Shown: one piece after another, positions 1 through 64,000 of the stretch
Layout: each line of letters begins with the position of its first letter
Numbering within the stretch: the first letter of the stretch is position 1
NCBI RefSeq assembly: GCF_003667505.1
Contig: NZ_RCVJ01000136.1
Span: 1-64,000 of the forward strand
Origin: Micromonospora sp. BL4
Lineage (GTDB): Bacteria; Actinomycetota; Actinomycetes; Mycobacteriales; Micromonosporaceae
DNA length: 64,000 nucleotides
Direction: 5' to 3'
Program-made: the position numbers and the translations under genes
The notes under the pieces: generated by a model
The model's database searches: none
The model's input: only the letters and a program-made list of their open reading frames with translations
What the model was told of the DNA's origin: nothing

Positions 1-169
1 ATCGAGCGTCGCGGATCGCACCGTCCACTGTGGGCCGTTTTGCGCTCGCATCCGGCGTGGACGACACGCTAGATCCGCACGGGCCCGCGTGTCCAGTCCG
101 GAACCGGACGGTATCGGACAGCCGGGCCCTCGCCGGACGGGGACCTCGGTCGATCCGGTCGCCCTCGCG
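1..169. other. non-coding left edge
   Basis: I see no convincing gene here; the open frames that cross it lack homology-like composition and are antisense to the pentapeptide gene. A short perfect palindrome (GTCCGG-AA-CCGGAC, 96-109) is present. It lies downstream of the pentapeptide-repeat gene and could belong to that gene's 3' end or to the promoter of something left of the window. Confidence 0.4.
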
Positions 170-763
170 TCAGCCGATCCGGAAGCCGAGCGCCTGCGCG
201 ATGACCACGGCCTGCTCGGCGTCGACGATGGCGCCGGCCCGCTCGACGACCGTCGGGTCGAGCGCGGTCAGGTCGCTGCCGCGCAGGTCGGCGTCGCCGA
301 GCCGGGCGCTGTGCAGCTGCGCGCCGGAGAGGTCGACACCGGTCACCGTGGCGCCGGTCAGGTTGGCGCCGGTCAGGTCGACCTCGCGCATCCGCACGTC
401 GGTCAGCCGGACCCCGCGCAGGTCCGCCCCGGGCAGCGCGACGAACGACCAGTCACCGCCGGCCACCGTCAACGGGCGCAGGTCGCACTGGTTGAAGGTG
501 CTGCCGACCAGCTTGCACCCGGTGAACTCGGCCTCGAAGAGGTTGCACCGCTTGAAGACGCAGCGGGTGAAGGCAGAGTCGACGTGTTGGGAGGCGTTGA
601 ACAGCACGTTGCCGAACGTGCAGCCGGTGAAGACCGCGCCGCGGCTCACCGCCTCGGTCAGGTCCACGTGGAAGAACTCGCAGCCCACGAAGTGCCGGTC
701 GGTCAGCTCCTCGCCGTACCAGTCCTCGTGGCGGAAGGTCACGTCCTCGGTCAGCTCCGGCAT
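170..763 (-). CDS. pentapeptide-repeat protein
   Basis: A 197-residue protein built largely of pentapeptide repeats of the A(D/N)LXX type, clearest around residues 110-165 (GADLRG, GANLTG, DADLRG) with looser F/C-centred repeats before (GCTFGN, RCVFKR, GCKLVG). Such repeats fold as a right-handed quadrilateral beta-helix. The family includes McbG and Qnr proteins that mimic DNA and protect gyrase, but many members have no known role. The length is close to Qnr/McbG (about 190-220 residues), which makes topoisomerase protection a possibility, not a finding. The gene is monocistronic and divergent from the serine hydrolase gene, with about 88 bp between them. Confidence 0.85.
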   Translation of the reverse strand: MPELTEDVTFRHEDWYGEELTDRHFVGCEFFHVDLTEAVSRGAVFTGCTFGNVLFNASQHVDSAFTRCVFKRCNLFEAEFTGCKLVGSTFNQCDLRPLTVAGGDWSFVALPGADLRGVRLTDVRMREVDLTGANLTGATVTGVDLSGAQLHSARLGDADLRGSDLTALDPTVVERAGAIVDAEQAVVIAQALGFRIG

Positions 764-851
764 CCGGCCAGGCTAGTGCCGGCCACCGACAGCCGGCCGA
801 CCGGTGGCCGCCCCTACCGCTATCGGCGTACCGGCTAGTAGGTTCGGCGGC

Positions 852-2084
852 GTGAGTGTGGCGCTGAGCAAGGACCCGGATCAGATCGGCTTCGACCCGG
901 CGCGGCTGGCCCGGATCGACGAGCACTTCGGCCGGTACGTGGACGACGGCCGGCTCGCCGGCTGGCAGGTGGTGGTCACCCGGCGCGGCGAGGTGGCGCA
1001 CTCCTCGACGTACGGCCTGCGGGACCGGGAGTCGGGCGCTCCGGTCGAGGCCGACACGCTCTGGCGGATCTACTCGATGACCAAGCCGGTCACCTCGGTC
1101 GCGGCGATGATGCTGTGGGAGGAGGGCCGCTTCGAGCTGACCGACGAGATCAGCCGCTGGCTGCCGGAGTTCGCCGACCTGCGGGTCTACTCGAAGGGGT
1201 CGACGCTCAAGCCGTACACGGTGCCGGCGATCGAGCCGATCCGGGTCTGGCACCTGCTCACCCACACCGCCGGCCTGACGTACGGCTTCATGCAGACCTC
1301 CGTGGTCGACGGGCTCTACCGGGCGGCCGGCTACGACCTGTACCCGCCCGAGGACGTCGACCTGGCCGGCGCCTGCGCGGCCTTCGGCGAGCTGCCGCTG
1401 CTGTTCCAACCCGGCACCGCCTGGGGCTACTCGGTCGCCACCGACGTTCTCGGCCGGCTGGTCGAGGTGGTCTCGGGGCAGAGCCTCGACGCGTTCTTCG
1501 CCGACCGGATCTTCGGCCCGCTGGGCATGACCGACACCCGATGGTGGGTCGAGGGCGACGAGGCCGAGCGGCTGGCCGCGCTCTACGTCCCCGAGCCGCG
1601 CAGCGGCCGGGCGGTCCGCTACGACAGTCTCGGCTCGCTCGCCCACCGCAAGCCCGCCCTGCTCTCCGGTGGCGGCGGCCTGATCTCCAGCGCCGCCGAC
1701 TACCACCGCTTCACGCAGGTGCTGCTGCGCGGCGGCGAGCTGGACGGGGTACGCCTGCTCGGGCCGCGCACGGTGCGCTTCATGACCCGCAACCACCTGC
1801 CCGACGGTCAGGACCTGGGCACCCTGTCCACCGGCGGCTTCGCCGAGACCACCCTGGACGGGATCGGCTTCGGCCTCGGCTTCGCGGTGGTCGACGACCC
1901 GATTCCCAGCCGGGTGCCGAGCAGCGTCGGCGAGTACTACTGGGGTGGGGTGGCCAGCACCGCCTTCTGGGTGGACCCGGCCGAGGAGATCACCGCGCTG
2001 CTCTTCACCCAGCTGATGCCGTCGAGCACGTACCCGCTGCGCTCACAGTTGCGTCAGCTCGTCTACGCCGCCCTGGTCGACTGA
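852..2084 (+). CDS. serine hydrolase, beta-lactamase/esterase family
   Basis: A 410-residue protein of the class C beta-lactamase/DD-peptidase fold. The nucleophile motif SMTK is at residues 75-78, the tyrosine motif appears as Y193-S-V (the usual third residue is Asn), and a WGG-containing strand near the C-terminus takes the place of the KTG box. These changes are typical of the esterase-like (EstB) branch, so hydrolysis of an ester is more likely than true beta-lactam resistance. No signal peptide is seen, suggesting a cytoplasmic enzyme. I chose the GTG at 852 because residues upstream of it (from an ATG at 804) have the composition of intergenic DNA; the upstream start remains possible. 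Confidence 0.85.
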   Translation: MSVALSKDPDQIGFDPARLARIDEHFGRYVDDGRLAGWQVVVTRRGEVAHSSTYGLRDRESGAPVEADTLWRIYSMTKPVTSVAAMMLWEEGRFELTDEISRWLPEFADLRVYSKGSTLKPYTVPAIEPIRVWHLLTHTAGLTYGFMQTSVVDGLYRAAGYDLYPPEDVDLAGACAAFGELPLLFQPGTAWGYSVATDVLGRLVEVVSGQSLDAFFADRIFGPLGMTDTRWWVEGDEAERLAALYVPEPRSGRAVRYDSLGSLAHRKPALLSGGGGLISSAADYHRFTQVLLRGGELDGVRLLGPRTVRFMTRNHLPDGQDLGTLSTGGFAETTLDGIGFGLGFAVVDDPIPSRVPSSVGEYYWGGVASTAFWVDPAEEITALLFTQLMPSSTYPLRSQLRQLVYAALVD

Positions 2085-2136
2085 CGGGATCGTCGTTCCA
2101 CCGGCGGGCGGCTGGCCCAGTCCCTAGCCTGGGCTG

Positions 2137-2778
2137 GTGAGCACCATCGTCGTGTTTGGCGCGGGCGGCACCGCCGGGTCGCGGATCGCCGCCGAGGCGG
2201 TCGACCGGGGGCACCGGGTGATCGCCGCCGTCCGCCGTCCGGAGGCCACCTCGTACCTGCCGGCCGGCGTGCGGACGGTCACCGGCGACGCCACCAGCGA
2301 GCGGAGTGTCCGGGAGTTGGCGCCGGACGCGGACGCCCTGGTGGTCGCGATCGGCGGTGGTGAGCGCGAGCTGTGGCGGAACGCGGCGGAGAACCTGGTG
2401 ACCACGCTGCGCGGGATGCCGGCCGCGCCGCGGATCATCCACCTGGGCGGCGGGTCGACGCTGCTCACCCCACGTGGCACCCGCATCCTCGACGAGCCGG
2501 ACTTCCCGGCACAGTATCGGGACTCGTCGCTGGGCCAGGCCGACGCCCTGGACTACTACCGCACCGCCGCCGACGGGGTGAGCTGGACGTACGTCTCGCC
2601 GCCCCCGCTGGAGTTCCACCCCGGCGAACGCACCGGGCACTACCGCACCGGCACCGACGAGCCGGTCACCGACGATCAGGGCCGCTCGGTGCTGACGTAC
2701 GAGGACCTGGCGGTGGCGATCGTCGACGAGATCGAGCAGCCGCGGCACCAGAACGCCCGGTTCACCGCCGCGTACTGA
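2137..2778 (+). CDS. NAD(P)-binding atypical SDR family protein
   Basis: A 213-residue Rossmann-fold protein with the nucleotide-binding pattern GAGGTAG at residues 7-13 directly after the first strand, typical of atypical short-chain dehydrogenases of the NmrA/YwnB type ('NAD(P)H-binding' family). The length matches the flavin-reductase/anti-sigma-like branch of about 210 residues. It lacks the classical YxxxK pair at the usual place, as do most members of this group, so it may act as a redox sensor or reductase of unknown substrate. It starts with GTG and lies 52 bp after the serine hydrolase on the same strand, so it may be co-transcribed. Confidence 0.8.
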   Translation: MSTIVVFGAGGTAGSRIAAEAVDRGHRVIAAVRRPEATSYLPAGVRTVTGDATSERSVRELAPDADALVVAIGGGERELWRNAAENLVTTLRGMPAAPRIIHLGGGSTLLTPRGTRILDEPDFPAQYRDSSLGQADALDYYRTAADGVSWTYVSPPPLEFHPGERTGHYRTGTDEPVTDDQGRSVLTYEDLAVAIVDEIEQPRHQNARFTAAY

Positions 2779-2790
2779 CTCCCGGCGCCG

Positions 2791-3255
2791 TCAGTCGGCG
2801 AGCCGGGCGGGGAAGCCGCCGGTGGCGATCGGGCCCCAGGCGTCGATGGTGACCCGGATCAGGGACTTGCCCTGGCGCACCATCGCCGCCCGGTAGTCGT
2901 CCCAGTCCGGGTGCTCGCCGGAGATGCTGCGGAAGTAGTCGACCAGGGGCTCCAGCGCCTCGGGCAGGTCCAGCACCTCGGCGGTGCCGTCGAGCTGCAC
3001 CCAGGGCCCGTTCCAGTCGTCGGAGAGCACGCAGGCCGAGACCCGCGGGTCGCGGCGGATGTTGCTCACCTTGGCCCGCTCGGGGTAGGTGGAGACGACC
3101 AGCCGACCCTGCCCGTCCACGCCGGCGGAGACCGGGGAGGACTGCGGGCGACCGTCCGCCCGGGTGGTCATCAGCACGACGCGGTGTCGCGGCCGGAGGA
3201 AGTCGAGCAGGGTGTCCCGGTCGACCCGGGTGTTCTTCGCGATGCTGCGCGCCAT
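2791..3255 (-). CDS. PPOX-class F420/FMN-dependent enzyme
   Basis: A 154-residue split-beta-barrel protein of the pyridoxamine 5'-phosphate oxidase superfamily. The pattern of an N-terminal RHRVVLMTT strand, then GRPQSSPV and a central SNIRRDPRVSACVL segment matches the actinobacterial 'PPOX class F420-dependent oxidoreductase' group. Such proteins bind F420 or FMN and reduce quinone-like or other small substrates in the cytoplasm; the substrate cannot be told here. An AAGGAG sequence sits just before the ATG at 3255 and an adjoining GTG at 3258. The gene is convergent with the SDR gene, with only 12 bp between stop codons. Confidence 0.85.
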   Translation of the reverse strand: MARSIAKNTRVDRDTLLDFLRPRHRVVLMTTRADGRPQSSPVSAGVDGQGRLVVSTYPERAKVSNIRRDPRVSACVLSDDWNGPWVQLDGTAEVLDLPEALEPLVDYFRSISGEHPDWDDYRAAMVRQGKSLIRVTIDAWGPIATGGFPARLAD

Positions 3256-3283
3256 CACTCCTTCCTACCAGGGCGGCGGCGGG

Positions 3284-3925
3284 TCAGCCGGGCCGGGCCG
3301 CGCGGTGCGCCGCCTGGGCCGGCACCCGGGGCCGACCGGCCGGGCGCCAGGCCCGGCCGTTCGCGTAGATCACCCGGAAACCGAGGTACGAGGCGAGCGG
3401 CGCCCAGTGCGCCGAGCCCATCCGCAGTTCGGCGGCATTGTGCCGCTGACCGTTGGCCAGCACGTCGAGCAGCACGGTTTCGAAAGCGGCCGATTCGACC
3501 CAGTCGACTTCCCGGGTGAAACCGCAGATCAGCGCGGCTCCGGTGACTTCCAGGAACTCGCGCAGCACCGCGTCGGAGGCGCGCAGCACCGAGCAACTGC
3601 CGAAATAGAGCCGGCGCCCCTCGCAGCGGCCGGCCATCAACTCGGCCACCTCGTTCAACTCCACGGACTGCCAGTCGGTGAGGCAGAGTCGGCTCGGCTC
3701 GCCGTGCATGGCGAAGAAGCCGACCCGGTGGTCGGCGTACTGCTTGAGGAGCCAGCGGTCCAGGAAGTAGAAGAGCTCGTCGCGGGTGGCCGCGTCCTTG
3801 TGGATGAACCGGATCTTGCCGAGCCGTTCCAGCAGCTCGAGGGTGGGCAGCACAGAACCCCGCTCGTTGAGGTCTCGGTGCCACTGGCCCTCGACACAGA
3901 AGACGCCACCGCGTGCCACGTGCAC
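3284..3925 (-). CDS. conserved hypothetical protein (DUF6642-like)
   Basis: A 213-residue soluble protein with no signal peptide. It opens with GVFCVEGQW, continues with a charged region and a central RVGFFAMHGEPS strand-loop, then LYFGSCSVLRAS, a Gly-Ser-Cys element reminiscent of caspase/CHAT-like folds where a His (here in FAMHG) and a Cys form a dyad. I recall this arrangement as the actinobacterial family DUF6642, but I cannot confirm it without a search. The C-terminus is rich in Arg, Pro and Ala and probably disordered. It sits 28 bp upstream of the PPOX gene on the same strand, so the two may form an operon. Confidence 0.65.
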   Translation of the reverse strand: MHVARGGVFCVEGQWHRDLNERGSVLPTLELLERLGKIRFIHKDAATRDELFYFLDRWLLKQYADHRVGFFAMHGEPSRLCLTDWQSVELNEVAELMAGRCEGRRLYFGSCSVLRASDAVLREFLEVTGAALICGFTREVDWVESAAFETVLLDVLANGQRHNAAELRMGSAHWAPLASYLGFRVIYANGRAWRPAGRPRVPAQAAHRAARPG

Positions 3926-4221
3926 CTCCGCCAGTCCGCCGCCCGGGCTGACGTTACCGGCCCCCGACGGCCAAGGAACATCACCCTCGGTGTGGCTGAT
4001 TGCGACGTTCGGTGTGGTTGCCCACCGGCGGGGCGATCGGGGGCAAATGGCTGTTTCGCAAATCAGCCGAATTCACAGGCAATACCCAAGGAAGACCAAT
4101 CGTGAGGACAATTCTCGTTATTGCCGCCAAGCGCGCTGATCGGTGCGAGGGTGGAAATCACGGGACGTCTCGGTCGATGTCCTGGAGCCACCCCATTCGC
4201 TCTCCTATCGGGAGGACTTCT
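3926..4221. promoter_or_regulatory. divergent intergenic region, long leader of the M15 gene
   Basis: About 296 bp separate the DUF6642-like gene from the secreted peptidase gene. The segment is visibly less G/C-biased than its surroundings, fitting a regulatory leader. A small hairpin (GGCTGTTT ... AAATCAGCC, near 4047-4066, with one bulge) is present. I looked for the c-di-AMP (ydaO) riboswitch that often precedes actinobacterial wall hydrolases and did not find its conserved core. The ribosome-binding site GGAGG is at 4211-4215. Confidence 0.35.
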
Positions 4222-5010
4222 GTGCGCGTAAACACCTTGAAGCGAGCTGCCGTCGCATTCGCTCTGGCGCTGCCCGGGGCCGCGATCGCCTCGGTGGTCG
4301 CCGCACCCGCGGCGCACGCGGACGGCTGCTACACCTGGAACCGCACCCTGTCCCAGGGACGCTCGGGCAGCGATGTCCGCCAGTTGCAGATCCGGGTGGC
4401 CGGCTGGGCCGGATACCGGGACATCGTGGAGAACGACGGCATCTACGGACCGAAGACCGCCGCGGCGGTCAAGCGGTTCCAGCAGGCGTACGGGCTGCGC
4501 GCCGACGGAATCGCCGGCCCGCAGACCTACGCGAAGCTGTACCAGCTCCAGGACAACGACTGCACGCCCGCGCACTTCAGCTACAGCGAGCTGGACAACG
4601 GGTGCGGCGGGAGCGGGTGGAGCGGCGGTCCGCTGTCGGCGAGCCAGACCAAGCAGAACGCGCTGCGCACCATGTGGAAGCTGGAGGCGCTGCGCAAGGG
4701 CCTCGGCGACAAGCCGCTCTACGTCTCGAGCGGCTTCCGCAGCAGGAGCTGCAACAACCAGGTCGGCGGCGCGTCCGACAGCCAGCACCTGTACGGCAAC
4801 GCGGCCGACGTCACCTCGCGGACGTCGTCGCTGTGCCAGGTCGCCCGCAGCGCGCGTAACAACGGCTTCAGCGGCCTCTACGGGCCGGGCTACCCCGACC
4901 ACGACGACCACGTGCACGTCGACTCGCGGCGGGAGAACAACAGCGACGACAGCTCGAACACCACGAGCTGGTCCGCGCCGGACTGCGGTATCGGGGCCGG
5001 CAACGACTGA
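4222..5010 (+). CDS. secreted peptidoglycan-binding M15 family peptidase
   Basis: A 262-residue exported cell-wall hydrolase. Residues 1-34 form a signal peptide (VNTLKRAA, then a hydrophobic run ending in the AHA-D cleavage pattern). A peptidoglycan-binding_1 domain follows (about 45-110, with GSDVRQLQ and DGIYGPKT). The C-terminal zinc peptidase M15 domain carries the metal ligands His189 and Asp196 in HLYGNAAD and His232 in DDHVHVD, plus the SSGFRSRSCN loop. The family cleaves D-Ala-D-Ala or related cross-links. The GTG at 4222 was chosen because GGAGG lies 6-7 nt upstream and the signal peptide begins there. It stands alone and is followed by a strong hairpin. Confidence 0.93.
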   Translation: MRVNTLKRAAVAFALALPGAAIASVVAAPAAHADGCYTWNRTLSQGRSGSDVRQLQIRVAGWAGYRDIVENDGIYGPKTAAAVKRFQQAYGLRADGIAGPQTYAKLYQLQDNDCTPAHFSYSELDNGCGGSGWSGGPLSASQTKQNALRTMWKLEALRKGLGDKPLYVSSGFRSRSCNNQVGGASDSQHLYGNAADVTSRTSSLCQVARSARNNGFSGLYGPGYPDHDDHVHVDSRRENNSDDSSNTTSWSAPDCGIGAGND

Positions 5011-5021
5011 CGGCTCGGGCA

Positions 5022-5076
5022 GCACGACGCCGGCCCGGCGCGGGTGGGGAACCTCCGCGTCGGGCCGGCATCGTGT
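5022..5076 (+). terminator. long GC hairpin after the M15 peptidase
   Basis: Arms at 5022-5043 and 5055-5076 pair over about 22 bp with one mismatch and two wobbles, around an 11-nt loop. It starts 12 bp after the stop codon. No T-run follows, which is common for actinobacterial terminators. Confidence 0.6.
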
Positions 5077-5114
5077 CGCCCCGGGTCGGGCAGTCGGGCG
5101 GGGGGTGGCGCCGG

Positions 5115-5582
5115 TCAGCTCGCCCGGGGCCAGCGCGGCGCGGTGACGGGGGGAGTCACCGGCCGGCCGGGAGCGGTGGGTCGTACCCCGGGTGGGACGA
5201 CCCGCGCGGCCGGGTGTCGCGCCGTCAGCCCGTTGGTACGCGCGGCCTGGGCCGAGTAGCCGGCGGGACGGGCGGACGACGGCCCGGTCGCGGTGAACGG
5301 GAAGGGCACGTGCACGAAGGGGTTGCCGTGCCGGATCAACGCCTCGATCTGCCGCTCGTTGAGCCCGTGTGTCTCAAGCACCCGCCGCCCCCAGCGGTGC
5401 AGCCGGCAGGGGTAGGAGGCGCCGTCGTTGCGGCACAGTGGCCCGGTGGGCCACTCCTCCGCGGCATGCACGACCACCGCCCGGACCGCGAGCCGGACGT
5501 CCTCGGGGGTCAGCGGCGCCGGCACCGGCACCTCACCCAGAACCTGATCGATGGGATCCGTCGACTGCTCACCAACACGCAC
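5115..5582 (-). CDS. small conserved protein with Cys-His-rich core (PCRLHRWGRR)
   Basis: A 155-residue protein of unknown function. Residues 8-45 are acidic and helical (DPIDQVLGEVPVPAPLTPED), followed by a core CRNDGASYPCRLHRWGRR in which two Cys and one His could bind a metal, then GLNERQIEAL. The last 60 residues are Pro/Ala/Arg-rich and probably disordered. I chose the GTG at 5580-5582 because GGGAGG lies 6 nt upstream. A frameshifted relative of the first 90 residues is found at 54254-54507, where it heads a DivIVA/GntR cassette; here it is followed by none of those genes. The DUF234-type ATPase gene lies 88 bp upstream on the same strand. Confidence 0.65.
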   Translation of the reverse strand: MRVGEQSTDPIDQVLGEVPVPAPLTPEDVRLAVRAVVVHAAEEWPTGPLCRNDGASYPCRLHRWGRRVLETHGLNERQIEALIRHGNPFVHVPFPFTATGPSSARPAGYSAQAARTNGLTARHPAARVVPPGVRPTAPGRPVTPPVTAPRWPRAS

Positions 5583-5670
5583 GGCAGGCCTCCCGCAGTT
5601 CGGCAGCGGTACGGCGGACCTACCGCACCGACATCCTCGGCCAGTGGTACGGCCGACACCGGACGAAAGT

Positions 5671-7095
5671 TCAATTCCGGTACGCGGTAAGCAGATCGTC
5701 CGGAGACAACACGGGTATCCCCTCGACGGCGGCGCCGCTGCGCGACACGGCCAGGGCCGGCACCGTCTCGTCAGCGCCGGGCAACCGGGACCGGTGTAAA
5801 AGCAGTCGGCCCAGGTCATGCGCGTCGAAGGGGCGATTCTCCTGCCACTTGACGGAGCCGACGAAGCGGATGCGACCGGCGACGGGCCCACGATCGGCGC
5901 CGACGACGTCGATCTCCGGGTCGTTGGTCCTGGTCCAGTAGCCGCCGATCACCGCCGCCTCCGCGGGCAGGCGGTCGCCGGGTAGCCGGCGGAGCGCCTC
6001 CCGCACAACCGGCTCGATCACCCGCCCCCGCCAGGATCCCCATGACGTGACGATCCGGTTCAGGGTCAGGTCGCCCCGGCCCCGTTCGATCTCGGAGAGA
6101 TGGGGCCCCAGGAACGACAGCCAGAAACGCAGGTACGGATCGGCCACCGCGTACCGGGTCTCCCGGGACGGCTTCGTCGACAGCGGAACGCTGACCTCCA
6201 CCGTGCGCTTCTCGGTCAGCAGGCGCAGCGCCCGGGTCAGCGACGCCTGTGGAAGATCGCCGGCCGCCCGTGAGATCAGCGAGAAGGTCCGCTCGCCGGA
6301 ACCGATGGCCCGCAGCACCAGACCCGCCTGCGACTGGGGCGGGAACTCGGCCGCCAACGCGCGCTCACCGCTGACCAGCAGGGCAGAGGTCGGATCCCGT
6401 ACCGCGTCGGTCAGATACTCGCGTACCGGTGCGCCGGGCGGCCACTCGTCGAGGATCAACGGGAGACCGCCCGACACCAGGTAGGCGTCGAACGCGTCAG
6501 CGGCGGAAAGGTCGAGCATGTCGCGGACGTCGGCCGGGCTCAGCGGTGGGATGACCATCTCCGTGGCACGTTGGTGGAACGGCCGGCCGTAGTCGTTCAA
6601 CGCCTCCATCATCGCCAGGTCGGATCCGACACAGATCAGCAGGACCGGCCGCCGGGACAGCTCGCGATCAAAGACCTTCTGCAGCGTCCCCTCGAAGCCC
6701 GGGTCGCTCCGGATGAGGTACGGCATCTCGTCCAGGACGACGACACTGGGCCGGTCGGTCGGCAGCGCGGCGGCGAGCAGGGTGAGCGCCGCGTCCCAGG
6801 TCCGTGGTTGCTGCTCGCTGAGCAGCTGGGCGCCCGGCAGTGTCGACGTGGCCGCCGCCTCCACGAAGAGCGCTAGATCGGCGGCGACGGTCGGCTGCGC
6901 CGAGGCGGTGAAGAAGAGGTGCGGCACGTCCGCCCGCTCGACGAACTCCTCCACCAGTCGGGACTTGCCCACGCGACGGCGACCCCGCATGAGGAGGGCG
7001 CGGCCTGGCCGTCCAGCCCGACCACCGCGTTCCACTCGGGAGAGCATGCCGTTCAGCAGCGACAGCTCGCCGTCCCGACCCACGAAGCCGTCCAC
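5671..7095 (-). CDS. ATP-binding protein, archaeal-type ATPase with DUF234
   Basis: A 474-residue STAND-like AAA ATPase. The N-terminus has FVGRDGEL (residues 4-11), a Walker A GRRRVGKS at 38-45, and a Walker B VVVLDEMP near 117-124, all typical of the 'archaeal ATPase/ExsB-like' P-loop family. A winged-helix middle region is followed by a C-terminal DUF234 nuclease-like domain (about 330-460) with EIDVV and GSVKW, which fits a PD-(D/E)XK core. Such proteins are widespread, poorly characterised, and often linked to mobile DNA. The gene is isolated, with the two-component system behind it on the same strand 98 bp away. Confidence 0.85.
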   Translation of the reverse strand: MDGFVGRDGELSLLNGMLSRVERGGRAGRPGRALLMRGRRRVGKSRLVEEFVERADVPHLFFTASAQPTVAADLALFVEAAATSTLPGAQLLSEQQPRTWDAALTLLAAALPTDRPSVVVLDEMPYLIRSDPGFEGTLQKVFDRELSRRPVLLICVGSDLAMMEALNDYGRPFHQRATEMVIPPLSPADVRDMLDLSAADAFDAYLVSGGLPLILDEWPPGAPVREYLTDAVRDPTSALLVSGERALAAEFPPQSQAGLVLRAIGSGERTFSLISRAAGDLPQASLTRALRLLTEKRTVEVSVPLSTKPSRETRYAVADPYLRFWLSFLGPHLSEIERGRGDLTLNRIVTSWGSWRGRVIEPVVREALRRLPGDRLPAEAAVIGGYWTRTNDPEIDVVGADRGPVAGRIRFVGSVKWQENRPFDAHDLGRLLLHRSRLPGADETVPALAVSRSGAAVEGIPVLSPDDLLTAYRN

Positions 7096-7193
7096 GCGAT
7101 CACCCCTGACACACCCAACGATGGAACACTCAAAAATGAGTGTAACCGTATCGGTGCTGGCAGGGCTCGATCGCTCCGATCGGCGTGTTGCGC

Positions 7194-7910
7194 TCAGACC
7201 AGGCCGGCGTCGTGCACCAGCAGGGCCACCTGGACCCGGTTGTTGAGATCGAGCCGGGTCAGCAGCCGGGAGACGTACGCCTTCACCGTCGCCACGCTCA
7301 TGAACAACTCCCCCGCGATCTCCGCGTTGGTGCAGCCCCGGCCCAGCGCGACCGCCACCTGCCGCTCCCGCTCGCTGAGCCCGGTGAGCAGCCGCAGCGC
7401 CCGCTCCCGGCGCGAATCGGGGCTGGCCGGCCCGGGGGCGGCGGTCACGTGCGCGATCAGCGTCCGGGTCACCGTCGGGGAGAGCGTCGCCTCGCCGGCC
7501 GCCACCCGGCGCACCGCGTGGACGATGTCCACCGGCGGGGTGTCCTTGAGCAGAAAGCCGGCCGCGCCGGCGCGCAGCGCCCGCAGCACCTGCTCGTCGG
7601 CGTCGAAGGTGGTCAGCACCAGCACCTCCGGCGGGTGCGGCTGGGCGCGCAGCGCCTCGGTGGCGGTCAGCCCGTCCACCCGCGGCATCCGGATGTCCAT
7701 CAGCACCACGTCCGGGGCGTACGCGGCGACCGCGGCCGGCACCTCACCGCCGTCGGCCGCTTCACCGACCACGACCAGGTCCGGCAGGCCGCCGAGAATC
7801 ATCGACAGACCGGCCCGGACCAGGGCGTCGTCGTCCACGATCAGCACCCGGACCGGAGTGACCTCCGCTCCCACCCCGGTCTCGCCGGGTGGGCCGGTCA
7901 CGCCGGCCAC
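7194..7910 (-). CDS. NarL/LuxR-family response regulator
   Basis: A 238-residue two-domain regulator. The receiver domain has the acidic pair in VDDD (residues 25-28) and the phosphoacceptor Asp72 in VVLMDIRMP. The C-terminal GerE helix-turn-helix reads LSERERQVAVALGRG and ends in MSVATVKAYVSRLL. It overlaps the end of its cognate kinase gene by 13 bp, so the pair is translationally coupled. The first 17 residues before TPVRVLIVDDD are unusual for the family; an internal start is possible. The likely target is the divergent ABC operon beginning at 9284. Confidence 0.93.
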   Translation of the reverse strand: MAGVTGPPGETGVGAEVTPVRVLIVDDDALVRAGLSMILGGLPDLVVVGEAADGGEVPAAVAAYAPDVVLMDIRMPRVDGLTATEALRAQPHPPEVLVLTTFDADEQVLRALRAGAAGFLLKDTPPVDIVHAVRRVAAGEATLSPTVTRTLIAHVTAAPGPASPDSRRERALRLLTGLSERERQVAVALGRGCTNAEIAGELFMSVATVKAYVSRLLTRLDLNNRVQVALLVHDAGLV

Positions 7911-9151
7911 GGCAGCCAGGCGGCCAACCGGAAGTCACCCCCGTCGTCCCGGCCGTACGCCAACCGGCCGCCGGCGAGGGTGACCCGCTCGGTGATGCCC
8001 ACCAGGCCGGTGCCGGCGCCCGGTAGCGCAACCTCGGTCGGGGTGCCCACCGGCCACCGGTTGCTGATCGCCACGGTCAGCCCGGCTCCCGGACCGCCGG
8101 CTAGATCCACGGTGACGGCCGCGCCGGCCGCGTGCTTGCGGGCGTTGGTCAGCCCCTCCTGCACGATCCGGTACGCGGCCCGCCCCAACGCCACCGGCAC
8201 GTCCTGGGCCGCGGCGACGCTGTCGGTGACGTTCACCCGCACCCCGGCCGCCCGCGACTCGGCGATCAGGGCGGGCAGGTCGGCGAGGGTGGGCTGCGGA
8301 GGCTCCGGGGCCTCGCCGTCGCCCTCCGCCCGGAGCACGCCGATCACCTCGCGCAGGTCCTGAAGAGCGGCATGTGCGCTGCCCCGGATCACCCCGGCCG
8401 CCCGGGCCACCTCGTCCGCGGGCGCGTCCGGGCGGAATTCCAACGCGCCGGCGTGCAGGCTGAGCAGCGAGATCCGGTGGGCCAGCACGTCGTGCATCTC
8501 CCGGGCGATCCGGGTGCGCTCGAGGTGGCGGGCCTGAGCGACCCGCAACTGCTGCTCCGCCTCGGCGCGCTCGGCCCGCTCGCGCAGCGACACGATCAAC
8601 TGACGGCGGGCCCGGACGAACATCCCCCAGGCCAGCACGGCGAAGCTGAGCACCACGCCCCACGACGCGGTGGCCCAGTACGACATGTTCGGATCCGGGC
8701 GCAGCCAACTGAAGACCATGTTGGTGACCAGGCCGGCACCGGTGACCGCGATCGCGACGGCCGTCCGCCGGTGCACCACCACGGTGAAGTAGAGGATCAC
8801 CAACGGGATTGCGGCGGCCATCGAGAACAGCGTCAGCGGTGTGGTGGCCACCACCAGCCCGAGCGGCCACCGACGGCGCAACCAGAGCAGCCCGCAGCAG
8901 ACCAACCCGATCAGGGCGTCGGCGCCGGTCATCCAGCCGTGCGGGAGCGGCGTGGTCATCGACGGGTCGGGCGACAGGGCGTCGGCTGTGGCGAAGAGCA
9001 CCCAGAGCAGGGAGACCAGGAAGGCCAGCGTGTCGACCGCCCAGTCCCTGGTGGTGCGGCGCGGCCGGCGGGTCGCCGCGGCCGGGTTGGCCGCGTCGGC
9101 CAGCGCCCCGGGCAGCAGCCAGGGGTGTTCCGGCACGGCGAGGCTGGTCAC
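7898..9151 (-). CDS. NarL-type sensor histidine kinase
   Basis: A 417-residue HisKA_3 kinase. The N-terminal 180 residues contain several hydrophobic segments (about 4-6 membrane spans), with almost no extracellular domain, as in intramembrane-sensing kinases. The phosphoacceptor is His220 in REMHDVLAH. The HATPase domain shows the N-box EGLTNARKHA and the G-box GTGLVGITERV. Kinases of this layout commonly sense membrane stress or the state of a neighbouring ABC exporter. It starts 132 bp from the divergent ABC ATPase gene, which supports a sensing-and-export module. Confidence 0.93.
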   Translation of the reverse strand: MTSLAVPEHPWLLPGALADAANPAAATRRPRRTTRDWAVDTLAFLVSLLWVLFATADALSPDPSMTTPLPHGWMTGADALIGLVCCGLLWLRRRWPLGLVVATTPLTLFSMAAAIPLVILYFTVVVHRRTAVAIAVTGAGLVTNMVFSWLRPDPNMSYWATASWGVVLSFAVLAWGMFVRARRQLIVSLRERAERAEAEQQLRVAQARHLERTRIAREMHDVLAHRISLLSLHAGALEFRPDAPADEVARAAGVIRGSAHAALQDLREVIGVLRAEGDGEAPEPPQPTLADLPALIAESRAAGVRVNVTDSVAAAQDVPVALGRAAYRIVQEGLTNARKHAAGAAVTVDLAGGPGAGLTVAISNRWPVGTPTEVALPGAGTGLVGITERVTLAGGRLAYGRDDGGDFRLAAWLPWPA

Positions 9152-9283
9152 GAGGCAATGCTAGGCAGCCGACCGGCACCGCGACCAGCTACCAAAGTCG
9201 AGACCCAGACGTCGACCAAGGTCGGTGCGGCGCCGACCGGTGGCCGCAGCGGATGGCCGGGCGGCGCGGGCAGGCTCGACGAC

Positions 9284-10180
9284 ATGATCACCGTGGAGAA
9301 CCTCACCAAGCGATACGGGCCACACCCGGCGGTGGACGACGTGTCGTTCCAGTGCGAGCCGGGCACGGTCACCGGCTTCCTCGGCCCGAACGGCGCCGGC
9401 AAGTCCACCACCATGCGGATGATCTGCGGGCTCACCGCACCGACCGCCGGCCACGCCACCGTCTCCGGGCGCCCCTACCGGGAGCTGCCCAACCCGGGGC
9501 GGGAGGTGGGCGTGCTGCTGGACGCCTCCGCCCAGCACGCCGGGCGGACCGGGCGCGAGGCGCTGACGCTGTCCGCGTACACCATGGGGTTGGACCGGCG
9601 GGAGGTCGCCGCGAAGCTCGACCTGGTCGGGCTGAACGCGGTGGCCGCCAAGCGTCGGGTCCGGGCGTACTCGTTGGGCATGCGCCAGCGGCTCGGCCTG
9701 GCACACGCGCTGCTCGGTGACCCCCGGGTGCTGATCCTCGACGAGCCGGCGAACGGCCTGGACCCGGAGGGGATCTTCTGGATGCGCGGCCTGCTGCGCG
9801 ACTTCGCCGACCGGGGCGGCACCGTGCTGCTCTCCTCCCACCTGCTGCGCGAGGTGGAGGCGGTCGCGGACCGGCTGGTGGTTATCGGGGGCGGCCGGAT
9901 CGTGGCCCAGGGCAACAAGGACGAACTGCTCGCCGGCGGCGGCACGCTGGTCCGGGCCCGCGACGGCGCGGCGCTGCGCCGGGCGCTGGACGCGGCCGGC
10001 CTGACCGCGGCCGACAGCACCGACGGGCTGCTGGTGCAGGCCGACGCCGAGGCGGTCGGCCAGGCCGCCGCGAACGCGGGCGTCGCGCTCGCCGAGCTGC
10101 GCCCCGCCGACGGCGGTGGCCTGGAACAGCTCTTCCTCACCCTGACCGCCGGCGAATCCACCAAGGAGGCCGTCCGATGA
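9284..10180 (+). CDS. ABC transporter ATP-binding protein
   Basis: A 298-residue ATPase of the BcrA/DrrA-like export group. It has the Walker A GPNGAGKST, the signature YSLGMRQRL, and the Walker B VLILDEPANGLDP, followed by a C-terminal accessory segment. It pairs with the permease encoded next (ATGA overlap). The ATG at 9284 was chosen because MITVENLTKRYG is the canonical family start. The divergent two-component system suggests drug- or lipid-induced expression. Substrate unknown. Confidence 0.93.
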   Translation: MITVENLTKRYGPHPAVDDVSFQCEPGTVTGFLGPNGAGKSTTMRMICGLTAPTAGHATVSGRPYRELPNPGREVGVLLDASAQHAGRTGREALTLSAYTMGLDRREVAAKLDLVGLNAVAAKRRVRAYSLGMRQRLGLAHALLGDPRVLILDEPANGLDPEGIFWMRGLLRDFADRGGTVLLSSHLLREVEAVADRLVVIGGGRIVAQGNKDELLAGGGTLVRARDGAALRRALDAAGLTAADSTDGLLVQADAEAVGQAAANAGVALAELRPADGGGLEQLFLTLTAGESTKEAVR

Positions 10181-10974
10181 CCACCACCACCGCGCCCGCC
10201 GCCGGCGCCGTCGCGCCCCGGCAGCACGCTCCGGTACGCCGCCCGTCGCTGCTCCGGCTCACCGCCGTGGAGCTGCGCAAACTCGTCGACACCCGGGCCG
10301 GCCGCTGGCTGCTGATCACCATCGGCCTGATCGCCGCCGTGGTCGTCACCCTCCAGTTGATCTACGCCAACGACGCCGACCAGACGTTCTCCAACTTCTT
10401 CGTCCCCTCGCTGCTGCCGGTGGGAGTGCTGCTGCCGGTGCTCGGCATCCTCTCCATCACCAGCGAGTGGTCGCAACGGACCGCCCTCACCACGTACGCC
10501 CTGGTGCCCCGCCGCGAGCGGGTGGTGACCGCGAAGCTGGTCGCGGTCATGGTGGCGGCACTCGGTTCGGTGCTGGCCAGCCTCGCCCTCGCCGCCGTCG
10601 GGACGCTGGTGGCCTCCGCCACCGGGGGCGCGGGCAACTGGCAGCTCGACGGGTCGCTGATCGTGAACGCGGTGATCCTCCAGGTCACCAGCGTGCTGAT
10701 GGGTGCCGCCTTCGGTCTGCTGCTGCTCAACCCGCCGCTGGCGATCGTCGGCTACTTCCTGCTGCCCACCGTCTGGGGGGTGCTGGGTGAGATGGTCCGG
10801 CCCCTGCGCGGCCCGTCCGAGTGGCTGGACACCAGCAAGACCATGGAACCGCTGTTCAGCAGCGACGCGCTCACCGGCGAGCAGTGGGGGCGGATCGTGG
10901 TGTCCCTGCTGGTCTGGATGGTTCTCCCGCTGGCCGCCGGCCTGTTCCGGACGCTGCGCCGCGAGGTGTCCTGA
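10177..10974 (+). CDS. ABC-2 type transporter permease
   Basis: A 265-residue integral membrane protein with a cytoplasmic N-terminus followed by about six hydrophobic segments (for example LLITIGLIAAVVVTLQLI near 45-62 and the final VSLLVWMVLPLAAGLF). This is the layout of the ABC-2 permeases paired with BcrA-like ATPases. Its start overlaps the ATPase stop (ATGA), so the two subunits are coupled. Together they probably export a hydrophobic compound across the membrane. Confidence 0.9.
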   Translation: MTTTTAPAAGAVAPRQHAPVRRPSLLRLTAVELRKLVDTRAGRWLLITIGLIAAVVVTLQLIYANDADQTFSNFFVPSLLPVGVLLPVLGILSITSEWSQRTALTTYALVPRRERVVTAKLVAVMVAALGSVLASLALAAVGTLVASATGGAGNWQLDGSLIVNAVILQVTSVLMGAAFGLLLLNPPLAIVGYFLLPTVWGVLGEMVRPLRGPSEWLDTSKTMEPLFSSDALTGEQWGRIVVSLLVWMVLPLAAGLFRTLRREVS

Positions 10975-10976
10975 CC

Positions 10977-11726
10977 ATGGACGTCGCCGGTCACCGACCC
11001 CGCACCGTGGTCAGCGGCGGCCCGCTGGAGCTGGCAGTCCTGTGGGGCGGCTTCCCGCTGCTCGGCGCCGGCGCCGGATGGCTCCTCGCGGCGGCGACGG
11101 GCTGGCTCGTCCGGCTGCCCTGGGTGCCGTTCAGCGGCCTGGTGGAGTGGCTGGACCGGTTGCCCGAGCCGCAGGCCACCGTCGGCACGATCACGGTGGG
11201 CGTCCTGGCCGGTCTGGTCATCGCCGGGATCGGCACCGCCGAACGGCTGATCGTCACCGTCGACGCGGCGCAGGTCCGGCTGCGCCGCTCCGATCAGGAC
11301 CGGACCGTCGCACGGGCCGACACCCGCGTGGTCTTCCTCGCCGACAAGCACCTCGTGCTGCTCGACACCGACGGCGCGGAACTCGTCCGGGAGCCGACGG
11401 ACCTGCCGGCCACCCAACTGGCTGCGGCGTTCCGCGCACACGGCTGGGGCTGGGCGGACGGCGATCCGCACCGGCCGGCGTACCGGCTGTGGGTGCCCGA
11501 CCTGCCCGGGCTGCCCGCCGGCGCGGACGCCCTGCTGCGGGCCCGCGAGCGGGCGATCCAGCGGGATCGCCGCGACGATGCCCGGGAGCTGCGGCGGGAG
11601 TTGGGCCGGATCGGGGTGGTGCTGCGCGACGAGGACAAGCGGCAGTACTGGCGGCTGACCGGGCGGGCGGTCACCCCCGGGGCGGAGGAGCCGACTTCGG
11701 CCGAGCGGGGGCCGGACGGGCGGTAG
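10977..11726 (+). CDS. YqeB-like membrane protein
   Basis: A 249-residue protein with two predicted membrane spans (about residues 17-42 and 68-86) followed by a soluble domain. The soluble part begins ERLIVTVDAAQVRLRR and TRVVFLADKHLVLLDTDG, a beta-rich PH-like pattern seen in the actinobacterial YqeB family. The C-terminal third is helical and strongly charged (RERAIQRDRRDDARELRRE). It begins 2 bp after the ABC permease stop codon, so it is likely the third gene of that operon. Its role in the transporter is unknown, and the family name is from memory. Confidence 0.65.
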   Translation: MDVAGHRPRTVVSGGPLELAVLWGGFPLLGAGAGWLLAAATGWLVRLPWVPFSGLVEWLDRLPEPQATVGTITVGVLAGLVIAGIGTAERLIVTVDAAQVRLRRSDQDRTVARADTRVVFLADKHLVLLDTDGAELVREPTDLPATQLAAAFRAHGWGWADGDPHRPAYRLWVPDLPGLPAGADALLRARERAIQRDRRDDARELRRELGRIGVVLRDEDKRQYWRLTGRAVTPGAEEPTSAERGPDGR

Positions 11727-11732
11727 CGTCAG

Positions 11733-11750
11733 TCCCAGGAGATCCTGGGA
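11733..11750 (+). promoter_or_regulatory. perfect palindrome over the SOUL gene ribosome-binding site
   Basis: TCCCAGGA-GA-TCCTGGGA is an 18-bp palindrome ending 7 bp before the ATG at 11758. Each arm contains a Shine-Dalgarno-like purine run (AGGAG, GGGAG). It could be a dimeric repressor site, or in RNA a hairpin that hides the ribosome-binding site. Confidence 0.5.
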
Positions 11751-11757
11751 GCGCGCG

Positions 11758-12321
11758 ATGACCGAGCAGCAGCCGTACCGGGTGGTGTCTCGACACCCCG
11801 GCTTCGAGCTGCGCCGGTACCCGGCCCACCTGGTGGCCGAGATGCAGATCCAGGCGTCGTTCACCCGGGCCCCGATGGAGGCGTTCCGGCCGTTGGCCGC
11901 CTACATCGGGGGCGCCAACCGGGCCCGGCACCCGATCGGGATGACCGCTCCCGTGATGCAGGAGGCCACCGGCACCGAGAAGATCGCGATGACCGCTCCG
12001 GTGGTCCAGGAGGAGGGCGAGCAGCCGGGCGCGTACCTGGTCCAGTTCGTCATGCCGGCCGGCTTCACCGCCGCCACCCTGCCCGAGCCGGTGGACCCCC
12101 GGGTGCGGATCCGGGAGGTCCCGGCGCAGCTCGCGGCGGCGATGCGCTTCTCCGGACGGTGGACGGAGAAGGCGTTCGGCGAGCGGGCCACCATGCTCGG
12201 CCGGTCGGTCACCGCGGCGGGGCTGCAACCCACCGGGGCCATCCGGTACGCCCGGTTCGACCCGCCGTGGAAGCCGTGGTTCCTGCGCCGCAACGAGGTC
12301 GTGCTGCCGGTGGTGGAGTGA
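11758..12321 (+). CDS. SOUL family heme-binding protein
   Basis: A 187-residue protein of the SOUL/HBP23-like family. The diagnostic start YRVVSRHPGFELRRYPAHLVAE (an 'E-hR-Y' segment) is present, as are paired repeats of the motif IGMTAPV and IAMTAPVV at about residues 61-68 and 76-83. SOUL proteins bind heme or porphyrin and are cytoplasmic here because no signal peptide is seen. The family length is about 180-210 residues. A perfect palindrome overlaps its ribosome-binding site, suggesting dedicated control, and it lies 31 bp behind the YqeB-like gene. Confidence 0.9.
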   Translation: MTEQQPYRVVSRHPGFELRRYPAHLVAEMQIQASFTRAPMEAFRPLAAYIGGANRARHPIGMTAPVMQEATGTEKIAMTAPVVQEEGEQPGAYLVQFVMPAGFTAATLPEPVDPRVRIREVPAQLAAAMRFSGRWTEKAFGERATMLGRSVTAAGLQPTGAIRYARFDPPWKPWFLRRNEVVLPVVE

Positions 12322-12342
12322 GGCGGGCCGAGCAGCGGCCGA

Positions 12343-12371
12343 TTGACCTTCGTCGTTTTCAGGAGTAACAG
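12343..12371 (+). promoter_or_regulatory. candidate sigma-70-type promoter for the amino-acid permease
   Basis: TTGACC at 12343-12348 and TAACAG at 12366-12371 are separated by 17 bp. A small GC hairpin (12382-12401) follows in the leader, and GGAAGGAGG lies before the ATG at 12417. Confidence 0.4.
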
Positions 12372-12416
12372 TGACGGCACGGACCGCGCGGGGGCGCGGT
12401 CGGAAGGAGGACGACG

Positions 12417-13895
12417 ATGACCTCCACGGGTGCCAGTTCCGGCGGCAGCGGGGTGTTCCGTCGCAAGCCGGTCGAGGACATCGCGGACGCGAGCGAGGAG
12501 GGCCTGTCCCGCTCGCTCGGGCTGTGGCAGCTCACCGCCATCGGGGTGGGCGGCATCATCGGCGCCGGCATCTTCGCCCTGGCGGGCGCCGTGGCCAACG
12601 AAACCGCCGGCCCGGCGGTGCTGGTGTCGTTCCTCATCGCCGGCCTCGCCAGCGCCGCCGCCGCGCTGTCCTACGCCGAGTTCGCCGGCATGATCCCCAA
12701 GGCCGGCTCGGCCTACACCTACGGGTACGCGGTGCTCGGCGAGGCGGTCGGCTGGTTCATCGGCTGGGACCTGTTGCTGGAGTACACCGCGATCGTCGCG
12801 GTGGTGGCGATCGGCATCTCCGGCTACTTCGGTTTCCTCGTCGGCGAGTTGGGCGCGGAGCTGCCGGCCTGGATGCTCGGCGCCCCGGGCACCGGGGACG
12901 GCCACGTCGTCGACCTCTTCGCGGTGGCGCTCTGCCTGCTCATCGCGTTCCTGCTCAACCAGGGCATCAAGACCGCCGCCCGGTTCGAGACCTTCGTGGT
13001 CGGGCTGAAGGTGGCCGTCGTCCTGCTGGTGATCGTGGTCGGCTTCTTCCACATCCGTACGGCGAACTACTCGCCGTTCTTCCCGTTCGGGTTGAGCGGG
13101 GCGTTCACCGGCGCGGCCACCGTCTTCTTCGCCGTCTTCGGCTACGACGCGATGAGCACCGCGGCCGAGGAGTCCCGGGACGCCCGTCGCCACATGCCGA
13201 AGGCGATCATCTGGTCGCTGGTCATCTCGATGGTGCTGTACGTGCTGGCCACCTTGGTGCTGACCGGGATGCAGAACTACCGGAACATCGACGCGGAGAG
13301 CGGCTTCTCCTCGGCGTTCGAGTCGGTCGGCCTGTCCGGGCTGGCCAGCGTGATCGCGGTCGGCGCCATCATCGGGATCCTGACCGTCATGTTCACCTTC
13401 ATGCTGGGCGTGACCCGGGTGTGGTTCTCGATGAGCCGTGACGGGCTGCTGCCGGCGTGGTTCAGCAAGCTGCATCCGGTCCGCCGGGTGCCCACCCGGG
13501 TCACCTGGATCGTCGGTGGGGCCTCCGCGCTGATCGCCGGCTTCCTGCCGATCCGGGAGGCGGCGGAGCTGACCAACATCGGCATCCTGCTCGCCTTCGT
13601 GGTGGTCTGCATCGCGGTGATCGTGCTGCGCTACCGCCGACCGGACGCGCCGCGTACCTTCCGGCTGCCGGGGATGCCGGTGGTGCCGGCGGCCGGCGCG
13701 CTCTTCTCGGTCTGGCTGATCACCTACCTGGCCCCGGAGACCTGGCTGCGCTTCGCCGTCTGGTTCGTGATCGGCCTGCTGATCTACGCCTTCTACGGTT
13801 ACCGGCGCTCCGCGCTCGCCGGCCGCCCGCCGGCGGGACCGGCCGGGCCCTCCGAACCGAGCGGCCGGAGCGGCCCCGACGGATCGGCGCGGTAG
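12417..13895 (+). CDS. APC family amino-acid permease
   Basis: A 492-residue transporter with about 12 hydrophobic spans. The signature of the APC superfamily, IGVGGIIGAGIF, is at residues 41-52, with ALSYAEFAGMIPKAGSAYTY following in TM3. The protein resembles the YfnA/cationic amino-acid transporter (CAT) branch, so the likely substrates are basic or branched amino acids, brought in with proton symport. A very good ribosome-binding site (GGAAGGAGG) precedes the ATG. The last 97 bp overlap, tail to tail, the 3' end of the convergent membrane-protein gene; this segment encodes a disordered Gly/Pro/Ser tail in both proteins. Confidence 0.92.
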   Translation: MTSTGASSGGSGVFRRKPVEDIADASEEGLSRSLGLWQLTAIGVGGIIGAGIFALAGAVANETAGPAVLVSFLIAGLASAAAALSYAEFAGMIPKAGSAYTYGYAVLGEAVGWFIGWDLLLEYTAIVAVVAIGISGYFGFLVGELGAELPAWMLGAPGTGDGHVVDLFAVALCLLIAFLLNQGIKTAARFETFVVGLKVAVVLLVIVVGFFHIRTANYSPFFPFGLSGAFTGAATVFFAVFGYDAMSTAAEESRDARRHMPKAIIWSLVISMVLYVLATLVLTGMQNYRNIDAESGFSSAFESVGLSGLASVIAVGAIIGILTVMFTFMLGVTRVWFSMSRDGLLPAWFSKLHPVRRVPTRVTWIVGGASALIAGFLPIREAAELTNIGILLAFVVVCIAVIVLRYRRPDAPRTFRLPGMPVVPAAGALFSVWLITYLAPETWLRFAVWFVIGLLIYAFYGYRRSALAGRPPAGPAGPSEPSGRSGPDGSAR

Positions 13896-14866
13896 CCCAG
13901 CGCGGGCGGCCAGGCCAGCAGCAACCCCATCCCGAGCCCGGCGAGCAACCCGATCAGCGAGTACAGCACGTCGGAGTCGGCGGCGTTGATCGGGCTGTTG
14001 CCGGCCAACGCCGTGAACATCGCGCCGACCGGCAGCAGCACGATCATGACGATGGCCACCACCAGCAGCAACACCGTCGGACCCACCAGCGCGGCGAGGG
14101 CGGCCACCGCGTGACGCCGCCACGACGGCCGCCCACCAGGCCAGTCCCACGCCAGCAGGGTGACCCCGGTCAGCAGCACCGCCCCGAGGGCCAGCTCCGG
14201 CAGGGCCCGCGGGCCGGGCGGGATCGTCCGGATCAGTCCGACGCCGGCCACGGCCGCCACGCCGAGCCCGGCCGCCAGCACGCAGCGGGCCCGGGTCCGG
14301 GCCGGGGCCGCCGCCAGGGCCGCGCCGATGGTCAGGGCGACCAGCAGCACGCCGGTGGCGAAGGCCGCCGGGTTCAGCTCGGGCTCCCGGTCGGTCGGTG
14401 ACTCGATGCCGGTGGCCACCATCGTCAGCACCCCGGCCACGCAGGCCGCGCCGGTCAGCGCCCACCGGTCCGTACCCGCGCCGGTTGCGTCGCGCTCCCG
14501 CCACCACGGGACCGCCGCCACCGCGCCGAGCACCGCGCAGCCGACGGCGGCGAGCAGCACCGTCGGCCCCGCACCGGTCGGGTCGGCCCGGTCGATCGTC
14601 ACGTCGGCGGCGAGCCAGAGACCGCCGAGCAGCACCGCCGGCCCGGTCCACCGCAGGCGCCCCCGGCCGGCCAGCACCAGCCCGAGGACCACCGCGACGA
14701 TCGCCGTGAACCGCAGGTCCCGTGCCCAGTAGGCGTTGTTGCCCGGCAGCCGCTCGGACCAGGGGCCGATCGGCTCGGTGAGTGGTTGCAGCACCGTCAT
14801 GCCGATCGCCCAGAGCAGCGCGGCGGCGGCGGACAGGAGCAGCCCGACCGGGCGCGCGGATCGCAT
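13799..14866 (-). CDS. multi-spanning membrane protein, function unknown
   Basis: A 355-residue protein with about ten hydrophobic segments and short loops. One conserved-looking exposed region is LTEPIGPWSERLPGNNAYWARDLRF (quoted residues 29-48 only in part: the key features are the P-W-S and N-N-A-Y-W motifs). No transport or enzymatic motif is seen. I recall similar proteins in Micromonosporaceae only as hypotheticals. Its C-terminal 32 codons are antisense to the permease gene. Start is ATG with no strong ribosome-binding site. Confidence 0.65.
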   Translation of the reverse strand: MRSARPVGLLLSAAAALLWAIGMTVLQPLTEPIGPWSERLPGNNAYWARDLRFTAIVAVVLGLVLAGRGRLRWTGPAVLLGGLWLAADVTIDRADPTGAGPTVLLAAVGCAVLGAVAAVPWWRERDATGAGTDRWALTGAACVAGVLTMVATGIESPTDREPELNPAAFATGVLLVALTIGAALAAAPARTRARCVLAAGLGVAAVAGVGLIRTIPPGPRALPELALGAVLLTGVTLLAWDWPGGRPSWRRHAVAALAALVGPTVLLLVVAIVMIVLLPVGAMFTALAGNSPINAADSDVLYSLIGLLAGLGMGLLLAWPPALGYRADPSGPLRPLGSEGPAGPAGGRPASAERR

Positions 14867-14956
14867 CCGTGGACCGTAGCGCTGCGAGGGCCGCGGCGGC
14901 GGCCCTCGCAGCGGGACGGGTCATCCGGCGAAAGCGCCGATCGCCGACCGGGCGGG

Positions 14957-17353
14957 CTAGTGGCGCAGCAACCGCCACGTCGGCAGCACGCTCGCCACCA
15001 CCGCGAGCAGCAGGCACAGGCCGACCACCCCGCCGATCACCGACCAGGGCACGGCGAGGTCCACCGGCACGCCGACCTGCTCGGCGAGGCCGGCGCGGAT
15101 GCTCAGCAGACCCGCGAACGCCACGCTCCCGCCGAGTAGCGCGCCGATCAGCACCACCAGGGCGGACTCGGCCGTGACCAGCCAGAGGACCTGCCGTCGG
15201 GTCGCGCCGGCCAGCCGGATCAGCCGCAGGTCGGCCGCCCGGCCGGCGGCAGCCAGCAACAGCGTGTTGGCCACCGCGATGGCCCCGTAGCCGGCGGACA
15301 CACCGATCAGCAGCAGCGTGAACAGCCAGACGAGGCGGTCCTCGGCGGCGTCCGCCTCGGCCGCCCAGGTGGCGACGTCGACGATCCGCGCGCCGACCGG
15401 CGGATCGATCCGGTCGCGGACGTACACCGTGGAGGTCAGCGCCGACGGGTCGTGCGTTCGCACCACGGCCCGGGGCACGAGCAGGTCGCCGGGGAGCGAG
15501 TCGTCGGTGACCACGGCCACGACGCGCAGCGGCACCAACGTCCCGTCGGCGAAGACCAGCTCGTACGCCTCGGATGGCAGCAGGTTCGTCGAGGCGGTGA
15601 CCACCACCGTGTCCTCGCCACGTAGGTCGTTCAGGGAGCCGGCGACGACGGTGAGCGCCCGGTTCGCGGCGGCGAAGCCCGCCGGGTCCACACCGAGCGC
15701 GGTCAGTGGCCGGTTCTCCGGCAGCGTTCCGGGGTCGGTGCGGAAGACCGTGGTCGGCAGGAGGGCGGTGCCACCGGCCGCGGCAACGGCCTGGTCCGAC
15801 AGACCGGGTCCCCCGTCGGGCACGACGATCCAGCCGGCGTTCACGTTGTCCGCCCGGCCTGCCGCGTACGCGGCGGTGGTGGTGCGCACCATCCCGGACA
15901 CCAGCACCGCGAACGCGACCGTGAGCAGCACCGGCGCGGCGAGGGACGCGGTCCGCCGGGTGGCGGTCAACGCGCCACCCCGGACCAGCATCCCGATCGC
16001 CCCACCGGGCCGTCGCACCGGAGACCGCAGCAACCGCACGACCGGCCCGACCACCGCCGGGGCGAGCACGGTGGCACCGGCCACCAGGGCCATCACCGCG
16101 TAGAGGGCGTACTGCGCGGCGACCCGGGCTTCGTCGGCGGTCGCCGTACCGACGCTGAGCGCGGCCCCCACCGCGACGAGAAACGCCCCGGTGGCGACCC
16201 GCAGCCGCCCGATCGGTCGCTGCTCCACCGCGGCCTCGCGCAGCGCCTCCAACGGGCGGACCCGGGCCGCTCGGCGGGACGCCGACCAGACGGCCAGCAG
16301 AGCGATCACCGGCCCGGCGACGAGCGAGACCGCGACCGGCCAGAAGGCGTAGCGGACCGCGAAGGTCGCCGGCTCGAAGCCGACGTCGACCAGCAGTCGA
16401 CCCAACCCCGGGGCGAGTGCCGCGCCGACCAACAGGCCGACGAGCCCGGCCGAGGCGCCGACGGCGAGCGCCTCGGCGTACACCATGCGGCGGACCTGGC
16501 GTCCGGTGGCGCCCACGGCGCGCAGCAGGCCCAGCTCGCGACGGCGTTGCGCGATGGTGAACGCGAAGGTGGAGGCGACCACGAACACCGTGACGAAGCC
16601 GGCGAGGGCCGCCGTGGCGGTGAGCACCTGCATGCCGATCCAGCGGGTACGGGCGTCACCGCGCGGCTCCAGCGCGCCGCGTTCGTCGCCGGTCAGCACC
16701 TGTCCATCGCCGCCGACGACACCGCGAGCCGCCACGGCGACCCGTTCCGGGTCGGCGCCGGGCGCGAGCAGCAGACCGATGGCCCGGACGCCGGGCGCGA
16801 GCACGGCGGCGACCTCGTCCGCGACGTAGACGCCGGGCGCGTCGACCAGACCGCTGACGGTGTACGGCTCCGGACCCGCCGCCGTGAGAAGGGTGACCGG
16901 CACGCCGGTCCGCAGCCCGAGCGCACGGTCGACGACCACCTCGCCGGCCTTGCGGGGCGGCTCGCCGGCCGTGCGGCGCAGTCCACCCAGCTGGGCGCTG
17001 GACCAGCCGTGGCCCTGGTGGGCGTCCTCCCGTCGGGCATCAGCGGCCGAAGGACGGTCGCCGACGAGCGGCTGGGCGTAGAAGGTCCGGTCCGGAACCG
17101 CCGCCGCGACGCCCGGCAGACCGGCCAGCCTGCTGGTGAGCTCCGCCGCCGCGGTGGCGGACCAGGGTCGGGTCGGCACGAAGGAGTCAGCCTCCGTACC
17201 CGCCTCCGGACTCTGCACCACCACCGCCGCCTGCGCCAGCCGGTCCGGGACCTGCGGACGCCCGGAGGCGAGCAGCAGGGTGGCCGTCGCGACCAGCGCG
17301 ACCCCGATGGCGACGGCCACGAACGCGCTGGCCGAACGCCGGATGCTCAGCAC
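14957..17353 (-). CDS. FtsX-like ABC transporter permease
   Basis: A 798-residue permease with two FtsX domains. A membrane span near residues 10-30 is followed by a large extracellular domain and a three-helix FtsX block starting TVFVVASTFAFTIAQRRRELGLLRAVGAT (signature RRELGLLRAVGAT). A second block near the C-terminus has TRRQVLWLVTAESALV. This is the usual layout of actinobacterial MacB-like permeases with about 800 residues, which act in lipoprotein or peptide extraction and stress resistance. Its ATG overlaps the last 7 bp of the ATPase gene. The divergent kinase-regulator pair at 18302-20139 probably controls it. Confidence 0.92.
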   Translation of the reverse strand: MLSIRRSASAFVAVAIGVALVATATLLLASGRPQVPDRLAQAAVVVQSPEAGTEADSFVPTRPWSATAAAELTSRLAGLPGVAAAVPDRTFYAQPLVGDRPSAADARREDAHQGHGWSSAQLGGLRRTAGEPPRKAGEVVVDRALGLRTGVPVTLLTAAGPEPYTVSGLVDAPGVYVADEVAAVLAPGVRAIGLLLAPGADPERVAVAARGVVGGDGQVLTGDERGALEPRGDARTRWIGMQVLTATAALAGFVTVFVVASTFAFTIAQRRRELGLLRAVGATGRQVRRMVYAEALAVGASAGLVGLLVGAALAPGLGRLLVDVGFEPATFAVRYAFWPVAVSLVAGPVIALLAVWSASRRAARVRPLEALREAAVEQRPIGRLRVATGAFLVAVGAALSVGTATADEARVAAQYALYAVMALVAGATVLAPAVVGPVVRLLRSPVRRPGGAIGMLVRGGALTATRRTASLAAPVLLTVAFAVLVSGMVRTTTAAYAAGRADNVNAGWIVVPDGGPGLSDQAVAAAGGTALLPTTVFRTDPGTLPENRPLTALGVDPAGFAAANRALTVVAGSLNDLRGEDTVVVTASTNLLPSEAYELVFADGTLVPLRVVAVVTDDSLPGDLLVPRAVVRTHDPSALTSTVYVRDRIDPPVGARIVDVATWAAEADAAEDRLVWLFTLLLIGVSAGYGAIAVANTLLLAAAGRAADLRLIRLAGATRRQVLWLVTAESALVVLIGALLGGSVAFAGLLSIRAGLAEQVGVPVDLAVPWSVIGGVVGLCLLLAVVASVLPTWRLLRH

Positions 17354-18132
17354 GACAGCCCCTCGGTGGTCTCCGCGGCGTGCCGGGACGCGCCCACGGG
17401 ATCCGCCTCACGCTCGGCGATCCGGGCGGCGACGGCAGCGGCGGTGATCCCGCCGGTCAACTCGTCGACGACGCGGCCGTCGGCGAGCAGGAGGACCCGA
17501 TCGGCGTACGCGGCGGCGCTGGGATCGTGGGTCACCATCACGACGGTCTGCCCGTGGTCGTCGACGAGCGCGCGCAGCAGCCGGAGCACCTGCCGCGACG
17601 CCGCGCTGTCCAGTGCCCCGGTCGGCTCGTCGGCGAAGAGCACCGCCGGACGGGTGATCAACGCTCGGGCCACGGCGACGCGCTGCTGCTCGCCACCGGA
17701 CAGCTCACTCGGCCGGTGTCCGGCCCGGTCGGCCAGTCCGACGGCGTCGAGCGCGGCGGCGACGTCCCGGGCCGGTGGGCGGCGGCCGGCCAGGCGCAAG
17801 GGCAACTCGACGTTCTGCGCGGCGGTCAGCGTGGACACCAGGTTGAACGCCTGGAACACGAAGCCGACGCAATCGCGCCGCAGTCGGGTCAGCTCGTCCT
17901 CGCCGAGGTCGTTCAGACGGATGCCGTCGATCGTGACGATCCCCTCGGTCGGGCTGTCCAGCCCGGCCGCGCAGTGCAGCAGCGTGGACTTTCCCGAGCC
18001 GGAGGGGCCCATCACCGCCGTGAAGGTGCCGCTCGCGAAGCTGGTCGTCACACCGTCGAGCGCCGTCACCGGCCGATCCCGGGTGCCGTACACCGCTCGT
18101 ACCCCCGTCAAGGTCACCGTGTCTGTGGTCAT
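17347..18132 (-). CDS. ABC transporter ATP-binding protein (LolD/MacB type)
   Basis: A 261-residue ATPase of the MacB/LolD group. It shows the Walker A GPSGSGKST, the Q-loop FQAFNLV, the signature LSGGEQQRVAVARAL, and the Walker B VLFADEPTGALD, where the 'DEPTGALD' form marks the MacB/BceA branch. The ATG at 18130-18132 is used here. A GTG three codons upstream (18141) has a slightly better placed GGAG and is an equally possible start. The downstream permease gene overlaps it by 7 bp. Confidence 0.93.
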   Translation of the reverse strand: MTTDTVTLTGVRAVYGTRDRPVTALDGVTTSFASGTFTAVMGPSGSGKSTLLHCAAGLDSPTEGIVTIDGIRLNDLGEDELTRLRRDCVGFVFQAFNLVSTLTAAQNVELPLRLAGRRPPARDVAAALDAVGLADRAGHRPSELSGGEQQRVAVARALITRPAVLFADEPTGALDSAASRQVLRLLRALVDDHGQTVVMVTHDPSAAAYADRVLLLADGRVVDELTGGITAAAVAARIAEREADPVGASRHAAETTEGLSC

Positions 18133-18301
18133 GGCCGTCACGGTGCCGGCTCCGGCAGGTGTCGCGCGTCGTGCCAGCACGGACACTTTCCGGCCCGCCC
18201 GTGGGCGGAGTCCGCGGGCGACCGGTGACCAGGCGTCGTACCCGAGGATGACGGCCCACGGGTGGACGCCCCCACCGCGGCTGGCCGATACCGTTTGTCG
18301 G

Positions 18302-19459
18302 GTGATCGCTCTCCTGCTGTCCCGGCGACTGCGGCCGATGGATCTGTACATCCTGGACGCCGTCCTGGCCGTGGCGGTCGGCGGGCTGCTCTGCCCGTAC
18401 GCGGCGCTCGAGTCGCCGCTGCACGGTGGCGTACGCGAACCGCTCTGGGTGTCCGTGCTCGTCGGAATGACTCTCGGGCTGCCGTTGGCCGTCCGGCGAC
18501 GGTGGCCGGTCTCGGTCGCCGTCGTGATCAGCTCGATCAGCACCGTTGCCCTGGTCACCGGCGTGATTCCCAACTTCGCGGCTGCCGCGCCGGCGTTCGC
18601 CATCGGCCTTTCCTTCTACACGGTGGCCGTGTCGACGGCCACGCGCCGATCGATGATCTGCGCCGCCGGTTGTCTCGCTCTGGTGAGCGTCGCGCTGGTG
18701 CTGACCGCGGGTGACCTCTGGTCGCGGACCGGGGCGGTCGCCTACGCCGCCGTCATGATCGCGCCAGCCTGGCTGATCGGCTGGCTGATCCGGGAGCGAC
18801 GCGCTCTCGCCGCCCGGCAGGGCGAGCATCTGATCCGCCAGGCCACCACCGAGGAGCGGCTGCGGGTGGCCCGGGAGCTGCACGACGTGGTGGCGCACAC
18901 GTTGAGTCTCATCGTGGTGAAGGCGGCCGTCGCCAACCACGTCGCCGAGGCCGACCCCCGCGAGGCGGGCGCCGCGCTGCGGGTGATCGAGGAGACCGGC
19001 CGGACCGCGCTGACCGACATCCGCCGGGTGCTCGGCGTGCTGCGGGAGGAGACCTCGTACGCGCCGGCGCCCGGGTTGGACGAGCTGCCCGGGCTGGCCG
19101 AACGGGCGACCATCGGCGGCGTCGACGTCCGGCTGGACATCCGGCGGGAGGAACCGGACGGCGCGGTCCCGGAGTCGGTGGGCCTCGCCGTGTACCGGAT
19201 CGTGCAGGAGGCGGTGACCAACGTGGTGAAGCACGCGGCGCCCGCCGCCTGCCGGGCGACCGTGACCGTCACGCCCGGTGAGGTACGGGTGGAGGTGATC
19301 GACGACGGTCGGCGGCCGATCGGGGTGATCGGGGAGGGGCACGGGCTCGTCGGCATGCGCGAGCGGGTGGCGGTGCACGGCGGCGACTTCCGCGCCGGGC
19401 CACGTGCCGGCGGTGGTTTCGCGGTGACGGCGCGGCTGCCCTACCGGGTCGCCGCATGA
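18302..19459 (+). CDS. DesK/NarL-type sensor histidine kinase
   Basis: A 385-residue HisKA_3 kinase. The N-terminal part has about five membrane spans and no extracellular sensor domain. The phosphoacceptor is His194 in VARELHDVVAHTLS, and the HATPase domain has IVQEAVTNVVKHA and the loop GHGLVGMRERV. The GTG at 18302 is chosen because the family starts a few residues before the first membrane span. It overlaps the regulator gene by 4 bp. It lies divergent from the ATPase-permease operon (169 bp between), the typical arrangement of an actinobacterial antibiotic- or stress-sensing export module. Confidence 0.93.
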   Translation: MIALLLSRRLRPMDLYILDAVLAVAVGGLLCPYAALESPLHGGVREPLWVSVLVGMTLGLPLAVRRRWPVSVAVVISSISTVALVTGVIPNFAAAAPAFAIGLSFYTVAVSTATRRSMICAAGCLALVSVALVLTAGDLWSRTGAVAYAAVMIAPAWLIGWLIRERRALAARQGEHLIRQATTEERLRVARELHDVVAHTLSLIVVKAAVANHVAEADPREAGAALRVIEETGRTALTDIRRVLGVLREETSYAPAPGLDELPGLAERATIGGVDVRLDIRREEPDGAVPESVGLAVYRIVQEAVTNVVKHAAPAACRATVTVTPGEVRVEVIDDGRRPIGVIGEGHGLVGMRERVAVHGGDFRAGPRAGGGFAVTARLPYRVAA

Positions 19460-20139
19460 TCCGGGTGCTGATCGCCGACGACCAGGCGCTGCTGCGCGGC
19501 AGCTTCCGACTGCTGGTGGACCTGGCGCCCGACTGCACCACCGTGGGTGAGGCGGGCACCGGCGTGGAAGCCGTCGCGCTGACCGCCGAGCATCGGCCGG
19601 ACGTGGTGCTGATGGACGTACGCATGCCGGAGATGGACGGCATCGAGGCGACCCGGCGGATCTGCGCCGACCCGGCGATGGCGGCCACCCGGGTGCTCAT
19701 CCTGACCACCTTCGACCTCGACGAGTACGTCTACGGCGGACTCCGGGCCGGCGCCAGCGGCTTCCTGCTCAAGGACACCCCACCGGCGGAGCTGCTGACC
19801 GGCATCCGGGTGGTCGCCGCCGGTGAGGGGCTGCTCGCGCCGACGGTGACCCGCCGGCTGATCGACGAGTTCGCCCGGCGGCCGGAGCCGGCCCGACCGC
19901 TGCCGCGCCGGCTGGACGGGGTGACCGAACGGGAACGGGAGGTGCTCGCGTTGATCGCCCGGGGCCTGTCCAACGCCGAGCTGGCCGCGCACCTCACCCT
20001 CAGCCCGGCCACCGTGAAGACACACGTGGGGCGGCTGCTGACCAAGCTGGCGGTACGCGACCGCGCGCAGCTCGTCATCGTCGCCTACGAGACCGGCCTG
20101 GTGGGTCCGGGCGGACCGGGTCCGGTCGGCCTACGCTGA
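19456..20139 (+). CDS. NarL/LuxR-family response regulator
   Basis: A 227-residue regulator, translationally coupled to the kinase (ATGA overlap). The receiver has ADDQ at residues 7-10 and the phosphoacceptor Asp54 in VVLMDVRMP. The C-terminal LuxR domain carries VTEREREVLALIARGLSNAE and the recognition helix SPATVKTHVGRLL. It is the partner of the kinase at 18302 and probably activates the divergent FtsX-type ABC operon. Confidence 0.94.
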   Translation: MIRVLIADDQALLRGSFRLLVDLAPDCTTVGEAGTGVEAVALTAEHRPDVVLMDVRMPEMDGIEATRRICADPAMAATRVLILTTFDLDEYVYGGLRAGASGFLLKDTPPAELLTGIRVVAAGEGLLAPTVTRRLIDEFARRPEPARPLPRRLDGVTEREREVLALIARGLSNAELAAHLTLSPATVKTHVGRLLTKLAVRDRAQLVIVAYETGLVGPGGPGPVGLR

Positions 20140-20170
20140 CCTGGTCGGCCCGGTGATCGAGGAGGACCCC

Positions 20171-20710
20171 ATGACCCGGTACGTCGCCCTGCTGCGCGGG
20201 GTCAACGTCGGCTCCACCCGGCTCGCGATGGCCGACCTGCGCCGCCTCGTCACCGATCTCGGGCACGAGGACGCCCGGACGTACCTGCAGAGCGGCAACG
20301 TGGTGTTCGGCAGCACCGTGCGCGACGCCGAGAAGCTGGCCGGCGGTATCGAGCGGGCGCTCGCCGACGAGCTGGGGCTGAGCGTGCCGGTGCTGGTGCG
20401 CAGCGCCCGGGAGCTGGCCGCGGTGGCCGGCGGCAACCCGTACGCCGAGCGGGAGGACGACCCGACGAGGCTGCTGGTGGCCTTCCTCGCCACCGCCCCG
20501 AAGCGGTCCACTGTGGACGCCCTCACCGTGCCCGGCGGCGAGAACGTGGCGTTCACGGTGACCGGTCGGGAGGTTTACCTGCACTTTCCCGAGGGCGGCT
20601 ACGGGCGGTCGAAGTTCACCAACGCGTACCTGGAGAAGAAGTTGGACGTGGTGGCCACCACCCGGAACTGGAAGTCGGTGCGCGCCCTGGCGGAGTTGGC
20701 CGCCGGCTGA
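20171..20710 (+). CDS. DUF1697 family protein
   Basis: A 179-residue protein of the DUF1697 family, recognised by its start MTRYVALLRGVNVG, the DARTYLQSGNVVF segment near residues 38-50 and the end YGRSKFTNAYLEKKL with TRNWKSVRAL. Length is standard for the family. The function is not known; a ferredoxin-like fold has been described for members. GAGGAGG lies 5 nt before the chosen ATG. It follows the response regulator by 31 bp and may be read through from it. Confidence 0.92.
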   Translation: MTRYVALLRGVNVGSTRLAMADLRRLVTDLGHEDARTYLQSGNVVFGSTVRDAEKLAGGIERALADELGLSVPVLVRSARELAAVAGGNPYAEREDDPTRLLVAFLATAPKRSTVDALTVPGGENVAFTVTGREVYLHFPEGGYGRSKFTNAYLEKKLDVVATTRNWKSVRALAELAAG

Positions 20711-20757
20711 CCCGGCGGGGGTCGCGACGCCCGGGCCGCGACCGCCGCCGAGGCCGG

Positions 20758-21735
20758 TCAGAAGTGGTACGCGGTCTCGTACTCGGGCACCAGCACCCGG
20801 CTGCGCGGCGAGATCCTGCGCACCGCCGCGATCATGTCGTCCAGCCGGACGCGGTCGGCCGGTGCGACGGGCGGCGGGTTCCGCAGCTCGGTCTCGAAGT
20901 TGTCCCAGTGCACCGGCACCACGACCTTCGGGTAGTCCAGGCCGGCCAGCAGCCGGGGCAGGTAGTCGCCGGTGGTGGTGGCGCTCTGCATGGCCACCAT
21001 GGCCACGTCCGGCGCCAGGCCGGTGAGGTTCCGCTCGGCGACGTCGCTGGCCCCGGTGAAGTAGACCGACGGCCCGCCGTCGACCCGCAGCAGGTAGCCC
21101 AGGGTGTCCCCCTCCGGCAGGTCCGCGATGGTCGCCGGCCGCGGCGGCGGGCTCACCCGCACACCGGGAAAGGCCACCGAGTACGAGGGGTTGCGGCTGT
21201 GCAGGGAGCCGACCACCTCGATCGTGTGATCGCCGAAGTCCAGCACCTCTCCGCCCTTCACGGGGCTGAGCTGCGTCGACGGCATCCCGTAGGCCAACCC
21301 CAGGTGGTACGCGGTCAGCGTGCCGAACACCCGCGCGCCGGTGCGGCCGGCGATGTACGGCACGTCCATGAAGTGGTCCCAGTGGGTGTGCGTGACCAGC
21401 ACCGTCGCGGCCCGGTCGACGCGCGGGTCGATCACGTCGGTGCGCACGGTCAACCCGGCGGCCGGGTTGAACGGGCCGGTGAACAGGCCGGTGTCGATCC
21501 GGCTGAGGTACGGGTCGACCAGCACGGTCCGGTCCCTGATGTCGACGCGCCAGCCGGCCGTGCCCCACCAGCGGAAGCTGACCGCTCCGGCGCGACGGGT
21601 GGCCGGTGCGGAGGCGGCGGCCGTCGGCGCGGCGTGGGCCGGGGTGGCGGAGGTAGCGGCGAGGCCACCGGCGGAGACCAGGGCGGTGGTGGCGGCGGCG
21701 TCGCGCAGGAAGCGACGACGGTCGAGACTGGGCAT
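20758..21735 (-). CDS. Tat-exported UlaG-like metallo-hydrolase
   Basis: A 325-residue metallo-beta-lactamase-fold enzyme. A twin-arginine signal (RRRFLRDAA, then a hydrophobic stretch and AHAAP cleavage region) marks it for export folded. The metal-binding motif HTHWDH is at about residues 115-120, with a further His in GSLHS and Asp in the FTGASD segment. The domain resembles the UlaG/'L-ascorbate-6-phosphate lactonase' branch. GGGGAG lies about 10 nt upstream of the ATG. It is convergent with DUF1697 and separated by 47 bp. The substrate is unknown. Confidence 0.88.
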   Translation of the reverse strand: MPSLDRRRFLRDAAATTALVSAGGLAATSATPAHAAPTAAASAPATRRAGAVSFRWWGTAGWRVDIRDRTVLVDPYLSRIDTGLFTGPFNPAAGLTVRTDVIDPRVDRAATVLVTHTHWDHFMDVPYIAGRTGARVFGTLTAYHLGLAYGMPSTQLSPVKGGEVLDFGDHTIEVVGSLHSRNPSYSVAFPGVRVSPPPRPATIADLPEGDTLGYLLRVDGGPSVYFTGASDVAERNLTGLAPDVAMVAMQSATTTGDYLPRLLAGLDYPKVVVPVHWDNFETELRNPPPVAPADRVRLDDMIAAVRRISPRSRVLVPEYETAYHF

Positions 21736-21889
21736 GACGGATCTACTCCCCGTGGTCGGGCGGTTGGTCGATCCGAGCCAACCAGCGCCACCTCGCCCAA
21801 GTCCAAGATCCAAGACCGTTCGCTCCGATACCGATCCGCATATCGGGCCGGCTCAGGGCCCGTGTGCCGCCGCTCGGACGGGCGGAAAA

Positions 21890-22804
21890 TCAGTCGGCGC
21901 GCAGCGCCTCGACGGCCGTGCGAGCCGCCTGCCCCATCGCCAGGTCCACGTCGATCCGGCGCGGGGCCAGCCGGTCGGCACGGGCGAAGATGGCGATGGC
22001 GTACCGGCCGCCGTCGGGATACTCGGCGACGCCGGCCTCCAGGTGCAGGCCGGGCAGGGTGCCGGTCTTTCCGGACACCCGGACGCCGGGCGGGAACCCA
22101 GCGGCCAGCCGGGTCCAGAAGATCTGCCGGGCCATCCAGGTGCGGACCATCGCGCAGGCCGCCGCCGGCCCGGCCTCGTCGCGCCAGATCAGGGTGAGCA
22201 GCCGGGTGATCTCCCGGGCCGTGCTGGACGTGGTGCGCGCGGGGTCGAACACCCGCATCGCCCGGACCCGGTCGACCGGCAACGTGGGGAAGATCCGGGC
22301 GAACTCCGCCTCGGTCCGCGCGCCCACGTCGGCGAGCATCGCCTCGACCAGGTCCCGGGGGCCGCCGAGCACGCGGGTACGCGTCAGCCCCAGCTCGGCG
22401 GCGAGCATCGGCAGCAGGTCCGGGCCGACCCGGCGCAGCAGCAGGTCGGCGGCGGTGTTGTCGCTGACCGACATGGCGAAGTACGCGAGGTCCCGCAGCG
22501 ACACCTCGGCGTCGTCGGTGCAGCCGGCCAGCCCCCACCCGCCGAGCCGGTCGGCGGCGGTGACCAGGATCCGCTCGGTCGGGTCCAGCTGACCGGCGAC
22601 GACCTGCCGGGCGAACTCCAGCACCAGAAGGATCTTGAAGATCGAGGCGATCACCACCTGCTCGTCGGCGCGCACCCCGACCTCCGGACCGCCGCCCGCC
22701 GGGTCGTCGGCGGTCAGGTCCACGGCGTCCAGGTCGACGGCGTGCAGGCTGCCGGTGACCGCGGCCCCGGCGAAGATGGCCTCGATGCGCTCCCCCACGT
22801 CCAC
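21890..22804 (-). CDS. class A beta-lactamase-fold serine hydrolase
   Basis: A 304-residue protein of the class A beta-lactamase family. The nucleophile motif is S54-I-F-K57, the second is S114-D-N116, and the third K246-T-G248. An ExxLN motif for the deacylating Glu is not clear, so it may be a poor beta-lactamase or a D,D-peptidase-like enzyme. No signal peptide is evident, which is unusual for an enzyme acting on the wall or on external drugs. The GTG at 22804 is one of two possible starts (the other 6 nt on). It is transcribed divergently from a LysR regulator only 52 bp away. Confidence 0.85.
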   Translation of the reverse strand: MDVGERIEAIFAGAAVTGSLHAVDLDAVDLTADDPAGGGPEVGVRADEQVVIASIFKILLVLEFARQVVAGQLDPTERILVTAADRLGGWGLAGCTDDAEVSLRDLAYFAMSVSDNTAADLLLRRVGPDLLPMLAAELGLTRTRVLGGPRDLVEAMLADVGARTEAEFARIFPTLPVDRVRAMRVFDPARTTSSTAREITRLLTLIWRDEAGPAAACAMVRTWMARQIFWTRLAAGFPPGVRVSGKTGTLPGLHLEAGVAEYPDGGRYAIAIFARADRLAPRRIDVDLAMGQAARTAVEALRAD

Positions 22805-22856
22805 CCCGGCACGGTATCCAGCAGCACGATGCCGGCGCTGGCGTAGGGTCCCGGCC
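22805..22856. promoter_or_regulatory. divergent control region, beta-lactamase-like gene and LysR gene
   Basis: A 52-bp spacer between start codons must hold both promoters and the LysR site. I can see no clean inverted T-N11-A site. The compact layout is the classic ampR-ampC form. Confidence 0.4.
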
Positions 22857-23822
22857 GTGGACCTGCTCCGACACCTGCGGCACTTCGTGGTGGTCGCCCA
22901 CGAGCTGCACTTCGGGCGGGCCGCGGAGCTGCTCGGGATGGCCCAGCCGCCGCTGAGCCAGTCGATCCAGCGGCTCGAACGGGAGCTGACGGTCGAGCTG
23001 TTCGACCGGTCCCGCCGCCAGGTGCGCCTCACCACCGCCGGTGAGCTGCTGCTCGGCGAGGCGGAAGAGCTGCTCGCCGGGGAGGGTCGGCTCCGCAGCC
23101 TGATGGGACAGGTCCGGGCGGGCGAGCTGGGCGTCCTGCGGGCCGGTGTGCCGCCGGAGACGCCGGCGGTGACGCTGCGCGCTATGCTGGACGGGCTCAC
23201 CGCCCGCGCTCCCGGCCTGGACGTGGAACTGCACGAGCTGACCAGCAGCGAGCAGGTGCGGATGCTCACCGAACGCACCCTGGACGTGGGGCTGGTGCAC
23301 CACCCGGTCGCGGCGGACGGGCTGCGCTTCGGCGCCCCGGTCGACGTACCCCTGGGGGTGCTGCTGCCGCGCACCTCGCCGCTGGCCCGCGACCGGGAGG
23401 TGGCGCTCGCCGCGCTGGCCGGCCTCGACCTGGTGGCCGCGCCCCGGGCCACGGCGCCGCGCTGGCACGACCACCTGCTGGACGTGTGCCGCCGGCACGG
23501 CTGGCGGCCGGCGCGGGTCCGGCCGGCCCGCAACCCGGAGTTCCTCTTCGGCCTGGTGCTGGCCGGCGGCGCGGCGGCCGTCGAGCCGGCGACGGTGGCC
23601 CGCCGGGAACCCCGGATCGCCTGGCGGCCGATCGCCGGCGCGCCGCTGGCAAAGCGCACCTCGGCGGCCTGGCCGGACCGGTCCGCGCACCCGGCGGCGC
23701 CGATGTTCGGGCAGCTCGCCGCCGAGGTGCTGGCCGGTGCCGAGCCCGCGCCGATCGCGCCCGGCACCCCGTCGGCGCCCGCCGCGCGACCTTGGCCGGT
23801 GCTCTTCGACACGACCGGGTGA
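22857..23822 (+). CDS. LysR family transcriptional regulator
   Basis: A 321-residue LysR-type regulator. The N-terminal winged helix-turn-helix is FVVVAHELHFGRAAELLGMAQ, with PPLSQSIQRLERELTVELFDR as recognition helix and wing (two adjoining segments near residues 9-52). A substrate-binding domain with the GELGVLRAGVPP start follows. Its GTG start at 22857 gives the usual number of residues before the HTH. Divergent orientation from the serine-hydrolase gene suggests that it controls that gene in response to a small effector. The end is Pro/Ala-rich. Confidence 0.93.
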   Translation: MDLLRHLRHFVVVAHELHFGRAAELLGMAQPPLSQSIQRLERELTVELFDRSRRQVRLTTAGELLLGEAEELLAGEGRLRSLMGQVRAGELGVLRAGVPPETPAVTLRAMLDGLTARAPGLDVELHELTSSEQVRMLTERTLDVGLVHHPVAADGLRFGAPVDVPLGVLLPRTSPLARDREVALAALAGLDLVAAPRATAPRWHDHLLDVCRRHGWRPARVRPARNPEFLFGLVLAGGAAAVEPATVARREPRIAWRPIAGAPLAKRTSAAWPDRSAHPAAPMFGQLAAEVLAGAEPAPIAPGTPSAPAARPWPVLFDTTG

Positions 23823-23963
23823 AGCGGCCCGCACGCCACGTTGCGCTCGTCACTTCGGATCCGGCGGTGAAACCACCACCCGCTCGGGTAGGGATAACAG
23901 GTGGCACGGGTGGACGTGATCTCGCGCCCGGGTGCCTCGAACGAAAGACGCGAAGGAGCCGCA

Positions 23964-24815
23964 GTGGCCAACACGATTCCCGACATCAGCCTGAACGACG
24001 GCACGACCATCCCGCAGCTCGGCTTCGGGGTGTTCCAGATCGAGCCGAAGGACACCGTCGCGGCGGTGGCGAAGGCGCTGGAGGTGGGCTACCGGCACAT
24101 CGACACCGCCGAGATGTACGGCAACGAGGCCGAGGTGGGCCAGGCGGTCCGCGAGTCCGGCCTCGACCGCGGCTCGGTCTACGTGACCAGCAAGCTGAAC
24201 AACGCCTTCCACCGTCCCGACGACGCCCGCAAGGCGTTCGACTCGACGCTGGCGGCGCTGAAGATGGACTACATCGACCTGTTCCTCATCCACTGGCCGC
24301 TGCCGACCCTGTACGACGGCGACTTCGTCTCCACCTGGAAGGCGCTGGAGGAGTTCCAGCGCGACGGCCGGGCCCGCTCGATCGGCGTGTCGAACTTCCA
24401 GGTGTCGCACCTGCGGCGGCTGGCCGTCGAGGCGGACGTGGTGCCGGCGGTGAACCAGATTGAGGTGCACCCGTACTTCGGCAACGAGGAGGTCCGCGCC
24501 TACGGCCGCGAGCACAACATCCTCACCGAGGCGTGGTCGCCGATCGCGCAGGGCAAGGTGCTGGGCGACCCGACGGTGGTCGACATCGCCGAGCAGCTCG
24601 GCCGGACCCCGGCGCAGGTGGTGCTCCGCTGGCACGTGCAGCGCGGCGACATCATCTTCCCGAAGTCGACCACCCCGGAGCGGATCGAGGAGAACACCCG
24701 GATCTTCGACTTCGAGCTGGACGACACGGCGATGGAGCGGATCACCGAGCTGGACAAGGGCGAGTCCGGCCGGCAGGGCGGGCACCCGGACACCTTCGCC
24801 TACCTGCCGGCGTAA
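23964..24815 (+). CDS. aldo/keto reductase (2,5-diketo-D-gluconate reductase-like)
   Basis: A 283-residue (beta/alpha)8 oxidoreductase using NADPH. The catalytic tetrad is visible as Asp47 and Tyr52 (in HIDTAEMYGNE), Lys77 (in VTSKLNN) and His110 (in LIHWPLP). The C-terminal cofactor signature is IFPKSTTPERIEENTRIFDF. It is of the AKR5 group, which acts on small aldehydes, ketones or keto-sugars in the cytoplasm. The GTG at 23964 has GAAGGAG 6 nt upstream. It is followed by a very good intrinsic terminator. Confidence 0.94.
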   Translation: MANTIPDISLNDGTTIPQLGFGVFQIEPKDTVAAVAKALEVGYRHIDTAEMYGNEAEVGQAVRESGLDRGSVYVTSKLNNAFHRPDDARKAFDSTLAALKMDYIDLFLIHWPLPTLYDGDFVSTWKALEEFQRDGRARSIGVSNFQVSHLRRLAVEADVVPAVNQIEVHPYFGNEEVRAYGREHNILTEAWSPIAQGKVLGDPTVVDIAEQLGRTPAQVVLRWHVQRGDIIFPKSTTPERIEENTRIFDFELDDTAMERITELDKGESGRQGGHPDTFAYLPA

Positions 24816-24842
24816 CGCGACGGTCGGCGACGGCGCACAGTG

Positions 24843-24872
24843 AAAGGGGGCCCGGTCGGGCCCCCTTTTCGC
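24843..24872 (+). terminator. intrinsic terminator after the aldo/keto reductase
   Basis: A perfect 11-bp stem (AAAGGGGGCCC / GGGCCCCCTTT) around a GGTC-type 4-nt loop is followed by a short T-run (TTTTC). It begins 27 bp after the stop codon and is one of only two classic T-tailed terminators in the window. Confidence 0.85.
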
Positions 24873-24893
24873 GTGAAAGGACCGCCCCCGGCG

Positions 24894-25589
24894 ATGTCGC
24901 TCCGCCGTACCATCCTGGTTCCGCTGTCGTTGCTTCTGTTCGCCTCGGCGGCCTGCGCCCCGAGCCAGGCCGCCGGGGCTCCCCGCTGGTCCGCGCCGGC
25001 GGTGTCGGCCTCGCCGACCCCGCCGAAGCCGCGCCCGGCGCCGACCTCCACGGCCGAGGTCCGCAGCCGGGTGACGGGGGCGATGCTGGACCTGGACGCC
25101 CAGTTCAACCCGGAGATCGCCCAGTACACCGACGAGAACACCGACGCCTGGAAGTTGATCTCCCTGTGCAGGGCGAGCCTGCCGTCGGACATCAAACGCA
25201 CCGCGTACCGGGAGCGGCTCTGGGACGGCGAGACCGTGTGGATCCGGCAGTACGTGGTCGGCTACCTGAAGGTGTCCGGTCGCAAGCTCGCCGACGAGCT
25301 GCGGTCCGTCCTCGCGACGTGCAAGGAGTACGAGGTGCCCGACGACGGGCGCACGTCGACGATCGTGCGGCCCTCGCCTCCGCCCATGCCGAACGGCCCG
25401 GACGTGATCACCTTCTGCGAGCGGCTGAAGGGGAAGGCGACCCGGCACCAGTGCACTCTGCTCCTGGTGCGCGGCAACTTCGTCATGGAGGTGGACGCCT
25501 CTGCGGCCAATGGCGACCTGGCGGCCAGCACCGCGCTGATCGCGAAGATCGCGCCGCTGGCGGTTGCCGCCTTCGAGAAGGCCGTCTGA
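24894..25589 (+). CDS. lipoprotein of unknown function
   Basis: A 231-residue lipoprotein. The signal is MSLRRTILVPLSLLLFAS with a lipobox SAAC (Cys near residue 22), followed by a Pro/Ala/Thr-rich linker. The mature domain has LDAQFNPEIAQYTDENTDAW and a pair of Cys residues spaced through the sequence (LISLCRAS, ATCKEY, TFCERL, HQCTLL), which suggests disulfide bonds outside the membrane. I do not recognise the family. The ATG at 24894 is chosen because the lipobox requires it; the region upstream is the preceding terminator. It is monocistronic. Confidence 0.75.
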   Translation: MSLRRTILVPLSLLLFASAACAPSQAAGAPRWSAPAVSASPTPPKPRPAPTSTAEVRSRVTGAMLDLDAQFNPEIAQYTDENTDAWKLISLCRASLPSDIKRTAYRERLWDGETVWIRQYVVGYLKVSGRKLADELRSVLATCKEYEVPDDGRTSTIVRPSPPPMPNGPDVITFCERLKGKATRHQCTLLLVRGNFVMEVDASAANGDLAASTALIAKIAPLAVAAFEKAV

Positions 25590-25665
25590 ACGCTGCCGTT
25601 GGGCGGGCGCCGCTGCTGCCGCGCCCGCCCCTCCCCCCGGCCGACGACCCCTCGCCAGCCTTCGG

Positions 25666-26196
25666 TCAGATCCGGCCCACGGAGTCCTGGTTCTGCAGCA
25701 CCAGCCAGCGCCCGTGGTGGTACGTGTAGCTGACCCCGATCAGCAGCGGCACCCTGGTGCCGGTGGCCGGCACCGCGTAGACGGAGTCGAACAGCACGAA
25801 CCCGGTCCGGCAGCCCACCACGGTCTGCTTGGCCACACTGAACGACTGCGTCCAGGAGTCGTCGGCGAAGAACCCGCGCAGCCAGTCCACGGTGGCCCGT
25901 TTGCCGTCCAGCACCTCCCCGTCGGACGCGAAGACGGAGGTCACGTCGGGGTGCAGCAGCGCGGCGAAGCCGTCCAGGTCGCGGCGGGCGGTGGTCTCCA
26001 CGTACGCCCGGACCGCGCGGTCGAATGCGCGCTCGCAGCCACGGGCCGCCGCGTCGCCGGCTGTGGTGTCGCCCGGTGCGGGGCCGGCGGCCGACACCGC
26101 GGCGGGAGCAGCCGCCAACAATCCGGCGGCGAGCCCGACCAGGACGATCGTACGGCCGAGCCGGCCGGCGGGGCGGGCGGAGGCAGGTGGGCGCAT
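25666..26196 (-). CDS. secreted SnoaL/NTF2-like protein
   Basis: A 176-residue secreted protein. Residues 1-32 form a signal peptide (ending PAAVSAAGPA). The rest is an NTF2-like cone domain (DUF4440/SnoaL-type), with YVETTARRDLDGFAALLHPD and a DSWTQSFSV segment, which can bind small hydrophobic ligands. Catalytic function is unknown. The ribosome-binding site GAAGGAG is 5 nt from the ATG at 26196. It is divergent from the ArsR-type regulator gene, and a palindrome (26265-26282) lies between the two, which suggests direct repression. Confidence 0.82.
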   Translation of the reverse strand: MRPPASARPAGRLGRTIVLVGLAAGLLAAAPAAVSAAGPAPGDTTAGDAAARGCERAFDRAVRAYVETTARRDLDGFAALLHPDVTSVFASDGEVLDGKRATVDWLRGFFADDSWTQSFSVAKQTVVGCRTGFVLFDSVYAVPATGTRVPLLIGVSYTYHHGRWLVLQNQDSVGRI

Positions 26197-26264
26197 CGGG
26201 TTCTCCTTCGGACGAGTGGTTGTGCCGTCGCAGCCAACCCGGCCCGCCACGCTGCCGGCCACTG

Positions 26265-26282
26265 ATTCGAACCAGCTCGAAT
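26265..26282. promoter_or_regulatory. candidate ArsR-type operator palindrome
   Basis: ATTCGA-ACCAGC-TCGAAT is a perfect 6-bp inverted repeat with 6-bp spacer, in the 130-bp region between the NTF2-like gene and the ArsR-type regulator gene. Its A/T-containing arms stand out from the GC-rich surroundings. Confidence 0.5.
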
Positions 26283-26326
26283 GCGGACCGCACATCGATG
26301 CCACCGCTTGTACGATCCGCGCTGTG

Positions 26327-27322
26327 ATGGTCGCGCATCTGGACGGCCCGAGCCTCGCCCGGCTCCGGTTGGCGATCTCTCCCGCCGCGGAGGTGACGTC
26401 CTGGCTACGGGCCGCGCTCTCGCGGTTCGGGCATCCGGTGCACGGCGATCCCGGTCCGGCCGCCCGCGCCGCTCTGCGGCACCCCGACGTGGCCCTGGTC
26501 GCGGAGCTGGTGACGCCGCCCGGCCGGCTCGGCTACACGCCGGACCTGCTCACGCCGAAACCGCCGCTGGGTCCGCTCGACACGGTCTTCGACCAGCAGT
26601 TGGCGGCCATGGCGGCGACCCCGGCCGACGCGGTGGCGATGCAGGTGAACGAGCGGTTCCCGGCGGGCGGGATGCCGGCGCGGGTCCGCGCGGCGGTCGA
26701 CGACGGCACCCTCGCCCGGCGGGTCACCGACGGGCTGCGCCACTTCTGGCAGGCCGCGCTCGCCGAGCGGTGGCCGGCGGTGCGGGCCACGCTGGAGGCC
26801 GAGCTGGCGGTGCGGGCCACCGCGATGGCCACCGCCGGGGTGGGCAGCATGCTGAACGGCCTGCACCCCGGGGTCGGCTGGACCGGCAGGTCGCTGACCA
26901 TCGACAGCTCGTACCGGATCACCACGGCGCTCACCGGCGCGGAGCTGGTGCTCGCGCCGTCGGCGCTGGCCTGGCCGCAGTTGTCCACCCAGCTCTGCGA
27001 CGAGGGCAACGCGGTGCTGGTCTACCCGATCGGCGCCGGGCGGGCCCAGCAGCGCCGGGCGGGCCGGCTCGGCGACCTGGTCGGTGTGAGCCGGGCGGCG
27101 ATCCTGGCGGACCTGAACGTGCCCCGGTCCACCGGGCAGCTGAGCGAGCGGCACCGGCTGGCCCCGGCCACCGTCTCCTACCACCTGGGGGTGCTGCTGC
27201 GCTCCGGCCTGGTGGTCCGTGCCCGGGAGCGGCACAGCGTGCTCTACCGGCGGTCCGACCACGGGGACGAGCTGGTTGGCTGCCGGTCGGATCAGGGTGC
27301 GACGCGCTCGGCGAGCCCTTGA
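26327..27322 (+). CDS. ArsR-like transcriptional regulator (DUF5937-HTH)
   Basis: A 331-residue protein with a long N-terminal region and a C-terminal ArsR-family winged helix-turn-helix. The HTH is visible as PRSTGQLSERHRLAPATVSY, followed by HLGVLLRSGLVVRARERHSV with the wing near the end. The N-terminal part (about 240 residues) matches the pattern of the DUF5937 domain found in Actinobacteria. No metal-binding Cys pair (ELCVCDL) is present, so it is not a classical metal sensor. The ATG at 26327 (or the GTG at 26324) is used. It is divergent from the secreted NTF2-like gene. Confidence 0.82.
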   Translation: MVAHLDGPSLARLRLAISPAAEVTSWLRAALSRFGHPVHGDPGPAARAALRHPDVALVAELVTPPGRLGYTPDLLTPKPPLGPLDTVFDQQLAAMAATPADAVAMQVNERFPAGGMPARVRAAVDDGTLARRVTDGLRHFWQAALAERWPAVRATLEAELAVRATAMATAGVGSMLNGLHPGVGWTGRSLTIDSSYRITTALTGAELVLAPSALAWPQLSTQLCDEGNAVLVYPIGAGRAQQRRAGRLGDLVGVSRAAILADLNVPRSTGQLSERHRLAPATVSYHLGVLLRSGLVVRARERHSVLYRRSDHGDELVGCRSDQGATRSASP

Positions 27323-27374
27323 TCCCGGCCAGGGTACGGTAACGCGCTTCCACCGTCCGGTGCACGTACTGGTG

Positions 27375-28295
27375 TCACGCGTCAGCCCGGCGGAGGCGTT
27401 CGGCTGCATGCGCCCGTAGCGCATCGCCGCCCGCCGGGGTGCCACCGCACAGTGCCATCTCCCGGGCGTTGTACGCGGCCATCCACAAGCTGGCCGCCCA
27501 TGCGATCTCCAGCTCCACGGCCGTGAACAAGCGCCCTCGAAGGTCTTGATATCTCACCAGGAACGCCTCGGAGCTGTCGATCGGCGCCAGCGTGGGCGGT
27601 CCGGAACTGGCGAACGACCCGCTCGCCGCTCCCACCAGCGCCGCCTCCGGCTGCCACGCCAGGCTGTCCCAGTCGTGCACCGCCCACACCTGCCGACCCT
27701 GCCACCGCAGGTTCTGCGCCTCGAAGTCGGCGTGGCCGAGCACGCACGGCAGGCCGGCGGCCAGCAGCCGCCGCCGGGCCCGCTCAGCCGTCTCCACGAT
27801 GTGCTCGGACACGACACTCTGGTCCCGGCTGTCGAGAACGTCGATCGCCGGCCACACCCCAGAATCGGTGTGGTCCCACCGCACCCAGGGCGGATTCGGA
27901 AGCGGCGGCGCGACGGTCACGCCGGCAAGTTCGCCCATCAGCCGGGCGAACACCTCCGCGCAGCGCATGGCCATGCCCGGCGAGTCCCCGTGCAACACCT
28001 CGCCGCCGGGCCGCAATTCTTCGGCGTGCACGGCCAGCGCACCGACACCGACCACCGGCGTGAGCGGCCGGGCACACGGGAACCCGCGCTCGGCCAGCCG
28101 GGCCTGCGCCGCGACACACGACGCGGCCCGGCCGTCGTCGGCGCGCGCCTTGACCACGACGTCCCTGCCGCCGGCCAACCGCAGACCGAACACCGTCGAG
28201 ACCTGCTGCGACTGGAACAGCACGCCGGCGGGTTCACCGCCCAGATGGTCCAGACACCAAGCCGGCAACCAGGCCGGCAGCTCATCCAACGGCAC
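27375..28295 (-). CDS. phosphotransferase of the aminoglycoside-kinase fold (APH)
   Basis: A 306-residue kinase-like protein. The catalytic motif HADFEAQN (about residues 186-193) is the HxDxxxxN Brenner motif of the APH family, and AVHDWDSL carries the magnesium-binding DxD. The N-terminal lobe has DVVVKAR, the ATP-anchoring Lys. Substrates of the family range from aminoglycosides to choline, homoserine and sugar analogs; the small size and isolated setting do not reveal which. It starts at a GTG. It is divergent from an aldo/keto reductase, 177 bp apart. Confidence 0.82.
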   Translation of the reverse strand: MPLDELPAWLPAWCLDHLGGEPAGVLFQSQQVSTVFGLRLAGGRDVVVKARADDGRAASCVAAQARLAERGFPCARPLTPVVGVGALAVHAEELRPGGEVLHGDSPGMAMRCAEVFARLMGELAGVTVAPPLPNPPWVRWDHTDSGVWPAIDVLDSRDQSVVSEHIVETAERARRRLLAAGLPCVLGHADFEAQNLRWQGRQVWAVHDWDSLAWQPEAALVGAASGSFASSGPPTLAPIDSSEAFLVRYQDLRGRLFTAVELEIAWAASLWMAAYNAREMALCGGTPAGGDALRAHAAERLRRADA

Positions 28296-28397
28296 ACTCA
28301 GGACTGTGCCACAGGGGCACCGAACGCACCTGAGACGAGATCGTCCGCTGGACGATCACCGAACCTCCCTGACGATCCGCCCTGCCCTGGTGAACGC

Positions 28398-28428
28398 TTG
28401 ACCTGGAGTGCGCTCCAGCCGGCAGGGT
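28398..28428 (+). promoter_or_regulatory. MerR-type promoter with 19-bp spacer and operator
   Basis: TTGACC (28398-28403) and CAGGGT (28423-28428) are separated by 19 bp, and the spacer contains the perfect inverted repeat CTGGAG-TGCG-CTCCAG (28403-28418). A long spacer with a centred dyad is the hallmark of promoters activated by MerR regulators. The aldo/keto reductase ATG is 44 bp downstream. Confidence 0.75.
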
Positions 28429-28472
28429 GGCACGCGGGCGCCCACCGGTAGGGCGCCCGGAAGGAGATCCCC

Positions 28473-29459
28473 ATGCGGTACCGCACGATCGGCACCGACC
28501 CGGCGACCCGGCGCGAGGTCAGCGTGCTCAGCCTCGGCGCGATGCTCTTCGGCAGCGCCACCGACGAGGCCACCTCGTACGCGATCCTCGACCGGTACGT
28601 CGAGGCCGGCGGCACCTTCATCGACACGTCGGACAACTACGCGTTCTGGGTGGACGACGGCCAGGGCGGGCAGAGCGAGGAACTGCTCGGACGGTGGCGG
28701 CGCAGCCGGGGCGTCGGCCCCGAGATCGTCATCGCCACCAAGCTGGGCGCCCGCCCGCTGGCACCCGGGACCAGCTACCTGGACAACGCCGAGGGCCTGT
28801 CCGCCAAGGTGATCCGCGAATCCGCCGAGCGCAGTCGGGACCGGCTCGGCGTGGACCGGCTGGACCTGCTCTACGCGCACATCGAGGACCGCACGGTGCC
28901 GCTGGCGGAGACCGTCGAGGGCTTCGCCGAGCTGGTCGCCGAGGGGACGGTGGGCCTGCTGGGGGCGAGCAACCACCGGGCCTGGCGGGTCGAGCGGGCC
29001 CGCGCGCTGGCCGCCGCGGCCGGCCTGCCGGGGTACGAGGTGCTCCAGTACCACCGCAGCTACCTGCCGAACCGGACCGACCTGACCAGCGCGCTGGACC
29101 CGGACGGCGAGCCGGGCGGCGTCAGCGGCGACCTGCTCAGCTACCTGCGCGCCGAGCCAGAGCTGACCCTGGTGGCGTACTCGCCGCTGCTCAAGGGTGC
29201 CTTCACGCGGGCGGACAAGCCGCTCAGCGCGGCGTACGACCTGCCGAGCGCGCCCCGCCGGCTGGCCGCGCTGCGCGAGGTGGCCGGTGCGACCGGTGCG
29301 ACGGTCAACCAGGTGGTGCTGGCCTGGTTGCTGGGCGGTGACCTGCCGTCGATCCCGCTGGTCGGCGCGTCCTCGGTGGCCCAGCTCGACGAGAGCCTCG
29401 CGGCGGTGGACCTGGAGCTGACCGCCGAGCAGCGGCACCGCCTCGACACCACCTGGTGA
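28473..29459 (+). CDS. aldo/keto reductase
   Basis: A 328-residue aldo/keto reductase of the YajO/perakine reductase-like type. It contains TFIDTSDNYAFW (catalytic Asp and Tyr), IATKLGARP (Lys), and LLYAHIED (His). The C-terminal ATGATVNQVVLAWLL and IPLVGASSVAQLDESLAAV match NADPH-binding parts of the family. GGAAGGAG precedes the ATG. It is preceded by a MerR-type promoter. No MerR gene adjoins it, so the regulator is elsewhere. The substrate is probably an aldehyde or ketone whose presence is sensed by the MerR protein. Confidence 0.92.
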   Translation: MRYRTIGTDPATRREVSVLSLGAMLFGSATDEATSYAILDRYVEAGGTFIDTSDNYAFWVDDGQGGQSEELLGRWRRSRGVGPEIVIATKLGARPLAPGTSYLDNAEGLSAKVIRESAERSRDRLGVDRLDLLYAHIEDRTVPLAETVEGFAELVAEGTVGLLGASNHRAWRVERARALAAAAGLPGYEVLQYHRSYLPNRTDLTSALDPDGEPGGVSGDLLSYLRAEPELTLVAYSPLLKGAFTRADKPLSAAYDLPSAPRRLAALREVAGATGATVNQVVLAWLLGGDLPSIPLVGASSVAQLDESLAAVDLELTAEQRHRLDTTW

Positions 29460-29469
29460 CCTGCGACAA

Positions 29470-29508
29470 ACCGCCCCGCCGGCGTCAGCCCTCGGCCGGT
29501 GGGGCGGT
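29470..29508. terminator. bidirectional hairpin between AKR and GNAT genes
   Basis: A 14-bp stem (29470-29483 with 29495-29508, one G-T wobble) around an 11-nt loop lies just after the AKR stop codon and over the end of the convergent GNAT gene. No T-run follows. Confidence 0.5.
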
Positions 29509-30000
29509 CAGGTCGAGCTGCCAGTCGTTGGCACGCATCAGGTGCCCCGGCGGGTATTCGAACCCCGTCTCGCCCAGCAGGGTGAACCCGGCCTTGCGGC
29601 AGACCGCGTTCGAGGCGGGATTGTCGACCGAGGGGTAGGCGTGCGCGTAACGGCGGGTCCGCCGGGCGCGGGCCACGTCGACGACCGCGCGCACCGCGGC
29701 GGTGGCCAGCCCCTGCCCCCGGTACGCGGGCAGCACCGCCCAGCCCATCTCGTACACCGGCTGCTCGCGCCAGTCCCGGGCCCAGTAGCCGACGCTGCCC
29801 GCCCGCGCCCCGTCCGGCAGCACCAGGGTGAACATGCAGCCCTGGCCACCCTCGGCGAAGTGCACGTAGCGGTCGTGCCGGGCGAGCACCTGCTCATCGG
29901 TCTCCGGGCCGCCGGTGTGCTTGCGCGTGTCCGGTGAGTTGAGCTGCCGCAGCAGGTCGAGGTCGTCCTCGTGCCACGGCTCGATACGTATCTGTGCCAT
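29485..30000 (-). CDS. GNAT family N-acetyltransferase
   Basis: A 171-residue acetyltransferase of the RimJ/RimL-like group. Characteristic parts are AGSVGYWARDWREQPVYEMG, VLPAYRGQGLATAAVRAVVD (acetyl-CoA-binding RxxGxA motif) and the end NPASNAVCRKAGFTLLGE. The likely substrate is a protein N-terminus or small amine, not determined. An internal AAGGA adjoins the ATG at 30000. It begins 3 bp after the stop codon of the upstream hypothetical gene, so it is likely co-transcribed with the membrane-protein gene two genes upstream. Confidence 0.88.
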   Translation of the reverse strand: MAQIRIEPWHEDDLDLLRQLNSPDTRKHTGGPETDEQVLARHDRYVHFAEGGQGCMFTLVLPDGARAGSVGYWARDWREQPVYEMGWAVLPAYRGQGLATAAVRAVVDVARARRTRRYAHAYPSVDNPASNAVCRKAGFTLLGETGFEYPPGHLMRANDWQLDLTAPPAEG

Positions 30001-30003
30001 TCC

Positions 30004-30432
30004 TTAACTGTGTCGCGGCCGAGCAGCCCGCAGAGTCGCCTGGGCTAGCCGGTCGACTCGGTCGGCAAACCCCGTGCGCGGCCCGCCCTTGGCTTCGGCA
30101 ATGGGGGACGCCGTTTCGACGGGGTGCCCGGACTCCCGGTCGCCTGAGGGTGTGACCGACAGGTTGGCCTCGTCGATCAAAGCTTGGGCGCGATCCCCGA
30201 CCTGCCGACGCTGCTGCGGCGACTCTAGGGCCTCGGCCCGCAACGTCGACATGGTGAGCGACCAGGCCCGGTTGAGGCGCTGAGGGTCGTCAAAGAGGCT
30301 CGTCTCCAACGGCGGCCCTGGATCGACGTAGCTGCTGGACGGCAGCACCCAGACGGCGTCGTCCACGAGGTACTGATCCTCGGGCTGCCCTTCGGGCTGC
30401 CCCTCAGGTCTCGGTGTGTCGGGTGTCGCCAC
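30004..30432 (-). CDS. hypothetical protein, 142 residues
   Basis: An unrecognised soluble acidic protein. The N-terminus has a short repeat (PEGQPEGQPEDQ), then YLVDDAVWVLPSSSYVDPGP and a helix-rich centre with LNRAWSLTMSTLRAEALESP. No domain is recognised. I chose the GTG at 30432 because GGAGG lies 4 nt upstream; an ATG ten codons earlier (30462) would overlap the end of the membrane-protein gene by 10 bp. It lies between that gene and the GNAT gene, and the close spacing suggests a three-gene unit. Confidence 0.6.
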   Translation of the reverse strand: MATPDTPRPEGQPEGQPEDQYLVDDAVWVLPSSSYVDPGPPLETSLFDDPQRLNRAWSLTMSTLRAEALESPQQRRQVGDRAQALIDEANLSVTPSGDRESGHPVETASPIAEAKGGPRTGFADRVDRLAQATLRAARPRHS

Positions 30433-30452
30433 AGTTCCTCCAGTCTCTTTCG

Positions 30453-32309
30453 TCATCGCCATGCGAAGTCGCCAGCACCAAGATCCTCGCGCCTTATCAG
30501 GTCATTGAAGTGCACGAGCTTGAGCGCGAACCGGTAGCTGATATAGATCAAGTTCATCGCCGAGATGAGGCAGAGCGTGATCCACCGCCAATCGGTTATT
30601 CCAACGAAGGTCAGCGGGTCGGCGATGCTCTCCGCGATGATCGGGTCCGGTGCAGTCGGTGGAGGAGAGCCGAGATAGAGCACAACCGCGACCACCGAGA
30701 CCACTCCACTGACGATGAGCGACAGGCGCGCGAGCAGTGACCCACCGACCAGCGCGTCCTTGTCCGACGAGAGGCCGAACCAGGAGGCGGCCACCGCCGG
30801 CAACGCCAGCATCAGGGCAGGCAGACCTCCCACCTGGGCGCTCTGCGGACTGGTCACGAGATTGCCGGCAACCGCCAGCAGGAGGGTGGTGGCCAGGGCG
30901 GTGATCGTCGCGCGCCCTCGGGCACCGGGCGGGGTCTCTTTAAAGGTGGTGATCAGCTGCAGGTCTCGCAGTTTCGGCGCAGCCCGGGAATAGCCACGCA
31001 TGTAGACGTGCACGAAATTCTGCCCACGCTTGCGGCGTACTCGGAAATGATGATCGGTGACCCGGTCATCGTCGGTCGCACTTCTCGACCTGTCGAGTTC
31101 GTGCGCGCAGAGGTGCCTCTTGTTGTCGGCCTTTTTGCCGTGTCGGCCCTCGTCGGCGGGGACCCCGACAGCTGCCCTGCCGCGCCACTGGCGAGTCAAT
31201 AGGACCCTGCAGTGCCGGCACTGCAGGAACTGCTTGATCACGTACTTGTTCGCAGGGGCGTTGACCCGGAGGTGGTAGCTCTCGGCGGTGAGGGCCATCT
31301 CCACGGGGATCGCCACCTTGTCCGGCTTGAGGCCGAGCCCGAGCCGGAGCAGACCCCGCCAACTCGTGGTCAGGGAAGCCGGCACGTAGGTCCGCTCGTA
31401 CTTGATTAGGAATCGCCCACTGGACGCTTCGGCCGTGGAGATGACCGCGACGATCGGGTACGACCAACCCAGGGCCGAGACGTACTTGCGGACGCGTTCC
31501 CGACTGTCGTCGTCGGGAAATTTGATCTTCTCAAGAATCACGTTCAACCGTTCGTGCACCTGACCGGTGGGCAATGGCCCACGAGTCGCCACGATCTGGA
31601 GCATGGCCAGCTCGGCTGCGCGCACGGGCTCGTCCAGTGTTGTCGGCGGAGAGGGCGCGTCCTTGGCAGCGAAGATTTCCATGAGGATGAGCCGAAGCCC
31701 CGCTGCGGCCAGCTTGGTGGTCTCCTCGTAGGAGAGGGTCGGCAACGAACTGCCTCCCGCCGACTGCAGCTGGAAGTTGTCCACCAGTTCGCCCTTCACC
31801 GGCTGCAGGATCGGGATGTAGAGAGCCCTTCCGCCATCCTCGGCGTCGGGCAGGCTGAACGAGATCGCTACCTGCTGCCGCACCGCCCGCTCGTCGAGGT
31901 CGATGGTTTCCGCCAGCCGTGAGCGGGAGCGGGCCGGGTCGACGATGAGCTCCACGAACATCGTCATCGCCTTGCGGTCCTGCTCGCTGAGGCGCTCGGC
32001 CGCCGACACCTGAAGGCGCTGCAACCACGGTACGTCGGGCTGTCCGGGGCGCTGCGTCACCGTCTTCTCCTCGCCCAGACGCTGCCGCAACCGAGAGAAG
32101 ATCACCCCGCCGAGGACGATCGCGGCGGTCAGGCAGAGGATCCGCGCAAGACCCTCCAGCAGGTTTCCGTTGCGGACGAACCACTCGCCGTACGCATCGA
32201 AGCGGTGCCGGAGCCAACCTGTGCTTCCCGCAGTGGTGACGAGAAGGGCGCCCGCGCCAGCGAAGGCGATGTTCATCATCATCTTCCGTACGGAGTGCCG
32301 CTTCTTCAT
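30453..32309 (-). CDS. large membrane protein of unknown function
   Basis: A 618-residue protein. Two membrane spans near the N-terminus (about 15-30 and 52-72), a long cytoplasmic middle part, and four spans near the C-terminus (about 467-610). The middle contains LQCRHCRVLLTRQW, a CxxC motif that could bind zinc, and segments such as RPGQPDVPWLQRLQVSAAERLSEQ, predicted helical. I do not recognise the family. Its codon use is less G/C-biased than its neighbours, and the next 450 bp are also less GC-rich, which suggests it was acquired. A GGGGAG lies 11 nt upstream of the ATG. Confidence 0.7.
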   Translation of the reverse strand: MKKRHSVRKMMMNIAFAGAGALLVTTAGSTGWLRHRFDAYGEWFVRNGNLLEGLARILCLTAAIVLGGVIFSRLRQRLGEEKTVTQRPGQPDVPWLQRLQVSAAERLSEQDRKAMTMFVELIVDPARSRSRLAETIDLDERAVRQQVAISFSLPDAEDGGRALYIPILQPVKGELVDNFQLQSAGGSSLPTLSYEETTKLAAAGLRLILMEIFAAKDAPSPPTTLDEPVRAAELAMLQIVATRGPLPTGQVHERLNVILEKIKFPDDDSRERVRKYVSALGWSYPIVAVISTAEASSGRFLIKYERTYVPASLTTSWRGLLRLGLGLKPDKVAIPVEMALTAESYHLRVNAPANKYVIKQFLQCRHCRVLLTRQWRGRAAVGVPADEGRHGKKADNKRHLCAHELDRSRSATDDDRVTDHHFRVRRKRGQNFVHVYMRGYSRAAPKLRDLQLITTFKETPPGARGRATITALATTLLLAVAGNLVTSPQSAQVGGLPALMLALPAVAASWFGLSSDKDALVGGSLLARLSLIVSGVVSVVAVVLYLGSPPPTAPDPIIAESIADPLTFVGITDWRWITLCLISAMNLIYISYRFALKLVHFNDLIRREDLGAGDFAWR

Positions 32310-32762
32310 TGACCATCACGCTCCCCGCCCTGCGACAGCGATGAGTACTCAAGGTGGTACACGCTGCTACAGCACAGCAACCCATGTCGAAGTCCCGTCC
32401 AAATAGGGCAATCCGTCATGATTGGCGGTTCACGATGTGATGTAAACCACTCTGACCTGGCATTGAATACACGGGCAATGTTTGCGAAAAGATCGACGCC
32501 AGTGACACCTGTTACCACAACGTGACGCGATCTCACCGAAACGGTCACAGCTGCCTGCCTGCGCCGACAACGCACCGACAAACATCGGGTCCACGGTACT
32601 CAATGCAATGGCCGTGACTCTGTCGTCCAACCGGCTGAATGCGCTGGTCGAGTGGACGCTTGGTGTTGTGTGGATTCCGAGCTCGCTAGATCCGATCTAG
32701 CGGGCCGCCGGTCGCTGCCTCGCGCCTTACGAGTGAGACCACGAGGCCGGGGAGGGGAAACG
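32310..32762. other. intergenic region, 453 bp, between divergent units
   Basis: No gene is supported here. The left half is visibly richer in A/T than the flanks and probably carries the promoter of the membrane-protein unit. The right half holds a perfect palindrome (32684-32702) close to the FMN reductase gene. I could not identify a clear -35/-10 pair by eye. Confidence 0.4.
32684..32702. promoter_or_regulatory. perfect 19-bp palindrome, probable repressor operator
   Basis: CGCTAGATC-C-GATCTAGCG, a dyad with a single central base, lies 60 bp before the ATG of the FMN reductase gene. The size and symmetry are typical of TetR-family operators in front of drug-efflux operons. No TetR gene adjoins the operon. 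Confidence 0.65.
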
Positions 32763-33317
32763 ATGACGCCGCTCAGAATCGCCGTGATCATCGGCAGCAC
32801 CCGGGAGGGGCGGGCCGGTGACCGGGTCGCCCGCTGGTTCGTCGAGCAGGCCGAGCGGCACGACGACCTCACGGTGACGGTCGTTGACCTCACCGAGTAC
32901 GACTTTCCGGCCAGCTACCCCGCCGAGCCGACCGCGTCCATCCGGGCGTTCGTCCGCGCGGTGGGCAGGGCGGACGCGTTCGTCGTGGTCACCCCCGAGT
33001 ACAACCACAGCTTCCCCGCACCCTTGAAACAGGCGATCGACTACGCGTACGACGAGTGGCAGGCCAAGCCGGTCGGCTTCGTGTCGTACGGCTGCCGGTC
33101 CACCGGCCTGCACGCGGTCGACCAGCTGCGCACCATCTTCACCGCACTGCACTCGATGACGGTGCGCGACGTCGTCGGCATCGACCTGCTCGCCGGTGAG
33201 CCGACGCCGCAGTGCACCGACGAACTGCGCCGGGACGCCCGCGTCCTGCTCGACCAGCTCCGCTGGTGGGGTCTGGCGCTGCGCGAAGGCCGCGCCGCCC
33301 GGCCCTACGCCTCCTGA
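32763..33317 (+). CDS. NADPH-dependent FMN reductase family protein
   Basis: A 184-residue flavodoxin-like protein. [18 protein letters not shown] near residues 9-26 forms the FMN phosphate loop, and [20 protein letters not shown] (starting about residue 77) is the family signature. It reduces FMN, quinones or azo compounds with NADPH in the cytoplasm. GGGGAGGGGAAACG precedes the ATG. It is followed in 25 bp by the drrAB-like export operon and shares its upstream palindrome, so a redox step with export of the same compound is likely. Confidence 0.9.
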
Positions 33318-33342
33318 ACACGTCCAACGAAAGGTAAGGATC

Positions 33343-34356
33343 ATGAGTAGACGCACCACCGGCCTGGCCATCGAGGCCGCGGGGCTCACCCGTTCGTTCG
33401 GGGACACCCGGGCGCTGGCCGGCATCGACCTCCAGGTGCCCGCCGGCACCGTCTACGGCCTGCTCGGCCCGAACGGGGCGGGCAAGACCACCGCCGTGCG
33501 GGTGCTCGCCACGCTGCTGCGCCCCGACGGCGGCACGGCGCGGGTGTTCGGGCACGACGTGGTCACCGAGGCCGACGCGGTCCGCTCCCGGGTCAGCCTC
33601 ACCGGCCAGTACGCCTCCGTCGACGAGGACCTGACCGGCACGGAGAACCTGGTGCTCCTGGCCCGCCTGCTCGGCCTGCGCAAGCCGGCCGCCCGCGAGC
33701 GCGCGGCGGCCCTGCTCGCCGCGTTCGGCCTGACCGACGCGAGTGACCGCCAGGTGAAGAAGTACTCCGGCGGGATGCGGCGGCGCATCGACATCGCCGC
33801 CAGCATCCTCAACACCCCGGACCTGCTCTTCCTCGACGAGCCGACGACCGGCCTGGACCCGCGCAGCCGCAACCAGGTGTGGGAGATCATCCGCGCTGTC
33901 GTCGCACACGGCACGACGGTGCTGCTCACCACGCAGTACCTGGACGAGGCGGACCAGCTCGCCGGGCGGATCGCGGTCGTCGACCACGGCCGGGTGATCG
34001 CGGAGGGCACCCCGGGCGAGCTGAAGTCGTCGGTCGGCTCCGGCACCGTCCACCTGCGACTGCGCGACCCCGCGCAGCGGCCCGAGGCGGAGAAGGTGCT
34101 CCAGGCGGCCCTCGGCGTACCGGTGCAGCTCGAAGCCGACCCGGTCGCGCTGCTGGCCCGGGTCGGCGAGGCCGGCACCGACCTCGACGCCAGCGCGCAG
34201 GCCGCCCGCGCGCTCGGCGACCTGGCCCGCGCCGGCATCGTCGTCGACGACTTCTCCCTCGGCCAGCCGAGCCTCGACGAGGTCTTCCTGGCCCTGACCG
34301 ACCACCCCGCCGTGCCCGCCGACGAGCGGGACGACCAGCTGGAGGCAGCCCGATGA
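33343..34356 (+). CDS. DrrA-like drug-export ABC ATPase
   Basis: A 337-residue ATPase of the daunorubicin-resistance family. Walker [10 protein letters not shown], signature YSGGMRRRI, Walker [14 protein letters not shown], and the switch-region [20 protein letters not shown] are present. The C-terminal 90 residues (from [13 protein letters not shown]) form the accessory domain seen in DrrA and needed for pairing with DrrB. An AAGGTAAGG sequence lies near the ATG. It overlaps the permease gene (ATGA) and is preceded by the FMN reductase. Confidence 0.93.
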
Positions 34357-35210
34357 GCAACGTCACCACCACCACGACCGAACGGGCGCCCGCCGTCTAC
34401 GTCCCGTCCGCCGAGGCGCTGGCGACCGTGCTCGCGCCCGGTTCCCGACCGCCCCGACCCAGCGCGCTGGGAGCGTCGCTGACGTTCGGCTGGCGGGCCA
34501 TGCTGAAGATCAAGCACGTGCCGGAGCAGCTCTTCGACGTGACCGCGTTCCCGATCATCATGGTGCTGATGTTCACGTACCTGTTCGGTGGCGCCCTCGC
34601 CGACAGCCCGCGCGACTACCTGCAGTTCTTCCTGCCCGGCATCATGGTGACCAGCGTCGTCATGATCACCATGTACACCGGCGTCGGCCTCAACACCGAC
34701 ATCGAGAAGGGCATCTTCGACCGCTTCCGGACCCTGCCCGTCTGGCGGCCGGCCGCCCTGGTCGGCATGATCTTCGGTGACGTGCTGCGCTACATCCTCG
34801 CCGCCCTGGTGATCCTCGGCGTCGGGCTGGCGCTCGGGTTCCGACCCGACGGCGGGGTTGCCGGTGTCGCCGCCGGGATCGGGCTGCTGGTGGTCTTCTC
34901 GTTCGCGTTCTCCTGGGTGTGGACGTTCTTCGGGCTGGTCCTGCGCAGCGAGAAGTCGGTGATGGGCGTCAGCATGATGGTGCTGTTCCCGCTGACGTTC
35001 CTGAGCAACGTCTTCGTCGAGCCGAGCACCATGCCCGGCTGGCTCCAGGCGTTCGTGAACGTCAACCCGGTGACGCAGCTGGTGGCCGCGGTCCGCGCGG
35101 CGATGGCCGGCTCGTCGGACCCGTCCAACACGATGTGGTTGCTGGCGTGGAGCGTCGGGTTCGTGGTCGTCTTCGGCACGCTGACCATGTACCGATACAA
35201 CCGCCGCTGA
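34353..35210 (+). CDS. DrrB-like ABC-2 drug-export permease
   Basis: A 285-residue permease with a cytoplasmic N-terminus and six membrane spans, including [20 protein letters not shown] and the typical DrrB segment [20 protein letters not shown]. Length and motifs match DrrB, the daunorubicin/doxorubicin resistance permease. It probably forms a two-plus-two complex with the DrrA-like ATPase. The substrate is not known; actinobacteria carry many such pairs for self-resistance and detoxification. A strong terminator follows. Confidence 0.93.
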
Positions 35211-35222
35211 CCCTGCCGCACC

Positions 35223-35272
35223 CGGACGGGCGTCGCCCTTGATGTGGCGGCGCCCGTCCGTCGTTGTTTTTT
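35223..35272. terminator. intrinsic terminator after the drr operon
   Basis: A 15-bp stem (35223-35237 with 35246-35260, one T-G wobble) with an 8-nt loop is followed by a T-rich tail (TCGTTGTTTTTT, 35261-35272). It separates two convergent genes and serves the drr operon. Confidence 0.85.
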
Positions 35273-38200
35273 CAGAGGCGCCAGGGCGGCGGCTCGGGCG
35301 GCAAATAGCGGCAGGTGCTGCCGGTCGAGACGGTCTCGCGCAGGTGACCCGCGAGGGCCGGATGACGCTCGTCGAGCTTGCGCAGGGTGTCCCGGATCCG
35401 CGCGGTGACCGTCTTGCGGGCCCGCTCGGCCTCGTCGCCCAGCCGGCGGCTCCGGCCGGCCAGCCCGGCCGCGGCGCGCAGCTCGTCGAGCAGCGCGCCG
35501 CGTTCACCGTCCAGCGCGGCCACCTTCCGGTCGTCGCCGCGCGCGGCGGCCCGGTCGATCTCCTCGTCGAGGCGTTCCAGGTGCCGCCGGTACCGGGCCT
35601 TCGCCTCGTCGTCGAGGACCGGATCGCCGCCCATCCGGCGGGCGGCGACCAGCTCCGGCCCTGCGGCCGGGTCGAGCAGTTCCACCGCCGGAATGTCACT
35701 GCCCGGCCGGCTCAGCAGCAGATGCAGGTCGTGCAGCCCCTTGGCGTCGGGCAGGTGCACGACGGCGCCGGCGTAGGCGAGCTGCCAGACCGGCCCGTCG
35801 CGGCGGAACTCGTACCCCTCGACCGGCGCTCCGGCCGGCGCGACCTGGCGCGGCCCGACGGCCGGACCTGGTTCCGCTGCCTGGCCTGACGCGACGAGCC
35901 GGCCTGCTTCCGTGGTCTGGCCTGACGCGACGAGCCGGCCTGCTTCCGTGGTCTGGCCTGACGCCTCGACCTGGTTGGCCGCGATGACCTGGTTGAGCGC
36001 AATGGCCTCGCCAGCCATGGTGAACTGGCCAGGGGTGGCGGGGTCGGCCGAGGTGGCGGCGCTGGGGGACGTCGGGCCGGCGAGCCGGTCGAGCACCTGG
36101 GTCATGCCGAGGGCGGTGGCGTCCCGCACGGTGGCGGCACTCAGGGTGGCCGCTGTCGCGGCGTCGCCCGGCTGGCCACGAGCGGCCAGGGCGTTCGCCA
36201 GCTCGGCGCGGGCGATGAGCGACCAAGACCGGGAGCCCATCCGGTCGGCAGCGTCGCGGGCCGCCTCGAAGCCCGCGATGGCGTCGTCCCAGCGCTCCTG
36301 GGCGGCGTCGACCACCGCGAGCCAGTGGTCCACGGGACCGCTGATGTCGCAGCCGAAGAGCGCCACCGTCCACTCTCCGTGGTGTGGGGTCAGTGCGGCG
36401 CGCGCGTCGTCGCAGCGCTGCGGGTCGCGGGACGCGGCCGCCGCCTGGGCGCGCAGCCGCAGCCAGAGCGGTGACACCGGGCGCGGGTACCGGATGTCGG
36501 CGGCCTCGATGCCGGCGGTCAGCCGGACCGCCGGCTCGTCGTCGCCGCGCTCCGCGGCGGTGATCGCCCGCAGCAGCTCCCGGTACGGGTAGTCGGCCGG
36601 GGCCAGTCCGTCCAGCAGTGCGTCGGCCTCGTCGAACCGGCCCTGGAGCAGCAGCCGGGACCAGAGCAGGTGATGGCCCATGAACGCGAACTCGGTGTGC
36701 CCCGGGTCGACGAAGTCGGTGAGGATGGCGAACCGCTCGTCGGCCTCGGCGAAGTCGCCCCGGAACGCCGCGATGATTCCACTGTCGATGGTCGCGGCCA
36801 TCCGGTGCCGGGCCAGGTCGTCCTGCCCACCGCCGGTGACGAAGGCGGTGAACTCGTCGACGAAGCGGGGGTCGCCCAGCTCCAGCAGCGCCACCCAGCG
36901 CAGCGAGGTGGCCCACAGCTCGGTCTCCCGGTCGCCGGTGCGGCGGGCCACGTCCCGGATCTCCGAGGTGAGGGCGGCCCGGGCCGCCGCGGTGCCCAAC
37001 CCCCAGGTGGTGTCGTGGCGGGCCCACAGGCTGAAGGTCAGCGTCTCGTCGTCCCGGCCCCGACGGGCGATCGTCTCGGTGGCGGTGATCAGGTCGGCGA
37101 TCAACGTGCCGACCGACGCGGTGTCGTCCGGCTCGCCGATGAGCCGCCGGTACGCCTCCCGCACCAGCTCGACCGCGTTCATCGAGCGCCTGGTCTCGAC
37201 CTGGCGGGAGCGGTGGACGGTGAGCGCCACACGGGCCAGCAGCACCGGGTCGTCGAGCGTACGGGCCAGCGTCGCAGCCTCGGCGAGCAGTCGCCCCGCC
37301 TCCTCCCGGCCGGCGTGGTGGTAGCGCACCTCGCCGAACTCGACGAGGATCCGGACCCGCTGCGCCCGGTCCTCGACGACCTCGAGCGCGCGGTGGAAGT
37401 GCACCCCCGCCTCGTCGGTGGCGAGCCGGGCGAACGCGTCCCGCCCCGCGGCGACGAGCAGCTCGGTGACCCGGGCCCGGTCGAGCGCGGGGCCGGCCAG
37501 GTAGGCGTGGCGGGCCAGGTCGGCCGGGATCAGCAGGTCGCTGAGCTCCGCCGGTGGGTCCACCGCCCGGACGACCGCGGCGTGCCGGGCCCGCCGGTCC
37601 TCGTCGCCGAGCCCGTCGTAGAGCGTTTCCCGAACCAGGTCATGGGCGAAGGCGAACCGGCCGCCGCCCCGGGCGACCACCAGCCGGGCGGTCACCGCCC
37701 GGTCGAGCAGCCGGTCGACCTGCGCCGCCGGCGCAGCCGCGCTGGCCGCCAGGACCTGACGGTGGAACTCCCGGCCCAGCACGGCGGCCACGGTCAACAC
37801 CTCGACCACCGGTGCGGGCAGCTGGGCCAGCCGGCGGCGCACCGCCTCCCGTACGCCGGGTGCGATGGTGCCGCCGGCACCGTCGGCGCGCCACAGCCGG
37901 GCCGTCTGCTCGATGAAGAACGGGTTGCCCCCGGTACGCCGGTGCACCTCGTCGACCAGGCCGGCGTCGGGCTCCCGCCCGGCGGTACGCGCCATCAGCG
38001 CGGCCACCTCGTCCCGGGACAGGCCGGTGAGGGTGACCGTGGTCGCCTTCGTGACCAGCGGCATCAGCAGAGGGCGCAACGGGTGCTCGCCCGACTCGAC
38101 CTCGGCGTCGCGGTAGGTGCCGATCAGCAGCAGCCGTTCGAACCAGGTGTGCTGGGCGGCGAACGCCAGCAGCCGCAGCGAGGCCGGATCGGCCCAGTGC

Positions 38201-38694
38201 AGGTCGTCGAGGACGACCACGACCGGCCGGTGCTGGGAGACGGCGACCAGCGCGGCGGTCACCGCGTCGTACAGGGCGAACGCCTCGCGGTCGGCGGTGT
38301 CGCCGCCCGTGTCGACGCCGGCCCAACTGGCGGTGCGACCGGCCTGCTCGCCGCCGGTGCCGGCCTCGCCGAGCAGGGTCGTGAGCGCCGGCTCCGCGGT
38401 CTCCCGCGCCACCGCCCAGTCGTCGGCGGAGCGTTGCAGGCCGCGGAGCACCTGCACCCACGGCCAGTAGCCGGGGGCGCTGTCGGAGTCCCAGCAGGCG
38501 GCGCCGAGCACCAGTGCCCCGCGCTGTCGAGCCTCGCGCGCCGCGGCCGTGACCAGGGTCGTCTTGCCGATGCCCGGCTCGCCGGTGACCAGGACAAGGG
38601 CCCCGTGGCTGGTGGTGGCCCGATCCAGCTCAGCACGCAGCAGACCTGCGGGATGATCCCGCCCGATGATGGCGTCGCCGAGCCGCGCGTCCAT
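35272..38694 (-). CDS. LAL-like AAA/STAND ATPase regulator lacking a LuxR domain
   Basis: A 1140-residue signal-transduction ATPase. It begins GRDHPAGLLRAELDRATTSHG, with Walker A GEPGIGKTT near residues 39-47 and Walker B VVVVLDDLHWADP near 156-168. A long helical, TPR-like region follows. Between residues about 910 and 940 there is a tandem 12-residue repeat (GQTTEAGRLVAS). The last 200 residues carry a PDAKGLHDLHLLL segment, a coiled coil (HLERLDEEIDRAAARGDDRK) and a domain ending TVSTGSTCRYLPPEP that I have seen in other actinobacterial ATPases. No LuxR HTH is found at the C-terminus, unlike MalT-type LAL regulators. Confidence 0.82.
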   Translation of the reverse strand: MDARLGDAIIGRDHPAGLLRAELDRATTSHGALVLVTGEPGIGKTTLVTAAAREARQRGALVLGAACWDSDSAPGYWPWVQVLRGLQRSADDWAVARETAEPALTTLLGEAGTGGEQAGRTASWAGVDTGGDTADREAFALYDAVTAALVAVSQHRPVVVVLDDLHWADPASLRLLAFAAQHTWFERLLLIGTYRDAEVESGEHPLRPLLMPLVTKATTVTLTGLSRDEVAALMARTAGREPDAGLVDEVHRRTGGNPFFIEQTARLWRADGAGGTIAPGVREAVRRRLAQLPAPVVEVLTVAAVLGREFHRQVLAASAAAPAAQVDRLLDRAVTARLVVARGGGRFAFAHDLVRETLYDGLGDEDRRARHAAVVRAVDPPAELSDLLIPADLARHAYLAGPALDRARVTELLVAAGRDAFARLATDEAGVHFHRALEVVEDRAQRVRILVEFGEVRYHHAGREEAGRLLAEAATLARTLDDPVLLARVALTVHRSRQVETRRSMNAVELVREAYRRLIGEPDDTASVGTLIADLITATETIARRGRDDETLTFSLWARHDTTWGLGTAAARAALTSEIRDVARRTGDRETELWATSLRWVALLELGDPRFVDEFTAFVTGGGQDDLARHRMAATIDSGIIAAFRGDFAEADERFAILTDFVDPGHTEFAFMGHHLLWSRLLLQGRFDEADALLDGLAPADYPYRELLRAITAAERGDDEPAVRLTAGIEAADIRYPRPVSPLWLRLRAQAAAASRDPQRCDDARAALTPHHGEWTVALFGCDISGPVDHWLAVVDAAQERWDDAIAGFEAARDAADRMGSRSWSLIARAELANALAARGQPGDAATAATLSAATVRDATALGMTQVLDRLAGPTSPSAATSADPATPGQFTMAGEAIALNQVIAANQVEASGQTTEAGRLVASGQTTEAGRLVASGQAAEPGPAVGPRQVAPAGAPVEGYEFRRDGPVWQLAYAGAVVHLPDAKGLHDLHLLLSRPGSDIPAVELLDPAAGPELVAARRMGGDPVLDDEAKARYRRHLERLDEEIDRAAARGDDRKVAALDGERGALLDELRAAAGLAGRSRRLGDEAERARKTVTARIRDTLRKLDERHPALAGHLRETVSTGSTCRYLPPEPPPWRL
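35881..35964 (-). repeat. 36-bp tandem repeat, about 2.3 copies, in frame
   Basis: Two identical 36-bp units (35888-35923 and 35924-35959) plus partial flanks encode GQTTEAGRLVAS twice. The exact identity points to recent expansion within the coding frame of the ATPase regulator. Confidence 0.85.
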
Positions 38695-38697
38695 GGT

Positions 38698-38715
38698 TTC
38701 CAGACCGTACTGGAA
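38698..38715. promoter_or_regulatory. inverted repeat at the ATPase-regulator start
   Basis: TTCCAG-ACCGTA-CTGGAA lies 4-21 bp upstream of the ATG of the large ATPase gene and covers its likely ribosome-binding site (GGAAA in the other orientation). It may be an operator for self-control. Confidence 0.4.
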
Positions 38716-38828
38716 TCGTCTGACACCGGGGGATCGTTGGCGCTGCGCGCCCGGCCGGCGTCTCAGGTGTGAAGACGTCGCGGGCGGTGCCGGGAGTGTG
38801 TCGCGGACCCTTTTGGGGGTGACCTACC

Positions 38829-38875
38829 TCATCGCTCCCCAACCTTCCCTTTGTGGGTAGGATAGGGAGCGATGA
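38829..38875 (+). promoter_or_regulatory. inverted repeat enclosing the ribosome-binding site and start codon of the HTH gene
   Basis: TCATCGCTCCC (38829-38839) and GGGAGCGATGA (38865-38875) are perfect 11-bp complements with 25 bp between. The right arm contains both the Shine-Dalgarno sequence (GGGAG) and the ATG at 38872. As DNA it may be the operator of the HTH protein; as RNA the stem would block translation. Confidence 0.65.
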
Positions 38876-39327
38876 AGGAAGACATGTATTCGGTCGAGCA
38901 GGTCGCCGACCGGCTCGGGCTGCACGTACGCACGGTGCGCGGCTACATCCGCTCCGGCCGGCTGAGGGCGGTGCGGATCGGCAAGCAGTATCGGATCGCC
39001 GCCGGTGACCTCGACGCGCTCACCGGGCAGACCCGGGCCACCACCGGCACCACGGCCGGGCCGGCGGAGGTGTCGAGCATCGTGCAGATCGACGGGGTCG
39101 ACCGGGCCGCCGCCGACCGACTCGGCACGCTCGTGCTCACCAGCGCCAACACCGGCCACGACCCGGCCAACCCTCTGCGGGTGCAGACCGTGCACGACGA
39201 GGAGCGGCGACGCATGAAGATCATCATCCTCGGCGACCCCGCCGCGACCGCCGAGCTGCTGCACCTGCTCGACGCCGTGCTCAACGCCGACAACGGCCTG
39301 TTCGACAGGGAGGTCCACGATGCCTGA
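38872..39327 (+). CDS. excisionase-type (MerR-like) helix-turn-helix protein
   Basis: A 151-residue protein. The N-terminal 50 residues form a MerR/excisionase HTH (MYSVEQVADRLGLHVRTVRG and YIRSGRLRAVRIGKQYRI, followed by a loop). The C-terminal half has no metal or drug-binding motif I recognise and includes RRRMKIIILGDPAATAELLH, a short alpha/beta segment. It overlaps the DUF4180 gene by 8 bp, so the two are co-translated. An 11-bp inverted repeat covers its start region, which suggests autoregulation. An ATG at codon 5 is an alternative start. Confidence 0.85.
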   Translation: MKEDMYSVEQVADRLGLHVRTVRGYIRSGRLRAVRIGKQYRIAAGDLDALTGQTRATTGTTAGPAEVSSIVQIDGVDRAAADRLGTLVLTSANTGHDPANPLRVQTVHDEERRRMKIIILGDPAATAELLHLLDAVLNADNGLFDREVHDA

Positions 39328-39688
39328 CGAAGTCCAGGAACGCGCCGGGGTGCCGGTGCTGGTCTGCGACCCGGCGGGCCCGCCGCTGGCCACCGAACAG
39401 GACGCGCTCGACCTCATCGGCGCGGCCTTTCTCGGCGCCCAGGTGGTGGCCGTGCCGGCCAACCGGCTCGACGAGCGCTTCTTCTCGCTGGGCACCCGCT
39501 TCGCGGGCGACGTGATGCAGAAGTTCGTCAACTACCGGCTGCGACTGGCCGTGGTCGGCGACATCTCGGCGCACCTGGCGGAGAGCTCGGCGCTGCGTGC
39601 CCTGGTACACGAGTCGAACCGGGCCGGGCACATCTGGTTCGTCCCCGACCTCGACGCCCTCGACGCCCGCCTGCGCGCTATGTCGTAG
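39320..39688 (+). CDS. DUF4180 domain protein
   Basis: A 122-residue protein of the DUF4180 family. The signature is DERFFSLGTRFAGDVMQKFV followed by NYRLRLAVVGDISAHLAES and then ALVHESNRAGHIWFVPD. The family is common next to HTH genes in actinobacteria and firmicutes; its role is unknown. It overlaps the upstream HTH gene by 8 bp, and its last 11 bp overlap the convergent OGG-fold gene. Confidence 0.9.
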   Translation: MPDEVQERAGVPVLVCDPAGPPLATEQDALDLIGAAFLGAQVVAVPANRLDERFFSLGTRFAGDVMQKFVNYRLRLAVVGDISAHLAESSALRALVHESNRAGHIWFVPDLDALDARLRAMS

Positions 39689-40316
39689 CCGCCTCGGCCT
39701 CCCTACCGATCGCCATCTCGACCTCGTCCGGCTCAACGCCTCGGGCCTGCGCCTGCTCGGCCGCCCAGCGCAGGTACGCGAGCCACTCCTCCGACAACCA
39801 GTCGGACTGTCGGCCGACGCCGGCCTCGACGGGGAGGCGGCTGGCCACGACGCGGTCGAGGATCAGCGGCTGCACACCGCCCACCCCGCGCCGGTAACCG
39901 ACGAAGTAGAGGACCTTCGTGAACAGTCCCGGCCCCAACCACGGCAGCCGAGCCTGGTTGGGGTCGCGGAATCTGCGGTAGGCCGTGCGCAGCGCGTCCT
40001 CGTCTGGCGCTGACGCGGACATCTCCTCCAGCGCGTACGCCAGACGTTTGCCGTCCGGGTCGGCGCCGAGCGACCTGGCGGCGCGCCACGGCCCGTACCC
40101 GATGGGTCCGTAGCCCCAGATCAGCACGGCGGTCAGCAGTTGGCGGGCGCTCGCCGAGCCGGCCCGGTACGCGTCGGCCACGGCGAAGACGTCGCGCCGC
40201 CAGACGTCGCCGCTGATTGGAAAGTTGTCCGGCCAGGCGTCCGGCGGCAACCCCGCCCGCCACCGGTCGACATTCACGATGACCGGGGCCTGCTCCCCTG
40301 GTAACGGCCTCTGCAT
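39678..40316 (-). CDS. OGG-fold hypothetical protein
   Basis: A 212-residue protein. Segments GDVWRRDVFAVADAYRAGSA, WGYGPIGYGPWRAARSLGAD, and GLFTKVLYFVGYRRG resemble the family annotated as '8-oxoguanine DNA glycosylase OGG fold protein' (helix-hairpin-helix DNA glycosylase-like). The catalytic Lys and the GVGxKVAD hairpin of true OGG1 are not evident, so activity is doubtful. The name is recalled from annotation; a search should confirm it. It is convergent with the HTH-DUF4180 pair, overlapping by 11 bp, and divergent from the next hypothetical gene. Confidence 0.65.
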   Translation of the reverse strand: MQRPLPGEQAPVIVNVDRWRAGLPPDAWPDNFPISGDVWRRDVFAVADAYRAGSASARQLLTAVLIWGYGPIGYGPWRAARSLGADPDGKRLAYALEEMSASAPDEDALRTAYRRFRDPNQARLPWLGPGLFTKVLYFVGYRRGVGGVQPLILDRVVASRLPVEAGVGRQSDWLSEEWLAYLRWAAEQAQARGVEPDEVEMAIGREAEAATT

Positions 40317-40506
40317 TGCTGCCCTCCCTCAGGTCGCGCGCTTGGGGACCCGCGCGGTTCGGACGCTACGGTCGGGCACCCGTGCACGCCGTCCGCGGAC
40401 GCCATATCGCGGTATCGACCGCCTGCCTGCCCTACGCGCATCCCCAGCGGCCTGATCGGCGAGTCGAACGCATCGGCCGACGACGGGGCGAGGCAAGCTG
40501 TGCGGC

Positions 40507-41289
40507 ATGGGGCCGGAAATCGTGATCGCTGTGGTGTCCGCCGCCGTGGCGCTGATCAGCGTGGCGGTGACGTATCGGACTGCTCTCGTCACCCACCGCC
40601 TGCAGGACGAGACACGCAACCGCGAGAAGGTGGAACTCGCCGAGGATCTGTTCCGGCGTTACCGGGTGCCGCTGCTGTCGTCAGCTGAGTCGCTGCAGTC
40701 TCGGCTGCACAACGTGCTCAGCCGAAACTTCCTGCGCACGTACCTGCACTCCGGCGACAGCGAGGCCCAGCACTATGTCCGCCACAACACCGTGTACGTC
40801 CTCGCCGAACACCTGGCCTGGCTGGAGGTCCTCCGCCGTGAACAGCGCTTCCTCGATCTTGAGTCGGTGAAGAGCACCAAGGAGTTCTTCACTGCGATAC
40901 AGCGGATTCACCATCCCTTGGCGACCGACTCACTGCCCGGCCCGTTCCGCGTGTTCCGGGGACACCAGCGGGCCATCGGTGAAGTCATGTTGCACCGAGT
41001 GGAGTCGCCTGAGGGCGCGGTGACCGAGGTGCTCGGATACGCGGCCTTCTGCGAACGCCTCGACACCGACCCGAGGTTCGCGTCCTGGTTCACCCGCCTC
41101 CTGAAGGAGGTGGACGAGGTAGAAGCCCGAGGCCAGCATGGGAATGAGCGGCTGGTACGCCTACAGAACGAACTCGTCGAGTTCATCGAACTGCTCGATC
41201 CCAAGGGTGAATGGCTCCCGTTGGAGCAACGCGAGCGACTGCCAAGAGCGGTCCCAGTCCTGCCCACCACGCGGACACCCAACGGCTGA
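40507..41289 (+). CDS. membrane-anchored hypothetical protein
   Basis: A 260-residue protein with one N-terminal membrane anchor (IVIAVVSAAVALISVAVTY, residues about 5-23) followed by a cytoplasmic helical domain starting with TALVTHRLQDETRNREKVELAE. This N-terminal form (a span followed by a charged coiled coil) is common in small proteins of defence and unknown modules. The rest has HLAWLEVLRREQRFLDL and PFRVFRGHQRAIGEVML. I do not recognise the family. Start ATG at 40507 with an unclear ribosome-binding site. No operon partner. Confidence 0.7.
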   Translation: MGPEIVIAVVSAAVALISVAVTYRTALVTHRLQDETRNREKVELAEDLFRRYRVPLLSSAESLQSRLHNVLSRNFLRTYLHSGDSEAQHYVRHNTVYVLAEHLAWLEVLRREQRFLDLESVKSTKEFFTAIQRIHHPLATDSLPGPFRVFRGHQRAIGEVMLHRVESPEGAVTEVLGYAAFCERLDTDPRFASWFTRLLKEVDEVEARGQHGNERLVRLQNELVEFIELLDPKGEWLPLEQRERLPRAVPVLPTTRTPNG

Positions 41290-41342
41290 CGTTCGCCGGT
41301 CGGCTGGTGACTAGCCGCCGGGTGACCGGGTACGCGCGGTGC

Positions 41343-41564
41343 ATGGGTAGCCACAAGCAGAACAAACACGACAGCGGTGGTGAGTCGGCGCGAGGCCGGC
41401 GGCATTCGGGCAGTGGCGCTCCGGGTCGCCAGGGCTCGCCCATGGAGCACTCGCCCGACCAACGGAACCGCCGTACCGCGACCGGCTCCGCCGGCACCGA
41501 GAACGACCTGGGCCGGGCCAAGGTCTCGGGCGAGGGGCGTGTTCAACGCCAGGGCGGCTCCTGA
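41343..41564 (+). CDS. small hydrophilic hypothetical protein
   Basis: A 73-residue, highly polar, probably disordered protein (MGSHKQNKHDSGGESARGRR start; then Gln/Gly/Ser/Arg-rich). No domain is visible. The longer frame begins at 41211 inside the preceding gene, but codon choice fits a start at 41343. The ribosome-binding site is weak, so it could be a random frame; a strong hairpin follows at once. Confidence 0.45.
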   Translation: MGSHKQNKHDSGGESARGRRHSGSGAPGRQGSPMEHSPDQRNRRTATGSAGTENDLGRAKVSGEGRVQRQGGS

Positions 41565-41576
41565 CCGAACAGTCAA

Positions 41577-41616
41577 CGGTGTAGCCGCCCCGCGCGTTCG
41601 CGGGGCGGCTACACCG
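41577..41616. terminator. 18-bp perfect-stem hairpin between convergent genes
   Basis: Arms at 41577-41594 and 41599-41616 are fully complementary around a 4-nt loop (CGTT). It sits between the small polar ORF and the secreted repeat protein and most likely stops transcription from both sides. No T-run is adjacent. Confidence 0.7.
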
Positions 41617-41627
41617 GATGAGCCGTG

Positions 41628-42533
41628 TTACGCCGTCGCGCAGATGGCGTACGCCGTGTCGGACCAGTTCCCCGCGAACGCGTCCTCCTCGTACGCACCC
41701 GAGGCGGCCGACGTCGGAGCGGTGGCCGGACCACCGTTGGGCCGGAAGTCGTCCACGATCCCCTCGCCGGTGACACCGTTCAGCTCGTAGCCGGCGCCGG
41801 TCAGCACCTTCCCGACCGGACAGGTCGCGACGACACTGCGGAAGTCGAGGGAGTTGCTGGCACCCACCGCAGACGTCCGCACCAGGCCGGGCAACGGGTT
41901 GGCGCAGATCGCGTACGCGGTCGCGGACCAGTTCAGAGCGGTGGCATCCGACTCGTAGGCACCGACGTTCACCGAGGTCGGCGCCGCCGCGACCCCACCG
42001 TTGGGGCGGAAGTCGTCGACGACACCCTCACCGGTCACGCCGTTCAACTCGTAACCCGTACCGGTCAGCACCTTTCCGACCGGGCAGGTCGCCGTGACAC
42101 TGCGGAAGTCGGCCGAGTTGCTGACGCTGGTTGCGGAGACCCGCACCAGGCCCGGCACCGGGTTGGCGCAGATCGCGTACGCCGTCACCGACCAGTTGCC
42201 GGCGAACGCCTCCGTCTCGTAGGCGCCCACGGTGACCGCCGTCGGCGCGGTGGCCGGGCCGCCGTTGGGGCGCAGGTCGTCGACGACGCCCTCACCCGTG
42301 ACGCCGTTCAGTTCGTAGCCCGTGCCGGTCAGGACTTTGCCGACCGGGCAGGTGGCCGTGGCGCTGTGGAAGTCGGCGGAGTTGCTGACGCTGGTCGCGG
42401 CGATCCGCACCAGGCCGGGGACCGCGGCGGACGCCGGGCTCGCCGGGGCGACCACCGCCGCGGCCACGACAAGACCGAGCACGAGTACGGACGCTCGGGC
42501 ACCGAACCGCCGGCCTTGTTTCTGAGCACGCAT
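41628..42533 (-). CDS. secreted protein with three 88-residue repeats
   Basis: A 301-residue exported protein. After a signal peptide (ending near SPASAAVPG) it consists of three tandem copies of an 88-residue unit. Each unit has the segments FRSVTATCPVGKVLTGTGYE, LNGVTGEGVVDDFRPNGG and NWSATAYAICANP. Each unit contains two Cys residues, probably one disulfide per repeat. The repeats are also highly alike at the DNA level, which shows recent duplication. I do not recognise the unit; the fold is probably all-beta and could bind carbohydrate or surface partners. The ATG at 42531-42533 has GGGAG 6 nt upstream. Confidence 0.8.
   Translation of the reverse strand: MRAQKQGRRFGARASVLVLGLVVAAAVVAPASPASAAVPGLVRIAATSVSNSADFHSATATCPVGKVLTGTGYELNGVTGEGVVDDLRPNGGPATAPTAVTVGAYETEAFAGNWSVTAYAICANPVPGLVRVSATSVSNSADFRSVTATCPVGKVLTGTGYELNGVTGEGVVDDFRPNGGVAAAPTSVNVGAYESDATALNWSATAYAICANPLPGLVRTSAVGASNSLDFRSVVATCPVGKVLTGAGYELNGVTGEGIVDDFRPNGGPATAPTSAASGAYEEDAFAGNWSDTAYAICATA
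41640..42420 (-). repeat. three tandem 264-bp coding repeats
   Basis: Three repeats of 264 bp, starting about 42420, 42156 and 41892 and running leftward, with the first two most alike. They encode the 88-residue units of the secreted protein; boundaries are approximate. Confidence 0.85.
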
Positions 42534-42952
42534 ATGTTTCTCCCGTCTGAGGCCCCGGTGGCGGCTGCTCGGTTCAGGGGAACCGGTGCCGACACCAAGG
42601 CCGATCGTGATGACGGGTTCACGGTAGGTAGTGGCATGACCAGGCATTATCTCCAAACTGACTACGTCGCGTAACGGACCAGTGGCTGCGCCTGTCAGGT
42701 ATCAACCTGGGCCCAACGAACAGCCAGATCCAGCGGACCCGGCAGGTCACCAACAGCCGCAACGGGCTGCGGAGTCGTCAGCCGGCGATAGCCCGAAGGT
42801 TCACCTCTGACAGGCGATTGGCGGAACGACAGAGGCCGTAACGCCCCATATCGTCAGGACACCTTGCAGTTACAGCCCGGGAAGGCGCCGGCCAGCCGGG
42901 CCATCCCCATGCTGGCAAGCACCGCACCGACGATCGGCCACGGGAGATCAAC
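42534..42952. other. intergenic region, 419 bp, divergent
   Basis: No gene is supported. It holds an inverted repeat CGGTTC-AGGG-GAACCG (42570-42585) about 37 bp upstream of the secreted repeat protein, possibly an operator. The segment carries the promoters of that gene and of the helD-like gene, whose ribosome-binding site GGGAG is near 42942. Confidence 0.4.
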
Positions 42953-45256
42953 ATGGACGTGCTCTCGGAAGAGCTCCGTCGTGAGCAGAAGTACTTTGAC
43001 GCGGCGTGGGATCACCGAGAGCGGATGCGTACGAACTTGAGTCTCGCCGCCGGAGCCGCGGCCAACAGTGGTGCCGCCACCCGCATCAAGCAGGACACCC
43101 GGGCTCGGCTCGACCGCATCGGTGCGTCAGATGAGCCTGTCGCGTTCGGCCGGATGGATGACGAGGGCGGCGAGCGCTTCTACATCGGCCACCATGCGAT
43201 CTTCGACGATGACTCTGAACTACTGGTCATGAATTGGCAGGCGCCAGCGGCAGCCCGCTACTACGAGGCCAGTCACGCCGACCCCAGGAAATTGCGGCTT
43301 AAGCGCACCTACGACTGCTCCATGAACCGAATCGCCTCGTTCAGCGACATCGTCTTCGCTCAGCTCGCCGAGGCGGTCGAGGAGCTGGAGGCGTACGAGG
43401 AGATCAGCGACGCGCTGCTCAGCGATCTGGAGAGCAACCGCACCGGCACGATGCAGGAGATCGTGCGGACGATCCAGGCGTCGCAGTTCGACCTCATCCG
43501 TGCCGACGCCGATCAGCTGACGATCATCCAAGGCGGCCCGGGGACGGGCAAGACGGCAATCGCCCTGCACCGGGTCTCCTGGTTGTTGTTCAACAGCCTC
43601 GGCAACCTGACCGCAGACGACATTCTGATGGTGGGGCCCAGCCCGACCTTCACCCGTTACACCCGGCTGGTGCTGCCCAGCCTCGGTGACACCAGCGTCA
43701 CCCAGGTCGATGTGCACCAGTTGCATCCGCCGGTGAAGCGGGGCCGCCAGGACGATCCGGCCGCTGTCAAGCTCAAGGGGGACGGCCGGTTGGCTGGGCT
43801 CGTCCGGCGGGCGCTCTATGGCCGAGTAGGCCCAGCAGAAAGCCAGCAGTGGGTCGAGGTGCAGATCGGGAATCGCACGCTGAGCCTCACCGCCGAGGAG
43901 CTGAAGCCACTGGTGAGCCGCTCCCGCGCGAGCGCTGGCACCTACTCGGAGCGCCGTCAGCTCTTTCGGGAGCTGTTGACCGAGCTCGTTGGATCCCGGG
44001 TGCGGATGGATCGCAGTCGTCTGCGCCTCGCACTGGATCCGGTGATGGACCGGCTCTGGCCGTCCTTCACTCCAGCGTCGTTCCTGCGGGAGCTCTACGG
44101 CTCACGGGACCGGCTGATCGCCGCGGCCGGCGACGAGTTCACGGCACGAGAGGTGTCCGTGCTGCACCGGCGACCGGCCGAACGGCTCTCGGACGAGACG
44201 TGGAGCGACTCCGACCTCGCCGTACTTGACGAGCTCGACCACCTGATCAACGGCGTCAAGGCGGGTTACCTGCACATCGTGGTGGACGAGGCGCAGGACC
44301 TCTCCCCCATGCAACTCCGTGCGATCGCACGCCGATCCCGCAACGGGTCGATGACGGTGGTCGGGGACATCGCCCAGTCGACCGGACACTGGGCGCGCGA
44401 CGACTGGGACGACCTGCTGGACCATCTCCCGGCGGAGCTGCCCCACGTGCTGGAAGAGCTGCACTACGGCTACCGCGTCCCCCGGCAGGTCTTCGACCTC
44501 GCGGCCAGACTCCTACCGATCGCCGCGCCCGACGTCGAAGCACCCCAGGTCGTGCGGGACGGGCCGGCGGATCCAACCATTCACCGGGTAGAAGACGAGG
44601 ATGAGCGGGCCTCGACAGCGGTCCGAGTGGCCATGGACCACGCCTCGCATGGTCGGTCCGTGGCCATCATCTGCCCAGCGTCGGGCCGGGCGGACATCGA
44701 ACGGCAGCTCACGGTCAGGGATGTCGTCTGGCGGGCAGCTTCCGCTGGCGACCTAGGGCCGGGCGTGAACGTGGTCAGCCCGCAGGAGTCCAAGGGGCTC
44801 GAGTTCGACGCGATCGTGGTCGTGGAGCCGGACGACATCATCGCCGAAGACGAGCGTGGTCACCGACTTCTCTATGTCGCTCTCACCCGCACGACGAGGT
44901 ACCTCGACATCGTCGCTCTCCACATTCCGACCGAATTGAGCATAGAGAGGATCGAAACCAGCACGGAGCCGAACTCGAACGCGACCAACGTGGAGGATCC
45001 ACGGCGTCAGGAGGCTGAGCGTTCCACGGTTACTGGTCCCCTCGAGGAACGCGAGTCGGACGGGCGCGTGGCTCCCGCCGCGGAATCGGATACGTCGACG
45101 GTCACGCAGCTGTCACCGCGCCCGGTGTCGCGGCGCTTCGTCGATCTCGGGGCCGAAGAGGTTGTGGCGCTGCTCAAGGAAACAGTGGCACCGAACCTCT
45201 GGCACGCCGTCCTGAACAGAGCCGGTGAGCTGCTCGATCAGGAGTCAGAGCGATGA
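42953..45256 (+). CDS. HelD-type UvrD-like helicase
   Basis: A 767-residue SF1 helicase-like protein of the HelD group. The N-terminal arm (LRREQKYFDAAWDHRERM) is the coiled coil that in HelD enters the RNA polymerase secondary channel. The Walker A is IIQGGPGTGKTAIA near residues 190-203, Walker B VVDEAQDLSP near 443-452, motif III MTVVGDIAQS, and motifs V/VI QESKGLEFDAIV and LLYVALTRTTRY. HelD releases stalled RNA polymerase, and its HelR relatives give rifamycin resistance. A Ser/Glu-rich linker follows the helicase core (about 655-710), which is uncommon. GGGAG lies 6 nt before the ATG. It sits at the left edge of the defence island and is convergent with it. Confidence 0.88.
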   Translation: MDVLSEELRREQKYFDAAWDHRERMRTNLSLAAGAAANSGAATRIKQDTRARLDRIGASDEPVAFGRMDDEGGERFYIGHHAIFDDDSELLVMNWQAPAAARYYEASHADPRKLRLKRTYDCSMNRIASFSDIVFAQLAEAVEELEAYEEISDALLSDLESNRTGTMQEIVRTIQASQFDLIRADADQLTIIQGGPGTGKTAIALHRVSWLLFNSLGNLTADDILMVGPSPTFTRYTRLVLPSLGDTSVTQVDVHQLHPPVKRGRQDDPAAVKLKGDGRLAGLVRRALYGRVGPAESQQWVEVQIGNRTLSLTAEELKPLVSRSRASAGTYSERRQLFRELLTELVGSRVRMDRSRLRLALDPVMDRLWPSFTPASFLRELYGSRDRLIAAAGDEFTAREVSVLHRRPAERLSDETWSDSDLAVLDELDHLINGVKAGYLHIVVDEAQDLSPMQLRAIARRSRNGSMTVVGDIAQSTGHWARDDWDDLLDHLPAELPHVLEELHYGYRVPRQVFDLAARLLPIAAPDVEAPQVVRDGPADPTIHRVEDEDERASTAVRVAMDHASHGRSVAIICPASGRADIERQLTVRDVVWRAASAGDLGPGVNVVSPQESKGLEFDAIVVVEPDDIIAEDERGHRLLYVALTRTTRYLDIVALHIPTELSIERIETSTEPNSNATNVEDPRRQEAERSTVTGPLEERESDGRVAPAAESDTSTVTQLSPRPVSRRFVDLGAEEVVALLKETVAPNLWHAVLNRAGELLDQESER

Positions 45257-45467
45257 CTTGTTGACGGAGCGACAAGGGCCGCGGTCGAGCGCAGACCGGG
45301 CCTTCGACTCCTGATCGCGTCCCGCCCCTAGGCGAGAGACGACCGCCGCAGAGGGCGGGGCACCCGTCAATCTGAAGCCACTCAGCGAGCACATCAAGGA
45401 CGTCCGGCGCGACAAGGCGACGTGAGGGAGGCGGCGCCTCTGGAGATCGAGAAACGAGCGTTGCTAT
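45257..45467. other. intergenic region, 211 bp, convergent
   Basis: No full gene is supported. On the plus strand an in-frame tract near 45370-45423 (reading LKPLSEHIKDVRRDKA before a TGA) looks like the tail of a lost gene, but too little remains to assign it. No T-tailed terminator is seen. Confidence 0.3.
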
Positions 45468-48400
45468 TCAGTCGTCCCCGGGCCGCAGGTCAACCCTAAT
45501 TTGCGCCAACTCACCCTGCTGCTCCGGGCTGAGCTGGCGGGCCAGACTCCGAAGCAGCTCCTCCTGTCTTGGCTGGCCGAAGGCGATCCGGTACATGGCC
45601 GTTGAATTCAACAGATGCGGCAGCACGGATGCGTCTCGCGTGTAGGGAGCGACCAGCAGGTGCCGCTCGATGCTCGCAGGCCCTTCGAAGACCCAGTACG
45701 GCACGATTTCTGACTCGCCCTCGGGCCGGCACCTTGCTGCGGCTTCGAACATCGATCGCCACGGGTCCCCGTCAGGGTTCGAAGGCAAGCCGCAGCGGTG
45801 TGCCACGTTCTTCCGCACGGCATGCCCCTTGTAGCGGTGCACCCGGCCTTCGCGCTGCTCCAGATCGACCGGATTGTGCGGCAGGTTCCAGTGCACCACG
45901 GCATGGCAGTAGAGATGGAAGTCCAAGCCCTCCTGACCGATGGAAGTGGTGGCCAACACAAACGGCCAGAACGGCGAATTGAACGCTTCGGAGACGCTTT
46001 CCGCACGTACCTCACCATTCATTTCGTCCCGTCCACGGCCGAAGCGGACGGCGTACCGACCGCGCATGTGGCGAAGGTCCAGACCCTTCGCCGCATCGAC
46101 AACGTCCACCTGATACGGCACGGCCCGGAGTGTCGCTGCACGAAAAACATGGTCGGCGAGGTCTGGCAGAGCCTCCGCGTCGAAGCGCTGCCACTCGGTC
46201 ACGACGTGCAGGTACTCGTCGAGCACTGCCTGAAGGTTGCCGCGGGCGGCATAGCTCAGGCACTCGCGCCAGAACACGCTGCTGTCCTCGCTGGCGACGA
46301 CCGCGGCTGCCTCCGGACCGTTGAACATGGCCCGGATTCCTGAAGCGATGCGTGCCGCCGCTGGCAGCGACATCTCTGGCGTCGCTAGCGGTAGCACCCG
46401 CCGAATGGCACGGAGCGCGCACACTGCTGGGGAGGCGAGTGACACCTCGGCAAGAACCTCGACCAGGTCTCCCGGAGGAGAACCGACGTCCCGCGGCAGC
46501 CCACCCGACGCCACGATGCGCTGCCAGTCATGCATCCGGCTCCGATAGGTCTCCGCCTCATCGCCCATCCGGCTGTCAGCCAGATCTATCGCGGCGGTCG
46601 CTTCTCCCGCTATTTGTCGCTCGTGGTCCAGCAGCAGCATTGCCAGCCAGTACCACCTCGGATCGGTCGGCCCACTCCGGTGCCCTGCCGTCAGCCTGTC
46701 GATCCGACCGCGCAACAGCCGCTGCGCACCGTCCGAAACCGTTTGCCAGGTTGGCAGTTGGCTGGCGCTCACGCCCATCGCGAGCGGATCGACCGCGTCG
46801 GCCAGGGCCAGGCTCGGATAAAGCAGGAGGTAGGTGGTGTCGGCCTCGAGACGCAGCGGGCGAGCCGCCCGGCTCACCGCTTCGGTGTACGTCACGTCGG
46901 GTCGCGCACCGGTGGTCGCGCGTTCGACCTCGTAGCTCAGCATCGCGCTGATCGAGTTCGGTACGGCATGCCAGGCAGAGAAGACCAACTGCTTGGTGAA
47001 TGCCCGCGCCACCGGCGACTCGAAGGGGCCGTCAGCCCGGTAGTACGGCGCAGATGCCGGCAACCACAGCAGACGATGTGTCGCAGGACCCGCAGCGGAG
47101 TTCAGGAGTTGACGCAGTCGGGCGTGGCCTGGCTCTAACTTCTGGTAGGTGTCTACGTCGGACCAGGGGATGGTGGCGGTGGTATGTGCCAGGACTCCGG
47201 TGATCGCTGCCGGCTCGTCGGCTATCGAGATCGCTTCCTGCAGTGCCGCCTTGACCTGATAGTTCTCCCGGTTGAGGAAGCTGAGCAGGTAGGGAGTCGA
47301 CTTCCACAATTCGATCAGATCGTGATCGCGAATGCCCTCCCCCAGGGGAATTCGGCCTGCCAGTCGACTAGCTGCGAGGTAGCCGCGGATCTCCTCCGCG
47401 TCCGGCGCCGGCACGCCCTGCGTCACGGTGCGCAGCATGCCGTCGCGGTCTGCGGTGCTCGCCAGGCGCTCGGTACGCACCATCACCGTTCGCAGCCGGG
47501 CGGAGATGGCATCGGTCACCACCCTAACCGGGCCGAGGCCGTCGTCGGGAATGCGGGTCAGCGCCCACCGCAACTGACGAAGGTCGGCGGCGAGCCCTGC
47601 CGCACTGGGTTCGCCAGCCAGGAATCCGATGGTACGCAGCAGGTCACGGTAGTGATCATCCTCGCCTGCGGCCCGTTCCACGTCCGTGGTGTGCATCCGG
47701 TACGGCGTAGCCGAGAGGAGGAGGGTGCGCGTGGCCGCAAGGTTTTTCCTGCCGCCGCCTCCCGTGAGCAGGTTTTCCAGCAGCGACTGGATCTCGGGCT
47801 CGGTGCTGTGCAGCAGATCGGCGAAGCGTTGGAACTCGTCGAAGATGACCAGATCGGGACGGAGCAGTTCGGCACCTGTGGCGGCCATCGCCCGGCGCAC
47901 GCACCCGATGAACTCGTTGCGCACCGCGTTGGCATCCGGATCCCGGCGAGACGTCTTCCGGAACTCGCTGTCGAGCCAGTCGAGCGTTTCCCGCATCCAG
48001 GACCCGCTGGCCTCCCGGTACCGAGCGTTCACTGCACTGAAGTGCCGCGCGAAGATGTGCTTGGCCCCCCACACCGGCTTCAACGGCCCGCGAGCAGCGG
48101 CGAACCTCTCCCGTAGGTCGCGCAGGCTGCCGTCACGGTCGCTGATGTTGCCCGCAAAGGCCCGGTAGACGCCCTTCCGCTCGGTTGCATCTGTGCCGAG
48201 CGTACTTGCCAGAAACTCCAGTGCGACAGCGCGTTCGGCCAACGTGCCGAGGGCGGTGCCGTGCTGGAGTGACGTGCCAGGGGTGAGCGCAACGAGGTTG
48301 ACGCCCCTCGGTTGCGCCCCGGGTTGTCCCGGCAACAGGGAGAGCCGGCCAGCAGCTGCCGTAGTCGATACCCCATGCGGGCTGAGCTTGCGGAGGTTCT

Positions 48401-48644
48401 GACGGGCGATCGCGGTGTTGGAGCAGACGTAGATGATGTCGATTCGCTGGTCGCCGAGTTCGCGCAGATGAGCGATTGTCTGAGCAACCACAGCTCGAGC
48501 CACCAGGGTCTTGCCGAGTCCAACCTCGTCGGCGACGAGGAATCGGGTGGCCGGCTCAGGATCCAGATACATCCGGCGGAAGACGTACTGTGCGGTCCTG
48601 CGCTGGAAGTCGGTGAGTCCGGCGAGTGCGGCGGCTTCAGCCAT
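45468..48644 (-). CDS. SF2 helicase (SNF2/DrmD-like) of a putative defence operon
   Basis: A 1058-residue DEAD/DEAH-type helicase. The Walker A ADEVGLGKT is at residues 38-46, the Walker B FDEFQ near 266-270, and LLLSATPYRMH follows. The C-terminal half has SIGQEGLDFHLYCHAVVHWN and NPVDLEQREGRVHRYKGHA near residues 895-940, the arginine-finger motif VI of Snf2-like proteins. About 500 residues between the two cores form a large insertion. Relatives are found in phage-defence loci with PLD nucleases. The ATG at 48644 has AGGAGG 6 nt upstream. It is the last gene of a five-gene operon and overlaps the PLD gene by 8 bp. Confidence 0.88.
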   Translation of the reverse strand: MAEAAALAGLTDFQRRTAQYVFRRMYLDPEPATRFLVADEVGLGKTLVARAVVAQTIAHLRELGDQRIDIIYVCSNTAIARQNLRKLSPHGVSTTAAAGRLSLLPGQPGAQPRGVNLVALTPGTSLQHGTALGTLAERAVALEFLASTLGTDATERKGVYRAFAGNISDRDGSLRDLRERFAAARGPLKPVWGAKHIFARHFSAVNARYREASGSWMRETLDWLDSEFRKTSRRDPDANAVRNEFIGCVRRAMAATGAELLRPDLVIFDEFQRFADLLHSTEPEIQSLLENLLTGGGGRKNLAATRTLLLSATPYRMHTTDVERAAGEDDHYRDLLRTIGFLAGEPSAAGLAADLRQLRWALTRIPDDGLGPVRVVTDAISARLRTVMVRTERLASTADRDGMLRTVTQGVPAPDAEEIRGYLAASRLAGRIPLGEGIRDHDLIELWKSTPYLLSFLNRENYQVKAALQEAISIADEPAAITGVLAHTTATIPWSDVDTYQKLEPGHARLRQLLNSAAGPATHRLLWLPASAPYYRADGPFESPVARAFTKQLVFSAWHAVPNSISAMLSYEVERATTGARPDVTYTEAVSRAARPLRLEADTTYLLLYPSLALADAVDPLAMGVSASQLPTWQTVSDGAQRLLRGRIDRLTAGHRSGPTDPRWYWLAMLLLDHERQIAGEATAAIDLADSRMGDEAETYRSRMHDWQRIVASGGLPRDVGSPPGDLVEVLAEVSLASPAVCALRAIRRVLPLATPEMSLPAAARIASGIRAMFNGPEAAAVVASEDSSVFWRECLSYAARGNLQAVLDEYLHVVTEWQRFDAEALPDLADHVFRAATLRAVPYQVDVVDAAKGLDLRHMRGRYAVRFGRGRDEMNGEVRAESVSEAFNSPFWPFVLATTSIGQEGLDFHLYCHAVVHWNLPHNPVDLEQREGRVHRYKGHAVRKNVAHRCGLPSNPDGDPWRSMFEAAARCRPEGESEIVPYWVFEGPASIERHLLVAPYTRDASVLPHLLNSTAMYRIAFGQPRQEELLRSLARQLSPEQQGELAQIRVDLRPGDD

Positions 48645-50445
48645 GGATGTCCTCCTGGGCAACGTGCCATACGGCGTCCCAGAGCCCGTCCAGGCCATCG
48701 GGCAATTGCCCGCCGCCATCCCGGACCGTCTTGAGCAGGTCGGCCACCTCACGCAGGCGCCCGGGATCCTTGGCGAGGGCTCTGAGCATCACCTCTGTCA
48801 GCGGTAGCCGCTCGAGGTCCGCGCCGGTCCAGTCGTACGCGCCGACGCGATCCACCTCTTCGCCGTTCAAGGGCAGCTCGTCGTCGGCGAGCAGGGCAAG
48901 CAGGTAACGCACCAGGCGGTGCGCATCCCCCACCAGGTCCGCGATGAGCCGCTGCCTCCGATCTTCGGGCTCGCCGTGCAGGGTGCACCTGACGACAAAG
49001 ACGGTGCTCAGCCCAGCCAGCGTCAGTTCGATGACCAGGAACGCGGAAAGGTTGGTGAGTGTGGCTGAAGTGCAGAACACCAGCCGGCCCTCGGTGTCGA
49101 ACACCGACGGCTGGTCGAGTTGCGCGACTGTCGCCGGCCGACAGCGCACCTCGACCCCGGCCGGAAGCGGCAGCGGTTTGTCGGACCGGTAAGTGACCTC
49201 GTAGCGGCCGGGCTCGGACTCGGCAACGGTGGCGGTGAAGGGGATGGCGGTCACGGCTCGGCGTACCTCGTCGAGCTCGTCTCGGTTGTCGTCGGCCGGT
49301 TCGTGGCCGTCCTCGGCCTCCCAGCTCAACAGCAGGTCCCGGAAGGTGCGCCTCTCGGGATCCCCCTCCCTGCGCTGTTGCAGTAGAGCCCGCACGGAGT
49401 GCCGTTCTGCTGTCGTATCCAGTTGCAGCAGAACCTCGACGTTGCGCTCGAAGGCGGCGCCGGTGGCGTTGGCGCTTCCGGTCCACCAGCTCGTTCCGGT
49501 GGCATCGTCAGTGACGTAAAGCTTGGCGTGCAGGCCGTCCTGCACGCGCCGAGGGTCGTCACGGCTCGCCCGCGGCACGTCGGGCGCATCATCTAGGACA
49601 GCGGAGTTCAGGGTGAAGCATTCGTATGTGCTGGCCGCCTGTCCGGCCGCAGAGAGGGCTTCCGGCCGGGACATCAGGGCTCGTCGTGTCGTCGCCGTCG
49701 GCAGGCGCTGCAGCGTCGTCGAGCTGAGGAACGGGGACACCACCAGGAGCCGGTGGCAGCTCTTCGGGAAGGGCCATGGCCCTTCGTCGAGGCCGAACAC
49801 GTGCAGGCGGAGATTACGAAACCCCTCCGGGGGCGCGAATCGCACCGCATCGAGCTCGTCGGCGAGGGCGGCGATCGGCTTGTGCCGTGCGTCGGGCAGT
49901 GACGTGACCGACAGCGCGGGCAACCCGCGGACCAGGTCACCGATCCCCGCGAGCCGCTGACCGCCGGGGTCGGATTCCAGGACGGTGATCGTGTCCCAGC
50001 ACCGGTCAAAGGTGAGGTTGCGGGTAGCGACAAGCAGCCGGAACGTCGGGCGCCCCGCCTCGTCGACATGGCGCAGTGCCCACAGCTTCGGGTGGAATGC
50101 GCCGCCACGGGGAGCGGTGACCGGCACGACCGCCTGCTCGATGAAGCCGAGGAGGGCTCTGCGACGGTGCAGGGGAGGGGCGATCTGCGCGGCATCGCAG
50201 AAAAGCGTGATCCGGTCGGCAGTACGGTGCAGCGCGTCGAGCAGGCCGATGGGTGTGAGCCCTTCCGGGGCCTCATCCTCGGAGTCGCCCGATTGGCCCG
50301 CGTCGAGGAGCGCGTGCGCCGCAGGAACCATGAGCAGGGTGGTCAGATTCAAGGTGTAGGTCGTGCCCACCGCGCAGTCCAGTCGGGTTCCGGGCAAGGG
50401 TCGGAGAGCGTCGACGAGAGTCCTTCGGTTGTCAGGCCGCACCAT
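48637..50445 (-). CDS. phospholipase D-family (HKD) protein of the defence operon
   Basis: A 602-residue protein with two HKD-type motifs: HPKLWALRHVDEAG near residue 120 and HAKLYVTDDATGTSWWTGSA near 305, the latter followed by GSANATGAAFERNVE, the classic PLD nuclease form. PLD family members in this setting act as DNA or RNA nucleases. A C-terminal 250-residue part (beta-sandwich-like, then helical) is not recognised. The start at 50445 (ATG GTG CGG) is preceded by AGGAAAGG; longer starts would overlap the next gene more. It overlaps DUF6361 by 14 bp and the helicase by 8 bp. Confidence 0.85.
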   Translation of the reverse strand: MVRPDNRRTLVDALRPLPGTRLDCAVGTTYTLNLTTLLMVPAAHALLDAGQSGDSEDEAPEGLTPIGLLDALHRTADRITLFCDAAQIAPPLHRRRALLGFIEQAVVPVTAPRGGAFHPKLWALRHVDEAGRPTFRLLVATRNLTFDRCWDTITVLESDPGGQRLAGIGDLVRGLPALSVTSLPDARHKPIAALADELDAVRFAPPEGFRNLRLHVFGLDEGPWPFPKSCHRLLVVSPFLSSTTLQRLPTATTRRALMSRPEALSAAGQAASTYECFTLNSAVLDDAPDVPRASRDDPRRVQDGLHAKLYVTDDATGTSWWTGSANATGAAFERNVEVLLQLDTTAERHSVRALLQQRREGDPERRTFRDLLLSWEAEDGHEPADDNRDELDEVRRAVTAIPFTATVAESEPGRYEVTYRSDKPLPLPAGVEVRCRPATVAQLDQPSVFDTEGRLVFCTSATLTNLSAFLVIELTLAGLSTVFVVRCTLHGEPEDRRQRLIADLVGDAHRLVRYLLALLADDELPLNGEEVDRVGAYDWTGADLERLPLTEVMLRALAKDPGRLREVADLLKTVRDGGGQLPDGLDGLWDAVWHVAQEDIHG

Positions 50446-51718
50446 CGGCCACCTTTCCTGCAAGCCCGCCTTGCAGATCAGAAAGGAACTGTCGTACGGT
50501 CGGCCACCGGTACCTGAGTGGCGCGCCACCAATCGCATCGCCATCCCACGACTGAAGCGCCGGCTGATAGCTGAGCCGAGCGTAGCGGCCCTTTAGCGCG
50601 AGTTCCTGCTCCGTGACCCGCCGCCGCAACCCGGCATCTTCCAGCGCCGTTCGTGGATCCTTGACGGCGGCGCCGATCCAGTGTTCGAGGAAGGCACGGG
50701 TGCCGGGCCGCGCCCGGCCACGGCATCCGGAGACGACGCCCCAGAAGGCGTCAGACCGCGACCACCAATCCTGAAGGGAGTCAGACCGAGCCGTAATTTT
50801 CCCGATCCAGGCGTCGATCTCGCTGGCGACCCAGTCATCGAGATGGGACGTCTCGGCGCAAAGCAGCTTTGCCGCTCGCCGGGAAAGCAGAACGTTGTAG
50901 AGCAACTGGGCCCCGAAAGTGATGTCTGAAAAGTTGCGGGCATGCGTCAGCATCTCGCTGACAGGCGCCGGGAGGGTGAGTAGCGATTCGGACCACGGTT
51001 CTTCCTGGTCGTACCAAGCAGCAGGGTCCTCGGCAAGGCACGCGAGCATGGATGGCGCGCCTGCCTGACCTGCGCCAACGGCACGCGTGGATCGCATCCG
51101 GTCCCGCAGATAGCAGGCCTCGTCTCTGGTCAACTGCATGCTCAGGCCCGTGGCGGGATATTCGTCCGGCGGGTCGGGGAGCCCGGGGTCCCAGGGCGCC
51201 GGAGGGCCGCCGAGCACGACGTTCTCGTCGTCGCGGATAGTCCGGTCTCCGCGACCCGGTCGAGTCACCAAGTCGCGGTAGTCGGCGAGGGTCATGCGCG
51301 GTTGGGTGCGAACGCCCCAGGCGCCGAGGCCGTGCCAGTAGACCGAGGCCGGCAGGCGGGTGAGCTTTCTACCAGCGCGGTAGCCGATCACACCCTGATT
51401 GGCCCCGATCGGACGCAGTGCCTCGATCAGTCGCCACTCCTGCTCACGCAACCGGTCCTGGAACGCCTTGCGGCTGGGTCGCTTGGCCGCGACGGCGTAA
51501 CAGGTCCACGGCACGAAAAGGAAATAGCGCAGGCGAGTCTGGATGGTCGACGTACCCGGAAAGAGAGCTTCCGAAAAGGCGTCACGGATGGTGCCGGTGC
51601 CGATCGGATCGAAGGTTTCCTTGTCGTCGAGTGCCGCGATCGCCTCACGGATCCGCCGACTTTGGTCGTCGTCCATGTCTAGCCAGGAAATCGTCGACAC
51701 CGCGGAGGTGGAAATCAT
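50432..51718 (-). CDS. DUF6361 family protein
   Basis: A 428-residue protein of the DUF6361 family, recognised from its start: ISWLDMDDDQSRRIREAI, then DPIGTGTIRDAFSEALFPGT and RLRYFLFVPWTCY. The rest is helical with PLTWYDQEE-like and RTYLRDRM-type segments and a C-terminal Arg-rich helix bundle. No catalytic motif is visible to me. Families such as this are known mainly as neighbours of PLD and helicase genes in defence loci. GGAGAGG is 5 nt before the ATG, which overlaps the previous gene by 4 bp (ATGA). Confidence 0.8.
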   Translation of the reverse strand: MISTSAVSTISWLDMDDDQSRRIREAIAALDDKETFDPIGTGTIRDAFSEALFPGTSTIQTRLRYFLFVPWTCYAVAAKRPSRKAFQDRLREQEWRLIEALRPIGANQGVIGYRAGRKLTRLPASVYWHGLGAWGVRTQPRMTLADYRDLVTRPGRGDRTIRDDENVVLGGPPAPWDPGLPDPPDEYPATGLSMQLTRDEACYLRDRMRSTRAVGAGQAGAPSMLACLAEDPAAWYDQEEPWSESLLTLPAPVSEMLTHARNFSDITFGAQLLYNVLLSRRAAKLLCAETSHLDDWVASEIDAWIGKITARSDSLQDWWSRSDAFWGVVSGCRGRARPGTRAFLEHWIGAAVKDPRTALEDAGLRRRVTEQELALKGRYARLSYQPALQSWDGDAIGGAPLRYRWPTVRQFLSDLQGGLAGKVADGAA

Positions 51719-52461
51719 TCGCGCCTCTCCTGTACCAGGCTTGGGCTTGGCGATGCTGCATTCATGCGCTGGGCCGCTTCGCGTTCCGCCCACCGGGCAA
51801 CGTCGCCGTCCTCGGTGACAAGGAAGGCGTCAATGAGCAACGCCCCGAGACTGCGCTGCGTCTCTGCGAGGAGAGACCGGTAGCGGCCGAAGTCCGGGAA
51901 CGCCACCGCTACCGCGTCATGCGGATGCTTGTCCCGCAGCCGAACCGCTTTCAGGAGCGCGTGCGCGTACCAGTGGCCGGCCTGCGTGCTGGCCTGCGTC
52001 GGCTTGGCTTCGCCCGTCCGCCGCGGGTCGACGTACGACCTCGACGGGTATCCCTTGACCTCGACGTGTAGCCGCACCTCGCCGCGGCAGGCTTCGATGT
52101 CGGTGCCCTGTTGCCTCGTGGCAGTATTCATCACCTGGATAAGTGACCATCCCTGCTGGACCAGCCAGCTGCACAGGCGCGCCTGAACGTTGCCCTCCCA
52201 GAACCACTCCCGGGTGGCGTCCAGCGAGGCGGCGGCAGCCGGTCCCGGGTCGCACACCGCGGAGTCGGTCGCGCCAGCGCCGATCCTGTTGACGATGACG
52301 CCGGCGCTGTCATCACGAACCAACCGACCCTGCTCGGCGAGTGTGCGGCACCGCTGGTTGACCTGCTGGTGCAACTTCCCAGTTCGCTTGGCGAGCTCAG
52401 CGTCGGACAGGCCATTCGGGTTCTGGCGCAGCAGTTCGACGATGTCCTCTGCGATTGTCAT
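51715..52461 (-). CDS. winged-helix plus PD-(D/E)XK nuclease-like protein
   Basis: A 248-residue protein with two domains. Residues 1-50 form a MarR/LexA-like winged HTH (IVELLRQNPNGLSDAELAKR and GKLHQQVNQRCRTLAEQGRL). Residues about 85-160 carry the PD-(D/E)XK core: WEGNVQARLCSWLVQQGWSL, then QQGTDIEACRGEVRLHVEVKG, in which Asp, Glu and Lys of the D-(E)xK pattern are present. This is probably a site- or structure-specific DNA nuclease. Codons overlap the DUF6361 gene (ATGA), and its ATG lies 4 bp after the stop of the DUF6308-like gene. It is in the middle of the five-gene operon. Confidence 0.82.
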   Translation of the reverse strand: MTIAEDIVELLRQNPNGLSDAELAKRTGKLHQQVNQRCRTLAEQGRLVRDDSAGVIVNRIGAGATDSAVCDPGPAAAASLDATREWFWEGNVQARLCSWLVQQGWSLIQVMNTATRQQGTDIEACRGEVRLHVEVKGYPSRSYVDPRRTGEAKPTQASTQAGHWYAHALLKAVRLRDKHPHDAVAVAFPDFGRYRSLLAETQRSLGALLIDAFLVTEDGDVARWAEREAAQRMNAASPSPSLVQERRE

Positions 52462-52465
52462 GTGA

Positions 52466-53119
52466 CTAGCCCTCCGGGCAGCCGAATCGGCTGTGGTGCC
52501 AGATGACGATGTCGGCAAGCCGGAGGACCGACAGTTGCCGACCATCCGGCGTTCGGACGCCCTCGCTGAACTCGGACAGCCACTCGTGGTTCGCCTTGAG
52601 ATCCTCCAACAGGGCCGCGAAGAAGTCCGCTGGTCGTTCCCTCGATGTCCCATAGAAGTTGCGTAGAACGCTGTCGTAGAGCGGAACAAAGTGGGGACGG
52701 AGCCGGTGCAAGACCTTGCAGACGGCGACCGCCGTCCATTCGGGCACTTCACTCGTCAGCGTGTTCGCATCCCGCAGGAGCCGGAAGGCGTCGTCTTCGA
52801 TGGAGCGGAGCGTGAGGAACTGCGGGTCGGAGGGTGTGGGTTCTGGGGACGTCTGATCCAGGACCTGTTGCATCGCCTCCCGCAGCCTCGTCGCCGCACT
52901 GGGACCGGGTTGGAACAGGGGGATGACTTCAGCGTGGCCGAGCCGGAGGCTCAACAGATTGCCAGCGAGACAGTCCAGGGGAGTCAATCGATCCGGCGTT
53001 GTGTACCACCGGTCGTAGCTACCGAACGCGAATCCAGCCGATGGGTCGATGTAAGCCGACAGGTGTTGGTCGGCGCACCCCCGCAATAGACCAATCGTCG
53101 CCATGGTGTGGTTCGGCAT
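52466..53119 (-). CDS. DUF6308-like protein, first gene of the defence operon
   Basis: A 217-residue protein. The key segment is VCKVLHRLRPHFVPLYDSVL (about residues 149-168) followed by RNFYG, which matches the actinobacterial DUF6308 family in my memory, with an N-terminal GFAFGSYDRWYTTPDRLTPLDCLAGNLLSL (given here only as its key features: FGSYDRW and TPLDCLAGNLLSL). No enzymatic motif is seen. GGGGGAG lies 7 nt upstream of the ATG at 53119, so transcription of the whole five-gene operon probably starts a short distance to the right. The family name needs a search. Confidence 0.7.
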   Translation of the reverse strand: MPNHTMATIGLLRGCADQHLSAYIDPSAGFAFGSYDRWYTTPDRLTPLDCLAGNLLSLRLGHAEVIPLFQPGPSAATRLREAMQQVLDQTSPEPTPSDPQFLTLRSIEDDAFRLLRDANTLTSEVPEWTAVAVCKVLHRLRPHFVPLYDSVLRNFYGTSRERPADFFAALLEDLKANHEWLSEFSEGVRTPDGRQLSVLRLADIVIWHHSRFGCPEG

Positions 53120-53437
53120 AGCTGCACTCCCCCGTTCACTGGCCTTCGTTCGCACCGCGCCCACGGCCTCCGCTACCGCTGTGGCGATGCCGCGTTCAGC
53201 AGCCTCCGCAAGGCAACGCCATCGATACTTCGCCGCTCATGCCCGCCATAGAGCAGCTTCGCTCCAAAGCTTGAATCCCGGAAGGACCGAAAGGGCCACG
53301 ATCAGGTGGGCTGGTTGGCGCACAAGTGCGGGCCCGGTCAGCGGCCCGGGTGGGCAGTTTGAGGGGTGGTTGATTTTGCGCTGGGTCGCGGCGATTCAAC
53401 AGGCGGGCACCTTGGGGCAGTCGCCCCCGCCGCTTCG
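53120..53437. other. intergenic region, 318 bp, with operon promoter
   Basis: No intact gene is supported. The segment separates the five-gene defence operon from the decayed cassette, and it must hold the promoter of the operon. The reading frames that cross it have no family-like composition. Confidence 0.4.
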
Positions 53438-53724
53438 CTATTCGCCACCGCCCACGTGACGTGGCTTCGGCACCTGCCGGTTGAAGCGCGGCTTGAGGGC
53501 GACGACGAGGGCGTCCTTCGTACCCTCCGGGTTGTCGGTCTCCTGCCAGCGGACCTCGCACCGACCCAGCCAGTCGGCAATATCGGCGGCCGACGCCGCG
53601 TTTTCCGGGGTGTCTAGGAGCTGTCCAACCTGGTCGTGCAGCACCGACGATCCGCGGTCTCCAGGGTGTACGGCTGGGGAGCCGTGAAGCCGGCCAGCAG
53701 GTCGTCGTGTGCGGTGTCGGGCAT
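53438..53724 (-). pseudogene. frameshifted small gene (GIY-YIG-like tail)
   Basis: The ATG at 53724 opens MPDTAHDDLLAGFTAPQPYT, but this frame ends at a TAG near 53614. The adjoining frame, from about 53656 to 53438, continues the pattern (VLHDQVGQLLDTPENAASAA, then ADWLGRCEVRWQETDNPEGT and LVVALKPRFNRQ). One base has been lost between the two near 53653. The end resembles the LKPRFN tail of GIY-YIG nucleases, but the core is too short to be sure. It is the last gene of the decayed cassette. Confidence 0.65.
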
Positions 53725-53733
53725 GTCCGGACG

Positions 53734-53997
53734 TTACCGGCGTGGGCCCTCATCGGTGGCCCCGCAGGGGCCGACGTGGTCGTCGGGGCGCCAGCAGCGG
53801 CCGGCCCCGTCGAGCTTGGCGTCACACCAGATTCGGGTACGCAGGAACTGGCGATCCTCCTCGCTGAGGGTGGTCTCGCCGAAGTCGATGGCGGTGACGT
53901 GGCCGAGCGAGTAGCGCAGGGCTGCGGCGAGGGTGATGGCCTCATCGAGGCTGGTCAGGGTGGTGGGGAGGTGGATGATCCAGCGGGGTGAGGTCAT
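53734..53997 (-). CDS. 87-residue hypothetical protein of the cassette
   Basis: A small protein starting MTSPRWIIHLPTTLTSLDEA. It has a helix TLAAALRYSLGHVTAIDFGE and a Cys-rich end (WCDAKLDGAGRCWRPDDHVG followed by PCG), in which three Cys and one His could bind zinc. It overlaps the DivIVA-like gene by 4 bp (ATGA), so the two are coupled. Function is unknown. Genes of this kind often sit beside GntR regulators in actinobacterial integrative elements. Confidence 0.65.
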   Translation of the reverse strand: MTSPRWIIHLPTTLTSLDEAITLAAALRYSLGHVTAIDFGETTLSEEDRQFLRTRIWCDAKLDGAGRCWRPDDHVGPCGATDEGPRR

Positions 53998-54257
53998 CGC
54001 TGCCACCGGCTGTTCGGTGAACCTTGATCTGAGTGACGGCAGCCGATGTGCCGCGACTGCCACTGCCGCAGCGCCTGGCGGATGCGTTCGGCCTCGGTGT
54101 TCGCCGTGCTCAGGTCGCGGTGCAGACGTTCGAGTTCGTCGGCTACCCGGTTGAGGTAGTCGCGCACCTGAGCGGGGTCGAGGCCGCGCCAGCGCGTGTC
54201 GAAGGAGGCAATGCGGGCGTGGTGTGGGTGCAGGCGTACTCCGGTCACGTAGATCAT
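53994..54257 (-). CDS. DivIVA-domain small protein
   Basis: An 87-residue protein with a DivIVA-like N-terminal motif. VRLHPHHARIASFDTRWRGL and DPAQVRDYLNRVADELERLH match the pattern of a DivIVA-type membrane-curvature segment plus coiled coil. It ends in a charged tail. DivIVA proteins of this very short form are common in actinobacterial mobile cassettes and are probably not the tip-growth DivIVA. It overlaps its neighbours by 4 bp on both sides (ATGA). Confidence 0.8.
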   Translation of the reverse strand: MIYVTGVRLHPHHARIASFDTRWRGLDPAQVRDYLNRVADELERLHRDLSTANTEAERIRQALRQWQSRHIGCRHSDQGSPNSRWQR

Positions 54258-54507
54258 CGCTGCGGTGCCTTCTGCTCGGCGGTCAGGGCGCGGATCTGAC
54301 GGTTGCTGAGGCCGCGTTGGTTTAGGCTCCGGCGGCCCCAGCGGTGCAGGCGGCAGGGGTGGGGTGCGCGGTCGTTGCAAGACGGCATGCGGTCGGGCCA
54401 CTGCTCAGCGCGTGCACGGTGCCCGCCGTGACGGCAATGCTGACGTCTTCGGCAGTGACGTGGGGCGGTAGGGGCAGTTCACCGAGAATCTCGTCGACCG
54501 AGTCCAT
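54254..54507 (-). pseudogene. frameshifted copy of the PCRLHRWGRR protein
   Basis: The ATG at 54507, preceded by AAGGAGG, opens MDSVDEILGELPLPPHVTAED in one frame, but after HA (near 54408) the true sequence goes on in the next frame (AEQWPDRMPSCNDRAPHPCR and LHRWGRRSLNQRGLSNRQIR) to a TGA at 54254. Compared with the intact relative at 5115-5582 (PIDQVLGEVPVPAPLTPEDV and CRNDGASYPCRLHRWGRR), a single base has been lost. As read, the in-frame product would end early in a TAA at about 54322. The cassette's first gene is therefore broken. Confidence 0.8.
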
Positions 54508-54854
54508 GGCCCTCCTTGATCGGTTGGTTGCGGCGCCGAGGCGGGCGGGTCGGTCGGTACGACCGCGCGTCCGTACCGACCGGAGCCCAGCACCCACCCT
54601 GGGCCTGCTTCCTGCTCGCTCGCCGCTAGGCGGCCGAGTCACGTGTTCGGCGTCGGAGCAGCGCGCGTCGGCCATGAACTCTGGTATCCGCGCCGGCGGT
54701 AACCGCTGCTCCGACGAAGTCAGGGACCTCAGTGCCTAGCTGGGGTCTTTCTCGCCTTCGCTCCCTACCGGCATTGCTGGTAAAGTCACCGTTGCCCTTG
54801 AAGTTCTCCTGGCTGCCGTGATCAGATGTGTGGGCCTAGCTGGGAGTACTTCGC
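54508..54854. promoter_or_regulatory. divergent control region with an exact 11-bp direct repeat
   Basis: The 347-bp spacer contains GCCTAGCTGGG twice, at 54734-54744 and 54834-54844, exactly 100 bp apart. The second copy overlaps the ribosome-binding site of the GntR gene. The region is relatively AT-rich. Two identical sites near a GntR gene fit autoregulatory binding. Confidence 0.55.
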
Positions 54855-55109
54855 ATGCCCGCACCACGAAAGTTCGAGCCGCACTACCGGCGAATCATCG
54901 CCGACATCAGGGAGCGCGTCACCTCCGGCGAGTGGCCGCCCGGCCACAAACTGCCGTCCACCAAGACGCTGGCCGAGATGTACGAGGTGGGCAGCCAGTC
55001 GACTGTTCGGCAGGCCGTGACCATTCTCATTGAGACCGGAGAGCTGTACGGCCACCAGGGATTAGGCGTTTTCGTCGCCGACCGGGCCGGCAGACAGTCA
55101 GAAGGCTGA
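54855..55109 (+). CDS. small GntR-family regulator
   Basis: An 84-residue protein made almost only of a GntR winged HTH: PHYRRIIADIRERVTSGEWP, then PGHKLPSTKTLAEMYEVGSQ and STVRQAVTILIETGELYGHQ. There is no effector domain. Regulators of this form control transfer or maintenance genes in actinobacterial integrative elements and similar cassettes. GGGAG lies 8 nt before the ATG. It is divergent from the cassette genes, and two direct repeats lie in the spacer. Confidence 0.9.
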   Translation: MPAPRKFEPHYRRIIADIRERVTSGEWPPGHKLPSTKTLAEMYEVGSQSTVRQAVTILIETGELYGHQGLGVFVADRAGRQSEG

Positions 55110-55156
55110 GCGAGAACTCTCCTCTCAGCGGGCCTCCGAGCTCACGGCTGCTGCGG

Positions 55157-55453
55157 TCAGCTACCTCGAACTGCCGCCGCCCGCCAGCGAGGGCAGACCT
55201 CACGAAGCACGCAGGCACCGCGGTTGGGAATTCCGGCACCGCACCAACGCCAACGCCACCCGACCAGCCAGGCGGCGCGCATCAACAGGGTCGACTTGCC
55301 GGCCCCGGGCGGCGAGTCGACCACCACCCCATGCTGATCACCGGAGCGCAAATCGGCCAGCGCCGCCTTGATCACCTGTTCACTACGACCGTGGGCGGTA
55401 CTTCCAGCCCCGCAAGCATCGATCCCACCTCCCCACAAGGAGTCCCCGGACAC
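55157..55453 (-). pseudogene. remnant of a P-loop ATPase gene
   Basis: From the GTG at 55453 the first 60 codons have the form of a P-loop protein (GRSEQVIKAALADLRSGDQH, then GVVVDSPPGAGKSTLLMRAA, Walker A PPGAGKST). From about 55270 on the frame loses all family-like composition (Trp/Arg/Cys-rich) and ends at 55157. Only the N-terminus of a probable AAA/helicase gene remains; the rest is lost by deletion or rearrangement. It lies between the GntR gene and the Vsr gene and marks an eroded junction. Confidence 0.6.
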
Positions 55454-55785
55454 TACCGGCAGGAGTCCTGCCAGCGGGCCCTCCGATCCTCTCCGGCAAG
55501 CTGGACGAGGTCGGCCGACCTCAGGACTCGAACAGCGAAGTTTGCTTGGAGCGACGACTGCTTTGAGCTGGCAACATGGACAAGGTCAACCCTGTGAGCT
55601 ACAGCAGTAGGACCTCCGACGGCTGCTCAAACGAGGCGTCAACTTCCTGCCTATAGAAGGTAGACGTTCCACCGATGGAAGCGGCAACTCTCCGGGATAG
55701 GACACCGCAAGGTTGTCCGACACGAGTGATAGGGATGACGCGTGCAGGAAACATGGTCGCCGCGACGGGGTGCGCGAGCGTGGCG
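55454..55785. other. 332-bp junction before the Vsr gene
   Basis: No clear gene. It spans from the lost ATPase to the start of the Vsr gene and would contain the promoter of the Vsr-ATPase operon. Alternative in-frame starts of the Vsr gene (ATG at 55735, 55753) lie here. Confidence 0.35.
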
Positions 55786-56259
55786 ATGACCAGCGACTCT
55801 GGGAGGCCACCCGCTGGTCGGCCTGCTCCATTGAGTGAAGCGGTCTCCAACCAGATGAAGCGAATGCGCCGGGCCTCCACCAAGCCCGAGCTACTCATCC
55901 GCCGAGAACTGCACCGCCGCGGTCTGAGGTTCCGGATCAACCATCCTGCGCTGCCGGGACGACCTGACATCGCCTTCACCAAAGCACGTCTGGCGGTCTT
56001 CGTTGATGGGTGCTTCTGGCACCAGTGTCCGAAGCACGGGATGATGCCGAAGAACAACCGTGAGTGGTGGCAGGCGAAGCTGCGTCGAAACGTCGAACGG
56101 GACCGGGAGAAGGACGCGGCACTGACGGCGCTGGGCTGGCAGGTTCGGCACTTTTGGGAACACGAGGACCCGGCGGCCGTGGCGGAGGAGTTGGAGCAGA
56201 CTTGGCGGCATTTGCGGACACCGCCGGCTCCTGTTTCAAGATCACGACGTAGGTTGTGA
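55786..56259 (+). CDS. very-short-patch-repair (Vsr) family endonuclease
   Basis: A protein of about 157 residues of the Vsr family. The signature is RASTKPELLIRRELHRRGLR, then GRPDIAFTKARLAVFVDGCF, WHQCPKHG, and NNREWWQAKLRRNVERDREK. The Asp in GRPDIAF and the His residues in GCFWHQCPKH match the catalytic Asp and metal/His site of Vsr. The classic role is nicking at T:G mismatches left by deamination of 5-methylcytosine, which fits the adjacent C5 methyltransferase. In MORC/Z1 loci, Vsr-like enzymes may serve as the effector nuclease. The start is uncertain among several ATGs. It is followed in 42 bp by ATPase 1. Confidence 0.88.
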   Translation: MTSDSGRPPAGRPAPLSEAVSNQMKRMRRASTKPELLIRRELHRRGLRFRINHPALPGRPDIAFTKARLAVFVDGCFWHQCPKHGMMPKNNREWWQAKLRRNVERDREKDAALTALGWQVRHFWEHEDPAAVAEELEQTWRHLRTPPAPVSRSRRRL

Positions 56260-56301
56260 CATCCTGGTCGTCACCAGGGACGACTTGACGGAGGAGGGCG
56301 T

Positions 56302-57606
56302 ATGCCCGGCAAGACGTGGTTCGACGTCGCACCCTCGGCTGCACGCCTGACGAACTCGCTGCGCGACATCGGTTACGACTTCCCGACCGCAGTGGCGGAC
56401 ATCGTCGACAACAGCATCGCCGCTGGCGCGTCGCGGGTGGAGGTGATGATCGAGTTCGCTGGGTCAAAGACGCGGGTGTACATCGCTGACGACGGGCGCG
56501 GCATGTCTCCCGGAGCGCTGCTCGAGGGACTCCGACTGGGCACACGTCGCACGTACAAGGCGGGCGAACTCGGCCGCTACGGGCTGGGGCTGAAGACCGC
56601 ATCCCTCTCCCAGTGCCGCTCGGTGGCTGTGATTTCCCGGAGCACCCCCGACGTCGTGCGGACCTCAGCCCGAGTCCTCGACCTTGACATCGTCGAGGAG
56701 TGGGACCAGTGGGTGGTGGTCGACCCTGGCGCGGATCCGGATGTTGCCAGAGCCCGCCAGTGGCTGGCCGAAGGGACGGGAACCGTCGTCCTCTGGCGCA
56801 ACCTCGACCGCGTGCTCCCTGAGAACCGCCCCGAGGGAGGTTGGGCGCGCCGGCGACTGGAAGCGCTGGCGACGAAGACAGCGGAACACCTAGGGATCGT
56901 TTTCCATCGGTTCCTGGAAGGGGTGGGCGGACTCGCCCCGATCGTCATCACTGTCAACGGCCAGAAGGTACGACCGTGGAACCCGTTCGCTCCTGACGAG
57001 GACGGTCGTTCTGAGCTGCCCGCACAGCGCTTCGAGGTCGCCGTCGGCAACGTGTCCGGACACGTTGACCTACGCCGTTTCATCCTGCCGTCCCGTGACA
57101 GGTTCTCCAGTCCTAGCGAATTTGAGCGACTTTCCGGGCCACTGAACTGGAACCGACAGCAGGGGCTCTACGTCTACCGCGCCGACCGGTTGGTGCAGTG
57201 GGGCGGCTGGAATGCCATCCGCGGCATCGACGAGCACACCAAGATGGCCCGGGCTTCGCTCGACTTCAGCACGGACCTCGACTCCGCCTTCAACATCAAC
57301 GTCGCGAAGATGCGGGTCTCACTGCCAGCCCAGCTGCGCCAGATGCTGGAGGCGCCGGTCAACGAGCTGTGCCTCTACGCCAATGACGCCTACCGCAAGA
57401 GCGCCCGGGTAAAGGCACGGCCCTTGCCACAGGACCTGAACGCGTCCGCCGACGTCCGGTCGGCCACCCAGGCGGCGACGACCACCGGGATCGCCCTGAG
57501 AGCGGCAGCGATGCAGTCCGGCGAGTGGGCCGCCTGGCAACGAATCGCGGCGACCCTGCGCAAGGACGCCCCTGAGATCGCCCAGTCGTTGGGATTGGAG
57601 CCGTGA
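56302..57606 (+). CDS. GHKL/MORC-like ATPase 1
   Basis: A 434-residue protein with an N-terminal GHKL ATPase domain. The N-box is DIVDNSIAAGA (residues 33-43), the G1 box DDGRGM (63-68), and the G2 box LGRYGLGLKTAS (90-101), the pattern of MutL, Hsp90 and MORC ATPases. The rest (about 200-434) resembles the transducer (S5) domain, with GLYVYRADRLVQWGGWNAIRG near 285-305. GGAGGAGG is 5 nt before the ATG. It is in an operon with the Vsr gene and convergent with the methyltransferase. It resembles ATPase 2 (59912) in both length and motifs. Confidence 0.9.
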   Translation: MPGKTWFDVAPSAARLTNSLRDIGYDFPTAVADIVDNSIAAGASRVEVMIEFAGSKTRVYIADDGRGMSPGALLEGLRLGTRRTYKAGELGRYGLGLKTASLSQCRSVAVISRSTPDVVRTSARVLDLDIVEEWDQWVVVDPGADPDVARARQWLAEGTGTVVLWRNLDRVLPENRPEGGWARRRLEALATKTAEHLGIVFHRFLEGVGGLAPIVITVNGQKVRPWNPFAPDEDGRSELPAQRFEVAVGNVSGHVDLRRFILPSRDRFSSPSEFERLSGPLNWNRQQGLYVYRADRLVQWGGWNAIRGIDEHTKMARASLDFSTDLDSAFNINVAKMRVSLPAQLRQMLEAPVNELCLYANDAYRKSARVKARPLPQDLNASADVRSATQAATTTGIALRAAAMQSGEWAAWQRIAATLRKDAPEIAQSLGLEP

Positions 57607-57625
57607 GCCGCTGACGGACCCTGGC

Positions 57626-59644
57626 TCAGAAGAGCCGTAGCGGGTCCGCGCGCGACTCCGAGCAGAGCTTCTGGAGCGGGCAGGCGTTGCACTCCGGTTC
57701 CACCGGTCGGCACAGACTGTTGGCCAGCTCGACCAGCCCCAGATGGGCTCGCCGGGCGTCCGAATCAGCGCCGATCATCCGGGCGATCTCCAAGCGGCCG
57801 TCGGTGAGCCGGTTCCGACGATCGACAGGATCACCGCTGAAGCGGGCGGCGACCCGGAGTACGCCCTTCGTCACAAGAACAGGCTCCTCGGACTCCTCTT
57901 CGCTGTGTGCGGGCACCACGAGAATCGCGAGATCGGCCACCGCTTCGGTGAGCCCCGGGACTTGGCGGAGCTGGTCGTCGTCATGGAGCAGCTCCGGGTT
58001 GTCGGCGAGCCGGCCGGCCAGTTCCAAAATCGCCCCGGCTCGGCCCGGCCGCCCAGCCCACTTGCTGATCTCCAGCAGCTCAGCCTCCGCGAGGACGGTC
58101 TCCTGCGGCTCACGCCAGCGGGCCAGGAGTGGCCAGATGAAGCGCACCACCTCAGCCGGCGCGCGGTCCAGAAGCATTTCGGCCTGAATCACCTGCCAGC
58201 GGGTTTCCGCCCTCAGCCACGGAAGGCCGCGGACCACAGCGCTGTCGAACCACGCGGCGAGAAGCGCAGCGATGTCCTGCGTCGTCGCGGGCACCGGTCG
58301 CGGATCTTCCAGAGCCGCGCGGACAGCGCCGGCGAGGTGCTCTCCCAACAGAGGAGGAACGGCATTACCGATCTGGCGGAACGCCGCAGACGGTGGCCCG
58401 GCGAAGCGGAACCAGTCCGGGAACGTCTGAAGCCGCGCCGCCTCGCGAACCGTGATGGTGCGGTTCTGCCGCGGATGGATGTACCAGTAGCCGTCCTTGG
58501 CGATGTGGGCCGTGATCGTGCGCGACAGATTATTTTCGTCGAGCCGCTTGTACTTGTCGTCGAAGATGTCCTCGCGGTATCGCTTGACCTCGTCCGGGAG
58601 ATCCCGGTACCGCGTGGTGGCGTCCATCGCTTCGAAGGCGCGAGCGTCATCTTCGCGGACGGGTCGCGTGATGTGATCGAAGATCTTGTTTGCGTCGTCC
58701 GCAGGCACCGACTTCCGCATGCGCCGTTGAAACTCGCTCTGCGGTCGGTCGTAGTCGGTCCAGCCCTCCGCGCCGCCCGCCGGCCGCCATCCGCCTTCCA
58801 CTTCCGGGAGGTCGCCAATGGCATTCCAGACCGTCACCCGCTCGCGCTGTTCCTTTGGCCAGGTGAAGGCCGCGCCGTCGCGGAGCGCCACCAGGATGAG
58901 TCGTTGGCGGAACTGCGGAACGCCGTAGCGGAAGGTCTCCACCGAGCGTTCCTCGACCGAGTAACCGATCGACTCCAGCTCATGGACCATAGTCCGGAGG
59001 ATGAACATCTCCTTGTCCAGTGCCATGTCCGGCACGTTCTCCATGAGAACAGCCTGAGGGCGGGCGATGCGAGCGATCTCAAGGTAGGAGCGCCACAGGT
59101 CCCGGCGCTCGTCGTACGGGTCACGCAGCCCGTGACGGACCCGGTGCCTGATCTTCGAGCGCCCAGCCTTCGAGAACGGCTGGCAGGGAGGGCCGCCAGC
59201 GAGGAGTTCCACTCCCGCCGCCTTGATCAGTTCAGCGACCTGCCGAACCCGCTCTGGATCCCCTAGGTCCCAGTCGACGCTCATCCCGCCGTGATGATGT
59301 CGGTGGGTCTCGATCGCTTCCTCGTCATGGTCGACCGCGATCACGACCTGGTATCCAGCGGCTTCGAGTCCCAAGCTGAGACCGCCAGCACCGCTGAACA
59401 AGTCGGCGGCCAAACGGCCGCCACTGGCCCTGAGCCTTGACACCAAGGAGACGAGCTCCTCGGGCTCCGAGCAGGCGTCAGGGTGAGGTGCGAGGCGAAG
59501 GAAAGGACCGCGAACCAGCTTGACCCCGTACCCACGGCGACGAACAGGGGTGGCGGTGGGCTGGTCTTCAGTGGTCACGATCAGGCAGGTTACCGCTAGG
59601 TCGCCTGTGTCGACGATCGCCCATCCCGACACACCGCGACTCAT
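57626..59644 (-). CDS. C5-cytosine DNA methyltransferase fused to an endonuclease III-like domain
   Basis: A 672-residue fusion. The methyltransferase part has motif I DLFSGAGG (81-88), motif IV GPPCQPFS (151-158, catalytic Cys154), motif VI MENVPD (201-206), motif VIII QFRQRL (244-249) and motif X RQIGNAVPP (423-431). Residues about 470-661 form an endonuclease III/MutY-like helix-hairpin-helix domain ending in a four-cysteine iron-sulfur motif: C645-x6-C652-x2-C655-x5-C661. The hairpin reads VPGLTEAVAD, where the catalytic Lys is Ala568, and the VDTHV motif reads VTKGV, so the Asp is Thr592. It may be a DNA-reading part and not a glycosylase. It is divergent from ATPase 2 and convergent with ATPase 1. 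A GTG at 59578 is a possible start. Confidence 0.9.
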   Translation of the reverse strand: MSRGVSGWAIVDTGDLAVTCLIVTTEDQPTATPVRRRGYGVKLVRGPFLRLAPHPDACSEPEELVSLVSRLRASGGRLAADLFSGAGGLSLGLEAAGYQVVIAVDHDEEAIETHRHHHGGMSVDWDLGDPERVRQVAELIKAAGVELLAGGPPCQPFSKAGRSKIRHRVRHGLRDPYDERRDLWRSYLEIARIARPQAVLMENVPDMALDKEMFILRTMVHELESIGYSVEERSVETFRYGVPQFRQRLILVALRDGAAFTWPKEQRERVTVWNAIGDLPEVEGGWRPAGGAEGWTDYDRPQSEFQRRMRKSVPADDANKIFDHITRPVREDDARAFEAMDATTRYRDLPDEVKRYREDIFDDKYKRLDENNLSRTITAHIAKDGYWYIHPRQNRTITVREAARLQTFPDWFRFAGPPSAAFRQIGNAVPPLLGEHLAGAVRAALEDPRPVPATTQDIAALLAAWFDSAVVRGLPWLRAETRWQVIQAEMLLDRAPAEVVRFIWPLLARWREPQETVLAEAELLEISKWAGRPGRAGAILELAGRLADNPELLHDDDQLRQVPGLTEAVADLAILVVPAHSEEESEEPVLVTKGVLRVAARFSGDPVDRRNRLTDGRLEIARMIGADSDARRAHLGLVELANSLCRPVEPECNACPLQKLCSESRADPLRLF

Positions 59645-59911
59645 TGCGTCCTGCTGTCAACCCGCCCGTTGACCTGAGCAACCAACCATCCGTACGGGTG
59701 GAAGCATCGCGGGCAAAAGGCATGTAACACTCGGAAGCACAATAAACGATCTTGACGTCCCGCGTGAGAGGAGCATCACCTCCCTATACTCGCGCTGTCC
59801 GCACCGAGTCCAACGCTGCACCCCCACATCGGTGCGCTGATTCGGTCGGACAGCAACGAACGCAAACTGTGCGGCGCCCCCGAGCCCCGTGCCCGACTGG
59901 AGCGACCTGCT
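59645..59911. promoter_or_regulatory. divergent promoter region of methyltransferase and ATPase 2
   Basis: A 267-bp spacer between divergent starts, probably with promoters for both. TTGACG at 59752 and TATACT near 59785 are seen but lie 27 bp apart, too far for one promoter. A GGAG-like element precedes the TTG at 59912. Confidence 0.4.
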
Positions 59912-61390
59912 TTGAGTTACGACATCGCCAACCCGGATCCCGCCGGAACCGTCACCTCTCTGCGGTCCTTCGGGTACAGCGTCGAGGCCGCCGTGGCGGA
60001 CCTCGTTGACAACAGCGTCTCGGCCGGCGCCCGGCGTATCGACGTCTACTTCACCTGGGCGGGCCCTGCCTCGTGGGTGGCGGTCGTGGATGACGGCAGA
60101 GGCATGACGACCGAGGACCTTGTCAGCGCGATGACGGTCGCCGCCCGCGGCTCCTTCAAGGCTCGCACATCTGAGGATCTGGGCCGGTTCGGTATGGGCC
60201 TGAAGAGCGCATCGTTCTCGCAGGCCGCCCGACTCACGGTTGCGACAAGCCCCGAGGCCGGCGCAGCTGAAGCTGTCCGCACCTGGGACCTGGCGGTCGT
60301 GTCCGCCACCAGCGAGTGGCGCCTGCTGCACGGCACCGATGACGAAACCGCTGAAACTCTGGCCCGGCTGCGACCGGACGGGGGTGTCGGCACAACCGTG
60401 ATCTGGCGAAGTTTGCACCGGTTCGACGTCGACGGCCTGGCGGTGGAGGACACCCGCGCGCAGAAGCAGTTCTACACCGAGGTGACCCGCGTCGAGGAGC
60501 ACCTCGGTATGGTCTTCGCCCGTTTCCTGACTGGCCGGAACCGGATCACGATGACGGTCAACGGCACTCCGGTAAAGGCGTGGGATCCGTTTCTGAGCGG
60601 CCATCCTTCGGTTCAGCGACTTCCCACCGAAGAGTTGCCCGTCGGTTCGCACACCGTGCGGATCGAGCCGTTCATCCTGCCCCATCCCAAGAAGCTCGAC
60701 TCCGAGCAGCAGGAACAGGCCGCCGGCCCAGCCGGCTGGCTCGACCAGCAAGGGTTCTACGTCTACCGAAGGGACCGGCTGATCCTCGCTGGCGACTGGC
60801 TCGGCATCCGCGGTTTCCGACGCGACGAGCGGTACAACTTGGCGCGGATAGTGGTGGACGTCCCGGCTGAGGCGGACGCCGAATGGGCTATCGACGTGCG
60901 AAAGTCGACGGCAGTGCCTCCGGTAGGTGTTCGACGCCATCTCCAGCGCATCGGCACAGCGACCCGCAGCAGGGCCGCCGAGGTGCTCAGCCATCGTGGT
61001 CGGATCGCTGCCCGGGAGCACGGCGCCGAGTTCATCTACGCCTGGCGGGTGGACAAGCGCGACGGCAGCATCCGGTGCCGCATCAACCGCGACCATCCGC
61101 TGGTGCGGGAGGTGATGCAGGGCGGCCCCGATGCCGCTGTCGACGCCAAGGCGCTGATCAGGCTGCTTGAAGAGACCGTCCCAGTGGCCGCGCTGCGGAT
61201 CATGCACGACGGTGACGTGGCGGACGACCCCGAGCCTTTCCTCGGAGCGGCACCCAAGGAAGTGGGCGACGTGGCGAACCGCATCTACGCCGCGTTCGTC
61301 GCCCAGGGCCGCACCCCTCGCGAGGCGAAGGAGCGCCTCGCGCTCATGCCGCCCTTCGACCAGTTCGACGGCTTCTGGCAACAACGCTGA
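59912..61390 (+). CDS. GHKL/MORC-like ATPase 2
   Basis: A 492-residue GHKL ATPase similar to ATPase 1. The N-box is DLVDNSVSAGA (30-40), the G1 box DDGRGM (60-65), and the G2 box LGRFGMGLKSAS (90-101). The transducer-like part has GFYVYRRDRLILAGDWLGIR near 285-305 and KSTAVPPVGVRRHLQRIG. The C-terminal 100 residues are a helical segment not seen in ATPase 1. It starts at TTG (GGAG 9 nt upstream), which is a poor start and may limit its output. It is followed by the Z1 gene in 47 bp. It is the probable MutL-type subunit of the Mza-like system. Confidence 0.9.
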   Translation: MSYDIANPDPAGTVTSLRSFGYSVEAAVADLVDNSVSAGARRIDVYFTWAGPASWVAVVDDGRGMTTEDLVSAMTVAARGSFKARTSEDLGRFGMGLKSASFSQAARLTVATSPEAGAAEAVRTWDLAVVSATSEWRLLHGTDDETAETLARLRPDGGVGTTVIWRSLHRFDVDGLAVEDTRAQKQFYTEVTRVEEHLGMVFARFLTGRNRITMTVNGTPVKAWDPFLSGHPSVQRLPTEELPVGSHTVRIEPFILPHPKKLDSEQQEQAAGPAGWLDQQGFYVYRRDRLILAGDWLGIRGFRRDERYNLARIVVDVPAEADAEWAIDVRKSTAVPPVGVRRHLQRIGTATRSRAAEVLSHRGRIAAREHGAEFIYAWRVDKRDGSIRCRINRDHPLVREVMQGGPDAAVDAKALIRLLEETVPVAALRIMHDGDVADDPEPFLGAAPKEVGDVANRIYAAFVAQGRTPREAKERLALMPPFDQFDGFWQQR

Positions 61391-61437
61391 CGGCCCTACC
61401 GCCGCCGACCGCACATCAGATCAACGGGGAGGGCCAC

Positions 61438-64000
61438 ATGACGGCGCAGACGCAGGACATCCATGACGCGATGCAGCAGGCGATCCGGCTCGTGCTCGCA
61501 CTGCTTCCTCAGGACCGTCAGGCAACGCACGACGAGATCGCGGAGAGCGTCGATCCGATCTGGGTGATGCAGCAGTCTCGCGGCCAGTTGCTTGACAAGA
61601 ACGTCCTGCGCAAGGAGATCGAGTCGCGGGTTGCGGTATGGCAGGACGACTCGGTCGGTCTGCAGGACGACCGGAACCACATCGAGTGGCTCACCGAGGC
61701 TCAGCTGGAGCGTAGCTGGGACTTCTGGGACCGCTACCGCCGGTATCTCGAGGATGTCCGCCTGATGCCGCCGCGGGTCGTCCGGCGACTGGACCAGAGC
61801 ACGGACCGCATCCTGCGCCAGATCGAGGACCCCCGACGTCCGGGCGCCTGGCGTCGTACCGGACTCGTGGTCGGCCAGGTGCAGTCGGGCAAGACCGGCA
61901 ACTACATCGGCTTCGCCAGCAAGGCGGCCGACGCCGGCTACAAGCTCATCGTGATCCTGGCCGGCATCCACAACAGCCTCCGGAGTCAGACCCAGCTCCG
62001 GGTCGATGAGGGCCTGCTCGGCTTCGACACGCAGTACCAGCAGCGCTATGACGAAACCACGAACACCGCACGCATCGGCGTCGGCGTGATGCCAGGCGTG
62101 AAGCGGCTGAAGATCGCCTCACTGACGAACAGCGCGGAGGGTGGGGATTTCAAGCAGCAGATAGCCAGGAACCTCAATCTGCCGATCGGTGACTACCCCG
62201 TCGTTCTCGTGATCAAGAAGCACAAGAGCATCCTTGAGAACGTCCGCAAGTGGATCGTCGAGGTTGAGGGCGTGCCCGTCGGGGACGGTAAGTCCAAGGT
62301 CGTGCGGGACATTCCTCTCCTCGTCATCGACGATGAGGCGGATCACGCGTCCGTCGACACGACCAAGGACGATGACACCGACCCCTCGACGATCAACCGG
62401 TCGATCAGGCATCTGCTCAACAGCTTCGACAAGGCTGCATACGTCGGATACACCGCGACGCCCTTCGCCAACATCTACATCAAGCCGAAGGCGGACCACG
62501 ACACGTTCGGGCTCGACCTGTTCCCCGAGAGCTTCATCGAGAGCCTGCCTGCGCCTTCGAACTACCTCGGCCCGGAGCGCGTGTTCGGGCTGAACGCGAC
62601 GGACCCGGATGACGACGGGATCAGAGCTCTTCCGATCTTCCGCCCCGTCCATGACCACGAGGCCTGGATGCGTCCGCGGCACAAGAAGGAATGGGTGCCG
62701 CCGGAGGAACTTCCCCTGTCACTCCGCGAGGCGATCGACTCCTTCATTCTGACGTGCGCCGCCCGTCGGGTACGCGGACAGGGCTCGCAGCACAACTCCA
62801 TGCTCGTCCACGTCACGCGGTTCGTCAGCGTGCAGAACCGGATCCGCGACCAGATCGACGAGCACGTCAGCCTGACGCGTGACCAACTCCGCGACGGCAT
62901 GGGCGGCGAAGCCACCCACGTGCTCGCCCGACTCCGGCTCCTGTGGGAGAGAGACTTCACCACGACCAGTGCGACGTTCTCGGCGGAGGAAGCGTCGCCG
63001 GTCCAGTGGACCGACGTAGAGAAGGAGCTGCGACCGGCTCTCCGGAAGATCGATGTCCGGGCTGTCAACGGCACCTCCCGCGACGCGCTCGAGTACTACG
63101 AGAACCGCAAGGCCGGTCTGTCCGTCATCGCCGTGGGTGCGGACAAGCTCTCACGCGGCCTGACGCTGGAAGGCCTCAGCGTCAGCTACTACCTGCGCAC
63201 GTCGAGTATGTACGACACGCTGCTGCAGATGGGCCGCTGGTTCGGTTACCGCCCAGGCTACGAGGACCTGTGCCGGCTGTACACGACGCCCGAGCTCTTC
63301 AACTCGTACGGTGAGATCACTGCAGCGGACAACGAGCTCCGTCAGGACTTTGCGGAAATGGCGCGCCTCGGCCAGACGCCGGAGAGCTTTGGACTGCGCG
63401 TGCGCGCTTCTCCGGCCGGGCTGGCGGTCACCGCCGCCAACAAGATGCGACGCGGCGTCAAGGTGCGGCTCAGCTACTCCGGCGAGCTTCCCGAGACAAC
63501 GGTCTTCAGTCTGCATGCCGAGGCTGTCCGGCGGAACTTCGACATCCTCGAACGCTTCATCACCGGCTTGGACGAGCAGAACGCTCCTGTACTCGACGGG
63601 ACCAGCCTGGTCTGGCACGGCGTGCCGCCCACCGAGATCATTGACGGTTTCCTCGACGGATACATCTCCGACCGCGGCTCCTACCGGGTGCGCCCGGCGC
63701 TCATCGCGCAATACATCCGTGGCTGCATTTCGGTGGGTGAGCTGTCGCGTTGGACGGTGAGACTGGTGGGCACGCCCACCGGAACGCCGCGCAAGATTGG
63801 CACCCAGCGACTTCGCCTCGTGACCCGTTCCCGTCCGGATGGCTTGGAACCGGAAGAAGGACGGCACACCATTAAGCGCGTGCTCAGCCCAGCGGACGAG
63901 AGCAAGGATCTCTCCGGTGAGCTCCGAACACGCGCGCTGGAAGCGACGAGCGCAGCGCGTCGGCTCGAAGCCGACCGCAAGGGGAAGGAGTTCAAGGAGC
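61438..64000 (+). CDS. Z1-domain SF2 helicase-like protein (partial)
   Basis: At least 854 residues; the gene runs beyond the right edge without a stop. Walker A GQVQSGKTGN is at 146-155, Walker B VIDDEADHAS at 296-305, motif III YTATPFANIYIK at 338-349, and MGRWFGYRPGYEDLCRLYTT near 599-618 is the arginine-finger motif. This order is the hallmark of the Z1 family described in MORC/MutL-type restriction loci. An N-terminal helical region (1-140) precedes the core. GGGGAGG is 5 nt before the ATG. The protein probably uses ATP to move on DNA and works with ATPase 2 and the Vsr or a further downstream nuclease. In Mza loci a DUF (PD-(D/E)XK) gene and AIPR gene follow Z1, so those are expected past 64000. 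Confidence 0.92.
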   Translation, partial: MTAQTQDIHDAMQQAIRLVLALLPQDRQATHDEIAESVDPIWVMQQSRGQLLDKNVLRKEIESRVAVWQDDSVGLQDDRNHIEWLTEAQLERSWDFWDRYRRYLEDVRLMPPRVVRRLDQSTDRILRQIEDPRRPGAWRRTGLVVGQVQSGKTGNYIGFASKAADAGYKLIVILAGIHNSLRSQTQLRVDEGLLGFDTQYQQRYDETTNTARIGVGVMPGVKRLKIASLTNSAEGGDFKQQIARNLNLPIGDYPVVLVIKKHKSILENVRKWIVEVEGVPVGDGKSKVVRDIPLLVIDDEADHASVDTTKDDDTDPSTINRSIRHLLNSFDKAAYVGYTATPFANIYIKPKADHDTFGLDLFPESFIESLPAPSNYLGPERVFGLNATDPDDDGIRALPIFRPVHDHEAWMRPRHKKEWVPPEELPLSLREAIDSFILTCAARRVRGQGSQHNSMLVHVTRFVSVQNRIRDQIDEHVSLTRDQLRDGMGGEATHVLARLRLLWERDFTTTSATFSAEEASPVQWTDVEKELRPALRKIDVRAVNGTSRDALEYYENRKAGLSVIAVGADKLSRGLTLEGLSVSYYLRTSSMYDTLLQMGRWFGYRPGYEDLCRLYTTPELFNSYGEITAADNELRQDFAEMARLGQTPESFGLRVRASPAGLAVTAANKMRRGVKVRLSYSGELPETTVFSLHAEAVRRNFDILERFITGLDEQNAPVLDGTSLVWHGVPPTEIIDGFLDGYISDRGSYRVRPALIAQYIRGCISVGELSRWTVRLVGTPTGTPRKIGTQRLRLVTRSRPDGLEPEEGRHTIKRVLSPADESKDLSGELRTRALEATSAARRLEADRKGKEFKE

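What the first reader, a model, noticed from the sequence alone, without database searches (positions are those of the whole stretch)
45468..53119. Five-gene overlapping operon: DUF6308-like, wHTH-nuclease, DUF6361, PLD nuclease, SF2 helicase
The five genes have overlaps of 4, 14 and 8 bp and one gap of 4 bp, so they work as a unit. Two nuclease folds (PD-(D/E)XK and PLD/HKD), a large Snf2-like helicase and two unknown families in one operon is a strong signature of an anti-phage system. I cannot tie it with certainty to a named system; I have only a weak memory that Azaca (ZacABC) may have related helicase parts.
Basis: partly seen in the sequence, partly recalled or inferred. Interest (0 to 1): 0.85.

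Follow-up and report, generated by a model that had tools for sequence, protein, structure and literature searches.

The report
Azaca defence operon with extra genes
This is a known kind of bacterial anti-virus gene set (Azaca) that here carries two extra genes, one predicted to be shaped like a DNA-repair enzyme that removes bases and one that looks like a DNA-cutting enzyme, which may widen what it can attack.

Summary
The operon is real, with the stated coordinates and overlaps. The new part is genes 1 and 2, unmatched in PADLOC and NCBIfam. Gene 1 (DUF6308) is predicted to have the HhH-GPD DNA-glycosylase fold (ranks 1-24, best Z 6.7), but sequence comparison is not significant. Gene 2 is a winged helix plus a Hjc-like PD-(D/E)XK nuclease. 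Both are usually elsewhere, yet DUF6308 lies beside zacABC in 3 of 20 full-length Azaca loci of the family (once on the other side) and the nuclease in 2 of 20; the two also pair without Azaca in one genome. Other Azaca loci carry other genes in the same 5' place, chiefly DUF429 (12 of 30 genomes). Best reading: Azaca with exchangeable accessory modules, here a putative base-excision protein and a nuclease. No activity is shown; stacked independent defence genes remain a serious rival. New variant of a known kind.

The parts
52466..53119 (-). DUF6308 protein (217 aa), predicted HhH-GPD DNA-glycosylase-like fold; accessory gene 1
   Evidence: Pfam PF19827 1.1e-20; AF2 model pLDDT 89.7; structural rows 1-24 all HhH-GPD glycosylases, Z up to 6.7; Lys135, Asp149, Arg200, Asp203, Trp207 invariant in 21 of 21 aligned members
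51715..52461 (-). winged helix + Hjc-like PD-(D/E)XK nuclease (248 aa); accessory gene 2
   Evidence: HTH_24 0.0011 (under its cut-off) at residues 5-45; Hjc matched by 3 of 13 family members, not by this one; Glu134 and Lys136 invariant, Glu89 and Asp121 nearly so, in 13 sequences
50432..51718 (-). ZacA (DUF6361, 428 aa), mostly helical model, no solved-structure relative found
   Evidence: PADLOC ZacA 4.6e-106; Pfam PF19888; AF2 pLDDT 87.5; no significant PDB match
48637..50445 (-). ZacB (602 aa), two-repeat PLD-type nuclease
   Evidence: PADLOC ZacB 3e-148; both HxK pairs and the two Asn invariant in 72 of 72 sequences; the Asp of the second HKD is Asp in 36 and Glu in 30
45468..48644 (-). 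ZacC (1058 aa), SF2 helicase/translocase
   Evidence: PADLOC ZacC 4.5e-293; Walker A GK in 77 of 78 (one row gapped), DEF.R, SAT, QE..D.H and QR.GR..R in 78 of 78

Best explanation
An Azaca anti-phage operon whose conserved core (ZacA, ZacB, ZacC) has picked up two accessory genes. Core, inferred from families: ZacC moves along invading DNA using ATP, ZacB cuts it with its PLD active site, and ZacA is a helical scaffold or regulator. Accessory, inferred: DUF6308 is a monofunctional DNA-glycosylase-like protein that flips out, and probably excises, an unusual base in phage DNA. This leaves abasic sites or marks the DNA. The winged-helix Hjc-like nuclease cuts DNA at or near such sites or at branched structures. 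The nicks, gaps or stalled forks then load ZacC/ZacB. Shown here: gene content, conserved motifs, predicted fold of DUF6308, association of each extra family with Azaca in separate ZacA clades. Not shown: any enzyme activity, any substrate, any complex, any defence phenotype.
For: Azaca identity of genes 3-5 with conserved catalytic motifs. The only close relative found (G436, L120) keeps DUF6308-ZacA-ZacB-ZacC at 68, 68, 70 and 74% identity, so DUF6308 travels with the core there. In a distant ZacA branch (G413, L161; tree) a DUF6308 protein, 41.5 bits against a cut-off of 27.3, lies 43 nt after the zacC stop. The nuclease family also lies about 180 nt upstream of zacA in G476 (L121), again in another ZacA branch and with a different N-terminal domain. 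In G448 (L122) DUF6308 and the nuclease stand in the same order, same strand, about 185 nt apart, without Azaca in 19 kb, so the two may be a module. DUF6308 model: rows 1-24 are all HhH-GPD enzymes. In most family members the distance from the glycine hairpin to the invariant Asp equals that from the hairpin to the catalytic Asp in this genome's own endonuclease III. DNA glycosylases of another fold are proven phage defences: Brig1 (PMC11078745, passages) and Brig3, in an operon with the accessory hydrolase BapA (PMC13160076, passages).
Against: Profile comparison of DUF6308 with EndoIII, MutY and OGG-like families is not significant (E 0.32, 0.11, 0.036; controls 0.68 and 0.87). Foldseek's best E is 0.29, and Z 6.7 is below the tool's own guide values of 8, or about 13 for helical bundles. 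The Lys nucleophile position of bifunctional glycosylases is Val131. The glycine hairpin of the family is not kept in the window protein itself. Most DUF6308 and nuclease genes looked at are not beside Azaca, and the DUF6308-nuclease pair of G448 has no Azaca, so the extras may work alone. G436 lacks the nuclease. Only the window has both extras with Azaca. Two placements on a tree could also be one old gain and many losses. Catalysis, and coupling to the core, are untested.
Confidence: 0.52

Rival explanations
1. Stacked independent defence genes: DUF6308 and the nuclease are stand-alone defence genes (alone or as a pair) that merely share a promoter with Azaca, as defence islands stack systems. 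ZacABC works without them.
For: DUF6308 and the nuclease stand together without Azaca in G448 (L122). In other lineages the 5' neighbours of zacA match other systems: OloA/OloB of Olokun in L030 (L039 has homologues of both), and PADLOC single-gene candidates PDC-S44 for DUF429 and PDC-S02 for the L028 nuclease. ZacABC without such partners is annotated on pESA3 and a Halomarina plasmid. The nuclease family lies beside a type I-U CRISPR locus in Thermus and away from Azaca in Nocardioides and Pimelobacter.
Against: Both families occur beside Azaca in two separate ZacA branches each and, for DUF6308, on different sides of the core. In the window the two 5' genes are 4 nt apart and the second overlaps zacA by 4 nt.
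Confidence: 0.36
2. DUF6308 is not a base-excision enzyme but a base-modifying or non-catalytic base-reading protein on the HhH-GPD scaffold. It guards host DNA or reads a phage modification for the core.
For: Val at the Lys nucleophile position; the glycine hairpin is lost in the window copy. A phage base-modifying enzyme (8z2n) appears at rank 25, Z 3.5.
Against: The catalytic-position Asp149 and Lys135 are invariant in 21 of 21. Monofunctional HhH-GPD enzymes such as MutY and AlkA also lack that Lys (recalled; the MutY motifs agree).
Confidence: 0.25
3. Ordinary Azaca in a defence island; the two upstream genes are chance neighbours with no role.
For: The island is rich in defence genes: Vsr, an MTase, two MzaB-like ATPases and MzaC beside it. 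The excess of close same-strand genes 5' of zacA over 3' of zacC loses significance after clustering relatives (p 0.07).
Against: Rough arithmetic, not a call: 30 DUF6308 and 18 nuclease places in 300 genomes over an assumed 6,000-7,000 genes per genome gives well under 0.01 expected adjacencies in 20 loci; 3 and 2 were seen. Island enrichment, and distant DUF6308 copies such as that of G413 which one search does not list, would raise the expectation.
Confidence: 0.12

Closest known systems
Azaca (ZacABC)
   Same: All three core proteins, their order and tight packing, PLD and SF2 helicase motifs
   Different: Divergent clade: apart from G436 (68%) the best-scoring ZacA relative found is 40% identical (short segments reach 43%). 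Two extra 5' genes that match no PADLOC model
Brig1 / Brig3-BapA glycosylase defence (PMC11078745, PMC13160076; passages read)
   Same: Possible logic: a base-excising enzyme used against modified phage DNA; Brig3 has an accessory gene in its operon
   Different: Brig1 and Brig3 are described as uracil DNA glycosylase superfamily proteins and protect without a helicase-nuclease core; DUF6308 is modelled as mostly helical and HhH-GPD-like
DISARM (DrmC, DrmD)
   Same: PLD protein and SNF2-like helicase
   Different: Only motif-level hits (DrmC 9e-05; DrmD 6e-14, helicase C-terminal stretch only), far below NCBIfam's curated cut-offs
Hachiman (HamAB), PMC12278908 (one passage read, plus the abstract start in search listings)
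   Same: Nuclease plus SF2 helicase; in Hachiman the helicase detects DNA damage and liberates the nuclease, a plausible model for ZacC
   Different: No HamA/HamB model among the hits of genes 1-5; ZacA has no matched fold
DUF429 as the 5' partner of Azaca in this family
   Same: A nucleic-acid-enzyme fold directly before zacA; DUF429 is an RNase H-like family placed in a clade with RuvC and other resolvases (PMC3985635, passages)
   Different: Belongs to a different Pfam family from DUF6308 or the Hjc-like nuclease; found with a distant ZacA clade

Membership tests
Azaca | ZacA (DUF6361) present | tested here: met
   PDLC03828 4.6e-106, profile 3-394 of 396
Azaca | ZacB, PLD protein, present with its motifs | tested here: met
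   PDLC03829 3e-148; HxK and Asn of both repeats invariant in 72 of 72
Azaca | ZacC, SF2 helicase, present with its motifs | tested here: met
   PDLC03830 4.5e-293; motifs conserved
Azaca | order zacA-zacB-zacC, adjacent, same strand | tested here: met
   same order in three annotated plasmid loci
Azaca | protects against phage | not testable with these tools
   needs infection assays
HhH-GPD DNA glycosylase (for DUF6308) | HhH-GPD fold | tested here: inconclusive
   Rows 1-24 all HhH-GPD, Z 6.7 to 3.5, 132-157 residues aligned; but Z under 8 and Foldseek E 0.29
HhH-GPD DNA glycosylase (for DUF6308) | sequence match to a known HhH-GPD family | tested here: not met
   No Pfam HhH-GPD or OGG hit; hhalign E 0.036-0.32
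HhH-GPD DNA glycosylase (for DUF6308) | catalytic Asp at the conserved distance from the hairpin | tested here: inconclusive
   Asp149 invariant 21 of 21; same spacing as own-genome EndoIII in most members; read from sequence, no superposed coordinates seen
HhH-GPD, bifunctional lyase subtype | Lys nucleophile in the hairpin | tested here: not met
   Val131 at that position, by the sequence reading
PD-(D/E)XK nuclease (gene 2) | E...D...ExK core motif | tested here: met
   Glu89, Asp121, Glu134, Lys136; Hjc matched by 3 of 13 members, best 1.7e-4, the window member itself by none
DISARM | DrmA, DrmB, DrmC or DrmD at full length | tested here: not met
   genes 1-5: only partial helicase or PLD-motif hits, below NCBIfam cut-offs

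The most novel reading that the evidence does not exclude
Azaca has an exchangeable accessory slot at its 5' edge (in G413 the 3' edge) that supplies the trigger or substrate for the core. The slot holds DUF429, AddAB-like, NucS-like, Mrr/GIY-YIG-like genes, or, here, an HhH-GPD-type glycosylase plus a Hjc-like nuclease. This clade would be a glycosylase-coupled helicase-nuclease defence, a kind that I did not meet in searches: modified phage bases are excised and the resulting abasic sites license ZacC/ZacB to destroy the genome.
Probability: 0.22. Interest if true: 0.78.

Novelty: new variant of a known kind. Interest (0 to 1): 0.5.

Why it matters
Azaca is listed in print as a system of unknown mechanism (PMC10482375 and PMC12926258, passages). 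Recurrent partners are a handle on mechanism: they suggest that the core acts on DNA that another enzyme has marked, nicked or unwound, which can be tested gene by gene. If DUF6308 excises bases, it would add a second glycosylase fold to phage defence beside the Brig proteins and link base-modified phages to a helicase-nuclease system. The names DUF6308 and DUF6361 returned no paper in the full-text library.

Tried and rejected
Rejected: DISARM, Dpd or BREX membership (only motif-level helicase and PLD hits). A fixed five-gene system: contradicted by L120 (no nuclease in 20 kb), L121 (nuclease, no DUF6308 detected; contig ends inside zacA) and ZacABC without such partners (the plasmid gene tables are incomplete).

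Weak or negative results: DUF6308 against solved sequences, none at E 1 alone and one chance row with the profile. Gene 2 against solved sequences, only chance rows; AF1548 (1y88) at E 1.5 is not evidence. Profile comparison with EndoIII, MutY and OGG-like families not significant. ZacA model confident but without structural relative, best Z 4.4; this is no proof of a new fold. DUF6308 not found in plasmids or phages at 1e-5. ZacC patterns not found in viral contigs. The two DUF6308 copies at 47% identity in G698, and one in G846, have no Azaca within the fetched 15-19 kb. The class search gave DUF6308 matches in 46 of 296 genomes, mostly at E 1e-3 to 1e-6. Some of the 16 of 300 nuclease matches cover only the winged helix (G335) or a short stretch (G455).

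5' slot statistic: close same-strand genes 5' of zacA in 28 of 62 assessable loci, against 18 of 79 3' of zacC (Fisher p 0.0065; paired 20 to 5, p 0.004). Collapsing relatives at 55% ZacA identity gives 12.6 of 28 against 10.2 of 43 clusters (p 0.07; paired 10 to 3, p 0.09); at 45%, 3.9 of 7 against 5.4 of 21 (p 0.17; paired 5 to 0, p 0.06). So the general slot claim is suggestive only. L121, the plasmid loci and the short loci were left out of that count. A first clustering that also used ZacC merged nearly everything and was dropped. DUF429 is not strictly tied to Azaca: of 13 copies at 74% identity or more in 151 genus genomes, 10 are those beside zacA and 3 (G047, G639, G378) have no zacA in the 17 kb fetched. 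Of the 12 genomes with DUF429 beside zacA, three have only zacA fragments (G015, G248, G445). The apparent DUF429-ZacA fusion in L163 follows a shift of reading frame and may be an assembly error. Some slot genes have no evident link to DNA work (an alpha/beta-hydrolase-like gene, weak hits, in L181-L185; a glycosyl hydrolase before L177).

Rows dropped: alignment A1 holds 20 of the 22 DUF6308 hits plus L161 (L112 and L115 left out); A2 holds 13 of 15 distinct nuclease proteins (short L095 and L099 left out). Of the 20 full-length Azaca loci of the family, L121 shows no 3' side and L165 reaches the contig end within the operon. Gene calls came from a home-made GC-frame caller, so neighbour starts are approximate. 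(a pattern count in two genomes) had no bearing and was wasted.

Full report
OBSERVATION. They sit in a block of lower GC (about 0.66, against 0.70-0.76 over most of the first 40 kb), beside other defence-type genes (Vsr, a cytosine methyltransferase, two MzaB-like ATPases and MzaC).

CORE IDENTITY. PADLOC models name genes 3-5 ZacA, ZacB and ZacC over nearly their full length (4.6e-106, 3e-148, 4.5e-293). The PLD residues and helicase motifs are conserved across the sampled relatives (72 ZacB and 78 ZacC sequences including the window). This is Azaca. A ZacA match was found in 22 of 397 genomes of the order and 30 of 354 of the family; a few of these are near the threshold. The window's copy is divergent: apart from G436 (68%), the best-scoring ZacA relative found is 40% identical. 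Azaca's mechanism is listed as unknown in two papers whose passages I read (PMC10482375; PMC12926258).

GENE 1, DUF6308. AlphaFold2 on 21 sequences gives a confident, mostly helical model (pLDDT 89.7). The structural second look puts HhH-GPD DNA glycosylases in ranks 1-24, best Z 6.7, rmsd 4.7 over 153 residues; other folds appear at Z 3.5 and below. Foldseek alone is not significant, with MUTYH on top at E 0.29. In most family members the hairpin and the invariant Asp (149 here) have the same spacing as in this genome's endonuclease III. The Lys nucleophile is replaced by Val131, so at most a monofunctional enzyme is expected. Profile comparison is not significant. I take the fold as likely and the activity as a guess.

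GENE 2. A winged helix is followed by a PD-(D/E)XK domain with Glu89, Asp121, Glu134 and Lys136; 3 of 13 family members match Hjc. N-terminal domains vary within the family: DUF7662 in 4 of 13, DUF7669 in 2, MarR-like winged helix in 2. It looks like a nuclease with exchangeable DNA-binding parts.

ARE THE EXTRA GENES PART OF IT? DUF6308 matched in 28 of 300 family genomes and the nuclease query in 16 of 300, some of the latter only in part. Most lie elsewhere: zacA was within the 1.5 kb flanks at 2 of the 20 and 2 of the 18 loci fetched. Yet among the 20 full-length Azaca loci of the family, three have DUF6308 next to the core: the window, G436 (L120, 5') and G413 (L161, 43 nt after the zacC stop, 41.5 bits). 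Two have the nuclease: the window and G476 (L121, about 180 nt 5' of zacA). On the ZacA tree the window and G436 form one clade (support 1.0), while G413 and G476 lie elsewhere. So each association seems to have arisen twice, although an old gain with many losses is not excluded. In G436 all four shared proteins are 68-74% identical to the window's, as expected if they are inherited together. The nuclease is absent from the fetched 20 kb there, so it is optional. In G448 (L122) DUF6308 and the nuclease stand in the same order about 185 nt apart, with no Azaca gene in 19 kb. This suggests that the two can form a module, and that this module does not need Azaca.

A WIDER PATTERN. Other Azaca loci have other genes in the same 5' place. 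DUF429, an RNase H-like family (PMC3985635, passages), lies there in 12 of the 30 ZacA-positive genomes of the family. A NucS-like nuclease gene ends within 10 nt of the zacA frame in L028 and L058; a gene with a weak GIY-YIG hit, preceded by an Mrr protein, in L065. A UvrD helicase with a nuclease domain lies there in L059, and a PD-(D/E)XK protein with a UvrD helicase, AddAB-like in my reading, on a Bradyrhizobium plasmid. Genes matching Olokun's OloA/OloB lie there in L030, and homologues of both in L039. A gene with weak alpha/beta-hydrolase hits lies there in five genomes of another family, L181-L185. ZacABC without such partners also exists. The excess of 5' over 3' partners is significant on raw counts but not after collapsing relatives. 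I therefore claim repeated association with two families, and only suggest a general slot.

MECHANISM. Inferred: the core translocates on and cuts invading DNA; the accessory proteins mark or break the DNA first. Brig1 and Brig3 show that base excision alone can stop phages and that a glycosylase can be paired with an accessory gene (PMC11078745, PMC13160076; passages). No activity, substrate or complex has been shown for this operon. The main rival is that these are stacked independent defence genes under one promoter; the G448 pair and the Olokun and PADLOC-candidate neighbours fit that reading.

VERDICT. Azaca core: near certain. Accessory genes functionally linked: more likely than not. 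DUF6308 as a base-excising partner: possible. New variant of a known kind.

Noticed in passing
window 55675-64000: Second defence cluster beside Azaca: Vsr endonuclease (+), two MzaB-like ATPases (56302-57606 and 59912-61390, +), a cytosine methyltransferase (57626-59644, -) and MzaC/Z1 (61438 on, +).
   Followed up: partly
window 42953-45256 (+): HelR/HelD-like RNA polymerase recycling helicase (NCBIfam 1.5e-101, below cut-off), convergent with zacC.
   Followed up: no
window 39678-40316 (-): OGG-like putative 8-oxoguanine glycosylase (PF21790, 150 bits); found in 6 of 31 genomes, own included.
   Followed up: partly
window 53734-55109: Small ORFs between the operon and Vsr, one that reads like a GntR-type regulator (54855-55109, +) and one DivIVA-like, in a low-GC block; they resemble parts of actinomycete mobile elements (recalled, not tested).
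   Followed up: no
L122:9217-10999 (-): DUF6308 and the Hjc-like nuclease side by side without Azaca in G448, same order as in the window; a possible free-standing two-gene module.
   Followed up: partly
L163:8554-10548 (-): DUF429 and ZacA read as one 665-residue frame in G630, after a shift near the end of DUF429; true fusion or assembly error.
   Followed up: partly
L030:3012-6816, L039:2413-6256: Genes matching Olokun's OloA/OloB (L030; homologues in L039) end within 10 nt of the zacA frame in two planctomycete records.
   Followed up: partly
L247:931-13155: Bradyrhizobium conjugative plasmid: PD-(D/E)XK protein and UvrD helicase (AddAB-like in my reading) packed directly before zacABC.
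   Followed up: partly
L252, L253: A PLD + SF2 helicase pair distantly like ZacB/ZacC near more distant DUF429 copies in two genus genomes; perhaps a sister system.
   Followed up: partly
L243:4995-5636: The winged-helix + Hjc-like nuclease lies beside a type I-U CRISPR locus on a Thermus plasmid, annotated as a MarR regulator.
   Followed up: no
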